The notes under the pieces were generated by a model. That model ran no database searches. It was not told the origin of the DNA and saw nothing but the letters and a program-made list of their open reading frames with translations. Of a stretch of DNA of 64,000 bases, positions 1-64,000 are shown in pieces. The translations under genes were made by a program, and so were the position numbers. Every line of letters begins with the position of its first letter. Position 1 is the stretch's first letter. Location: NCBI RefSeq assembly GCF_937616625.2, contig NC_065572.1:560501-624500 (forward strand), read 5' to 3'. Origin of the DNA: Mercurialis annua. Taxonomy: Eukaryota > Streptophyta > Magnoliopsida > Malpighiales > Euphorbiaceae.

Positions 1-4
1 ACTT

Positions 5-3000
5 ATGGAGGGAAGCTCTTCTACAGATATGCAAAAGTTGAGTCTTTCGGTGATGGAATCTAAGGATTCGGAAATTCCACAGTAATTTCATGTTTTTCTT
101 TTTAGTTTTTAAACCAGATCAGATAATTTCAATGTTGGAACCCTAATATTTATTGTATTTGTTGAATAATTTTCTGATGATGCATACAATAAGTGATAAT
201 TGTTTTGCCAGGTAGGGAATCAGATGATAATGAAGAATTCAAAGTATATTTGGAGCTAATGGAAGATACTGATGTATGATTTTCTTTTCTTACTATTTGT
301 TTGTTTGGCTATCAGTACTAAAGCATTAATTCCTAATTTCAATATTCTGTGTTAAATACCCCCGAGGCTAATTATTTGAAAATAAGCTGATAGTCATAGA
401 ATAATAACCAAGATGATATAATAGCATTATCTAAACTTTAAATTGAAGTCCAAACTCTTCTGTTGCATAATTAGACAGTGGAATATGCTTGTGGACTTGA
501 AACGAGATTGTATAACTCCTGTTTGCGGAAGACTAATCTCTATCCTGGTCTCGTCTAATGAGGATTTCTCAAGAAAATCTCATAGTTTCTTTCTTTTGCT
601 GTGTACTGTAGGGTAAAGCTGATAGTGATACTATGGCATATATGCAAAGAGAAGGTTGTTTGCATCATAGTGAACATATTTTTCAAGCTGAAGCATTTCT
701 TAACATGGCTTCAACTGCTGGGTAATGTTTCACGCGCGTCGAACATACTATTATATGTTTTAAAGTCTTGTGAACAAGATTATAAATTTTGCTTATTGCC
801 TTAAGTTTCTTAACCGATGCAGGACTGAACAACAACAAGAATTTTTGGCCTGGTCGCTAAATCTTTTACGTGAGCAGTGGACGCAGCTAGACTGGCAAAA
901 TAATTACTTATCTGAACCCCTAGGTATAGTTCGTCTGTGTTCAGAGACATCGTTTATGTGGTCAATTTTCCACACCGTGAAGTTATTTGAGAAGGCACTT
1001 AAAATAAGTGTTACCAGAAAAGAAAATACAACTTTACGAAAATGTTCAACGAGTAGTCGCTCACATCCAATGGCTTCACATCTGTCCTGGATTCTCCCTC
1101 CTCTTTTAAAAGTATAGTTTGCATAAGAAATAAATTCTTTATTTTTTTCATTTCATATTATTTTTCTTGAAGCCATAACTACTGAAAATATGAGCTGATG
1201 ATTTGCAGTTGCTTCGCGTCATACATTCTCTTTGGTCACCTACCATATTTAAAGCATTACCTGAAAAATTAAAAGCTGCCATGTCTATGAGCGATGTTGA
1301 GCTACATGCTCTTCTTGGCGAAGGAAATCCCAAATTGTCGAAGGGATTTTTAACATTCGCTGATGGATCTCAAACTGACACGCACAAGGAAGGGTGTGCA
1401 GAAATTAGTAGATCAGATATACAGAATTGGTTAATAGATATTAGAGACAGTGGGTAAGTACCGAGTGCTTTCGATATAGTTTTACTCTTTCATTAATATT
1501 GTTGTCGAAAATTTATGTGTTTACTTTCATCCTCGTTTCTCTTCTTTTCCTTTTTCTCCCATGTCTTGCATGATTTTTATTAGGTTGTCTGTTTTGTTTC
1601 CCAACTTGTAGTTTTATAATTGTTTGCTCACATAGAATAACTGGCTACCATTTGAGATTTATGTATTTACATCTAGTTATCAATGAAAAAAATGGTCAAT
1701 GGAAGGAAAAGCATGAAGTTTATTTATTGTCCTAATTAGATTTGCCTATTGAAATTAACTTTTGATTTGTTGTTCATGAATCCAGGTACATTGTCTTGGG
1801 CCTATCGATGAGCATGAGAGATCCTTTTTTTAAATGCTTGGATATCGATTCTGATATGGTAACAGTAGCGCTGGTGGAGAATATACGGTCGATGCAGTTC
1901 AGGCATTTAAAGCAGCTTATTCATTTCGTTTTAATTTACTTGGTCAAATCTTGTCCTTCAGAGATGTGGGAAGTCTGGCTAGAAAAGCTTTTGGATCCTT
2001 TTTTTATTCATGTGCAAAATGTTCTTTGTTTTTCTCGGTCTACTAATTTGCATGAAGGTAATGCAAAGGTTCCGGATGTCGGAAGCATGCCTTCTGGATT
2101 AGATGTGAAAGCGTACGTAATGGCAGAGAAATTGCTTCGAGATATTACCCATGAGACATGCTCACTTCTTTCTGCTATGGCATCACCAGAAGTCAATGTT
2201 GGAGTTCCTTCTTTGGAACCATTGGGGCTTGTGAACCATATTGATACATCTTCTTCTCTCAAGGATTTGAATTATTTTGCGATAACCTCTATGGTTGGGT
2301 ATGTCTATAAGAATAAACTTTTATGTCTAGTTAGGGAGGTGATTGTTGCTTCTTAAACTTCTATTTTATTATCCAATTATTGCTGCTAATGTGTATTTTT
2401 TTAATTATATGCAGTTTCCTTTTAAAGCACAAAGGTCTCTCGCGTCCAACATTACAGATTTGTTTAGAAGTTTTTTGTTGGGCGGATAGCGAATCAGTGA
2501 CATTGATTTCTTCATTTTGTGCTGCTGTTGTTCGCCTCGCTATTTTAACCAACGATGTTGAAGTCCGAGGATTTGCTTCGAAAGATCTATTCAATGCCAT
2601 TATAGAAGCTTTGAAGCTTGAAACAAATGCAGTTATCAGTGCTGATTTGGTTGGTCTTTGTCGAAAAATATATTTTTATCTTCGTGATAGAGATCCATCA
2701 CCAAGACGGGTAAATGATTATGTTCTATACTAGTCAAACGTGTTAGATTAAAATTATTGTTGATGGAATGTTGTCCCGTTGAAATTTTTATAAATATGTT
2801 TTCTTTTATGTATACAGGTTCTACTCTCTCTCACTAGTTCAACCCACAGAGATTTGATTATGTTTGATGAAGACTTGACAAACACATCGAGTTCTGCGGA
2901 TCAAAATCAGCGTATGGGGCGCTTCCTTCTATCCGTTGATGGATACGAATTTATGGCACTTGATCCTCCTATTATGGAGGACGACTCTTGTGATGATATG

Positions 3001-3993
3001 CCAAATCTCAGCCCTTCAGTTATGACAAGGGTCATTGAAGCTAAGGCACGTTCTGAAGCTCATAAAAGGAAGATGGCAGAATTTAGAAAACAAGTGGGGG
3101 CTATGAAGAAAGCATATTATGACAATAATGGTAATCCACTATTAATTAAATTTCATGTAGCTGTTTTCCATTTTTAGGTAAGATCATATAATTTGAATCC
3201 TTAAACCATAGAAATTATTTATTCGTTGAATTATTTTCTCATGATGCATGTGTTTATACATTAGATAACTTATTAAAGTTTTGCCAGCTAATCCAATTCT
3301 GGAGTCTGATGAAGAACCTGATGAGTGGTTTGAGTGGGATGGTAAACATGAAATTACTGATGTAGAATTAAAAAAATATATGGAACAACTTGAAGCTAGT
3401 GAGGTACGCTTCCTCAAATTTCAAATTATTTTATATGTTTTCCTCTAAATACTAAAGCTTTAAGTCCTAGAAGCATTAGTCTTTTATTTGTATTTAACTA
3501 TTAATTATATTTTCTGATAATTTATCAATTTTTGTTGTTTTTGTATAAATACATAGGGTTTTGAGATGGGCGACTTCTCAAACGTTCGTGCATTTGGTAT
3601 GATTCAACCAATGAAGTTGAATGAGCGCTCCATTGCAGAACTTGATAAATATATTAAAATGGCACTTGAAGAATTCAATCAGAAAGAGGTTTGCCTGTGT
3701 TTTCTTTAATCTTTTCGGTGTTGTTTTTACCGGTTCTTATATGTCCTAATGCATTTACTGTTCTTTTTTAGAACTCAAATTTTGAATGTGTGGAGATTGA
3801 GAAGGCAAGTGTATTAGGGGAACTACGCACAGAGTATTATATCACTTTTAAAGCAAAAGATGAGAATAGAGTTTCAACCTTTACATTTCAAGCTTTAATA
3901 TTTTATGATTATGTTTGTGAAAAAAGACACTATGAAACATCAGTGGGCATTTGCAGATTGAAGCCAGATACTGCTCCTGGGCATGGTAAATAG
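5..3993 (+). CDS. HASTY C-terminal / cystatin-like fusion gene, copy 1
   Basis: Exons joined by hand: 5-81, 216-273, 612-721, 823-1111, 1209-1453, 1786-2298, 2415-2709, 2818-3130, 3288-3403, 3557-3688, 3772-3993. All introns are GT-AG and phases agree, giving 2370 nt or 789 aa. Residues 46-581 match the C-terminal part of HASTY, the plant Exportin-5 homologue acting in miRNA biogenesis and movement (e.g. SDTMAYM, EWLEKLL-like and NAVISADLVGLCRKIY stretches). The N-terminal Ran-binding/importin-beta part of HASTY is absent. Residues 582-789 resemble the plant cystatin-like family: acidic leader, FGMIQPM, ALEEFNQKE, then NSNFECVEIEKA, EYYITFKAKD, FQAL and CRLKP. Residues 1-45 are a second, diverged copy of that family's N-terminus. 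Exon 2 needs the acceptor at 214-215, because the one 4 nt upstream gives TAG. The promoter lies outside the window, and exons upstream cannot be excluded. Without transcripts it could also be a well-preserved pseudogene. Confidence 0.65.
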
Positions 3994-4180
3994 TGTATCA
4001 GATGTCACAATTTATATTATTTTATTATTTATTTATGTCTTAATTAATTGGTGAAACATTCAAATTCAGTTTTTTTTACGTTATGAAAGATACTTCTAGT
4101 CGGCAATTAAAAATTGATTTTTTTTAATTTATTCTATAGCAATGAATGAAAATTTGTATAAAACTAATCAGTTAAATTGC

Positions 4181-4436
4181 CACTCTCTATTTTTTTTAGT
4201 TGTCATTTTAGACAAATATATTTTTTCATCAATAGTTGTCTTTTTAGGAATTCAAGATAACATTAGCTATTATCTTCCAAATTTATCCCTTTCTAATAAA
4301 TGACTCTATGACTCAATTTATAAAAGCATTTACTACATAATTATATGAGTATTTATTTCCATAATTTAAGACAAAAACCCCACTTTTTTAATATGTACAA
4401 TATTAGCTAAATGGACAACTTAAAAATGGAGTGAGT
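4181..4436. mobile_element. MITE with inverted ends, downstream of copy 1
   Basis: The left end CACTCTCTATTTTTTTTAG and the right end, read in reverse (CTCACTCCATTTTTAAGTTG), are imperfect inverted repeats of about 30 bp ending in GTTGTC. The same terminal sequences recur at 62.05-62.58 kb, so this is a repeat family. No coding content. Exact ends are uncertain by a few bases. Confidence 0.5.
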
Positions 4437-4766
4437 ATAATTTATAATCCGCTTATCTCCAACTCGTGAACTTAACCGGTACAAAGATATACGATAACAC
4501 CCCATTTTTTCGACTCGGCAGTTCAATCTATGATTTTACAATTTATCATTCATGGACTTCTTTATAACCACAGCTTTGAAACACTTACCTATAATCTAAT
4601 CACTGCCTTATTACCCTAGGAAGTGGTTATCCCTAACTTTACCACATACAGGTCAAGCATCTTTGTCCCCTCAGCTCAGACTTAGCCGCAGCATTGCTAC
4701 AATAATAAAGATGCATAGTATAAAAAGATTATAGTATAGGATAAAGTAAAGACAAAGACTAAGTAT
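4437..4766. other. Intergenic spacer, nothing recognised
   Basis: Ordinary single-copy-looking AT-rich DNA between two small inverted-repeat elements. It has no long reading frame and no repeat that I can see. Confidence 0.5.
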
Positions 4767-4775
4767 TAAATAAAA

Positions 4776-5098
4776 GGCCAAATGTTGTAAAAAGGCCAAA
4801 TCTTTTACAAAAGTTTCACAAAAGTCCTGACCTTTCAATTTTGTCGATTTTGGCCGAAAACTGATTATTTGGTTTCACAAAAGTCCTGACCTTTCAATTA
4901 TTTTGTTTCACAAAAGTCCTGACCTTTCAATATATGTGCATGCCACGTAGGTGACACATAGGCAAAATTGAAATCAAATTGAGAGTTGGCCACAATTGAA
5001 ACCAAATAATATGTTTTTGGCCAAAATCGACAAAATTGAAAGGTCGGGACTTTTGTGAAACTTTCGTGAAAGATTTGGCCTTTTTAGGACATTTGGCC
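4776..5098. mobile_element. Mutator-type MITE with 9-bp target duplication
   Basis: The ends GGCCAAATG and CATTTGGCC are perfect inverted repeats that extend, imperfectly, about 90 bp inward (AAAGGCCAAATCTTTTAC; TTTCACAAAAGTCCTGACC; CGATTTTGGCC). The element is flanked by an exact 9-bp duplication TAAATAAAA at 4767-4775 and 5099-5107, the size typical of Mutator-like transposition. The left arm holds three direct copies of TCACAAAAGTCCTGACCTTT. There is no coding capacity, so it would depend on a transposase elsewhere. Confidence 0.75.
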
Positions 5099-5107
5099 TA
5101 AATAAAA

Positions 5108-5801
5108 AAGATCTTCTTTCTTATGCAGTTAGAAGTGAGGCGCGCTGGTCATGAGGAGGGGGGGTTCAGGCAAGGATTGAGAGAGATCTCCCACTTCAAA
5201 TAAAAAACAACCGGATATAATAGTATTATAGTATTAGTATGAATTGGCGATCAGCTCAACTGCATACATTACTGCACTTTCACTTGACACCTATCGTAAT
5301 AATAAACGGCTGGTCTCGACGTGACTGAGCAAATTGCTTTAAGGCCTCTTATGTTAGTCATAATTCACAGTTTAATATTCTTATTTGAAAATCAAACAAT
5401 ATGATATTTCAGTTTTGATTTTGCAAACACTTATAATTTCGAAAGAAAAAGAGATGTCTACTTAATAAATGGGAGATGCTACGATTTTCTTTTTTACTGT
5501 TTTAAATCTAAGAAGAAAGACACATTATTCGATATAGAAGGATTTGAACAACCTCTACACCGATTACTAGGAATTTGTAACCAACCATAAAAATCAAAAT
5601 TGATTATTTTTTAAATTCTAAGAGATCAAATCGAAATAAAAAAAAAAAATTATATATACTAATTTGTTAAAATTATATATACTAATTTTGTGATGCATGT
5701 GCGCTGTACGTGGTTTATAATTTTATTATTTATTATGATTTATATTTGAAATTGTTGAATGTAATTTTGTAATTATATAGGTATCATCATTTTATATTGG
5801 G
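5108..5801. other. Intergenic spacer, nothing recognised
   Basis: AT-rich DNA with one slightly GC-richer patch near 5130-5340. I see no reading frame, tRNA or terminal repeats. Confidence 0.45.
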
Positions 5802-6167
5802 TTAATTCTATATAAAATCATCACATTTACACGTTTTTTCATTTTAATCACGTTCTTTAAAAAGTATTAAATAAAATCATCACCTTTCTTTTTTTTTTTT
5901 CAAATCTATCACGAATGTGAAAATTTGGTGTATATTTGTTAACTCGGCAACCGGAAACAACAAGAAAAAGGTAAGACGAAGGTGGTTTTTGTGTTAATTA
6001 GGGCATTAGTCAAATTATGATATTTATTTGGAAGAAAAAAGACACCGGATTTTCTCATCGGTGTTAGATTTGCAAAAAATAAAAGGTGGTGATTTTATTT
6101 AACACTTATTAAATGACGTGATTAAAATGAAAAAATGTGTAAAGATGGTGATTTTATATGGAATTAA
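5802..6167. mobile_element. Long inverted-repeat (foldback) MITE
   Basis: The first and last 50 bases are near-perfect inverted repeats: left TTAATTCTATATAAAATCA and CATTTTAATCACG, right CGTGATTAAAATGAAAAAA and ending GGAATTAA. The element is non-coding. Its TIR interior (TTTACACGTTTTTTCATTTTAATCACG) is shared with the element at 22422-22734, so both belong to one family or superfamily. Confidence 0.6.
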
Positions 6168-6636
6168 TACTTTTATAGTTGCAATTATTCTATGTGTTTT
6201 TTTTTTCAATATTTATATATCCTCTTTTACATTTGATATTATTTAAAAATATATTAAAGAAGTAATAATAAAAATAAGCTAATACATATGGCCATATAAA
6301 GACTACGAAACTTAAAATATATTATTTGTCGTATAAGATTTTTTTAGAATTATTTTTTGCAACACTCAAAATTTAACCTACGTGTATTTGTAAACCTTGT
6401 TAATATATTTATTTAAAATTACACTTTTAACTTATCTATTAATTATGTTTTAAGTGCGACATACATAGTTAATTAATATAATTATAAGTAATAAGATTTA
6501 CTTATATATTATTTATAAAAGAGAAATATTAATTTAATTTGGTTGTGTGTGTGCGTGTATATATATATATATTAATTTAATTTAATTTTTATATTTATCG
6601 TGATTTAAATTTAAGATTTTTACACGTGGTTTTTTT

Positions 6637-7913
6637 GACAAAAGGTACAAAATCTTCTAAATTTATCCAAAAGTATAAAACAACCCCTTAACTTATTTTT
6701 GGCACAAATAAATCTTCACAGTTCTAAAATCGAACAAAAAAAACCACTTTGTCCATGATTTTGACAAACATGCGTTAAATTAGTGACGTGGCATTAGAAA
6801 AAAAATTCAAAAACACCCTTAAATTTTAAAATACTTACCAAATTCATATCTCAATTTTTTTATTATTTCACCCTCATAAAAGGTTCAAAGATACACTTAT
6901 TATTTCACCTTCTTCTTCCTAATTAACTCTAATTATTTTTTTATCAAAATCAATTAAAAATTGAACCACCGTAACTCGACACCTCTGGAACAAACGACAG
7001 CAGGCACATCAAATTAACATCTTTTTTTATTTTCAATTAAATTTTTTTAAAAAAGGTAACAACCTCAATTAATTAAATTTCAATTAGTAGAACCTAATTA
7101 AGTGTAATTAAATCAATAAAAACCAATTAAATTAAACAAAACTAATTGAATCAAATTTAATCTAATTAAAACCTATTTGTAAACCCCGAAACTATCGCCA
7201 CCCCCTAAACCACCCTCGGCCCCAAAATCATGGTCAGTCCCAAAAAAACTGCGGGTCCAAAAATCACCGTCGGTCAAATCTTTTCTGAGAGTGTCGGGTT
7301 ACGGTGGTTAATTTTTTAATTGATTTTAACAAAAAATTAATAATAGTTAATTAACAAAAAATTAAATTAATCATTTCCGGCACCGCCTCCTCGGGCCCGT
7401 CGCCGCACTCCGTCACCGCCCGCTTCTGCAGATGAGCTGCTCGTCTTCCATGGAAGACCAGCCGCACTGGTCGTCGTTTGGGGAAGACCTGATCAGTAAG
7501 AAAGACCATCTTTCCCAAAGGAAGACGATGACGGAAAGTGGCGGCGGGTCGGGGAAGTTGTCGGAAAAGAGGTCGGGAATATGTGTTTTTATTTTTTTTA
7601 TTTTTTTTAAATTAGTGGAGAAGAGGGTTTGATTGAATGTATTTTAAGTTAAGGGTATTTTTGAGCTTTTTACGAGGGTGAAATAATAAAAAATAAAATA
7701 AAATATTAATTTGGTAAGTATTCTAAAAATTAAGGGTGTTTTTGAACTTTTTTTAGTGCCACATCACTAATTTAACGTCCGTTTGTCAAAATCATGGACG
7801 GAGGGTGTTTTTTGTTCGATTTTAGAATTGTGAGCGTTTATTTACGCCAAAATATGCTAAGGGGTTGTCTTATACTTTTGGGTAAACTTAGAGGTTTTTT
7901 TGTACCTTTTGTC
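6637..7913. mobile_element. Large foldback element with GC-rich core
   Basis: Inverted arms of roughly 250 bp: left GACAAAAGGTACAAAA, CCAAAAGTATAAAACAACC and GTGACGTGGCATTAG; right, read in reverse, GACAAAAGGTACAAAA, CCAAAAGTATAAGACAACC and GTGATGTGGCACTAA. The core around 7190-7600 is strikingly GC-rich compared with everything around it. It includes a short open frame at 7432-7632 that matches nothing I recognise. The layout resembles a Mutator-like element that has captured host sequence, but I found no clear target duplication. The tracts at 14910-15300 share some wording with the core (GTCGGGTTTCGGTGGTGG), so related material lies near copy 3. Confidence 0.55.
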
Positions 7914-8478
7914 TATTTTTATTTAAAATTGTTTACATATAAAAATTGAAATTAAAAATTAAATCATTAATACAAATAGAAAAATTTGATGTCATTCGTA
8001 AATTATTATTATATATTTGATTAGAGTTAGAAAACACTTTTAAGTGTATGTTTAGGATTAGGATTAGGAAAAATTTATAAATAGTTAAAAGTTAAAAAGA
8101 TATGAAAGTCTTCATCCGCTAATGCGCCTGCCTCTTTGTGTTGACTGTTGGGTGTTAAAGATTGTGTTTGACGCTTTTTAAAAGGAAACAAGCTAAAATA
8201 CAGCTGAACTCACCAAGTCAAAATTCGAATCTGGTCGCCTATGAGAAAACTTCCCACTAATTTGCTTCCTGATATCGCAGTCTTAACAAATTGTATATAT
8301 ATAATAATTGCGGTTGGGTTCGGTCAGCTCTTGCATACACTTTACCGGCCAGAGCTGTCATATTAGGGAAAAACACTAACCTCGCCGTTGTTCTATCTTT
8401 TTGAGCTGAATAGGAATTTTTATTCGGAAAACCAAAAGCAAATTAGAATAAATTATTATCAAGAATTAGATATTAGTT
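7914..8478. promoter_or_regulatory. 5' flank of fusion copy 2
   Basis: This is non-coding DNA directly upstream of copy 2 and should contain its promoter and 5' leader. The stretch 8105-8400 is less AT-rich than its surroundings. I cannot point to a convincing TATA box. The equivalent flank of copy 1 lies outside the window, so the two promoters cannot be compared. Confidence 0.3.
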
Positions 8479-8548
8479 ATGGAGGGCAGCTCTTCTAGTG
8501 ATATGCAAAAGTTGAGTCTCTAAAGCAAGTGAGGAGGCTCATAAAACA

Positions 8549-11500
8549 ATGAAGGAGGCTTTTAAAAGTCGAGCGTTGGATCTAAAGCGAAAATTCCACG
8601 GTAATTTCTTTTTAATTTTTAAATCAGATCAGATAATTTGAATGTTGGAACCCTAATATTTATTGTATTTGTTGTTGTTGTATTTGAATAATTTTTTGTT
8701 TTGCCAGGTAGGGAATCATATGAAGCAACCGATAATGAAAAATTCAAAGGATATTTGGGTCTGGTGGAAGCTAGTGATGTATGAATTTCTTCTTTTTTCC
8801 CTATTTGTTTGGTTATCAATAGTAAAGCATTAAGACCTAATTTCATCTGTATTAGTAACTTTTAGGTTGCTGATTTTTTGAAAATTAGCTGATAGAGTAG
8901 TAAATGAAGAAGAAATAATAATCATACTCTTCTGTTGCATAATTAGACAGTGGAACAAACTCAACACAAAATTATATAGGTCCTCTTTGAGGAAGACTAA
9001 TCTTCATCCTGCTCTCTTCTAATGAGCACTTCTCAAGCAAATCTCATATATTCTTTCTTTTGCTATGTACTGTAGGGTAAAGCCGATAGTGATACTATGG
9101 CTTATATACTAAAAGAAGGCTGTTTGCATCATAGTGAGCATATTTTTCTAGCTGAAGCATTTCTTGATATGGCTTCAACTGCTGGGTAATGCTTCACCGT
9201 GAACATACTATAATGTTTTAAAGTTTTGTGAACAATAATATTATATGTTTTGCTTATTCCCTCAAGTTTCTTAACTGGTGCAGGACTGAACAACAGCAAG
9301 AATTTTTTGCCTGGTCGCTAAATCTTTTACGTGAGCAGTGGACGCAGCTAGACTGGCAAAATAATTACTTATCTGAACCCTTGGGTATAGTTCGTCTATG
9401 TTCTGAGACACCGTTTATGTGGTCAATTTTTCACACCGTGAAGTTATTTGAGAAGGCATTTAAAATAATTGGAACCAGAGAAGAGAATACAACTTTACGA
9501 AAATGTTCAACGAGTAGTTTTTTGCATCCAATGGCTTCACACCTGTCCTGGATGCTCCCTCCTCTTTTAAAGGTATAATTTGCATAAGAAATAACTTCTT
9601 TCTATTTGTCATTTCGTATTATCTTTCTTGAAGCTATAACTACTTAAAATATGGGCTGATGATTTGCAGTTGCTTCGCGTCATACATTCTCTTTGGTCTC
9701 CTGCTATATATCAAGCATTACCTGAAAAATTAAAAGCTGCCATGTCTATGAGCGACGTTGAGCTACATGCTCTTTTTGGCGAAAAAAGCCCCAAATTGCC
9801 AAATGGATTTTCAATATTCGCTGATGGATCTCAGACTGACACGAGCAAGGAAGGGTATGCAGAAATAAGTACATCAGATATGCAGAATTGGTTAAAAGAT
9901 ATTAGAGACAGTGGGTAAGTAGCAAGTGCTTTCAAGATAGTTTTAACTCTTCCATAGTTCATAGAAATTGTTGTCGAATATTTATGTGTCATTGACTTCT
10001 TTCTTCCTCGTTTCTCTTCTTTTCCTTTTTCCTCCCATGTCTTGCATGAATTTAGTTAGGTTGTCTGTTTTGTTTCCTAACTTTTAGTTTTATAATTGAT
10101 TGATCATATGGTATAACTGAATACAATTTGAGATTTATGTATTTATATTTAGTTTGTCCATGGAAAAATGGTGAATGGAAGGAAAAAGATAAAGTTTATT
10201 TATTGTCCTAATTAGGTTTGCCTATTGAAATTAACTGTTGATCTGCTGTTTATGATTTCAGGTACACTGTCTTGGGCCTATCAATGAGCATGCGAGATCC
10301 TTTTTTTAAATGCTTGGATATCGATTCTGATATGGTAACAATAGCGTTGGTGGAGAATATACGGTCGATGCAGTTCAGGCATATAAAGCAGCTTATTCAT
10401 TTAGTTTTAATTTACTTGGTCGAATCTTGTCCTTCAGAGATGTGGGAAGTCTGGATCGAAAAGCTTTTGTATCCCTTTTTTATTCATGTGCAAAATGCTC
10501 TTTGTTTTTCTCGGTCTATTAGTTTGCATGAAGGTAATGCAAAGGTGCCGGATGTCGGAAGCATGCCTTCTGGATCAGATGTGAAAGCGTACGTAATGGC
10601 AGAGAAATTGCTTCGAGATGTTACCCATGGGACATGCTCACTTCTTTCTGCTATGGCATCACCAGAAGTCAATATTGGAATTCCTTTTTTGGAACCATTG
10701 GGGCTTGTGAACAGTATTGATAGATCGTCTCTGAAGGATTTGAATGATTTTGCGATAACCTCTTTGGTTGGGTATGTCTATAAGAATAAACTCTTATATC
10801 TAGTTAGGGAGGTATCTTTGCTTCTTTTACTTCTATTTTATTATCCGATTATTGCTACTAATGTGTATTTTTTTTCATTATATGCAGTTTCCTTTTAAAG
10901 CACAAAGGTCTCTCGCGTTCGATGTTACAGATTTGTTTAGAAGTTTTTTGTTGGGCGGATAGCGAATCAGTGACAAAAATTTCTACATTTTGTACTGCTG
11001 TTGTTCTTCTCGCTATTTTAACAAATGACGTTGAAGTCCGAGAGTTTGTTTCAAAAGATCTATTTAAGTCCATTTTAGAAGCGATGAAGTTTGAATCAAA
11101 TGCAGTTATCAGTGCCGATCTTGTTAGTCTATGTCGAAAAATATATTTTTATCTCCGTGATAGAGAGCCATCACTAAGACGGGTAAATAATCATTTTCGC
11201 TACTATTCAAACGTGTTAGATTAAAAAAATATTGTCGATGGGATGTTGTTCAATTGAAGATTTTCTATTGATTGTAATATATGCAGGTTCTACTTTCTCT
11301 CACTGGTTCAACCCGTAGATATTTGATTTTGTTTGAAGAAGACTTATCAAAAGCGTCAAGTTCTGAGGAACAACAACAATGTATGAAGAGATTTCTCATA
11401 TCAGTTGAAGGATATGAATTGTTGGCACTTAATCCTCCTATTATGGAGGATAACTCTTGTGATGATATACCAAATCTCAGCCCTTCAGTTATGGAAAAGG

Positions 11501-12459
11501 TGATTGAAGCTAATGCACGTTCTGAAGCTCATGAAAAGAAGATGGCAAAAATTAGAAAGCAAGTGGGGGCCATGAAGAAAGCCTATTATAACAATCCTGG
11601 TAATTTTAATTTAATTACATATAGCATTTTTCCATTTTAGACAAGATCATTTTACTTTAAAGATTAAACCCTAAAATTTATTTATTTGTTGAATTCAATT
11701 CTCATGATGCATGTGTTTATACATTGTATAACTGATAAAAGTTTCGGCAGCTAATCCAATTTTGGAGTCTGATGATGAACCTGATGAGTGGTTTGAGTCG
11801 GATGGTGAACATGAAATGACTGATGAGGAATTTAAAAGATATATGGAACAACTTGATGCTAGTGGGGTATGTATTTGTCCTCAATTTCCAATTTTTTTTA
11901 TGTTTTCCTCTAAATACTGAAGCTTCAAGTCCTAAAAGCATTAATCCTTTATTTGTATTATTAACTAAAAATTACATTTGCTGATAATTTATCACTTTTT
12001 GTTGTTTTTATATAATACATAGGGTTTTGATATGAACGACTTTTCAAATTGTCGTGCATTTGGTATGATTCAACCAATGGAATTGAATGAGGTTTCAGTT
12101 ACAGAACTTGATAAATATATTAAAATGGCACTTGAAGAATTCAATCAGAAAGAGGTATTGCCTATGTTTTCATTAATCTTTTGGGTGTTCTTTTAACGAG
12201 TTCATATTTGTCCTAATGCATTTACTGTTTTTTTTAGAACTCAAATTTTGAATGTGTGGAGATTGAGAAGGCAAATGTATTGGGAGGACTACGCACAGAG
12301 TATTATATCACTTTTAAAGCAAAAGATGAGAAGAGAGTTTCAATCTATACATTTCAAGCTTTAATATTTTATGATTATGTTTGTGAAAAAAGACACTATG
12401 AAACATCAGTTGGCATTTGTAGATTAAAGCCTATTCCACCGCCTAGGCATGGTAATTAG
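8549..12459 (+). CDS. HASTY C-terminal / cystatin-like fusion gene, copy 2
   Basis: Exons by hand: 8549-8600, 8708-8778, 9076-9185, 9284-9572, 9670-9914, 10262-10771, 10888-11182, 11287-11599, 11751-11866, 12023-12154, 12238-12459. All introns are GT-AG, giving 2355 nt or 784 aa. The layout is the same as copy 1: HASTY-like residues 42-576, then cystatin-like 577-784. Exons 3-11 match copy 1 exon for exon, and exon 6 is one codon shorter. The first exon differs. The ATG homologous to that of copy 1 (8479) runs into TAA after 14 codons, but an in-frame ATG at 8549 with the acceptor ending at 8707 keeps everything open. The 14-codon frame would then be an upstream ORF. Positions are offset from copy 1 by 8464-8466 bp, and introns also align, so the duplication is recent. 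Expression is unproven. Confidence 0.6.
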
Positions 12460-13081
12460 ATATCATATTTTAAGTTCTCAAGCTAGTATATCAAATAATT
12501 TAATTCTCGAACAAAATGACCTGTATAATTATTTAGGTCTTTCAATGGAAGTCTGTTATGCGCATGATTTCACGTTATTAAGAATATAAAATAATTAAAA
12601 AAATGACATGTATGATAATAATAATTACATTAAAAATACACGTTTGTAAATTAACATGACATGACAGCGGGTTTGTTTGAATGGGTTAATGGGTTTGAGA
12701 TATAAAGGTTTGTTTATTTATTTTATGGTTCCAATTCAACACAAACAGAAATTGCCTCGAAATTATCAATTTGAGTGGGTATGCTAATTTTAGGGTTTCC
12801 AATTTGATTATTTCTGATTTTAGGTTTTGTAATTTTAGGGGTTTCTGGTAATTTTATGAAATTCATCTTCTTCTTGGGAGGATAAGCTAATTATAGAGTT
12901 TTAATTAGATTTTATTGTTTGTGTAATTAGGATTTCAAATTATTAGGGTGTTTGATTTTAGGTTTGAGGGTTTATGATAAAAGGGTTTTTGATTTAGGTA
13001 GAGTTTCTGATTTTATGTGTTTTTGATTTTATAGGGTATAAACCGTTAATGCATTGTTTCTGATTTTACGTGTATTGACAG
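12460..13081. other. T-rich, intron-like spacer
   Basis: A long run of T/G-rich sequence with repeated TTTTAGG and TGATTTTA motifs, resembling a plant intron, ends in GTATTGACAG directly before the possible GRF exon. No reading frame is seen. The similarity to copy 1 stops shortly after the stop codon of copy 2. Confidence 0.35.
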
Positions 13082-13216
13082 GCCACACAATCGCCCTTCT
13101 TTAGATGGTATGATGATGAATATGCTTCTCACCTCAAGCACATGTTGTATATGAAAAAATCCAATGAGGAGCTACAGAAGGGAGGGGAAATCTCAAAGAG
13201 AAGTGTTCGAGCTTAA
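13082..13216 (+). pseudogene. Possible GRF-type zinc finger protein fragment
   Basis: After an acceptor-like CAG, one frame reads about 44 codons to TAA. It contains FFRWYDDEY and LKHMLYMKKSNEEL, similar to the end of plant GRF zinc-finger small proteins, where an FF-W-D segment is followed by a charged helix. The preceding zinc-binding exon is not found, so this is at best a terminal exon or relic. The call is weak, resting on about ten residues. Confidence 0.25.
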
Positions 13217-13489
13217 GTATTTAATTGATAAATGATGCGATTAATGTGGAAAATCATCTTATTCAAGCTAATGACAAAATTGAGAAGATTGGAGGTGGAG
13301 CTAACATATTTGTATTCTACTAAATGGTTTCTATATTTTCACAACCAACAGAAATCCTCCCCCTCATTTCTAACATGTCATGGAGGAGAAGGCTTCAGGT
13401 AGGTGAGTAGGTTTTGTATCGTGTTTTGTCCAGCACTATTTATGGTATTCTAGCAACAGATAACAAAGAGGATGAGCCTTTTTTATGAA

Positions 13490-13995
13490 TATGAAGAGGA
13501 TGAGCCTTACTGGATCTCGATGGCTAACAACTACATGTCGAGCAGCTTCATCAAAATCTGTCATGGCAGTTCAACTTCAACTTCAGCAAATGTTATCTAT
13601 AGCAGGCTTTGGAAGGCTAAAGTTCCACCGGAAGTTTAATTCTTTGTTTGGGTCCTTCACAAGGATCGTATAGTTTTGAAAGAGTTATTATTTTATCGCC
13701 GGATTATTAATGAGGATGCTCTGTTATGTCCGAATTGTTTGATAGAGATTGAAACAGGAATCCACATAATATTTCACTATTCTTTTGCTTGGGATTTTTG
13801 GTATCACTTTCTTTGTCGATTGAAAGTTTCCACTGGGTCTTTTCCGTTTGATTTATAGAGCTTCTATTTTCAGTGGATGAAATTGGCTAGTAGGAAATAG
13901 AGGGACTTTTAGGAAACAATTTGATTTTTTAATGTCTGGGAGGTTTGGAAAGCTCGCAATGAAGTTTTTGCCGGGTTGCTAGAACCTTTGATCCG
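13490..13995 (+). pseudogene. LINE reverse-transcriptase zinc-binding fragment
   Basis: Read with several stops, the frame gives SRLWKAKVPPEV, FFVWVLHKDRI, RRIINEDALLCPNC, GIHIIFHYSFAWDFWYHF and NVWEVWKARNEVF. This is the zf-RVT domain that follows the reverse transcriptase in plant L1-type LINEs and their relics. Stops and a frame change make it dead. The fragment ends about where the exon-4 remnant of HASTY copy 3 begins, so a LINE insertion or a rearrangement formed the left border of copy 3. Confidence 0.55.
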
Positions 13996-13999
13996 GCCG

Positions 14000-16560
14000 T
14001 GGATGAATCTAGACTGTTATTTATCTGAACCATTCGTCTAATTTTTAAGACACCATTTATGTGGTCAACTTTCCACATAGTGAAGTTATTTGAGAAGATA
14101 CTCAAAATAACTGGAACCAGAAAAGAAAAAACGACATCACAAGAATGCTCAACAAATAGTCTCTTGCATCCAATAACTTCACATATGTCCTGGATGCTCC
14201 CTCGTCTTTTAAAAGTATCTTTCACTTAAGAAATAACAATTTCTTTTAGTCATTTCATGTCTTCTTTCTTAAAGCCATAACTGCTGAAATTTGGTTATTC
14301 ATTTGCAGTTGCTTCGTGTCATACATTCTCTTTGGTCTCCTTCCATATATCAAGCATTACCTGATAAAATAAAAGCTTCCATGGCAACAAGTCATGTTGA
14401 GCAATATTCTTTTCTCGGTGAAAGAAATCCCCAATCGCCAGAGGGTTCTTTAACATTCACCGATGGATCTCAGATTGATACCGGCAAGGCAGGGTATATA
14501 GAACCGATGTATCATCTATACACAATTGGTTACATGGTATTAGAGACAGTGGGTAAGTATATTGGTTTGGGAGTTTTTAGTTGGACAAATAGCAAATTAG
14601 TGAAAGAAATTTATTCTTTTTGTGCTATTGTTGTTCGTCTCGCTATATTAACCAATGATGGTGAAGTCCGAGGATTTGTTGCGAAAAGATCTATTCTATG
14701 CCATTATTGAATAGGGCGAGCTGCAGCGGCCGCCCCTTCCTTTGGCGAAAAGCTTGGTACCGGTTACTTCATCGACATAGGGTTATGATATGGACGACCG
14801 CCTCAATATAAGGTTTTTATATAGACGATTTCCCAAATGTTCATCCATTTGGTACGATTAGACAAATGAAATTGAATAAGCGTGATGTCACAGAACCGGA
14901 AAAAAATTAAAAAAATTTGTCGGGTTTCGGTGGTGGGTTTGTAAATTAGTTGAGTACGGTGATGGGTCAGAATTTATTTATTTGTTAATTTATTTAATAA
15001 AATTTTAAAAAATAACTAATTTTTAGGATTTATTTGAATATTTTTGAAATTGAAGGACTTGTTTGTATTTTTCAAAATAAAAAAAATATGATATAACCCT
15101 TCTATTTAATTGTTTTTAGTGTTTTCATCCTTAAGTTAATTAATTTGTCAAATTTTTTTAAAATTATGATAGAGATGAAACCTAAAAATCCGAAATTGGG
15201 TAAAATTGAAAAATTTCATACGCTAGGATATAAATGAAAAAAAGTTGCAACGTGGAGTATTTTTAAGTGATTAGGCCCTTATCTTAATTACGTTTGACTT
15301 ATGCAAATTAACTGTTCATTTGTTCATCACAATTTTCGGTACACTATCTTGGGCCTATCAATGACCATTGGAGATACATTCCTTAAATGCTTGAATGTTG
15401 TTTCTGTTAAGGTAGCATTGATGGAGAATGCGAGGCCGATGCAGTTCATGCATTTAAGCAGGCTTGTTAGTTTAGTTTTTATGCGCTTAGTCAAATCGTG
15501 CCCTCCAGAGTTGTGGGAAATCTGGTTGGAAGAGCTTTTGGATCCTTTATTTATCCATGTGCAAAATGTTTTTTTGCGTGAAGGTAAAATAAAGGTGCCA
15601 CATGTCCTAAGCACGCCTTCTGGGTTAGATGCGAAAGTGGGTTGACACCATTTCTAATATGGCATCACTTTTTTCTGCTATTGCATCATTTCTTTATGAT
15701 ATGGGATTGTCGGGAGTAAATACTGGACTTCCTTCGTTGGAACCATTGGAGCTTGTGTACTATATCGATCCATATTCTATAAAGGATATGGATGCTTTTG
15801 CGATAAATTTTATGGTTGGGTAATCATATTTTTGCTAATTATGTGTAAATTTTCATCATGTACAGTTTCATTTTAAAGTGCAAAGGTCTTTCCCTTCCAG
15901 CATTACATATTTGTTTATGAGTTTTTAATTGGACAGATAGTAAATTAGTGAAAGAAATTATTCTTTTTGTGCTATTGTTGTTCGTCTCGCTATTTTAACC
16001 AATGATGTTGAAGTCCGAGGATTTGTTGCGAAAAGATCTATTCTATGCCATTATAGAATAGGGCGAGCTGTGGCGGCCGCCCTCTTCCTTTGGCCAAAAG
16101 CTTGATACCGGTTACTTCATCGACATAGGGTTGTGATATGGACGACCGCCTCATATAGGGTTTTTATATAGATGATTTCTCAAATGTTCGTTCATTTAGT
16201 ACGATAAGATCAATAAAATTGAATAAGCGCGATGTCACAGAACTGGGGTGAATATGCTAAAATGACAATTAATGTATTTAACCAAAAAAATGTTTGTCTT
16301 TTTCTTTTGTCAGTTCTTTATTTTCTGATGAAATTATTGTTCTTATTTTAGAATTCAAATTTTAAATTTTTAGAGCTTGAAGACAAACAAATTAGAAAAT
16401 TTATACTTCCACTATTACATCACATTCAAGGTCAAAAATGACAGTAGTATAAAAATATTTCTAGTATTGGATTTGAATGAGTTCATAATTAGAAATAATC
16501 AATTCAAACATGGACAACATTTTGTAGGTTGAAGCCTATTACTACTCCCAGCCAAGATAA
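14000..16560 (+). pseudogene. Scrambled HASTY/cystatin pseudogene, copy 3
   Basis: Remnants of the fusion-gene exons occur in the order 4 (about 14006-14214), 5 (14309-14552), 7 (about 14570-14710), 10 (about 14786-14912), then an AT-rich insert, 6 (about 15335-15822), 7 (about 15866-16060), 10 (about 16140-16300) and 11 (about 16352-16560). The pieces carry frameshifts and stops; for example the end of exon 5 is out of frame and exon 6 breaks after GLDAKV. Exon 7 and the following segment with AGCGGCCGCCC occur twice, so the locus suffered an internal duplication as well as decay. It is more diverged from copies 1 and 2 than they are from each other. No intact product is possible. Confidence 0.7.
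14913..15300. other. AT-rich insert within pseudogene copy 3
   Basis: This stretch separates the first exon-10 remnant from the exon-6 remnant. Its start (GTCGGGTTTCGGTGGTGG) recalls the core and arms of the foldback element at 6637-7913, so it may be a decayed relative. There are no clear inverted ends. Confidence 0.3.
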
Positions 16561-17069
16561 CTAGCTTCTCACGTATCAAATCATATGTTTAATATTTTGA
16601 ATTTCTTTTCTAAAGGGTAAGATATAGTTAATACACTCGATTTTTAGTTGTTTTTGCAATTATCGTTTTGCGATCATTTTCACACTTGTTTTAATTTTTC
16701 ATGCAAAAAAAATTTACCTCTCCTTATTATGGTACTTATTCTTAAACAAGTCTGAAATGCCGCTGCTGCAAAAACTGTAAATAGAATACTTTCAATGTGG
16801 GCTCTATTGCAATTATTCCTTATTTTTTTCCCATTATTTAGACAATATTTTAGATTTACTTTTGAAGCAATTTACGAAAAAAATATAATAAGGTCTTCTT
16901 ATGATTACTGAGCCTCGAAACTTATCTGATGATAAATGATTTTTTTAATTTATAGTCAATTCAACTTACTGTTTTATTTTTTAATAAAATTTTTAGTCAT
17001 GGAGATGAGTCTATTGATTCAAACAAAGTATTCTTACCTAAAGAAAAGAGTGACAATTAGTGGCGAAGG
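16561..17069. other. Spacer between pseudogene copies 3 and 4
   Basis: AT-rich DNA without a recognisable gene or repeat ends. The sequences just after the exon-11 remnants of copies 3 and 4 (from about 16560 and 17545) resemble each other (TTTAATATTTTGAATT; CGACTTTTAGTTGTTTT-like), so the duplicated unit extended beyond the exons. Confidence 0.4.
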
Positions 17070-17550
17070 TAAGGTGAGGCGAAAAGCTTGAGACAGGTTA
17101 TAGTGTCTTAATACGTACGACCGCCCAACATAGAATTTTGATATGGACGACTTTCCAAATGTTCGTTCATTTGGTATGATTAAACTAATGAAATTGAATG
17201 AGCGTTATGTCACGAAACTTGATGAATATGCTAAAATAGCAATCGAAGTATTTAACCAGAAAGATGTTTGTCTTTTGTGTGTGTTTTTTTGCAGTTGCTT
17301 ATTTTTTTGAATGAAATTATTGTTCTTTTTTAGAATTCAAATTTTAAATATTTGATACTTGCAAAGGCAAACAAATCAAAAAATTTATATTTTCACTATT
17401 ACATCACATTCAAGGTTAAAGATGAGAGTAATATAAGAACATTTCAAGTTTGATTTTTGATGAGTTTATAATTGGAAAGAATCAATTCAAAAACATCAGT
17501 GATATTTTATAGGTTGAAGCTTATTGCTACTCCCAACCAAGATAAGTAGT
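17070..17550 (+). pseudogene. Cystatin-like 3' remnant, copy 4
   Basis: Contains an exon-10 remnant (about 17140-17272, with the DFPNVRSFGMI, MKLNERYVTKLDEYAKIAI and FNQKD wording) and an exon-11 remnant (about 17334-17550) in the same order as in the intact copies. It is preceded by the GGCGAAAAGCTTG segment also seen twice in copy 3. No HASTY part is left. Decayed splice sites and missing codons make a product unlikely. Confidence 0.6.
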
Positions 17551-17760
17551 TTGCCATGTATTAAATTATATGTTTAATATTTTGAATTGATTTTCTAAAA
17601 AGGTAAATATGTAGTCAATAGACTCGACTTTTAGTTGTTTTCACAATTATATTTTCGCACTCATTTTCACATTTATTCTATTTTTTTATGCATGACAAAT
17701 TTATCTCTTCTTATTGTAATACTCATCTATACTATATATGAAAGTACGGATGTGAGGGAT

Positions 17761-17787
17761 GGGTGGCGGGGGGGGAGGGGGGAAGGG
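17761..17787 (+). repeat. G-run cluster near Helitron 5' end
   Basis: Four runs of three or more G within 27 bases (17761-17763, 17768-17775, 17777-17782, 17785-17787), exceptional in this AT-rich window. It satisfies the usual pattern for a possible G-quadruplex on the plus strand. Confidence 0.6.
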
Positions 17788-18069
17788 ACAGGCACATTTA
17801 CGCTAATACCCTTAATGTTATTTTAATTATTATTAATTATATCTAAATATTAGCTAATTTAAACTACTTTTACTATTCATAAAAATACTACTTTTAATAC
17901 AATTACAATACTCACCTATTTTATAGAATTCCATAGTAATTATTATTTTCCTATTATAAAAAGAGTCAATTAGTAAGCAAATTACCATGGATTATGTTTT
18001 TTTTTAATATTTGATCACTTTATGCTCTGTTGTTTATATATATGATTTTAATAAATTGATTTAGAAATA

Positions 18070-19640
18070 TTGATGATCAGAAGGAGAAAAGTTAGCTTTC
18101 TTCCATCCATCAGGGGTCTTCTTTCTCAACATAGGACAAGTGCATGATCCGGTGGCCGTGAGATCGGATACCGCTGTTTCATAAGACCCAACCTCTTGAT
18201 AATAGGTGTCCATAGCCACTTTCTATTTGTGGCTTTCTTCCCGAAGAAGTTCTTTGTACTCAGAGACCTTTGCAGCCAATTCATAAAAGTCTTTGAACTC
18301 CATCCTCTAGAACTTCTTCTGAAGTTCAATATCTAAACCTCTTTAAGCCATTTTGACATATTCAGTTTCTGGGAGGATGATTTTGCACCTGCTCCTCATC
18401 TTCTTGAAGGGTGGATATACATGTTTGGATCTTCTCCATTTCGTTGAGAAATTCTGGATAATTCTGTAATACAAATATCCGGCTCAGCATGGTTAAACTG
18501 GGTATGAAACAATATTTCCATCTCCGACCATGTTAACACTGAGTTTCTTCATAAGGTGGCATACCAAGTGAAAGTCGTACCTGTCAAGGAGTTAGGAAAC
18601 AACCGTAATTTGAAATTAGCAATATTATCAAGATTGGCCAGAACCCCACATTGAATGATAAATTTTACAACATGTTCAATGGTGGAGTGGCCATCTTCTC
18701 CAGAAAACAAAGAAAAATTCTGGACTTATATTCCATATGGTAAGGATTTTACCTGGCAATATAATTCAGGTATGGTTTGTGAAACTATGGTCGGTCAATT
18801 TGTCTCAAACCTGGACCATACAGGTCATGGACAGCTTTTCTTACAACCTCCATGTCTAGTGGTCTTTTTAGAGGTTGGAGTGGCACCTGAGGTGGGTTCC
18901 GCCCCTAGGGAAGGTAGTTTCCCCCCGAACCCAGAGGTTGAATATAATTTTGATTAACCTCTTGGTCCTCCATAAAAGGATGATTAACAACACCTGTGTT
19001 ATTAAACGGCCTAGAATTCTGGCCAGTTTGATTATTAGTTTTAAAAGAGTTAATTTGAACAGGTTCATCTCTTTTATGTGGTGGTACATACCTTTCTTTA
19101 GGGGCTGATGGATTCGAGATTGATACATGACTAGTGCTTCCAATCTCCTGAAATTCTGTAGATGATTGACCCCCGAGTCGGTTAGGATCTCGCTTAGCTG
19201 TGTTAACAGCCTCTGGTAAATCACCATCCTTTTAGGATGATAACTTCACCGCAACTATCAGTTCAGCCAAGTAGCGTTCCATGTTGCACTGCTTCTTATC
19301 CATCATCTCATGCTTCAGATTCATTTCAACCTGAGCATGGTTCAAATTGGATGACTCTCTCCATCATAGCCTTTGAGAACATTTCCAACACTTCCGCCAA
19401 TCTCGGCTCAGAATTTCGCCGAGTCGGTGTTTGTTGCCCTCCAAAACCAGGTGGTACATCTCCACTCACCTCTCCATGGAGAAGTAATTTTTTTTTTTGA
19501 TGTTTCAGACCATGTGAGGCACATAGTCTCCATGTCCTACATTTGCAGAAGTAGGATCATCCATTGTATCCTGAGATACAATTGCATTCCTTTTTCACTT
19601 CGAGTTCTCCGCATAACTCTAGTGTCCCACTGGGCGTGCC
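18070..19640 (-). pseudogene. Decayed Ty3/gypsy gag
   Basis: On the minus strand, interrupted frames give SGEDGHSTVEHVVKFIIQCG, NFKLRLFPNSLTGTTFTWY, MEILFHTQFNHAEPDICITE, then MEFKDFYELAAKVSEYKELL, KVAMDTYYQEVGSYETAVSD and SCTCPMLRKKTPDGWKKANF. This is the gag region of a plant gypsy-type retrotransposon. Several stops and frame changes break it, and no protease, polymerase or second LTR follows in the window. It sits head-on to the LTR at 19645-20299, so it is the 5' part of one truncated element inside the Helitron. Confidence 0.7.
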
Positions 19641-19644
19641 AAAA

Positions 19645-20299
19645 TTGTTACTGGAGTTTTGAGATTGTTGTGAATAATCGTAACAAGTGTGTGAATTTGC
19701 GAGCGTGCCAGAAATAGATTCCAATTTGTAACTTGACTTCTAAAAACAAACGATCGGGGCTTGGTTGACCTCACTACAAGTACTCCAAAAATAAATGCTA
19801 AGAGAACTTGAATGAAAATACAGAAATTCAATCGTAAATGTGTTTACTGGTTGAAGAATTGAGATTACAGAATGTTTTAGTGTTTATGCCTTTGGGTGGT
19901 GTTTTTGTGGAAATTGATTGGGCTAAAAATCGTCATGCTCCTCTCTTATTTATAGTGTTTCTGGAAACCGTCAGTTGATAGTACTTCTTCAACTGCCCAC
20001 GTTCCACAATGCTCCTCCACTTTTAAAACTGCTCATGAAGCGCCGATTCACGAAAAAAGCACGTGTAATCCTGGGCTTGTGGTCAATTAAACTTCTGACA
20101 AAAATATTTTTAAGCTTCTGACTAATTAAACACGGTTTAATGGCCAATCTAATTATGGACTTATTCTTTTAAGGATGAACTTGGACTTTATAAACCTTCT
20201 GAAGAATTATTTCTAAATTTATGGCTAAACCTATGAAATTAACTCTGAACTTCTAACTAAATCTGTTATACTATAAATTAAAGCTAAGAGAAAACTACA
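19645..20299 (-). mobile_element. Probable 5' LTR of the truncated gypsy element
   Basis: Read on the minus strand it ends in AGTAACA directly before TTTTGGCACGCCCAGTGGG, which looks like the leader/primer site just ahead of gag. It contains a TATA-like CACTATAAATAAGAGAGG on the minus strand (near 19940-19965). The outer end is guessed from a TGTAG start at 20299. The second LTR is missing, so neither boundary can be confirmed by comparison. Confidence 0.45.
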
Positions 20300-20776
20300 T
20301 CATGTATAAACGGCAAAGCAAATGAGATATAGTGAACAACTTGAAAATTGAAATGATTGTAAACGACATATGAAAGTGAGCTACAGAGCCAACGCATCTT
20401 TCTTTTTTGTGAAAACTAAAGCCTAATAAGTTAAAAAAGGATGGAAAAAGTATTATTTTAACTTCTTCAACATATTAAAATAACCACTTTAATTCTTAGG
20501 TTTTTATTTTTTAACAAATTTATTTTTCAAAAGTAAATAAATTTTTAAATTATAAATATATTTAATAAAATAATTTTTTATATGATCATATGAAAAAATA
20601 ATTATTAAGCCCTTAATTGCTCTTTCAGCCACTACTAAGGGTGTTGTGGTCAAAGTTTGTGAATAACTTTGTTTAATTAGAATGAGATTTTTTTTTTAAT
20701 TTTTTCTTTAAAATATTGACATTTTACGATTATTTTTTCAATTGCTTACTGCTATTATTTTTTCTATTTGTAAGAT

Positions 20777-20933
<157 letters not shown>

Positions 20934-22009
20934 TTCGTAACTCATCATTTTTAGGTTATTATTGATACTATATATTTTTATCTTTCGTGTTTTTCTATTT
21001 AACTACAATCTGAAAAATATGGTACCATATATTCTAATTTTTTATTTTATGGCATATATGACCTAAACATCTTATACGACATCGTTTTAGTTATTCACTT
21101 GTCAAAAACATTATTATTTTTACGGAAAATAACGAATAAAACACAAACCCGGCTATAGTACGCAAAGTTTGAAATACTTGGAATATGAGGTGAGACGTTT
21201 TTTAGATTGTGTTTAAATCGAAAATAACACCAAAGATGAGGATATATAGTAGCAACCCTATTTTTAATACATTTTTTATTATATATTATTTAATTTTAAG
21301 TGATTAAAATAATATTGTTAACTAGACAAATTCTTTTATATATTCTTCGTGCTATGTTATTTATATAGATAATTAATAATATTTTATTAAATATTTTAAA
21401 ATTGTAAATATTTGAATTATATTACTTTTTATTTTCAATAATTTTATAAAACATTACTCCATCGGTTTCGAAATAATAGCATTATTTGCCACTTTCACCT
21501 CTCTTAAAATAATAGATCTATTTATTTATTCATTTTATATTACATTTCTTATTTATGACAATTTTTTTAAAATATTATTAAGTGAAATACTTAAAAAAAA
21601 CACTCAATTTATTAAATGTAATATTTGAAAAGTTCATTTGTTGATTTTTTTTCAATTGACAATTTAAATGACCGTAAATTATTCACTTTGACAAGTTTTA
21701 ATATCTTCTTATACTTTCCAGTCATATTTTTTCATTTTATATAAAGTCTGATTTAATAATAATTAATAAGAATTATATAGATTATAGTTTCCGCTGCATC
21801 GCGCAGATAATATACTAGTTAAAAATTATTTATAATAACTAATTACGGTCTAATGGCCTTTCTTGATAAAAATGTCGGCTTATGAATTTTGGGTCATATT
21901 TTTTATTTTGTATAAACAATTTCAGTAACAAGTTGTTCTTAAAAGGGCTGGCCTGCTCGCTACTGGGGCTTAGCTATAGTAACCTGCCGCTGAGGATTAG
22001 TTTTTGATA

Positions 22010-22863
22010 CTAGTCGAAAATCCCGCGTATTTATGCTGAATCAAATTAATAATTATTTAAATAATAAATTTATGAAAAGTATATAAATATTGTGAAAAAA
22101 TATCATACGCCAACTAATAAGATAAAAATCTACTTTAATTTAGTAATAAATTATTGACTATCTTTAATATTAGTATTTTTTTAATAATAATTTCTATATT
22201 AGTAAAAATAAAATAAATTATAATGTTAAAATAATAAATAATAAATAAAATTTTAATATAAAATGTGTGTTTGTTAAAATGCTAGATTAATTTTTTATTT
22301 TTTTAAAGATTATTATTCAATAAAATAAATAATTTGTAGAAATTAGAAGTTAATATATATTAAAACACTATGATGTTTAGAGATTAGAAGTTGATACAGA
22401 TTAGAACACTCATTAAATTAAGGGTTAATGTTAAAAAATCACGAACTTTACACGTTTTCTCATTTTAATCACGCAGTTTAATTTTTTTCATTTGTATGCA
22501 CGAACTACCACTTTTTGTCAAATTCATGCACGGTTCTGACGTAGCACTAATTTATTGGTGTAAAAAGAAACATTGATTCTCCTCATCAAATTACACAAAT
22601 GGAGTCTTGACATCTCAGCACGGTGCATGCACATGAGAAAAAGTGGTTGTTCGTGCATGAAAATGAGAAAATTTAAACTGTGTGATTAAAATGAAAAAAC
22701 GTGTAAAGTTGGTGAATTTTTATGATATTAACCCTTAAATTAAATATGATTTAAAAAGTGATTTAAAAAAGTTAATAAAATAATATTAATATTAAATTAA
22801 GTAGTTTAAAAGAAGTGAGAAGTTATGGAAGAGCTCCTTTGATCCTCTCAATATAAATTTAGA
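22010..22863 (-). mobile_element. Non-autonomous Helitron b
   Basis: Its 3' end faces left: A|CTAGTCG followed by the hairpin region ATCCCGCGTATTTATGCTGA. The 5' end faces right: GATCCTCTCAATATAAATTTAGA|T, the reverse complement of a TC start. It carries the inverted-repeat element at 22422-22734 inside. No coding capacity. It is the first of a row of elements in the same orientation. Confidence 0.55.
22422..22734. mobile_element. Inverted-repeat MITE flanked by TTAA
   Basis: The ends GGGTTAATGTTAAAAAATCA and its reverse counterpart form inverted repeats of about 65 bp, containing TTTACACGTTTTCTCATTTT and AATCACGCAGTTTAA. The element is flanked by TTAA on both sides (22418-22421, 22735-22738), compatible with a 4-bp target duplication. 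It shares TIR wording with the element at 5802-6167 and is nested in Helitron b. Confidence 0.6.
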
Positions 22864-22914
22864 TAATTTATAATTTTAAAAATAAATAAATTAATGGATA
22901 TGTAATAGAAAATT

Positions 22915-23468
22915 AACCTGCGCGATTTGCTATCAATTAATAGGTATATTATCTTCTCTAAAATGTTATTTACTTTTACCAACATAAATATCAAACTATT
23001 TTATAGAAATTAAAACATTATTTAAACTAAATTTATTGATACTAAGCCAATTTAAAATCATCCTAAAATAAAACTGGTTGATTATCAGTCCATTTAGGAT
23101 TTGATAACTAATACACATTTAAATTTTGACAAATATAATGGTAATCAACATATTGTCTGTAATTCTTTTTTATATGAAGCCTTTGATAAAAATAACACAA
23201 TTCACATGTGTATTTGTTGTTTATATTTAAATGGTTTCATCCTAATTATTAGGACAAATATGGGAGTATTGCTCTTCTAAATTATCTTTTGATCAATTAC
23301 TACAGTAATTAAAAACGTAATTTTAATTTTTAAGAGGTTTATTTTGATTAAAACTACTTAAATCAATTAAAGTAAAATAAGTAGTTGAAAAAGATTGGAG
23401 ACTATCAGAGCATTCTATTTGATGAGAATAAATGAGAGGGTTCCGTTGGTCCTCTCAATTATATAATA
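22915..23468 (-). mobile_element. Degenerate Helitron c, left end eroded
   Basis: AACCTGCGCGATTTGCTATC resembles the hairpin region of the neighbouring Helitrons but lacks CTAGTCG. The right side is the conserved 5' end (GAGAGGGTTCCGTTGGTCC, TCTCAATTATATAATA), directly joined to the CTAG of the next element. Confidence 0.4.
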
Positions 23469-24747
23469 CTAGTCGTAGGCTCACGCATTTGCGCGAAATC
23501 AATTTCATATTCTATATAAATAGTATCATTTTTATTTAAAAAATTAATAGAATGCCAAAATAATTATAATAAATAGTATGGAAATTAATAATATTAAATA
23601 AAATAAAAATACATTCTAATAAATTTTGTAATAAATTTTTCTAAAGTATATGAATATCTATAATATATATTTTTTTCCTTTTATATTCTTATAATTTTTT
23701 TGTATTATAGTTTTATACATGATGCTACTTCTCATAATAAATATGGGCTGGATACCATAATAATCAATAATTTACAATATTTATAAAATTTTCTTATGCA
23801 GTTTGATTTTTTTACGATTGATAATAAAAAGATTATTGTTCATTTTCTATTAGAAAACATGTGTTTAATTATTACGTTGGCAAAAGTTGCATATTTATTT
23901 TCCTTCTCATCATAATGCTTTATAGTGACGAATTCTAATAGTACTATTTTTTTTTGATAATAATAGTACTATTTTTCCTACGAATAAATAGAGTATATAT
24001 TTTAATATTAATATATTGAGTTTTTTTATATTATATATAATTTTATAATGAAATTTTAAAAAGTTATAGTTATTTTTCGAATGACTTTCAAGAATGATAT
24101 TGAGTTTTTCATAATTTGAAAATAAAGCACCCTGAATCTATCAATATAATAAATAATAAATAATAAATTGATGTGATTAGAATGAATATTATAGAAATTA
24201 GATGAAATTAATTTTTAAAAAATATGAGTGGAATAAAATCAATTTTTACCTTAAAGTATCTTATCTTTAAGTTACTATCTGAAGTAATTTATTAATTTAT
24301 AACTGGGGTGCAACACTTTAAATTAGATACAATTATGAGTCTCGTCATAAAAGAAAAATTATCTAATAGATCATTAATTAGCTCTTAAGAGAAATAAAAA
24401 AACGCGTGACGATTTAGCACAATATCTGGAGGTATGATCCTCTACCTACCAATTTTAAAGTAATTATTCTTAGTCCTAATCTTAATTGTGTTGAACTAAT
24501 TAATGAAGGTTTTTAATAGTTATACACTCGTACATTTACTAATCTAATGGTAAGGGAAATTAACTAACATATGCATACTTTCTAGCAAGGGACTTAGATT
24601 TGAGTTAGTCTATAACTATACCATATATTAGTGGGTACGTGTTCCATTCATCATTGCAAGGAGATTAGATATGTGTATATAGCACACTCATAATGAACAA
24701 AACAATACTAACTGTTCACAGTATATGCAAGTTATCTCTATTATATA

Positions 24748-25007
24748 CTCCCTCCGTCCCACTTTAGAAGTCCCATTTGACTTTACACACAGATTAAGAA
24801 AACATTCATTATTCTTGTCTATTTATGTTTTTTCATGTTTTGCCCCTATTAATGATAGTGAAATTTTCCATAAAACTCTTTTAAGATAACTAAAATAAGG
24901 GTAAAATGGGGTATTCAATGGAAAAGTATTCTAAAAATAGTAATGAGACTTTTTAAATGGGACATCCCAAAATAGAATATGGGACTTCTTAAACGGGACG
25001 GAGGGAG
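24748..25007. mobile_element. Stowaway-type (Tc1/mariner) MITE
   Basis: Perfect terminal CTCCCTCCGTCCC and GGGACGGAGGGAG inverted ends flanked by TA on both sides, about 260 bp and non-coding. This is the hallmark of plant Stowaway elements. It is inserted into Helitron d. Confidence 0.85.
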
Positions 25008-25250
25008 TATAAGATTTGCTGTAAAAAAAATATTATACCTTCTTGGAATATTAATCACACCAGTAGTTAGAATAAAATTGCTGAATAGAATTGCTGAATA
25101 GAATTATTCATGTAAATTAAAAGTACATCGGTAGAGTTTATATAGATTGAAATTTGACGAATTGTATTTAACTTGAAACTTATCACTTTCTCAACAACTC
25201 AACTATTGTCAACTTATCTATATATATTATAATACTAATTTAAATTAAAT

Positions 25251-25518
25251 TCATGATAACAATTTACCTAAAATAATTAAATTAGAATAAGTAGTTTAAA
25301 AAAATTGGAGACTACCAGAATGCTCTATTTTGTGAGAATCAATGAGAGCGCTCCGTTGGTCCTCTCAATTATATAAGTATATATTCATGATAACAATTTA
25401 CCTAAAATAATTAAATTAGAATAAGTAGTTTAAAAAAATTGGAGACTACCAGAATGCTCTATTTTGTGAGAATCAATGAGAGCGCTCCGTTGGTCCTCTC
25501 AATTATATAAGTATATAG
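25251..25518. repeat. 134-bp tandem duplication of a Helitron 5' end
   Basis: Two adjacent copies (25251-25384 and 25385-25518) begin TCATGATAACAATTTACC and run through the conserved ATGCTCTATTTTGTGAGAA and CTCAATTATATAAGTATA. I see no differences between them by eye. Confidence 0.85.
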
Positions 25519-26476
25519 ATATAGATATATAGATTAGTCGTAATCCCGCGCATTTGCGCTGCTCAATTTATATACAATTTAAATTAAAATTATTTTTTTC
25601 TAAAAATAAATTAATATTTTCTAAAACTAAAAATTTTAATGTGTGAACTTGTAAGAAAAATAAAAATATAATTTAATAATTTAAATGATGAATTGTCTCT
25701 ACATTTTATATTTTTAACTATTTTTTTATCAAAATTTTATCTTTATTTCTTCAATAATTTTCTTCTGATAATTTCATCAAAAACCACATTTATTTTTCAC
25801 TTTTTACATTTAATATGAGTCTAAGTAAAAAAAATACACAAATTCGTTAGTAAGAAAATAATTAATTGTAACACAGACTTGATAGGACTCTAATTGAAAA
25901 GTTTGATTTCAATACTAAAAACTAAACCTATAAATACAATGATTCTAATTAAATGTATTGTGACAGGCTTATAATTAATCTGCTTATAAAACTCTTTGTT
26001 TATCATATTAGGACCCAAAAAAACACAGATATGTTATTTATTGAAATATAAAAATTAAATAAAAATACAAATCTAAAGTCTTTTAAAAATATAAAATACG
26101 CTGCAAGTTGATTAAGGTCCCTTGATATTGGTCGAAGTATAGATACTAAACAACTGAAGACATAATCATGGTACAAATAGCTAAATGATAAAAACAATTG
26201 ATTTACAAAATATAAATTATGCAATAGATTTCATGAGTCCATCACTCCTTCTAACTCAGAAAATACAAATCTGCAGTATGAAAAACAATTAATAACAACG
26301 TTGATCACTTCCTTAAAAAAACAACATTAATGATCATCTAATAATGTATACAATAATTATAAAAAAAGAAAATAAATAAAATATAATAATTCAACAAATT
26401 ATTGAAGGTATTATTAAAGCATCAATAGATCCTTAGAAAATTAAACTTACATTTGCTGCCTGCGTATAAAATTGGG

Positions 26477-26806
26477 ACGGCTTAAAATCCAAAGAGGAGA
26501 GTAAATAGATGATATTGATATAGGTTATGTTGATTATGAGTTTGATATAAATTAGAAGTCATACTTCGATGATATATATAGTGTATGTGCATAAGGAGTT
26601 TGGTATAGATTGAAAGTCATACAAAAATATTAGTTAAATTAACGGCTTAAAATCCAAAGAGGAGAGTAAATAGATGATATTGATATAGGTTATGTTGATT
26701 ATGAGTTTGATATAAATTAGAAGTCATACTTCGATGATATATATAGTGTATGTGCATAAGGAGTTTGGTATAGATTGAAAGTCATACAAAAATATTAGTT
26801 AAATTA
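26477..26806. repeat. 165-bp tandem duplication inside Helitron e
   Basis: Two head-to-tail copies (26477-26641, 26642-26806) start ACGGCTTAAAATCCAAAGAG and end TACAAAAATATTAGTTAAAT. They appear identical, so the duplication is recent or a collapse/expansion artefact. Confidence 0.85.
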
Positions 26807-26856
26807 ATTAAATTAAAATACGTATTTTAAAAATAATGGGAACTAATGATATTGCT

Positions 26857-27088
26857 TTATTTGGTGAGAATGAACGAGAGAGCTTCTTTTGGTGAGATTG
26901 AATGAGAGGGCTCCTTTTGGTGAGATTGAATGAGAGGGTTCCGTTGGTCCTTTCAATTATATAATATATAGATATAGATTATTTGGTGAGAATGAATGAG
27001 AGAGCTTCTTTTGGTGAGATTGAATGAGAGGGCTCCTTTTGGTGAGATTGAATGAGAGGGTTCCGTTGGTCCTTTCAATTATATAATA
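26857..27088. repeat. 122-bp tandem duplication of Helitron 5' end
   Basis: The block TTATTTGGTGAGAATGAAYG to CTTTCAATTATATAAT occurs at 26857-26978 and again, truncated, at 26979-27088. Inside each copy, GGTGAGATTGAATGAGAGGG is itself repeated. Confidence 0.8.
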
Positions 27089-28796
27089 CTAGTCGAATAC
27101 CCGCGCAATTGCACGGGATGATCTTAATAATTATTTTAAATTTATATTATTTTTATTTTGTTTAAATAAAAATTAAAAATATAGTAAAATTATAGATAAA
27201 TTTGATACAAAAATAAAATAAAAAATATTTCATATAATCTATAAAAATAATAAAAATACATTATTAAATCTCTTAAATTTAGTGTATTTTATTTTACTTT
27301 GACTTATACTAACTCTAATAATTGATTTTTTAAAAAATATTATATATCTATTTTACAGTTTGTTTTAATTTTCACTTCACTAAAAAAATATTTGTTGGAC
27401 GTTTGGATTTATCTTTATGAAATAGCTTCTTGTACTGCTCAATATTTTTTTTATCTTGTTTTTTATTAAGGGTGGATCATATCCTATTATATTCTCTATA
27501 ATTGAAAATAAAATTAGTCTCTCATTATAAAAAGCAAACTTTTGAATTTGAATTGTAACATAGAGTTCGAATTTATATGTTAAAGAAAATGTAAATAAAA
27601 TTCTCACTATTTTTATTTGATGAATTTCTCACTACTATTTTAAATATGTTTGTCTTTTCTACGATTAATAACAATTTTTTTTTCATTATAAAAAATTTGG
27701 TTTTGAATTTTGATTGTATATATTCGAATTATGACACATTAAAAAATATAATTTTTTGACCATTTTCTAATTATAAGTAATTTGTTAAACTTATTCTAAA
27801 AATATTATAGGATTTTCCATAGTTTTAATGTAATTTGCAACTTACCTATTAAAAGGACAATTCAAAATATTATCTCATTGTTAATTGTGTCTCAAAATTT
27901 ATATAATATATTAAAACAAATAAAAATTATGATAATAATAAAATTGCATGTTTAAATTTTTGGGTTTGCGAGATTTAAATAAGCAAATTCAAGTATAACT
28001 AAATTCATAATTACCAGACAACTAAAAATAGTCACAAACAACAACAAATCAACTAATAGCATAATAGTTGTCATTCAATCACATAAATAATGATAAAAAT
28101 TCTTAAACTTTAAAAAATTAAATAAAAAGATTATAGACATAAATACCAAAAGCTGGTTGTTAATCCCATTGTCCTATATTGCAGCCTGCAGAAGCACAAA
28201 AATGAAGAAGACAATACCCTCTATAGATTTGAGAAATAAAATAGACATAGCATGTATACAAATATCAATACATTATTAATAAAATACAGAATAAACGATC
28301 TACGTGCTTCATAATAGCAGGTCGGACTCTTAAAATAAACTATTCCTCTATGCTGCGAAAAATAAATCACCAAATTCCCCATGTTAATCAATCTATAATA
28401 CAATATATATATACACTAAAATTGAATTACATATTTCATATATGATTGTGGCAGTGACGTATAAGCCACATTCCAAGCTATTTATTTGCTTAGGTGAAAT
28501 AGTAATCATCAAATTGAGAAGAATTAAATAGAAATCAAAAGAGAGTTTGTAGTGTAATAGGAGCAGATGTTTGGGATAAATCTAAATACTACTATAACGT
28601 AGTAATCTTCAAAAAAGAGAGAGAACAAATGTAAATATTAAAATCAAATATAAATATTAAAGGTAAATAATTTATCAAATCGTTAAAAATATTAAAAGTA
28701 AAATAAGTGTTTTTGAAAAGGTGGAAACTATAAAAATGCTCTATTTGGTGAGAATCAATGTGAGGGCTACGTTGGTCCTCTCAATTATATAATATA
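27089..28796 (-). mobile_element. Non-autonomous Helitron f
   Basis: The 3' end CTAGTCGAATA is followed by the hairpin CCCGCGCAATTGCACGGG. At the right lies the conserved 5' block (GAGGGCTACGTTGGTCCTCT, CAATTATATAATATA), cut directly by the CTAG of the next element. It contains no protein-coding frame I can support. Confidence 0.6.
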
Positions 28797-30101
28797 CTAG
28801 TCGTAACCCGCGCATTTGCGCGGAATCAATTAATATTTAACTTATTTGATGATTTTATCAATACAAATAATGTAAAAGAATCATAATTTACAATTCAATA
28901 AAAAAAATCTATTCTAATAATTCTAGTAATTTAAATAATGAATATATGTAATCTGTTTTTTGCATTTATATTATTTTTATATATTCTTTTTTGATGTTGA
29001 CCTCTTTTTGTTCTATTTTTTCAGTAAATTCGCTTTTAACTCTTCTTAAGTTTGTATATAATTAATATCCATATTATTCAATTAATGAGTTTAATTATAA
29101 GCATAAAATAATTAATTAAGTATTAAATTTTACAGTAAAAATAAATGATGTTAAAAGCTATGTACACCATGAAAATGAACCTTTCAAAAAAATTCGAAAG
29201 CTCCTATATATAAATATTTATTTTTATTTTGTTCAATTCAGATAATCACATAAAATATGAAGTGAAACATAATCTAATTACAATTCTTTTTCCATCTATC
29301 ATAATTATCCACCAGCAGCATAGAATCATAAAAAAATAGCATGAATCTGGAAGAAGTAGCAATTGTACGTAGTAATAGCAATATTAACAATAATAAACAA
29401 ATTATATTTATACACATTTTGATTATATACGTTGTTTCTAGTCTCAACAAATATGAAAATATTTAAATGTTTGTCTGTATAATTCTCTATTTTCCAACGA
29501 ATCATTCATATTACATCTCGTACATTGTTTACAGTTTGTATATTAACTCATGTAAATTCAAAAAACATTCTTCCAACTAAATTATTATCTTTCCCAGAAA
29601 TCGCATGCACATAGCACAACCAACACAAATGTTAAACTAAAACACCAACAACATTGTTTTCAAAAGCTTTTGAAGCAGAGAAAAAAGATAAATTTTTACT
29701 TTAAGTTTGATAGACTATACGAATATCATATTATGTATTTAATATTGAGACATACAATAATATAGGATACGTTTTTACTTTTAATTGATAGACTCTAATT
29801 AATTATTGGCAATCTTAAAGTAAAGTAATTGCACATAAATTGTCTCTTTTAGAAGATAATGTGAAAAATAGAGAATAGGGTTATCATTTGAAGTCTTGGA
29901 TGTGTTATTTATAACGATGAGTGATTTAAAAATTACATTTTATTTGAATAATTAAAACCTAATTGTTTATATAGATTAAAATACTTATTAAAATAAGTAA
30001 AATTTAAAAAAGTAGTTTAATAGAAGTGGAAACTCATTAGAAAATTCTATTTGGTGAAAATCAATGAGATGGCTCCGTTCTTCCTCTCAATTATGTAAGT
30101 A
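28797..30101 (-). mobile_element. Non-autonomous Helitron g
   Basis: The 3' end is CTAGTCGTAACCCGCGCAT with hairpin GCGCATTTGCGCGG. The right 5' block (GATGGCTCCGTTCTTCCTCT, CAATTATGTAAGTA) meets CCAG of the next element. From 29703 on it is nearly identical to the following 691-bp monomer. Confidence 0.6.
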
Positions 30102-31084
30102 CCAGTCGTACAACCGCGAGGTAGCGCAGAATCATTATAATTTTTTATTTTTATTTAAAATTAGTAACTTATTTGAGTGATTTTTGTATAAATCAATTTT
30201 AATAATTGATCGACAATAATAAGTAGTATGTACCGACTTATATTACATGACAACCGTTAAAAATAATGTTTAAAAATTGAAGCTTTTGTATTAGGAAAAA
30301 ATTAATCGAGTACTTTTAAAAATTGAGAATTTTATATACAAATTAAAACTATTATTGATAATGATTTTTAAAATAAAAAGAAAAAAATTAAATAAGTTTG
30401 ATAGACTATACGAATATCATATTATGTATTTAATATTGAGATATACAATAATATAGGATACGTTTTTACTTTTAATTGATAGACTCTAATTAATTATTGG
30501 CAATCTTAAAGTAAAGTAATTGCACATAAATTGTCTCTTTTAGAAGATAATGTGAAAAATAGAGAATAGGGTTATCATTTGAAGTCTTGGATGTGTTATT
30601 TATAACGATGAGTGATTTAAAAATTACATTTTATTTGAATAATTAAAACCTAATTGTTTATATAGATTAAAATACTTATTAAAATAAGTAAAATTTAAAA
30701 AAGTAGTTTAATAGAAGTGGAAACTCATTAGAAAATTCTATTTGGTGAAAATCAATGAGATGGCTCCGTTCTTCCTCTCAATTATGTAAGTACCAGTCGT
30801 ACAACCGCGAGGTAGCGCAGAATCATTATAATTTTTTATTTTTATTTAAAATTAGTAACTTATTTGAGTGATTTTTGTATAAATCAATTTTAATAATTGA
30901 TCGACAATAATAAGTAGTATGTACCGACTTATATTACATGACAACCGTTAAAAATAATGTTTAAAAATTGAAGCTTTTGTATTAGGAAAAAATTAATCGA
31001 GTACTTTTAAAAATTGAGAATTTTATATACAAATTAAAACTATTATTGATAATGATTTTTAAAATAAAAAGAAAAAAATTAAAT
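29703..31084. repeat. 691-bp tandem repeat spanning a Helitron junction
   Basis: Copies 29703-30393 and 30394-31084 differ by one base that I noticed (GAGACATAC against GAGATATAC). The period equals the distance between the two CCAGTCGTACAACCGCGAGG ends (30102 and 30793). The repeat is therefore one complete Helitron monomer with partial copies on both sides. Confidence 0.9.
30102..30792 (-). mobile_element. Complete 691-bp Helitron monomer
   Basis: Runs from A|CCAGTCGTACAACCGCGAGG (CTGG terminus on the element strand, one of the allowed CTRR forms) to the 5' block CTCAATTATGTAAGTA before the next CCAG. It is the middle unit of a head-to-tail concatemer. Confidence 0.6.
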
Positions 31085-31994
31085 ATTAGTTAATGAAAAT
31101 AGAAAAATCATGAAAATAAAATTTTACAAAATTAAATAAATTGAAAAATAATTTTCATAATAAAATATTGAATTACGAATGAAATTTACTATATAATGAA
31201 AGTTGATTTTATGATTACTTATTTTTATAATTGTATTTTTTAAACAGAAGATATTGTATTAAGGAAATAGGCCAATCTTACAACTTATACAGCACAATTA
31301 TTTAATAACAATAGCATCAACCTATATGAGCTTTTACAAAGTTGAGCTAAAGCATGAGCCACCTACGAGAAATCCGTCATTCTTGAAACTGACGTTGAAG
31401 ATGCAATATATCCATACTAATTCCCCAAACTTTTGAATCATCATTAGGTATTGAAAGTTGATTTTAGGATGATTGAATTTTTTTTTGTCAAAAGATGATG
31501 GAATTTATATCAGGAGTTTATAATGGCTTTATAGAAACAATGGAAATCAAAGTATAATTTCTACTGAAAACTAATATTAGGAAGACTTGATTTTGATTAG
31601 ACAAAGCCTTTATAAGCCTTATGGAAATTAAAGTATTACCGATAGAAAAAATCAAATCACAAAATATTTGGATTCTTTGGAGAAGAAGAATATGCTAAAG
31701 AAATGAATTTTAGCTGTAATTTGATGGGGATTGTTTCGGCGTACATAATGAATAATATACTTTTTATTTATAAAATCAATGGAAATTAAATTTGAAGTTG
31801 AGTTTAAGATGATTTGTGTTTAGTAGGAAGTTGATTTAATTTAGGAGTGATACTATATCAATTAAAAATAATTTAAAATGTAATTTAAAAATTGAATAAA
31901 AATAAGTGTTTTAGAAAAGATGGGAACTAATGAGAATGCTCTATTTGGTGAGAATCAATGAGAGAGCTCTGTTGGTCCTCTCAATTATATAATA
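30793..31994 (-). mobile_element. Non-autonomous Helitron h
   Basis: The left part repeats the monomer (to 31084), followed by unique AT-rich DNA and a different 5' block (AGAGAGCTCTGTTGGTCCTC, CAATTATATAATA) that joins CTAG of the next element. No coding frame. Confidence 0.55.
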
Positions 31995-34900
31995 CTAGTC
32001 GTACGCCCGCGCATTTGCGCGGAATCTATATTTCATTTAATATAAATAATAATTTTGTTGAGAAATTTTAATACAAAGAATGCCAAAAAAAGTAAAATTG
32101 AATAATATGTAAATAAATAAAATAAAAAATATTTATTAATTTTAGTTATACTTCTTTTTTAAATATAGAATATCTATTATATATATTTGTTGGAATTTTG
32201 TGCATAATGCTACTTTTCGTAGTAAAATATAAATCAAATATCATGGTTCTCAGTAGTTTACAATATTCATGAAAGTGGTTTGTGCGATTTTGATTCTTTT
32301 ACAATTGACTACAATAACATTTTCATTTATTTATGCGTTAATTCATCACATATGCAATAGTAATATAGTTTGTGATATCTTTGAACTATTTTTCCTGCAA
32401 ACAATAATAACAGTAAATTTTAATAACAAAATATTAGATATAAATTTAAAAAAAATTAAATATTCATAGCTATTTTTCGAATGATTTTTAAAAATAATAT
32501 TTGATTTTTTTCACTATTTAATTAAGGTATCTTAGTATTACGTCTCTATGATAATAAGTAATCCGGCGTAACTATTTGTTTAAAAAATAAAAACAAATCA
32601 ATGCATAAACATGGTGACTATAATACATCAAATTACTAATTTTATTTAGTTCGATCTTTCACATATCCCTTTAGTAAGAATTTTATTCTTTTAAATTGTG
32701 GAATTATCCGTTGTGGAATTCTTCCGTATGAAAATTTTCTTATTTTTCAATAATGGGATTAACTAATGTAAAAGTGGTTCATCTTAATTTTTTTTTTCTA
32801 ATTTAGTATATTTTCATTGAAATAATGTCTAATTTTTTTCTTTCATATTCCGTTTTCCTTAAATACAAGGAAAAAAATTTCAGGATATAAAAAAAGAAAC
32901 AAACTTTAGAAGACCAAACAGGCAAAGGACATAGCAAAACAAAAGCAATTTACAGATTAAATTAAAAATCAATGAAAAAAGAACTTCGAACACGATCACC
33001 GTAGCGCTATTTGTGAAGAAAATCACAAAATTGTGAGAGATAAATAATAAAGGAAGATAAGATTAATGGTACATAGAGATTACCTGTACCAGCACTATTT
33101 TGAATATGTCCATTTACATGTATGCTCTAGCAAGGAACTTAGATCCAATTATAATATGTACATACACACACGGGCTTTCCATTCTATCAAGTACTTCAGT
33201 GACCTTAGATGTGTATGTATAGCACATGAATGTGAACAAAACAATATTAGTATATTCATTACCTGTATCAAATTATGCTGCAAAAAGAAAAATTCTTATT
33301 AGTTTCACCAGTAGAATATAATAGTTATTATGATAGAGAAGAATTGCTATTCATCAAAAAGTGAATCGGTAGAGTTTATAAAGACTAAAATTAAAATTAA
33401 ACAAATTGTGTTTAAATAAAACTTGTGAACTTCATAACAATTCAACTGTTAAATACTTATCTAATAAATAGATTAAGATATTAATATAAATTAAAATCTG
33501 ATAACAATTTAAATTAAAATAATTATATTATAAAATAAGTAGTTTGAAAAAGGTAGAGTTATAAGCTTAAACAAATACTAATATAAGTTGAAAGTGTAAA
33601 TTAAAAAAATTATAAAATTTAATTAAAATAAGTAGTTTGAAAAAGGTGGGAACTAACAGAAATTCTCTATTTGGTGAGAATGAATGAGAGGGCTCATTAA
33701 ACGAAATAAAGAAAAGATAAGAAACAAAGGGTGTTCTGGATAATTTTTTGAGTTTAAGCTATATTATTGTTGCATTACATATTAATTATAGAAATATGAG
33801 GATCTCATTAGCTTTTTCATTTTAGTATTGCATCGTTATCTTTGTGAGGTTACATTTTGATATAGTAAATGAGTAAATGCCTTTTCTACAGAAACTTAAC
33901 AGATTAAATGAGCAAAAGAAAGACAAAAAAGCATATGAAAATACTATACCAAATAAGAAGAGGCGCTGTTTATCAAACTGTAATGTAACTTCTGCTTTTG
34001 TTTGTCATTATGAAAATTTACTTAAGATGAAGGCTTATTCAGCCAACGGTGATGGTGAATCCAATAGCTATATGTCTTTTTATTTTCAAAATATAAAACC
34101 AAATTAACATAACTACATCTTCAAATCATTCTAAAAATTCTCTTTTTGAATATCAAAATCAAATTACCTCAATTTATAATGTAACTGAAAAAAACTCTTT
34201 AATTCAAAAGACAACTGTAATTTTTGTTCTTTCAATTTGAGATTAAAAGAGATGAATTGTAAGAAAAGTTTAAAATAGTTTGATGATTTAATAAATTTCA
34301 ATATTTCAAATCTTAATTATATTACATGGGCACTAAATGATTTGTAATTTGTTGAAATTTCCTTTTTATATAGTCATGTTTTTTTGTTCACTTTTGTTGT
34401 ATATTTTTCATGTTTTGAAAATTCCTAATGCATTTTTTTTCTCAAACTTTCTTTGACAATAGTCTTGTACCGGAAGAAGAAATCCGACAATATTTATGCT
34501 ACGAAAAAGTTAAATAAATCTGAACTGCTAATGAGAGAACATGTGAATATATGACATATTTTCACTACATAAACCTTATTTACCTCCATGCCTATTCCTG
34601 AATTAAATCTGCTTGAACCCAATAGTATATACTTGCTTGCTTCCATTGTAGCAATAGCTCCACTTTGTCTCTCATCCCCTTCCTTTTCTCCTTCAGTAAA
34701 TATGAGAAGTTCATAAATTACTAAACTTGAAACACATTCATAAGAGAAGAACCGTGAGAATATAAAAATATGCAAAGTCCATGAATTAACTCTTAAGAGA
34801 GTTTATATAGAAATAGACTTACGTGTTTAGGATGAACACAATCTCTGTTCTATTAGATTAACTATCTATTAAATTAAAAATTAATGATAATTATCTAATA

Positions 34901-35087
34901 ATCTATTAAATTAATAATTAATGATAACTATCTAATAATAAAAGTTAAGTAGTTTAAAAAAATTGGAGACTATGAGAATGCTCTATTTGGTGAGAATCAA
35001 TGAGAGCGCTCTATTTTGTAGGAATCAATGAGAAGGCTCGGTTGGTCCTCTCAATTATATAAGTATATAGATAGATATAGATATAGA
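31995..35087 (-). mobile_element. Non-autonomous Helitron i, last of the row
   Basis: The 3' end is CTAGTCGTACGCCCGCGCAT with hairpin GCGCATTTGCGCGG. The right end is TCTCAATTATATAAGTATAT followed by ATAGATAGATATAGATATAGA|T at 35087. A second, truncated 5' block lies inside at about 33600-33695, so the element is composite. The middle resembles Helitron d. Small frames within it do not look like genes. Confidence 0.6.
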
Positions 35088-35141
35088 TTATTAGAATTTT
35101 CATTGTACATTAAAAAATATAAGCAATAAAAATAAAAACAT

Positions 35142-35214
35142 CGCCCACCGAGGGGCTCGAACCCTCGACCACAAGGTTAAGAGCCTTGCGCTCTACCAAC
35201 TGAGCTAGACGGGC
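35142..35214 (-). tRNA. tRNA-Lys (CTT)
   Basis: The minus strand gives a 73-nt cloverleaf. The acceptor GCCCGTC pairs with GGTGGGC plus discriminator G. The D-arm region TAGCTCAGTTGGTAGAGC doubles as the A box, the anticodon loop is CTCTTAA with CTT, and GGTTCGAGCCC is the T loop/B box. A T-run terminator (TTTTTATTTTTATT) follows directly downstream on the minus strand. There is no intron. It lies 55 bp from the end of the Helitron row and 257 bp upstream of the SAM-domain start codon, divergently arranged. Confidence 0.95.
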
Positions 35215-35470
35215 TGTGTTGATACTGACTGAAGTAAAGTATTTACAAACTGATTAAGCAGCTGTCCTTACAGCTGTTCACACTTCAAAGTTCAATCAGC
35301 CACGGTTCACTAAATCACCGCCATCTTAAAAAATGAACCCTCATCCAACGGTCTAAAATCCACACACTTCAAACTCCCGAATCATCAGATCTCTCCCTTT
35401 CCCTTATCCTGCACCCATTGCCCCCCTATACGGACTCTCCACTCTATTTTCTATCACATCTATCGCCGCT

Positions 35471-36289
35471 ATGGCCGCCGACCTATCGCCACCGGAAGTT
35501 CCAATCACCGCTGTCGCCGCCGCGGTAACGACTTCCAACACGGCAAATATTACATTAACAGAACCCGAAGTCGCCACCACCGCAACCGTCTCCATGCCTC
35601 CAGCTCCAAAGCGGCAACGCCGCCCAAGCGTCCGTCTCGGAGAGATCGGCGACCAATCAGCTACTATCTCATACGAAACGCATCACATCCGCCGCTCAAA
35701 ACCTCCGTGGCGCGTCCATAAAGACTCCTCAAAATCAGTGAAAGCGCGCTCGTTAACAAATCTAGTAAACGGAAACGACAGCTTTGAGAATCAAGAAACA
35801 GACGGCAACAATCAAAACGGCGACGTAATTCTCGAGTTCGGACATCGGAAGAAAGCGAAGCGAGCAAAACGAGTCCGGTCTAATTGGATATCAACAAAAG
35901 CCGATGACGATAATAACAGTAGAGAAGACGAAGACGAAGGATTTAGGGATTTTGACCAAGATTCGGATAGTCAACTGTTAAAGGATCAGCAACAAAGTCC
36001 GGTTCATTCCAATGATAACAACGTTACGTGGCATGGTCATAGAACATCGGGTATGGGTCGGGAAATGGATAACTATCCGGAAAAATGTAGTACGAGTGAA
36101 GGAGTGAGGACGTGGCTAATTGAATTAGGGCTGAGTCGATACGCTTCCGTTTTTGAAGTACATGAAGTTGACGATGAAGTGTTGCCATTGTTAACGTTGG
36201 AGGATCTTAAAGATATGGGAATAAACGCTGTTGGTTCCAGAAGAAAACTTTACTCTGCTATACAGAAGCTTCGTAAGGGGTTTTCTTGA
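35471..36289 (+). CDS. SAM (sterile alpha motif) domain protein
   Basis: A single open frame of 272 aa. Residues about 1-40 are Ala/Thr/Val-rich. Residues 40-150 are basic and hydrophilic, with KRQRRPSVRLGEIGD and HRKKAKRAKRVRSNW as likely nuclear-localisation sequences. An acidic stretch follows near 150-175. The C-terminus (about 208-272) is a SAM domain with VRTWLIELGLSRYASVF, LLTLEDLKDMGI and VGSRRKLYSAIQKL. Plants have a family of such small nuclear-looking SAM proteins whose role is poorly defined, and SAM domains usually mediate protein self-association. The first ATG of the frame follows a GC-richer leader. Codon usage and GC content contrast with the AT-rich flanks, as expected of a real gene. 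No truncation is seen. An extra 3' exon is not needed. Confidence 0.85.
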   Translation: MAADLSPPEVPITAVAAAVTTSNTANITLTEPEVATTATVSMPPAPKRQRRPSVRLGEIGDQSATISYETHHIRRSKPPWRVHKDSSKSVKARSLTNLVNGNDSFENQETDGNNQNGDVILEFGHRKKAKRAKRVRSNWISTKADDDNNSREDEDEGFRDFDQDSDSQLLKDQQQSPVHSNDNNVTWHGHRTSGMGREMDNYPEKCSTSEGVRTWLIELGLSRYASVFEVHEVDDEVLPLLTLEDLKDMGINAVGSRRKLYSAIQKLRKGFS

Positions 36290-39189
36290 CTTTCTTTTTG
36301 TTTTTGTATCTTTTTTTTGATCGAATGTGTAACTTTACTTACTCATAAAAAAAAGTTCATAAGAAACTGCTCATGTGATCTTTCTAACTAATAAATTAAT
36401 AATGGTTTTATATAGTAAAGCTGTGAGAAGTTGAAGGGCTTTGGTATGTCGTTCTTTTTAAGCTTTTCGACATGTTACTTAATTGGTAACTTGCTATTTC
36501 ACTGACTAGTTATTCTTGATGTTAATGGGGAATTTCGTTGTCATAGATAGAAAAGTGATTACTTTAGATGGCTGTGTCAATGTCATATATAATACATGTT
36601 GATGTCACCAATTGCAATCTCATTATCTTGTTTTTTGTTAGGTAACTGGTCCCAATTCGGCATACTTCTTGCTAATGTGTTTATTTTATGAACTAGTATT
36701 CTGTTTCTTTGTTTCCGAGATATATAAGCGGACCATTTTCCTTTGATTTTTTCATGCTCGTGTTTAAGCTTTTGTGAGCTTTATGCTGTTGATGTTGGTT
36801 ACCTTTGCTTTGTGTAACTCTCTGATGTTTGCGTCTATATGCTTCTATTTTATATCTGATTAGTGATTGTACTGGAATTGATAGTGATGGTTGAATGTAT
36901 TGTACTTTGAAAAACAGAAGTTAAGGTCCTAAGGCAGATCAAAATCAACTTAGCTGTAAGTTTGAGTGGTGGATTCATCCTATGACTTTTGTTACTGGTT
37001 TATCTGCTGCTTGTGGAATGAATTTCTTAGCAGCTTAATTATCTAATCCCAACTTCTGTAATCTGCATATTGACTTTCTTCAACTCTACTTTTCTTTTGC
37101 ACTCTTTTATTGCTGCCTGTAGTCTTTGATATCTCAAGTTCAGCATCGTTTATGGATGCATAAACTGCTGAGTGTAGAAGTTTAAAACTTTGTTCAATGT
37201 AGCTTGGTGGAAAGAAGCTTCGCTAATGATGGTAAGCGCATAGGCAGAGCAGTCTGCATTATTTGATCAGAAGAGTTTGAGTCCTGTGACGTGAATTGGG
37301 TGGTGGTAAGCAGGTGTACTGTTGGCTTTGATCCATTATCCCATTTATTCGGAAATTGGAACAGAACGGTTTTAGGGCCTCGCTTACTTGCAATGCATAT
37401 GTCAAAATAATCAAGCAGTATGTCATGCTTAGTTTGCAGCACACTTCTTTGGGTTGTTGAAAAGGTAGTTAGCTTCAGGTTTTCTCGTTAGCTATAAATG
37501 TTGTGTTGATGTTGTCAATCTGTCAAAACTGACCTCAGGGGTGTTATTCAACTAGGAAGGATGTTATAGCTACTCTTTGATAATGATGTGCTTCAGAGCA
37601 ATCTGATGTGCACTTGTATAATGGTGAAGCTCTGGACTTGGTATAAGCAGTGATTCAGTTCTGGCAGTTTGAAGAAGTAACTGAACTGGACACTAGTTTT
37701 AGGCTCCTTTGCAAATGGTCTAATTTGAACTTTGTATGTGCTTAAATGTAGAACATTCTTTTCGCCCCGCCGCTAGATCACGGCTTATGTATTTGGAAAA
37801 GCTTTGATGCAGAATGTGTACTAGGATCTCGATCTACTTGAATATCTCTGCTAATTCTGTAGTTCCTTTGCATGTCTGATTATGCAGAGTCGTGTATTTT
37901 TGTTTCAGGTGCAACTAATTGGCATATGTCTAAGCCCTTCAACGATAAGCATTTTATATTCGAATATATGAGATGAGGAATTTGCAGGGGCAATGTTGTG
38001 CAATTAACTGTGAACAATTCGAAGGGTAAGGCCCATTTCTTAGTCGCAACCAGTACGGAGCCATTTTGATTTCACACAAGTAGATCTCTTTATGGGCTCT
38101 GCATCAGTCACAGGATCATGATTTCTTTTCAGCCTGGTTAAACTTCATTTGACTATTTAGTTCATTTTTATTCTACCCCCAGCCCGAACCTAGCTTTCGT
38201 TTAACCTTAATTTCATTATAAATTTACTTACTCCTTAATTTTTTTTAATTCTTTTAAAAGTTTTCGGAAAATTTTCGACGGCAGTCTGGGTCAAAGCCTA
38301 CCTCAAATCCGGTTCAAGCCCAGTTTGGATTTTGCCTTTATTATCCAAATCGAAAATGTATAATCCATGTGAAAACACAATACTACTTAATATTTTCTTA
38401 ATTCATGTGAAAAAAGTATATCTCTCTTCTTAAACGGGATGGAGGGAATATTATATAACCAATTAAATTATTTTTTTAGATTTATATAAAAAATTATACT
38501 ACAATAAAAGTTTAAATCTGCTCATAAAAATTCAAATTTATAATAAATTTGGGCCGACTTAAGGCGGAAGGGCTTGATCGATTGGATATCCAAGCTCATG
38601 ATCATGTCACACAAATATTATGTGATGATCCATATGTCTTTGTCAATATTGTGACTCAAAATAGCAACTTGAATAAGAGGGGTATAATTATAGTTAATTA
38701 AGTTGCAAATCATTCTTTGGACAATGTGAACGTACACCAATTCCCACTCTCCATCATCATTATAACCTTTAGACTTAGCAAAACACACATGATTAAGCTT
38801 ATTGGTTGTTTTAACATTATGAAATACTACACGCACGTCTTGCTGCTTTTAAATATTCATTATTATTATGTAGTCATCGTAATCAAAAAGTTATGTTAAT
38901 TAGCCACTTCATCTAAATATGACAAAAATTAAAATTAAATTTGGTTAAAATAAACAAATTGTGATTCGATATGAAGCTCAAAATACAATCTGGGTTATGT
39001 TACCCCAAAACAGTATACATAAATTTTGGGGTTTCTCCAAACTATTTTCTCCAATTAGAGAATTTAGAAAAAAATAAATAACAGAGCCCATTAGAAGAAG
39101 AAAAATATAAAGGGTTTGCATGACTTAAAAAATAAAACATGTGTAAAGAGAGAGAATTAAATTATGATCAGTTCTTTTTTGTAATTTAA
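36290..39189. other. Region downstream of the SAM gene; no gene supported
   Basis: 36290-38150 is less AT-rich than the transposon regions and T-rich on the plus strand, like a long 3' UTR, an intron or a non-coding transcript. No frame matches a known protein. A half Stowaway end (CTTCTTAAACGGGATGGAGG) remains near 38425-38450. 38150-39189 is ordinary AT-rich DNA between the two convergent genes. Confidence 0.4.
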
Positions 39190-42100
39190 TTATTTTTGAG
39201 AAGTCCTAGCATAGTGAAGGACCATGATATGGTCAATGGTTGACGAGTCTGGAACCAAACTCACTGAGTCTCTTCGGCTCCATATGTTATCCCTTACATG
39301 CTGCAACGTCAACAAAGGCTGTAGCTCTTCCCCTCTACATCTTATCTCTACCTGTTTTTTTTTTTTCCAAAAAAAATTAAATTACAATAAGATTAATATT
39401 ACTCAATTGAAATTTTATTATAGTAATAAAAATTTCACCAAGCTTTACTCCCATTCCTGAATGTATGAGGTTAAAGCAATTGTAATATTACTAATTAGAG
39501 TTTCTTATTGGCTCATCTATCCGCTCAGCACATCCAGATCCGACCGACTTGAACCAGACTTGAATGCTTAATTCTTTATTAAGTCTAGTCAGTCTAGACT
39601 CGGTATGTTGGATTCAGGTCGGGTTGGACAATTATTTTGTATGAAATCCGTTTTGAATTTAAATTCATATTAAATATATGTCTTTCTGTGCGTACTTTTA
39701 TATTTATTTTTTATTTCTATAGAGGCGAAATATACCAATTCTATATAAATTTAAAATATAGACGAGATTAGATAATAACATTATGATTGAACTAAATCCA
39801 TACCAGATTTAAATTTACATTAAAAAGAGTCGGTTTTGGTTTGGAACTATCCATGAACTCTTTAAGGGTTTCAAATAGCTTGCCAGAATTGAATTGTATT
39901 AACTAAAAAAACAACTAAAATTTCAATTCTTTTGCAAATGTCTCTATAATTGGTAGCACATTAAGTTGAAAATATGATCACCCGCCAATAATAATTTCTG
40001 TATTCTCAAATTGTAAATCTAAAGATAAATGTAGTTCGCAAATTAAAAGAATAGAGAATTTTGAAGTCATGCTTTGTCACTAGCTTACGTCTTTCTTAGT
40101 GTATGTATATAAATATATATCTATCTTTAACTTTACCCACAAAATTTCTATCATTTTACTCTAAAGGACCTATAATATCTTATTATTTCTTATTAAGCTA
40201 TTATTCTTTCATCTCAATTCTAAGATTGGGTCAGCTGGTCAGTCATGGAAATGACTATTTGAAGCTGCCCGCCATTTCCACCTTCTTTTAGAACTGCCCG
40301 TTCTTAATCATTCCTGGCCCCCACCAGACTTTGCTTCTAAGCCAAAATCATCACCTCATAGACTTCTACTTTTTTTTAATACCCTCAAAGATTTTAATAA
40401 TCTCACCAGCACCACTAAAATATTCTATCTATTGCTAATGGCTCCAAAAAGCACGTAGAGACTAGAAAATACTCTATTTTTATGCCCATATATGGAAATT
40501 TAATCCTTATTATTCTGTTTTCACCTACTATTTATAAATATAAAACAATTTTCTAATTATTTTTTCTCAAAGCATTTCCTCTAAAAGCAATTTTATCATG
40601 ACTAACAAAATTACCATAAAAGACAAAAAAATATCTATCTAATTATTTTTTCTAATTATTTCTGTGTAAGATGTATAAGGTTTGATATAATAATTAATAT
40701 CAATCTCATGACATGCACGTCTCATTCACGTTGTTTTCTAATCTTTCCACTAAAATAAAAATAATAAAGATAAAAACCCAACTAAGATAATAGAAGGTCA
40801 ATAAATCTGAGTGGTTCTGTGGTTGGTTTGAGATATATATTTTGGGATTTTTTTTAATTTTGCATGCATATCTCTTACCAACTATATATGTATAGAATTC
40901 ATATTCTTATTTATTATATATATACATATATCTCTGTCGTTTTATGCTTTATTATATGAGTTTTATATTTTTGTTGTTTTTGAATTCAACAACTTGGAAT
41001 GATTCTGTTGTGGATTTTATCCTCTCATGCATTGCTTTCCTAGGACGTAAAAAGGAAAAGAAAAAATAGTGGTGTAATTTGATGTTATTTTGTCTATATA
41101 GATATAGTGGGGAGTTTATTTTTTAATTTCTTTTTCAAATTTTGTGGAAAAAAATTTAAAAAAGATGATGGGGTCTAATTTAAAGTGCACCACTTAAGGT
41201 TCTTGATGAATGATTGAATAGTGGCTCTTTTTAGAAGATTTCAAGAATTATTTTCAAGAAAAGAAAAAAAAAAGATTTCGAGAATTTGAGATGATCTTAA
41301 AGAAGCGAAAGCGTGACGATATAGAGGGATAACGCATGCACAAAGGGAAGAAGGTGCTTGATGAGAACGACATGGTCCACGTGTGATTTTTCTGGCCCTA
41401 CGATATCATCATCATACTTTCTTTTATATCACTTTTAAATTTTATTATAAGGTTTTTTTATTACCTAATTTTATATATGCTGTTTCTGTTCGTAATGAGT
41501 GTCAACGAGGCAAATACAATTTCACCCTACATGTATACTATATTTACATAGAGCATGTTTTTATATCTTAATAAAGTCAAATGCTAATCTTTCATTAATT
41601 TTCTATTTAAAAAAGTGATTGGAAAAGTAGATAAGAAACCTTCCTAACATGAAGACATTTTTAAAATAATTCATCCAATATTTATTTGATCTACATATAT
41701 TCTCTATGTTAATCCCGCAGATTATGGCAAAAATCATTATTGATTTATATAATCATGCACCAACATAAGAACATAGAAAATACTCCTCAATTTACGCTAA
41801 AAAAAGACTCATTATTATTTTCTCTACCTTCATCTTTCGCACGCACATTAAAGTTCAATAATTTGGAACTTAACTGCATGCCATGTGTGACTATACTCCA
41901 TATGAGTTCAATTGATTCAGAAAACCAAAATTCTATGTTCATTAAAGAAAATACTTCTCCAAAAAATAAAAATATTGTGGAATTTATCATTTGAAAAGTT
42001 ATATGTAAGTTCGCTTGATTTAATTTTTAACTTCTTTATTTGACAAAAAAAATTAACTTCTTTAAAGGCTAATTTTAAATTTTGTTAGTATTTATTAAAT

Positions 42101-45100
42101 ATTAGAGATAGTAATATCTTCCAAAATACTTAAAATAAATAAACTATAAATTGCAATTTTGCCACTCAAAGTTTAATTTAACAAGTTAAATTACTTAAAT
42201 TAGCTAGCGTGGACGGTTCTTCCAACACCACTATAATTTGCCAAATCAATGGCATAAGTTGACCTTATATTTATAAAAACTTTCATTCTGTTTATAAAAT
42301 TAAGACATGAAGAATGTTGAAGGTGTCACAATCCTTTGATAATTACAATATAATTTTTTTTTATATTACACATATTATTTTTTTCCCTATATGTATGACC
42401 TTTTTTCGAATTGTAATTGCTTGTACAGTTTTTGGTATATATTTAATGACTTCAGATTTTATTGGCTGTTGCATAGTATATGGCTCTCTATCCTTACTTC
42501 ATGGCATGGCATTAAGTGCAAGAACACGAGAAAATATTATGAATATAGTTAGCATCAAACTCATGGTATAAAGGGTTGACCTAGACATAAACTTCTACCT
42601 AAAACTAGATTATATAAAGAAAAAAATGGAATGTTGATTGTGTCATAGACATGAAGATCCTAACAAGAACCCTAAATAACTATACTTACATGTTGTTAAA
42701 AGCAACCAATTAAGAGAACAACATTATACATATATACAAATTAATAATTAAATGATTTTCTGCCTAGCTAGCTGGGTCAAGTAATAAATAATCCAATTCA
42801 ATGGCAAAACTAGTTTTTTTTTAAATAAAAATGCAGACTTGAAAACTAATTAATATATACTAATTGTTACTATAATCATTCTTGCCATTCGTTAGCTATA
42901 CATAATACATGGATGTTATTGTTCTTTTGGTTGTTATCCACTAATATAGGGGCTATTATTCTCTATACATATCTCTTATAATTGCCTGTCGCCCTAGAAG
43001 AATAAACCCTAAGAATTGTTGTAGCCATAGAGGACAAAGTGACTGATTGATAGTTCTAGATCAAGTTTGCTCCTACTAATTAAAGTACGACCCCTAAAAT
43101 TCTAATAAGGAAACATGACCCCTAAATCATTAGAAATTGATAAATAAGTAAATTAATAAGCATTAGCTGGCTGATTAAAAGCACATCTTGAGATTACACC
43201 CTAAGCAAATATAAAGACTTGTATGACTAAGTTATTATGAATTCATATAAAAATGCAAAACTTCTATGAAGTTATACCTAGAGTGATTTTGTCATTTTGA
43301 ATGTAAAATAAGCAATTACATGCAGTGTTTCCAACTTCTATTTCCTACAAAACTTTGAGTCCGTTGATAAACTAAATGCAAAAGTATACCAATGGTGTTG
43401 AAACTTTTCTAAATATGCAATTTGAATGCTTGAACTTCTATGTCTTTTAAATTAACATTTTAACTGGTTAAAAATGTATAGCTAGAATGGTTGCTTTTAT
43501 TCATTTTTCGATCACCGGAGTACTTATTTTTATAATTTTACTATGTTGGTGATCTAAAAATTGCTAAATGTAACTGTTTGATATATTTTCAATAATTTAA
43601 AATACTTATTTAAACAAAAGTTAAAAAGTATAAATTTTCAAACGTTCAGATATACCGCAATTATAATTTTATCTCAAGTAAATGCAAAAAATTATAGGCT
43701 TGAGTTGGAAGGATTTTATTTTTCAACTAAAGATAAAGTTCTTGATGCATGTTTAGAAGATAAGGAAACATTTCTATGCATCAAAAGAGAATTAAATTTA
43801 TTTTAATATTTTAGTTTTTCGAATACGAACACTTAAATTCCAAATCTAGATATACTACTCAATTTCTTAAGAAAAAATGGTGCCACTCAGTTAAGGAAGG
43901 AATCATTTAGTTTCCCTTGGACATGCAGAAACCTTGATCAATTTCGTCCATCACGTGTGCATGAATTATGTTTCTTAGGTTTGTAATGCTCAATTATCAT
44001 AAATAAACTTTAATATATAATTGTAATAATTACGAAAAAATAGTGATGATGAAGAGTGTATGAGAAGCAGTCTAAAATGATGTGAATGTGATACAAACAT
44101 CATACATATATAGCTAGCTTTATATGATGAATGCATTTGTGCACAAATTATCAATGTGTAAAACAACTTCTACAGTAATCGCTTAATTATGACTAAATAC
44201 GAATTTTGGACTATTTTCGAGTACTTTGATAATCTAATAATTTACGCCCTGTTATATCCTATAAAGTCTAATTTGTATATGATTGAATGAAACAATATGA
44301 ACCGCCATATTTGAGACAATCATATACACAAGAGACAAAAAAGCGTACAAAAGTTTACCTACTAGGATAGAAGGCTCAATATATATATCATTAATAGATG
44401 ATTATGGTATTAGTGACCAATTTTTCGCATTATAGTGTACTTGTAAGTAGAGTAATTGTTTTTGTTAATCTTCTTTTGTTTGTGGATTCATTCATTTTAA
44501 AAATAAATATTTAAGTTACTAAATTATATTTTATTTTAATAATTTAGACCCTTTGATAGATAATTGTATATATTTGGCAAGATTTGCATAAATGCCGAAT
44601 CAAACCGAAAAAGTTTTAGTATGTAACAAGTATAGCAAGAAAAATTCATTTCGCCTAATTTTTTTTGACATCCGACATAATTTTTTTATATTTACAATAT
44701 TCTATAAATAAGAGAAATAGTTAGATGAATTTTACGTTTGACTTTGTTTACAAATAACGTGGGAGCATTGTTTATCTAAAAGTTTCTCCATCAATAATAT
44801 ATATGTATTACATTAGATACAAGCTATAGGGTTCAAGACCTCTATAAATTATGCAAAAGTCGATTGATTCGAAGATCGTAATATTAGCTTGGATTTCTAC
44901 AGCAATGTCATAATTTTAGTTAGCATTTTGTATTCTGAACACATCTAATTTGTTTATGGTCGAAAAACAACCAAGCCCATTTCTACAAGAATGAAAAGCT
45001 AACCTTCTTGTACCTATTTATGGACAATGAAAAAAGTGGTGGTAGGTAATTGTCAAAAATCATCTCCCTAAGAACCCTCCACCCCAATTTAATCTCCTTG

Positions 45101-46771
45101 ATATTCATATAACTAACTAAACAATAATGTTTTAGAAGATTCATTAATTTCCTTGATTAGACAAACATTAAGTTCCTAAGACCATCTTTATAAGATTAGA
45201 TTATGGCATTAAAAAGCTAATGAAACAAAAAAAGAAGATAGCTCTACCAAGAAACGTACTTCCCACCTAATAAATTGATATTATCAGACAGAACAAATAT
45301 GCCACTATAGCAATGCATTTAGTTCTGCTGTTTCTGTCATTTCTCTAACACCAACAATGTCCTAAGCTAGCTATTGTAGTTTAAATTACTAATTTAAAAC
45401 CAAATCTTAATTAATTAACTATTTTTCCATTTTTAGCTTCTTCTGTCTCACTGTGTGCTCATGCCAAAGAAATGATAAACATATATAATTACGAGCAGAT
45501 GTAATCATGGTTATAACTTATAATTCATAAATACCTCTGATTCGCTATCCAGTCTCAGTTTGTTAACCAGATACTTCATTAATAACCGAACTGTCATCCT
45601 CCCATCCCTTTAATAAAATTTTAAAAAATGAAAAACATTTTCAAGAGACTAAAAAAACACAAAAACTTCAAGAAAATAAGCTAAAAAATGAGAGAAAAAT
45701 GTAAAAAATTTACTTGATTCTGAGGTAGCTCTTGGATATTTGAGGCAGTAACGGTTCTTGGGTCCTGCATTAAAAATAAAAGGAACAAATTTGTTAAAAA
45801 TAGAAAAAGCATTTGAAAAGGCAAGAAAAGGTATAAAATGGTGGGGCAAATCTTGAAATTATCAGTTCGTTTTGAACTTACTGATTTAGAGAGGCTTGTA
45901 GAGTAAACCAAATGCCAGAATGGGGTCTTCTTGGAGGATCAATGACTCTAAAATCAGAGACTGTGCTGCTGCTGGGTCCTGCTCCGCTGTGAACTTGAAA
46001 AGGTCGTGAAAAATAAGACCCTAATGGCGGCATCAAAGACGACGAAGAAGATTGAGAATTTGGAGAAGATGAAGAAGACGGCGCCGTCGCTATATTATAA
46101 GGCACGTTCCTAAATGCCCAGTTAATCTCTTGATTATTATGATGAGGATACATTAAGCTACTACTCCCAGCTGGTCGCTGAAAAAATACAGAAGTAGTAA
46201 AATTAGTAGAACCCGCAGCCAAATTCATAACTTGCGATCTTGCTGACGGAACTTGAAAATTTGGTGCGCTAAACCCTCCTCCCTGTAGTAGATCAAGCTC
46301 TACCAATCCGCCGCCTCTTCCGCCCGCCGTTGGATCCATTTCTTGAAACTTTCTTTGATTAGCAGAAGATGGTGTCGTGTTACCGCCGCCGCCGCCAATA
46401 CTCAACTGAAGCCAGTCTTCTTCTTGATCATTGTCTTTATTTTTATTATTAGTAGTAATATTTTCATGGTTGTGGTTTTGATCCTTGGAGCTGGAGCCAG
46501 CAGCTTCATTAAAACTGTTAGTTCTTGATTCATCTTCAGCCATAAGATTGTTATTATTAGCCGCCCGGAGTACTAGATCAGATCCTAATAAGCAATTAGT
46601 GTCACTAATACAATAGTCATAACCTTCTTCTAATCTGCTCATAACACCAAAACTCTGCGAATTATAACTTCCTCCCCCGCCGCCGCCAAAACCACCATAA
46701 CCGCCGTAAAAAAGACTATGATGCTGTTCTTGTTGATGTTCAGAGAGAGTTTGAGCAGGAACCATGGTCAT
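39190..46771 (-). CDS. LAX2: LAX PANICLE 2-like protein with RAWUL-type domain
   Basis: Exons on the minus strand: 46771-45882, 45764-45714, 45607-45535, 39351-39190. Introns are GT-AG, and 1176 nt give 391 aa. Residues 1-270 are low-complexity (Gly, Asn, Ser runs) with a conserved DWLQLSIGG at 119-127, a possible EAR-like motif. DFRVIDPPRRPHSGIWFTLQ starts at 272. Exons 2-4 supply QEPLLPQISKSYLRIK, DGRMTVRLLMKYLVNKL and VEIRCRGEELQPLLTLQHVR, ending in DHIMVLHYART, the ubiquitin-like RAWUL fold shared with PRC1 RING proteins but here without a RING. Rice LAX2 and maize BARREN STALK2 are nuclear proteins needed for axillary meristem formation; the same role here is inference. The last intron is 6183 bp and holds no other gene I can support. 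A short-range gene finder would stop too early and lose the last 53 codons. Confidence 0.85.
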
Positions 46772-48152
46772 ATCCCAAAAACCAGAAGATAGCCGCCAAA
46801 TTTCCAGTAGAGAAGATGAAGATAACTGTATTTCTTGATTCTAAAGAGAGCCATAGATTGAAAAAACTGAGAAAAAAGTGTTGTTATATTGGAAAAATAA
46901 CGCATCTGTAGTTGCCATAAGCATGTGGTAAAATTATGGAATCAAAAGAAGAAAAATAAACAAAACCCATGAACCAGATTATTATAAGGGTTTTAAAATT
47001 TAGGTTTGAGCGTAAAGATAATAATATATCCAAAGAGAATAAAACTTGGAAATCTCACTTTCCATTAATTCTCTTTGTTTGGAAGCTTGTGAGAATGAAA
47101 AAACAAAACTTGCAGAAGAAAGAGAATTAGAGATGGTGGTCAGTCAGTCAGTTTATCTCTAAATAATTAACATTATATTATATTTATATATTCTTAGGAA
47201 TATGAATAATTTTTAAGACGAAATATATGTTGTACCAGATTTATAATACTATATAGTAAAAGGAAAATTTGAAGGGTTTGTTTGTCAATCCAGCTAATAA
47301 CTTTAGGACATGTTCCAACGAAGAAGAAAAAAAGACCAAAAAGGCTCATTCTTTTTAGAATATCTCATAAAAGGTCCTTTTGAACCCTAACTGGGGATTA
47401 GGAGAGGGCGGTTTTATTTAAGACAGCTAACCTACAAAACACAAATTTATATACTAATTCAGGCAGACAGCTAAAAACTAATTCTTGGTTTGGGGTCCCC
47501 TTTTAGATTCCACGCCTCTCACACTTTTGTTACATAACAATTAAGATGGATCTTTATTAGGTGTCACCAAAATGATCTAATCAAAATCGAATTATTATAT
47601 GATCTTGTTAATCAAATCAACTGAATTAACCCAAATCAAATTTATTAAATCAATCATATTTTATAAATGTAGAATTAAATGGACCATAAAAGTCGGTTAC
47701 TTCAGTTTTAACGGATAAAATAAGAATAATAAAAATTAAAAAAGATAAAAATATTCAATTTATTTAATCTAAAACCTAGTCAATTATTTATTGATGAAAA
47801 ATTGTAAAAAATTTCACATCGTCAAATAAAAAAAATCATTGAAAGGTTCATAAAGAGAATAATGACATCACTTCTCATTTTTTTACGCTTTATTTACTTA
47901 TTCATTTAGCATATATACACTAATTTAACCCATTACTGATTTAAGTATCAGAGGGGATTTTGAATTTAAAAACGCGAACCCGTCTTCTTATCCTTCGCAG
48001 ATCTGCTACTGTCTAAGAGAAGCGGCAACCGGATCTCTACCAAAAACAGATCCTCCACATCTATTTTAGATCTGTCATTTATTAACCAAAACAAACTAAC
48101 TTAATTAACTAAGCTTTTAATCGAAATTAATTGAAATAGATCAATTTATCAA
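46772..48152. promoter_or_regulatory. 5' flank of the LAX2-like gene
   Basis: Contains the leader (GA-rich on the minus strand just above the ATG) and presumably the promoter. A TATA-like TTATAATAA lies on the minus strand near 46980. Further out, 47190-48150 is AT-rich with no frame or repeat ends recognised. Confidence 0.35.
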
Positions 48153-48422
48153 CACTACAAGGAATTCTGTATTTGGCAACAATTTCTTTTGCAGCTAAAT
48201 TTTTTTGCTGCTAAAAAACATTTTGCAGCATTAATTTTAAAAGTTGCTGCCATTAATTAAGTTATAGCAGCATTTTACAGTAAATTTTGTTACCAATTAC
48301 TTAAGGCAACGTTTTATTAGCAGCAATATGTCATAATATTTTTTTTTATATATTAATAATAACAATTCAAGCACTATTACCAGGAAAAGTGTTTGCTGCT
48401 AATTTTAGTATTTCTTGTAGTG
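48153..48422. mobile_element. CACTA-type MITE
   Basis: Starts CACTACAAGGAATTCTGTAT and ends TTTAGTATTTCTTGTAGTG, the terminal CACTACAAG motif of plant CACTA (En/Spm) elements. Inside are repeated GCAGC/GCTGC motifs. The flanking triplets are CAA and CCA, so the expected 3-bp duplication is imperfect. Non-coding, 270 bp. Confidence 0.7.
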
Positions 48423-51400
48423 CCAGTTATTCCGGGTTTAACCAATTGTCTAATCACGCCTAATCTCTATACTCCATTAGTCTACAATTGGTATATATAT
48501 GTTTCATGTCTGAAGAAAAATAATGCAATTTGGCTATATATTTGTATGAATCGCATAATTTCAAGGTAATATGCTATGAATTAATGAACTAAAGTATTGA
48601 TTGATATAAGTACTAGTGAAAGGTATATTTGATACAAGGAAAATAAATACATTACCCTCCACTAAAAGCCAAGAAAAGAAAATGAAGGTGGTATTTCTCT
48701 TTCAAATGCGATTTTTTTCTCTATGTACATATGTATGAATGTGATATTGATTTAAGTGGCAAGACTTGTAATTAATTACCACCTCCAACAAACTTACGAG
48801 ATTAATTATAGATATTTTAGGCGAATGTAGAATTATGAATTTCATTAATTAAGATTAAAAACAACATACCATCAATCTATCATTTTATTTTAATGCATCA
48901 ACATTTTAAGATTATATATAGACATGAAATCGAATCAACTGGCATACTATTTCAAATTAATATAAAATATTAATAAATAATTCGATATCAAGTTGAGTTG
49001 TGATTCAAATTATTTGAGTCAATTATAAAATAAACTCAAACATCAAAATACTCAACTTTAATTAATTTAATTTATCATCTATAATTAGGTTACAATACTT
49101 TTACATTTTATATAAAATATAAAAATTAAATAGAGTCAGATTAAAATTTAATTTTAGTTACTTTATCGGATTTGAACTCAAATTTTTACCATATTTTAAA
49201 TTTTATCATATTTATTATTATCTTTTTGACTTACTAACTATATATATCTAGACATGGCGTATTGTTATATGCCATGTATATGAAATTAATTCTATATGGG
49301 ATGTATAACATTGCGTCACACCGTGTCCGAATTGATTGTGGATATAATTCGTAAATATTGAAAAAAATGTATGATTCAATTTTGAACAATGATATATTTA
49401 ATAAAAGGATTAAATTTGTGTCAATTATATTTAAATTAATTTAACAATATATCAACTCTACTTGATCCGATTACTACATGTTTATATAAATTATATATAA
49501 TAAAAACATTCTTGCCTTTTTCTTCTGATTATTAAGTGTATAATAATAAAAACATTGTAACGGAGGGTTTGGCAGGTAGAACTATAAAGTAATGTATAGA
49601 AAAATGGAAAAAAAGAAATATAAGCATGCATGATGGTGTTTCCCCATAAACGGAGAGAAAAGCAAAATAAGGGGACGTGGGCTTTTGTAGGACATTTGTT
49701 GCATAACCATGTGCCTCCCACCGTCCCTGCAACAACTGTACCATGCCCTCTCATATATTTCTCATTATTATTTAATTCTCTTCCTCAATTGGTCACACCC
49801 AGGCCTGCTGTGCAATATTGTTGCTTATGTTATATTTATAGTATATAGTTTTCATTTTAATTTATGGTTTCCTATATTTAATAAAAATGAAAAACAGAAG
49901 CTCGAAAGAAGTGAAGTGATATAATTAAAAGGAAATGGAGAATGGTGGCTGTTGGTGGTGGCCTTGGCTGGGCAGTTGCATCTGCTGAAAAGCTGCTAAT
50001 TCTCTTTCCAGCCCATCAAATATGCTATGTTTTTAAAAGAAAGAAACGGATTGAGTTTTCAAACAAGGGTCAATCAACCACTTCTCTCTATTTAAATTTT
50101 AACTCAACCATGCAACTGGAGGGTGTTTGCAATAACAATTCACAAAAAGTTGTTAGTTATAGGTCTAATGATCAGAAAGGATAAATGTTTAGCGAAAGTC
50201 TCATTTCTGTCTAAATTTTTAAAACGTTCCAACAATAGCTAATAGCTTATTTTAAAAAATAGCTTATAATGATCTGGCCAAAATGGCTAAATTTTTAATA
50301 AAAGTTTCATATTATGTCCAAACCTGAAAATGTTTTTCATATATGGAAGTTCATGTCATCGACACATCAAAACCGGTGTATTCCTTTCAGGTTAGGACCT
50401 TTTTGAAATGCTATAATACAATTTAAAACATTATTGAGACGTTCTAAATGTTTGGCCTGAACAAAACCTTTTGACAAACGTTTGTTTTTTTTGTTTATTA
50501 AGTCTTAGTTATGAAATTTCATCAAATTACTCGCACAACATTTATCATATGTTTAAAAACTAATTGAACTTTTCTTAAATTAATATTTTGATTTAATGAC
50601 TAACATCAATATTGAAACAAAATAATAAATATATTAATAAAAATATAAATACAAAACTATACCATTTATTTTTCTAATATGAATGCACTACTGTGAATTA
50701 TATCATATGTGAATAATGTCAGCATAATTTACTCTTAAAGTTTTTATTATTCTAATATATATGCATACATAAATATTCATTAAATTCGAAGCACGAATAA
50801 TAATAAAATTGTAAACAACTCGATCACTTAGATTTTAATATTATATCAAATAATCAATTTATCCAAATATTTAACTAGTTAGATGAGCTTGAAATTATAA
50901 ATATCATTATCTTTAACTAATAATATTTTGAAGAGGTAATTGTAGATAAAATTAGTAAGTTTTATAATTTTGACACAAATTTTTAATTTTAACACATTAG
51001 AAAGAGAAATTGAGTAAAAAACAATTTAACAATTTTTTTTCTCTCTAAACAAATCCTAGCTGTTTAGATTTTTTTTTTCCGACAACCGCCAATGCTTTGA
51101 TTTTGCCGTTAATGGTAGCCATCTCTTTATTTATATTATCTTAATTCATAGGACATAAATAGTCAAATTTTTTTTATTTTTTTCTTAATAAATTAAAATT
51201 TATCATCGAGTGCAATCTAATTATTAAGAAGAGAAAATAGATTGAAGATTTTTCAACAATAAAATTGAATCATTTACGAGCTATACTAGTTTTATTTATT
51301 TTTCATTGTTTGTTTTTTTAAAGGTTTTTTTGGTGTTTTTTTTGTGAAAAGTTTGTTGTCATTTCTTTATGAAAGGTTTGTTGTCCTTCTTTTATGAAGG

Positions 51401-53640
51401 GTTTATTAGGTGGTGATTGAATCTGATCCCGTGAGTTTGCGAGAGACCGGAGAAGTTTGATCAAAAATTGATTGAACACTACACTTAATTAACGAAGTAA
51501 TTAAAAATTTAATTTTTATTTTCATAAGTAAATTCTACGAATCATGCACTATGTTGTCTGTTCCATGTCAGGTCATCCAATTTAATTTTTGAATTATCCC
51601 GATTTTTTTATAAATATAAATGTTTTATATACGATTTAATAAGATTTGATGAATTAAAAAAATAAATTAAAAAGAGAAGTATCATTTTTTGACAATTCAA
51701 AATATACTAATAATTTTTTATCAGAAAAATGTTGATGTGGATATTGAAACCGGACAATATTTTCCTGCAACATGAGGTTGTAGGAACTCCTGCTCCTATT
51801 AATGTGGCAGCCTTAGATTGGCTTCTTAATCGTAACAAATTTGGCAAAATTTATAACTTTGATTCTCATATTGTATTAAAAGTTATAAATCATGTAGTGT
51901 TTGATTATCGAATATCTCAAATTTTCCACACCAACATTTATATAAATCATGTAGTGTTTGATTATCGAATATCTCAAATTTTTATAAACATAATTGTTCC
52001 GATTTATTGACGTTCGATGAAGTCAAATAAATAGATAAAAATGAGACAATGCACATAATTTGCCTTGATAAAAGAATATTCAATTTTAAAAGGGGAGGAG
52101 CGCTTGTTCCATTGTTGATGAGACAATTCTTAATATCTTTTAATAAAGAAAAAACTAGTAGTGGAAGAAACTTAGATATATAAGTATAGATATGAGGCAG
52201 AAAGGCAGGGATATATATGTGGAAGTAACAGTAGGCTACATAGAGATGATATGATTACAAATCCCAAATATTTAGACAGTACAACACAACAATTCCTTAT
52301 AAACTCAACCCTAACTTTATCAACCCCAAATTTGCTTCAACAACTCAACCCATCTTTTCAGTTTTATCATTCAACTTTCAATTATGCCACATTTTCCATT
52401 TGTGGGTGCAAAAGATACTCATACAAATCATGGACTATGGACTCTTCAATCATAAACTTGTCTAGTTACATGTTACTTAGGTACATTTATTATTAGGGTT
52501 AATTACTATTGCCTTTTTGATTTTATGTTAAAATTATTATTTTTCTCCTTAATTATGTAAAATTATTGTTTTTCCTACGATATTTTACTAATACCTGAAA
52601 ATTAGAAGAAACTAACAGTTTTAAAAACTTTAGGAGGAAAACGATAGTTTTGGCTTAATGTTAAGGAGGTGATTGTAAATATACCCTTATTGGTACTTTT
52701 CTGCAATTCCTATTAATGAACAATCTCAGATGAAGAAGGCCTACTGAATGATACGGCCCAGTGGACTTTATGGAAGATAAATGCAAATTGAACTATTTAA
52801 CTAATTTACCTTAAAATAGAATTCAGCTAGTAACTATGTGGATAAAGTAATTTCTTTTTGGTAATTCAGATCTTCATTCCCCAACTTACAGGGAATTCAA
52901 TTTTGTGAATGTGACTTTTTACCCCATTTAACTTAATTGTTGTGTGAATTCAATAAACTAGAAGTTTAATTATGATTCTAATAAAATAAAGAAACTCATC
53001 ACATTAATAAATCTAAAATATTTATATTAATTCATATAGTGCCATCAATAAAAAATATACCTAAAAGTATTCATTTAAAGTACTTTAAAGAAGTTGAAAT
53101 AGCAATAGATGAGCAAGAATAAGAGAAGCTGAGATACTATGGGATACAAACTAGAAACTTTTATAACAATGACAGAAGCAAAACACCATGTTTTGTTAGA
53201 AAAGGGAAAAAAGTGTGGAAGCATGTATTGGAATATACGTAATAATCATGCATGTATTGATGAGCTCTTGACAAAAATGGAAATAGATATGATTTCATGC
53301 AGCCCAGTACTATGCTTGGGGACCAATCCATTATCCAATTTCAATTGAACCATCCTAATTAATTCCCAACTTTTTTATGTAAAATTTGAAAATGTAGCCA
53401 TTGGAGAAAGTGGGAGTCCTTTCTCTTTCCCACTATAGAGAAAATGATCAGCATAAAGAAAATTAATGTGCTTTAATCTCGTCATCATGCCATCATGAAT
53501 ACGATCATCATCAACCATTGCTACTTACTATAGTTGCATGCCCATTGCCTCTAGTTAATTAGGGTTTTGAATATTTTCGCTATAAGTTTGCATGTGCATG
53601 TGGTCTAATGAGTGGCAATGTCAGTGCATGCATGTGAGTC
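48423..53640. other. Long gene-poor stretch
   Basis: AT-rich throughout. 49560-50180 is less AT-rich and has short overlapping frames on both strands (such as 49942-50184), none recognisable. A 57-bp tandem repeat lies at 51884-51997. A decayed inverted-repeat segment with GGGTTAATTACTATTGCC lies at 52495-52690. I find no exon, tRNA or complete transposon here. Confidence 0.45.
51884..51997. repeat. 57-bp tandem duplication
   Basis: TATAAATCATGTAGTGTTTG to ATCTCAAATTTT occurs at 51884 and again at 51941. It falls in an open frame at 51729-52010, where it repeats INHVVFDYRISQIF in phase, but that frame matches no family I know. Confidence 0.75.
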
Positions 53641-53835
53641 ATGCAGCAGCAGAACAGAGGGAAGAAATTGAAGTTATTTATGTGTTGCAATCGAGAGAAA
53701 GCTGAGATGGCCGATGCAATGCATGGCGTAAAGAGAGTGTTTTGTCAGGTGATTCAGAGCATGGCCAAGGAAATTAGCTCGAAAAAATTAAATTTAAAAA
53801 AAAAAGGGCTTAGGCCATCTCCAATAATCCACTGA
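53641..53835 (+). CDS. Small unrecognised ORF interrupted by a MITE
   Basis: A 64-codon frame: basic start MQQQNRGKKLKLFMCCNREK, then MADAMHGVKRVFCQVIQSMA and a lysine-rich tail. It follows a stretch with CATGCATG (RY-type) motifs near 53630. The last 8 or so codons (GLRPSPIIH region) come from the inverted-repeat element beginning at 53813, so any original C-terminus has been replaced. I do not recognise the family, and it could be a chance frame. The codon use and mixed composition look better than in neighbouring frames. Confidence 0.25.
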   Translation: MQQQNRGKKLKLFMCCNREKAEMADAMHGVKRVFCQVIQSMAKEISSKKLNLKKKGLRPSPIIH

Positions 53836-54623
53836 TTAGTAAAAATCCTCTCCAATAATACTCTATATCTAACTCTATTATAATATACTTTATTTTTTTA
53901 CTCTATATATAGTCACTCTATAATAATATGCCTTAAAATAGAATACGGTTGGAGATGAGAATAGAATATCTTCATTTTACTTTTGATTTTCTTTATTATA
54001 AATTTTATTATTGAATATTTGTTAGTTTTTGCTACAAAATAGTCCAAATAATTTTTTCCGATTTAGTCAAAAATTTAAATATGTAATATTAAAAAAATCG
54101 CTATTAATAAATTCAACAGTTTATAAGTGGAGTATATTTTAATATTTTTAATATTTAATAAATTTTTAATATTTTAATAAATATAGTTATTATATAAATT
54201 TAAAATATATATAACATATTAGATATATAAACATAAAATAGATTTACATTAATTAATTCAACAATTAAAAAGACACACAACAACGACATATAAACTAAAG
54301 ACAAAATATAAATAAAACTATGTATAATTTATATTGTAAGTCTTAAATAATTCATACATGTAATTTATATAGTAAGTTTTAAATAAAAATAAATATATGA
54401 ACATAATTAAAAATAAAAATAAAAATATATGAATGTATATTGTAAGTTTTAAATAATTTATGTGTGTAAGTGTAAAATGTTTAATTAATTTATTAGATAA
54501 GAATATGCTTGAATATTCTTTTAATGTATAAAAATAGAGTCAACTATTGAAAATGAAACACTGTAGCAATGGAATTTTAGTGTAAAATTTACACTATTTT
54601 AGCTCCCACTATTGGAGATGCCC
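53813..54623. mobile_element. PIF/Harbinger-type MITE
   Basis: The ends GGCCATCTCCAATAATCC and TATTGGAGATGCCC are inverted repeats, flanked by TTA on both sides (53810-53812, 54624-54626), the 3-bp duplication typical of PIF/Harbinger. About 811 bp, very AT-rich and non-coding. Confidence 0.75.
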
Positions 54624-54626
54624 TTA

Positions 54627-55353
54627 GGGTATTCTATTTGAGGTCCTTGAATATGCATGTGGCTACTTCACATTTTGGCTTCTGCTCAAAACAACTCGAA
54701 ACAAATATCACCTACACTTCAGGATTAGGACCACCAATACTAAATTTGTGCCCACAAAAGTATATCTAATAACCGGTTTACATAAATTCCAAACCATTCG
54801 GTGAGTCCAACAATGATATCAATATTTTAATACATTTTTGGACGCAAATACTTATTGAATTTAATATGTAAACTAATTTCGGTCCACTTTTTCTGCATTT
54901 ATTTAATCAAATAAATATGTCAAAATTTATCTCTAGGTCTTTCAATAATGAAGACTAATATTTTGTTGATTATTTTTAAATTCATTTCAACCCTATTTTG
55001 CTTATTTTTACCACATAGCAATTGAATGTTGCTCGTTTTTCCCTCAAATTTTACAGCATATAGGTTAAATTATATAAGGCAAATTTTCAAACAAAAAGAA
55101 AAATAAATCTCGGCTGCTACGACACATGCATTTTGGTCGTAAAACCTCCCACTGAAACAAATTTCAAAGGCAAAATAATTTTATCTGCCTAAAAATTTAA
55201 CATTTTTGCCATATGTACAACGATCTTTAAATGTTGTCAGTTTGATCCGTTTTTGTCTTTTAAATATTTACCAAATATACTCACAACTTATTTGAAGGTG
55301 ACATGGAGTAAAGTTGTATACGCGTAGGATAAATGTTGTATATTTAGACGAAC
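54627..55353. other. Spacer and left half of an older repeat
   Basis: 54627-55100 shows nothing recognised. From about 55200 (TTTAAATGTTGTCAGTTTGATC) the sequence matches a repeat also seen at 60780-61080. The copia element is inserted in it, and its right half resumes at 58813. Confidence 0.45.
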
Positions 55354-55873
55354 TGTTGGATATGGCTCATTTTAGACTTGTCCCACATTGTTTAGAAAAG
55401 GGACTTGTGATTGTTGAGCTATATACATATAGTGTAGAAATCCCACATTGCTTAGGAGTGGAAGGGTGAGGACTTCCTTAGCCTATAAAAGGGAGTCTCC
55501 TCTACCCATTGAAACTCATCCCACAACAAGCCTTATTAACTCCTAAGGCTTAGTTGGTTCTCTCTCGAGTTCGTATTTTGTTACAAACAATTAGTGGAGT
55601 ATTTTGGGCAGTGCCCGAGGATGTAAGCCGGTCATTTCTGGCTGAACCTCGTTAAAAGGTTGGTGTTCTCTTTATTGTTTATTTATTAGCTAACGCTCAG
55701 ACTAGTTGGAGTTATATATTGTGAAGTTATTTATATCGTGTGAAATTCTGTCTAAGGAGTTTGGTACTTAAGTGGTCCGCCTGTGACCCACCATTCTTTC
55801 CTGGGAATTTTCCGGTATAATTATTTAGCACAATACGTGATTCGCTAGCGTAATCGATTGAGCTTCCGCAACA
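55354..55873 (+). repeat. Copia 5' LTR
   Basis: 520 bp, TG...CA ends. A TATA box TATAAAA at 55484-55490 marks the likely transcription start just downstream. I found no mismatch to the 3' LTR. Confidence 0.9.
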
Positions 55874-55875
55874 AT

Positions 55876-55887
55876 TGGTATCGGAGC
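55876..55887 (+). other. Copia primer binding site
   Basis: TGGTATCGGAGC, two bases after the LTR, resembles the usual initiator-Met tRNA site TGGTATCAGAGC with one difference. Confidence 0.75.
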
Positions 55888-55941
55888 TAAGGTTCTATCC
55901 TTGGCATATCGGTTAGCTATTAAATAAAAATTGGAGCAGAA

Positions 55942-56151
55942 ATGTCTGGAAGCAAAAGTCTATCCACGTTGATAGCTTCTTCTTCGGGAAGAATGGCAAT
56001 GTCAAATGCAAGAATTGCGGTGGAGATTTTTGATGGTACAGGACATTTCGGCATGTGGCAAAGTGAGCTTCTAGACGCTTTATTTCAGCAAGGTCTAGAT
56101 GTCGCTATTGAAAGAGAGAAACCAGCAGATGTTGATGAGAGAATGGAGTAG
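55942..56151 (+). pseudogene. Copia gag N-terminus, frameshifted
   Basis: A 69-codon frame starts MSGSKSLSTLIASSSGRMAM and has the gag-like FDGTGHFGMWQSELLDALF. It ends early because a short indel near 56145-56150, in a GA-repeat context, puts the rest of gag in another frame (continuing in the 660-codon frame). The break leaves no complete Gag from this copy unless it is bypassed by frameshifting. Confidence 0.7.
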
Positions 56152-58081
56152 CATCAATCGTTTAGCATGTGGTACCATTCGGTCATGTCTTTCCAGAGAG
56201 CAGAGATATCCTTTTTCAAAGGAAACATCTGCAAGTAGTTTGTGGAAAGCATTGGAGGAGAAATTCTTGAAAAAGAACAGTCAGAATAAGCTTCACATGA
56301 AGAAAAGACTGTTTCGGTTCACGTATCTCCCAGGTACTACTATGAATGAGCACATCACAAATTTCAACCAATTAGTAGCCGATTTGTTTTATTTGGATGT
56401 GACGTTTGATGATGAAGATTTGGCTTTGATGTTGTTGGGATCACTTCCTGAAGAGTTTGAGTTTCTTGAAACTACTCTCCTTCATGGGAAGGTTGGTGTG
56501 TCTCTTAGCGAAGTTTGCGCTGCATTATATAGTTATGAATTGAGAAGAAAAGATAAGAAAGAAAACACTAGTAGTGCAGCAGAAGCTTTGATTGTTAGAG
56601 GCCGTTTGAAAAGCCAAACAATTGGGAAGGAAGGGAGATCAAAATCCCGACTAGAAAAAGATGAATGTGCCTTTTGTCGAGAGAAAGGGCATTGGAAAAA
56701 GGATTGTCCCAAATTGAAGAATAAAGGCAAGACTGATAAAGAAAAAGCTGAGTTTGCTTCGAATGTAGCTGAGTGTGACGACGAAGATTCAGATCTTTCA
56801 TTGGTTGTTGTGTCATCGGTAAATACTCCTACTGCATGGCTTCTAGATTCGGGTTGTTGTCATCATATGTGTCCCAATCGGGAATTGTTTGTTGACTTCA
56901 AAGAGCTAGAATGTGGAGTTGTTTACACAGCAAGTGGCAATCCTTGTTTGACAAAAGGAATTGGTTCAATTCACTTGAGGAGCCATGATGGGTCAATAAG
57001 GATTCTGGAAGATGTTCGCTATGTACCGAGTTTGACGAAAAAGCTCATTTCTGTAGGAGTCCTAGAATCAAAGGGCTTTGTTGTGACTGCAGTAAATGGA
57101 GTTATGAAGGTATTCTCAGGTGCACAGGTTGTCATGAAAGGAATTCGAAAGAACAATAACTTGTATTACTATCAGGGTAATGCAATTATTGGGTCAGCTA
57201 TAGTTGCTTCTAGTGATGATAATGAGCTAGAAGAAATCAGTCTTTGGCATCGGCGTTTGGGGCATGATGGTGGAAAATTCTTGACGGTTCTTGCAACTCA
57301 AGGATTATTGGAGGGACTACGTCCCTGTAATTGGATATATGAAGAAGGATTTCCGAACAAGAATGATATTGGCTATAAGGCAAAGTTGGTAGCTAAAAGC
57401 TATGTTTGGACGGAAGGAATTGAGGCTATCTCTCGAGTTGTTAAACATTCTTCCATTAGAAATTTGTTGGCCTTAGTAGCACATTTGAATATGGAACTAG
57501 TTCAGTTGGACGTAAAAACAGTGTTTTTACATGGATTCTTGGATGGGGAAATCAATTCGACTCAGCCAGATGGACTCAAGGTGGCTGGAGATGAAAATTG
57601 GATTCTACAGTATACTTTGAATACTGTGGATATTGGTCTAATATTTGGGCAGGACAAGAAAGATGGTCAATATGTAGTTGGGTACAATGATTCGGACTAC
57701 ATTGATAAACGGCGATCGACTATGGGCTATGTGTTTACACTAGCAAAGGCGTCGTTTAGTTGGAAGTCTACCTTGCAGCCAATAGTTGCTTTGTCTACCA
57801 TAGAGGTAGAGTACATGGCAAGTGCAGAAGCTGTTAAGGAAGCAATTTGGCTTCATGGGTTGTTTGGTGAATTGGAAATTGAAGAGAAGGACCAAGTTCA
57901 TCATGCAAGGACGAAGCACATTGATGTTCGATATCATTTGGTGCCAGAGGTTATTGAAGAAGGTGGAGTCCTACTTCGGAAGATTTTGACCATGGAAACT
58001 CCTGCTCATATGATGACAAAGATTGTGAAAGCAGTCAAGTTCAAACATTGTTTGAATTTGATTAGTGTTCTCAATATTTGA
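56099..58081 (+). CDS. Copia Gag-protease with fused RT/RNase H remnants
   Basis: 660 codons. Residues about 15-150 are the gag (UBN2-type) region. The zinc knuckle CAFCREKGHWKKDC is at 190-203 (CX2CX4HX4C). The aspartic protease motif LLDSG is at 248-252. The GAG-pre-integrase region with LWHRRLGHDGG is near 382-392. Without any integrase core, the frame then enters an RT fragment (KAKLVAKSYVWTEGI, QLDVKTVFLHGFLDGEI) that ends before the catalytic YVDD region. It continues into RNase H pieces (STMGYVFTL, ALSTIEVEYMA, HARTKHIDVRYH) with a further gap. At least three deletions all keep the frame. The true gag start lies upstream in another frame (55942). Confidence 0.75.
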   Translation: MSLLKERNQQMLMREWSSINRLACGTIRSCLSREQRYPFSKETSASSLWKALEEKFLKKNSQNKLHMKKRLFRFTYLPGTTMNEHITNFNQLVADLFYLDVTFDDEDLALMLLGSLPEEFEFLETTLLHGKVGVSLSEVCAALYSYELRRKDKKENTSSAAEALIVRGRLKSQTIGKEGRSKSRLEKDECAFCREKGHWKKDCPKLKNKGKTDKEKAEFASNVAECDDEDSDLSLVVVSSVNTPTAWLLDSGCCHHMCPNRELFVDFKELECGVVYTASGNPCLTKGIGSIHLRSHDGSIRILEDVRYVPSLTKKLISVGVLESKGFVVTAVNGVMKVFSGAQVVMKGIRKNNNLYYYQGNAIIGSAIVASSDDNELEEISLWHRRLGHDGGKFLTVLATQGLLEGLRPCNWIYEEGFPNKNDIGYKAKLVAKSYVWTEGIEAISRVVKHSSIRNLLALVAHLNMELVQLDVKTVFLHGFLDGEINSTQPDGLKVAGDENWILQYTLNTVDIGLIFGQDKKDGQYVVGYNDSDYIDKRRSTMGYVFTLAKASFSWKSTLQPIVALSTIEVEYMASAEAVKEAIWLHGLFGELEIEEKDQVHHARTKHIDVRYHLVPEVIEEGGVLLRKILTMETPAHMMTKIVKAVKFKHCLNLISVLNI

Positions 58082-58292
58082 GATTTGAATGTGGCCCGGC
58101 CCACGCGATGCGTGAGGGGGGATTGGTTGCTCTGCTCGGTCATGCTATGCGTGAGGGAGAGTGTTGAAGTGGGATCATCCCACATTGGTACTTGACTGTT
58201 ACAGTTGAGAGTTGGCGCTTTTGAAGCGCATTTGAAGGTACTATTGAAGATAGTCCGAGATGGTAGAGAGAAAATTCGCCAAGGTGGAGATT

Positions 58293-58812
58293 TGTTGGAT
58301 ATGGCTCATTTTAGACTTGTCCCACATTGTTTAGAAAAGGGACTTGTGATTGTTGAGCTATATACATATAGTGTAGAAATCCCACATTGCTTAGGAGTGG
58401 AAGGGTGAGGACTTCCTTAGCCTATAAAAGGGAGTCTCCTCTACCCATTGAAACTCATCCCACAACAAGCCTTATTAACTCCTAAGGCTTAGTTGGTTCT
58501 CTCTCGAGTTCGTATTTTGTTACAAACAATTAGTGGAGTATTTTGGGCAGTGCCCGAGGATGTAAGCCGGTCATTTCTGGCTGAACCTCGTTAAAAGGTT
58601 GGTGTTCTCTTTATTGTTTATTTATTAGCTAACGCTCAGACTAGTTGGAGTTATATATTGTGAAGTTATTTATATCGTGTGAAATTCTGTCTAAGGAGTT
58701 TGGTACTTAAGTGGTCCGCCTGTGACCCACCATTCTTTCCTGGGAATTTTCCGGTATAATTATTTAGCACAATACGTGATTCGCTAGCGTAATCGATTGA
58801 GCTTCCGCAACA
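58293..58812 (+). repeat. Copia 3' LTR
   Basis: 520 bp, matching the 5' LTR base for base as far as I can see, followed by the CGAAC target duplication. It would supply the polyadenylation signal for the element. Confidence 0.9.
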
Positions 58813-58817
58813 CGAAC

Positions 58818-59746
58818 AATGTTGCAATATATCAATTCAAAATAAGTTATATTTGACAAATATCGTAAAGATGATGGACCAAATTGGCAAAACTTAAAAA
58901 TCATATATATTTAGTAAAAACATTAAAGTTGTGGTAGATAAGTTAATTTCATCAAAACAAAATACGATAACTAATAACATCAATGGAAAAATTAATAAAA
59001 GCTACTGCTTTATTTATATATTTGTCCATTTAATCAAATGAATTTGTCTATAATTAATTATGTAAAGCTTATTACATAATAGAGTTATATATATTCAAAT
59101 GGATAATGAATTTGTAGACATTAGCTATTATCCATTTGACTATATCATTTATTAGACAAATTCATTTGACTCCTATATGTCTATAATTTGTCTATAACTA
59201 GTTATATAAATTGAGTTATATAAAGCTTATTACATAATAGAGTTATATATATTAATATTTACTCCTATAATTTAAGCCAAAAATCCATTTTTTTATATGT
59301 ATAATTTTAGCTAAATGGACAACTGAATAATACTTGAGGGTTGAAACCTCATACTTTAAACAATTAATATACATTTGTTTTAAATATATTGGAGAGGGCA
59401 TAACGCTTTTGGAAAGAATTGAAACCCGACTTAATAAATTGTCAGACGTTTATACCATTTGAACTATATCTAATTAGTTAAACATAATAGTATTTTAAAA
59501 TATTTGTAAAAGATTTTAAAAGGATCCATTTCCAAATCCATCAAGATAAACCGAGTGGAATATGTAGTAGTGAGAATTTTATTAAGATTCCATCTTTAAG
59601 GTTAAAATCATTTTTAAACACTGTTCAACCATTATAACTATCACTAGAAACCTAATATTATGCGACGAAATCGCAAGAGTTTTGACAACCCCACTCTCCT
59701 ATTACCAATTGCATCAATGCGCTTGAATTATTACATTTCAAACTTA
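58818..59746. repeat. Right half of older repeat, then AT-rich inverted repeats
   Basis: 58818-58970 continues the repeat split by the copia element (GATGGACCAAATT, GTTGTGGTAGATAAG). Within 59030-59330, TAAAGCTTATTACATAATAG with AGTTATATATATT occurs twice, and CAAATGAATTTGTC recurs inverted, so this is probably a decayed MITE. 59330-59746 shows nothing recognised. Confidence 0.45.
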
Positions 59747-60259
59747 GGAGCCGTTTGGTTTAAGGTTGAAAACGGAAATTGGATTTCGAATCAGAATCAG
59801 AATGAGAACGAACAGGAATGAAAATGATTGTTTTCATTTTTTATTTGGTTCAAATTGTAGGAATGGAAATAGGAATGGGTAAAGTTTAATAAAAAAATTA
59901 TTTATTATTTATTAAAAAAATTATTTTAAATATTTTTTTAAAAAAGAATTATTTTATAAAAATAAAATATTTAAAAAAAATAAAAACAATTATTTTATAA
60001 TTTTTTTTAGTATATTTTTTTAAAAAATAATTTTTTTAATAATTATATATTTATTATTTATTATAAAAATATTTTGTTAAATTTTAATTCCCATTTTCAA
60101 TAGTCCATTCTCATGGGGTAAAGGGGAATGAGTGATTTCCATTGAAGGGGTAATCACATTCCCATTCTCTAGTGTAATTTGACAAAATAAACATAAACAA
60201 TGAGAATCATTCCCATTTCCATTCTCATTTCCCCTTTTTTTGGCGAACCAAACGGCCCC
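59747..60259. mobile_element. PIF/Harbinger-type MITE
   Basis: The ends GGAGCCGTTTGGTT and AACCAAACGGCCCC are inverted repeats between TTA duplications (59744-59746, 60260-60262). The interior has GGAATGGAAATAGGAATGGG and inverted CCCATTTCCATTCTCATTT tracts. Non-coding, about 513 bp. Confidence 0.75.
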
Positions 60260-62050
60260 TTAATTTATATAGAAATTTATAAGAAAAATTCCCTATAAAT
60301 TATACATATTTTGAAAAGTATATTTCCGAAAAGTTAATTATCCAAGAAATTAGTATGTAGATAATTACGTTGTTTGGTTTACTTACCAACTTTCCGAAAA
60401 ATTACATTTAATTTTTAATTTTTCAAGAGCTAATTTTAAGTACAGAAAAAGTAGCATTATGGTTTATTTTGGTAAAAATAGTGATGGAGGAGACTGATGC
60501 TGAAAATAGTGGGGGGCTGTGGCTATGGTGATCATTCGAATGGGAAAAAGGGGGCCAACTTTCCAATAAGCTCCTCCTTTTTGCATGTCCCCTTTCAATC
60601 CAAGCTAAACCTTCTCACGTCTATTTATTATTCTCTCTTTTCACTTTCATCTCTTTTCACTAGCTTTTCTCTATTCCAGCATAATTTTATGAGTTAATAA
60701 TAGGCCCTTTTTTACCCTATTCTCTAGCATTTCTTCATGGAGAAATATTATTGTTCAAAATATGAATTTATACTCGTAATTTTAATGTTTTTATCGATTA
60801 ATCATAATTTATAAATCTTGTCAGTTTGATCTATTTTCTTTTAAATTTTTGCTATATATACCCACGACTCATTTAAAGGTGATCATATGGAGTGAGGTTG
60901 TACACACCACCCAAGATAAATTTGTAGATGTGGACCAACAAAATAGAGCCACATAAGCATAAAACAAGTTCTCGATATATTTTGCAAGAATCGAAAAGAT
61001 AATGAACCAAAATTTAGAAATTGTGGTAGATCTGATAAAAATATTACAATTGTGGATAGCCAGTATATTTTACCAAATTTAATTCTTTTTTAAAAAATAT
61101 CGACCCATAGTACTCTTAATTTTAATATTAAAAGAGCTAAGCAGGGTCAACGATGGTTGACTACTACTAATTTAATTAATTAAATCTATTTAAAAAATAT
61201 ATGTACAATTCTATAATTGTAATTCGTTCCAGATATATCACGATTTTAAATTGTTATCAGTTTGTCTATTTTTTCGATCTTTACCAAAAATCCAAAACTC
61301 ATTTAAAACTGAAATAGTACATTATCATACGTCCACACATATAAATCTTATTATATTAGACGTGTATAACATCGCACCACGTCGATGTATGATAACAAAG
61401 CTCCAGGTACTAACCCACACTTTGTTATCTCCACAACTATAACAATTCACTATGCATTCTGCAGAAGGCGTGGGTTCGACCCACCCCTCTGTCAGCCAGT
61501 AAAAAAAATATTTCCTAAAAAATTTAACACTGACAATTAACACCTAACCTAGTGTAATTCTACTTTTGACAAAAAGAACAACACAATGTTATATGTTTAA
61601 GTATATAAATCTTATTCTATTTAGTTTATAAATAATGTAAAATAAAATATCACACTGATGCTTTTTTTTATAAATCCAATATGTATTTGGTTTAAATTAT
61701 ACGGTTTTTATAAAATGGTTTCTAAACTAAATTTTATCTCTTTTTAGTCCCAGAGCTTATAAAATAAACGTGTCTTTAGATCCTTCCTTATGAGCGTGCA
61801 ATTTACGTTTAAATAATTGCAAGGTACTTGTTAAAAATTGTCAAATAACTAACATAATTTATAACGGAGATCCATCAAAAAAATTAAAGACAAGTTTTTC
61901 TTGAGTTTAGAAAAAAAAGATAAATTTTAATTTAAGGATCAATTAATCAAAAATACATAATTTAAGGATCTAATAATGAGTTGAGCTAAATTTTATGATT
62001 AAATGATGCTAAAAAAATTAAGCTTTTTTGAATCCATTAAAAACAATATA
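60260..62050. other. Gene-poor spacer with copies of a local repeat
   Basis: 60780-61080 and, more weakly, 61240-61330 repeat the sequence family that the copia element interrupts (TTGTCAGTTTGATCTATTTT, ACTCATTTAAAGGTGAT, GTGGTAGATCTGATAAAAAT). A frame at 60497-60697 is not recognisable. No gene is supported. Confidence 0.45.
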
Positions 62051-62576
62051 GCACTCTCTCCATTTTTCTTTAATTGTCCATTTAGCCAATATTCCACATA
62101 CAACCAAAGTAATGTTTCTTTTGTCTTAATTTATAAAGAGAAATATTAATATAGCCCTATTAGTTAATAAATGTTTTTTAAATTAAAACGTAGAGTCATT
62201 AATTAGGGATGGATTAATTTGGAAGATAATACTCCCTCCAACCTATTCTAATTGAACATATTTTCTATTTTGAATGTCTCATTCTAATTGACAATTACTA
62301 TTTATAGAGTATTTTTCACACTACTTTTCTCTTTTTACCCTCTTCAATTAATGCATTTAGAAAGCATATTTTTAAAAAGTTGTGATGCATTTAATTTAAT
62401 GTGAGGATATAAAAGTAATGTTACTAAAATTTCTTAAATAATGTGCAATTGAAATTTTCTTAATTAGAATGGGACGGAGGGAGTAGATGAAATCACATTA
62501 AAATTCTAAATGGACAACTAATTAGAAATAAATATATATTTTAATAAATGAAAAATTAAATAAAAACGAAGGGAGT
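62051..62576. mobile_element. MITE interrupted by a second MITE
   Basis: The left arm GCACTCTCTCCATTTTTC with AATTGTCCATTTAGCC, and the right arm CTAAATGGACAACTAATT to AACGAAGGGAGTA, are inverted counterparts of the family at 4181-4436. The element is split by the Stowaway-like insertion at 62232-62483. Exact ends are approximate. Confidence 0.55.
62232..62483. mobile_element. Stowaway-like MITE nested in another MITE
   Basis: The ends CTCCCTCCAACCTATTCTAA and TTAGAATGGGACGGAGGGAG are inverted repeats with TA on both sides (62230-62231, 62484-62485). 252 bp, non-coding. Confidence 0.75.
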
Positions 62577-64000
62577 ATAATTTAAGTATCAATTAAACAA
62601 TCAAGCCTTTTTCTTTTTAAAATGAAAAGAACGTCTGGGAAGGCTCATGTGTTGTGCTGATCTGTGAAAGCAGATGCACGCTTTCTTGAATCCATCAAAG
62701 CACAAATATATACATAAATTTATGAATTCAAAGCTTTAATTAATCATAAACTTATAATTTTATAAAAAGATTATGATAGTATAGCTCAACTGAAAACAAT
62801 CACTACATCATTTTGCATGTCGCTAAACCCTAAATATTCTTTCCCTTTTTGCTATTCTTTAATTACCCTTTTCCTTATTAATTTATTGATCTGTTCCACT
62901 AAACATAATCATCATCATAACCTTATTTTTTAATCAATGTATAAACTTTTTTGTTCTTGGCCCGCTATATAGTTCTGACATTGTTTTTTTTTTTGATAAA
63001 TTTCATTTTTTTTCCATTTTATAAATAAAAAATAATACTATATAACCATCCTTTTTAACCCACCTTTTTTTAACCCACATAACGTGGTAATCAATGAGTG
63101 AATGCGTTAAAAGTTGTTTTTTGAAATATACACTTTTGGAGGAAAAATATACGAACGAAATGTTGTTGAAACAGTTATTGCACCAACAAATGCTGTCGTG
63201 GAAGGAGAAACATTGAAGATGGTATAAAATGGTAGGTTAAATAACATTTTTCATTATTTATTGTAAAACTCACTTTTACCAATTCGCCAAAAATTCAGCA
63301 ATTTTTTAAAAACGGTGTAATAGTGTCTACATGATAATGTCAAATTATTGGCATAAACTATGAAATTATAAGTTACTCAAACTATATGGCATTTCAGTTG
63401 GTCACTTTTTCTTTACCAAATTTAGAAGTATTATACATTCAATTGCCGGATATGCATAATTAAATACATTTTGAGAATATGTCTAAAAAACAACCGACTT
63501 TTAATATATTTTTTCAATTGCATGGTTTGTATTTGTGTTGACCCTAATATGTCAACAAAATGGATCGACACGATACGAACACGACCCGTCAATCCATTTT
63601 AACGCCCATAATAGAGAGTAAGCTACTATAATGACATTTCGGGTTAATAGATAATTGGAGAGAAGGAACATTTATGTAAGGATTTAAACCCACAAACTTA
63701 CAGTTTGCTACCGAACGCTTATATTATTTGAGTATAGCTCATCGGTGCATTTTAGGTAGCTTATCCTAAAACTATTAAGAGTAAAAAAAACATATGAAAA
63801 ATTAATATGGTTGTTTCTTTTAGGCTTAACCTATTATAAAAATTTATATTTATATATGTTATTTTGAGGCGTTTTTATTATTTTACGGACTTTACTTGGT
63901 CTATTTACTTTCAAATATAGTTTTATAAAATTTTTCTATTTTTTATCTGGTTATTGTACGTTTGAAAAATAGTTTTATTTGGTCCCTGAAAGTGCATGAC
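62577..64000. other. Terminal spacer, nothing recognised
   Basis: AT-rich DNA to the window edge. No coding frame, RNA gene or transposon end that I can support. Confidence 0.45.

Follow-up and report, generated by a model that had tools for sequence, protein, structure and literature searches.

In plants, HASTY (HST) is reported to be the orthologue of exportin-5 and to take part in microRNA (miRNA) production and movement. Proteins of the HASTY 1/exportin-5 (XPO5) type contain both an Exportin-5 domain (PF19273) and an Xpo1/importin-N domain (PF08389), the latter in the Ran-binding half; HST lacking its 107 N-terminal residues is described as held in the cytosol, with nuclear miRNA biogenesis failing (Cambiagno et al. 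2021, as given in an excerpt of PMC8327949). Phytocystatins are inhibitors of cysteine proteases with a PF00031 domain and a QxVxG loop (according to an excerpt of PMC3490968), and a further set of plant proteins is represented by TIGR01638, the NCBIfam model 'Arabidopsis thaliana cystatin-related protein'. The genes described here join half of such an exportin to a cystatin-like tail.

The window, by which we mean the whole stretch of 64,000 nucleotides analysed, most likely belongs to an autosome of M. annua, LG3 of the female assembly, as far as excerpts of PMC11157195 describe it. It contains two intact copies of the fusion and one decayed copy, all on the forward strand. The annotated protein of copy 1, P0001 (749 aa), can be rebuilt letter-perfect from exons in the window, starting at ATG 259, and its exons are listed separately from those of the longer hand-joined model.

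5-81, forward strand: copy 1 exon 1, a degraded 5' exon, cystatin-related (homology of 3-55 with 2972-3024)
212-273, forward strand: copy 1 exon 2, cystatin-related, with the annotated start codon at 259 (P0001; homology of 230-335 with 3360-3469)
612-2709, forward strand: copy 1 exons 3-7 (612-721, 823-1111, 1209-1453, 1786-2298, 2415-2709), HASTY C-terminal half (PF19273; tblastn with M. annua HASTY, P0008)
2818-3130, forward strand: copy 1 exon 8, in which HASTY coding runs to about 2973, followed by an intronless join to ATG 2974 and a cystatin-related first exon (P0008 is matched up to residue 1167, base 2961; homology to the 5' cystatin copy starts at 2972)
3288-3403, 3557-3688 and 3772-3993, forward strand: copy 1 exons 9-11, cystatin-related domain (PF00031; TIGR01638 just under its cut-off)
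259-273, 612-721, 823-1111, 1209-1453 and 1786-2298, forward strand: P0001 exons 1-5 (exact protein match)
2415-2709, 2818-3130, 3288-3403, 3557-3688 and 3772-3993, forward strand: P0001 exons 6-10 (exact protein match)
8479-12459, forward strand: copy 2, intact, main ATG at 8549 or 9097, annotated as P0003
13082-13104, forward strand: copy 2 alternative last exon, annotated isoform X2, C-terminus HTIALL
13949-17558, forward strand: copy 3, decayed and internally rearranged, scattered fragments, several with stops (tblastn)

Joined by hand, the eleven exons of copy 1 read through 789 codons in a single open frame up to the stop codon, all junctions showing GT/AG, and translation reproduces the frame and canonical borders given in a preliminary description of this DNA. 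That description had read the gene as a cystatin-like protein fused behind the C-terminal half of HASTY; the domain content bears this out: Exportin-5 (PF19273, E 2e-153, residues 51-577) is followed in the same frame by Cystatin (PF00031, E 1.1e-5, above cut-off), and the paralogues are annotated. With two more intact annotated paralogues, and no frameshifts where about 33 would be expected, chance is ruled out for exons 3-11.

The fusion retains the C-terminal HEAT-repeat half of HASTY/exportin-5, corresponding to HST residues ~640-1167 of 1206, and lacks residues 1-639, the Xpo1 domain included, and the last ~39. The claimed absence of the Ran-binding N-terminus is thus confirmed: PF08389 is missing from the three annotated fusion proteins (P0001-P0003) and present in P0008 at 107-266, and tblastn matches of P0008 to the window start at residue 640 and end at residue 1167 (base 2961 in copy 1, 11430 in copy 2). 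PF19273 matches all three fusions (E 1.8e-153 to 1.2e-142), covering only about positions 310-820 of the 823 in the profile. The predicted structure has an exportin-5-like C-terminal HEAT fold, with a mean pLDDT of 66 and values below 70 in the cystatin part.

Many positions invariant in HSTs are altered in this half. At 191 columns invariant in 20 HSTs picked from the 120 listed, 124 of the 573 cells in the three fusions (22%) are changed, compared with 1-6% in leave-one-out controls with four HSTs (2/204 in three, M. annua's own HST among them, and 12/214 in the most divergent). Changes in all three copies affect 28 of the 191 columns; 132 are unaltered in all three, so some HST-like binding may persist. 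Pairwise identity of the HASTY half is 66-67% to the Mercurialis HST and 0.68-0.70 to that of Ricinus, a slight difference that may reflect rates. In the tree the fusions fall with the HASTYs of Mercurialis and Ricinus (support 96/97) on a long stem branch (0.39), which also sets them apart from HASTY 1/exportin-5. For the timing of the HASTY half relative to the Mercurialis/Ricinus split, neither topology is rejected: 0.41 log units are lost when the fusions are placed with the HST of Mercurialis (p-AU 0.42) and 1.03 when they are placed with Ricinus (p-AU 0.28).

The cystatin-like part scores above the Pfam cut-off for PF00031 in all three fusions (26-29 bits vs 22.2), and the cystatin helix and strands are predicted at low confidence, the fold being modelled only weakly. 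P0002 (32.3) and P0003 (34.2) exceed the curated TIGR01638 cut-off of 32.05 but P0001 (28.2) falls short, and in M. annua the tail sits behind half an exportin. An intact QxVxG protease-binding loop, as in phytocystatins, was not found in either of two structure alignments of the cystatin domain: QVVAG lies opposite LGGLR (4n6t) or SVLGG (4lzi), with the Q and central V lost in both and the final G matched by a G in one. Because the loop is not intact, protease inhibition by the tail would be unlikely. In the two structure comparisons of the fusion, whose matches are dominated by the HEAT half, no cystatin appears among the best 50 matches. A stand-alone cystatin relative was not found at E<=0.01 among 84 candidates by a method that needs shared 5-residue words, so one may exist.

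The DNA around the HASTY piece records how recombination put the chimera together. The 5' exons and introns of copy 1 align with the stretch starting at the internal ATG 2974: 3-55 with 2972-3024 (69.8%; weak, E 0.018), 84-185 with 3149-3249 (75%), and 230-335 with 3360-3469 (71%); in copy 2, 8477-8510 matches copy 1 2972-3005 (79%, E 5e-4). The HASTY 3' half with its introns is therefore flanked on the 5' side by a degraded, partial cystatin-related copy, which comprises exons 1-2 plus some of intron 2, and on the 3' side by a complete cystatin-related gene, which has four exons and is joined to HASTY inside one of them. Cystatin-type leader exons thus lead into HASTY exons, and these run in frame into cystatin-related coding sequence at what is apparently its own start codon. 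The HASTY DNA may have been inserted between two cystatin-related genes or may have been brought in by duplication. In-frame junctions at an intron and a start codon, followed by multiplication, are shared with chimeric genes formed by exon shuffling or DNA duplication, but the pairing of HASTY with cystatin is seen in no other sampled species.

Only at its extreme 5' end is the 789-codon model doubtful. Its first 40 residues require an acceptor at 215|216 for the join of exons 1 and 2, whereas copy 2 and P0002 have a frame consistent with an acceptor at the site of 211|212; in copy 1 that splice would read CAG-TAG, a stop. With the 81|212 splice, ATG 5 yields just a 26-codon upstream ORF, and upstream ORFs precede ATG 259, which may restrict translation of copy 1. 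P0001 starts downstream of both acceptors and does not reveal which is used, although a transcript with the 215|216 join would have provided a longer frame than the one annotated. The internal ATG 2974 resembles an original start codon, that of the cystatin-related gene before the fusion, so transcripts may also begin there.

Public annotation lists three coding-intact fusion copies, all M. annua 'HASTY 1-like' and on one contig, two of which are copies 1 and 2 of the window. The frame of copy 2 is open from 8549, and P0003 is rebuilt exactly from ATG 9097 with an additional splice, 12451|13082. P0002 (770 aa) is the third intact copy; tblastn does not find its coding stretch within the window, the best matches being copies 1 and 2. 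The normal M. annua HASTY (P0008, 1206 aa) is annotated seemingly on the same contig. When the cystatin part was used as a query, with fusion-length proteins allowed, three of 250 candidates were found at E<=1, each of them a 'protein HASTY 1-like' of Mercurialis annua. 'Isoform X2' in the names of two of the three fusion proteins, together with the 3' exon of the copy 2 isoform, which is not predicted by homology, suggests transcript-guided annotation; we take the link from isoform names to transcript-guided models to be general NCBI practice. Transcription of the fusions is implied by these annotated isoforms only. The sequence encoded by exon 11 of copy 1 (3772-3993) is 99% identical to P0002, compared with 71-91% for exons 3-10, and is likely the product of gene conversion or recombination among copies.

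The remaining parts of the window include a variety of other elements. Two foldback MITE-like elements (4775-5099 and 5802-6167), with arms of 103 nt (92% complementary) and 94 nt (87% complementary), lie between fusion copies 1 and 2. An uninterrupted AT dinucleotide run of about 146 bases at 20782-20927 explains the perfect palindromes reported there. Copies of a ~134-nt repeat, scattered and in tandem and with 62-99% identity to a reference copy, occupy 23336-35065, a region that also has two perfect pairs, one of 165 nt in tandem (26477-26806) and one of 300 nt (29702/30393). A 272-aa ORF at 35471-36289 has a C-terminal SAM domain (PF00536, E 1.2e-15), and a 297-aa ORF on the reverse strand (45878-46771) has no Pfam match at E<=1. 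At 55354-58812 there is a Copia-type LTR retrotransposon with two 520-bp LTRs that are 100% identical, TG...CA ends, CGAAC on both flanks, and, inside it, an ORF (56099-58081) that matches gag, pre-integrase and RVT_2; judged by these features it is a recent insertion, with CGAAC the putative target duplication.

Copies 1 and 2 have been kept open and constrained while copy 3, a local example of decay, has fallen into fragments. The preliminary description had set a dN/dS near 1 between copies 1 and 2 against a maintained gene; the value found for exons 3-11 is 0.44 (bootstrap 95% 0.33-0.58); taken separately, the HASTY part has 0.43 and the cystatin part 0.47. Exons 1-2 and intron 1, where the frames differ between the copies, were excluded (identical bases 61/74 and 50/62 in the exons and 90/95 in the intron). 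Values for individual exons are uneven, with 0.74 in exon 6 and 0.88 in exon 9, each from few changes, and 0.33 in the last. Exons 3-11 are 90.4% identical and introns 2-10 84.1%; dS, at 0.187, differs little from the divergence of the introns (0.178), and neutrality has P 2.7e-7 in an approximate binomial test. Of the 24 indel events in the introns (1,419 aligned bases), 21 have lengths not divisible by three; the exons have a single 3-base indel in 2,232 aligned bases, with no frameshifts vs the ~33 expected from the introns. In 400 neutral simulations with 214 substitutions, 10.3 stops arose on average and every run had at least one, whereas the two copies have none. Maintenance of the fusions as protein-coding genes appears well supported by these comparisons.

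Both domains are found in three of the best 120 of 405 HASTY relatives, all three from M. annua, and within that sample, in which Ricinus is among the nearest species, the fusion appears confined to Mercurialis. No paper on HASTY in Mercurialis annua was found, nor one on a HASTY-cystatin fusion among the titles of the matches listed from the plant exportin, chimeric-gene and Mercurialis microRNA literature. The suggestion that the fusion was undescribed therefore holds for those publications but not for the databases, where it is already annotated as 'protein HASTY 1-like'. It is a real, maintained, lineage-specific chimeric gene family that has an automatic name only and no description that we could find.

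Gene prediction may chain adjacent genes, and an assembly or annotation artefact of this type is one rival reading. We give this almost no credence and reject chaining, as the HASTY and cystatin coding meet in frame within one exon, with no intron, in the DNA of both copies 1 and 2, and P0002 has the identical junction at the protein level (protein sequence only); the in-exon junction is common to separate copies. A transcribed pseudogene family, annotated but non-functional, would agree with the decay of copy 3, the erosion of HST-invariant columns, and the first exon of copy 1 being out of frame with its relatives. It is nevertheless very improbable, and is rejected for exons 3-11, where both copies have intact frames, no stops against about 10 expected, and the low dN/dS noted above. 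Somewhat less remote, though still unlikely, is that the cystatin-related domain is the working part and the HASTY half a passenger needing merely to fold. The low dN/dS of the last exon and its near-identity to P0002 would fit, as would ATG 2974, which could yield the cystatin part alone, but gene conversion may account for the identity, and the HASTY part is equally constrained, which is unnecessary in a passenger.

The preliminary description had instead proposed competition with HASTY in miRNA biogenesis, and this is weakened by the absence of the nuclear-targeting half and by the many HST-invariant cells changed. As a decoy, the fusion would compete with full-length HASTY for partners and so tune miRNA production or movement. 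Most of the HST C-terminal half is retained with its predicted fold, and HST shuttling is reportedly unlikely to be needed for miRNA movement (excerpt of PMC8327949), so a cytosolic form could matter. The HST scaffold for DCL1/MED37, however, acts at nuclear MIRNA loci (excerpts of PMC8327949 and PMC9893293), no report was found of the C-terminal half binding DCL1/MED37, and some invariant columns are altered in every copy; we consider a decoy rather improbable. With about 640 N-terminal residues missing, where a deletion of 107 is already retained in the cytosol, a nuclear competitor would be unlikely; a role in the cytosol, miRNA movement included, is possible. There is a slim chance that this plant lineage has made the half-HASTY into a separate cytosolic regulator. 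It would bind partners or cargo of HASTY with no need of Ran or of entering the nucleus and tune which miRNAs pass between cells, and the cystatin-like tail would be a new arm for targeting.

The reading we favor, with a probability of roughly 0.6, is a lineage-specific chimeric family encoding a mainly cytosolic, protein-binding HEAT scaffold with a cystatin-like tail. The HEAT arch and the tail would each hold one partner, and the tail of this repurposed scaffold is probably non-inhibitory; the protein would be neither an exportin, nor a cysteine-protease inhibitor, nor a strict HASTY mimic. Whereas maintenance is well supported, this role is one that we infer. The family would be small and fast-evolving, with birth and death of copies and, as copy turnover and the exon 11 identity suggest, sequence exchange among them. 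Because a half-HASTY with an unrelated domain is annotated in three intact copies, two of them under purifying selection, the fusion offers a natural experiment on the abilities of the C-terminal HEAT half once the Ran-binding half is gone, in a dioecious host for which a public assembly and RNA-seq exist.
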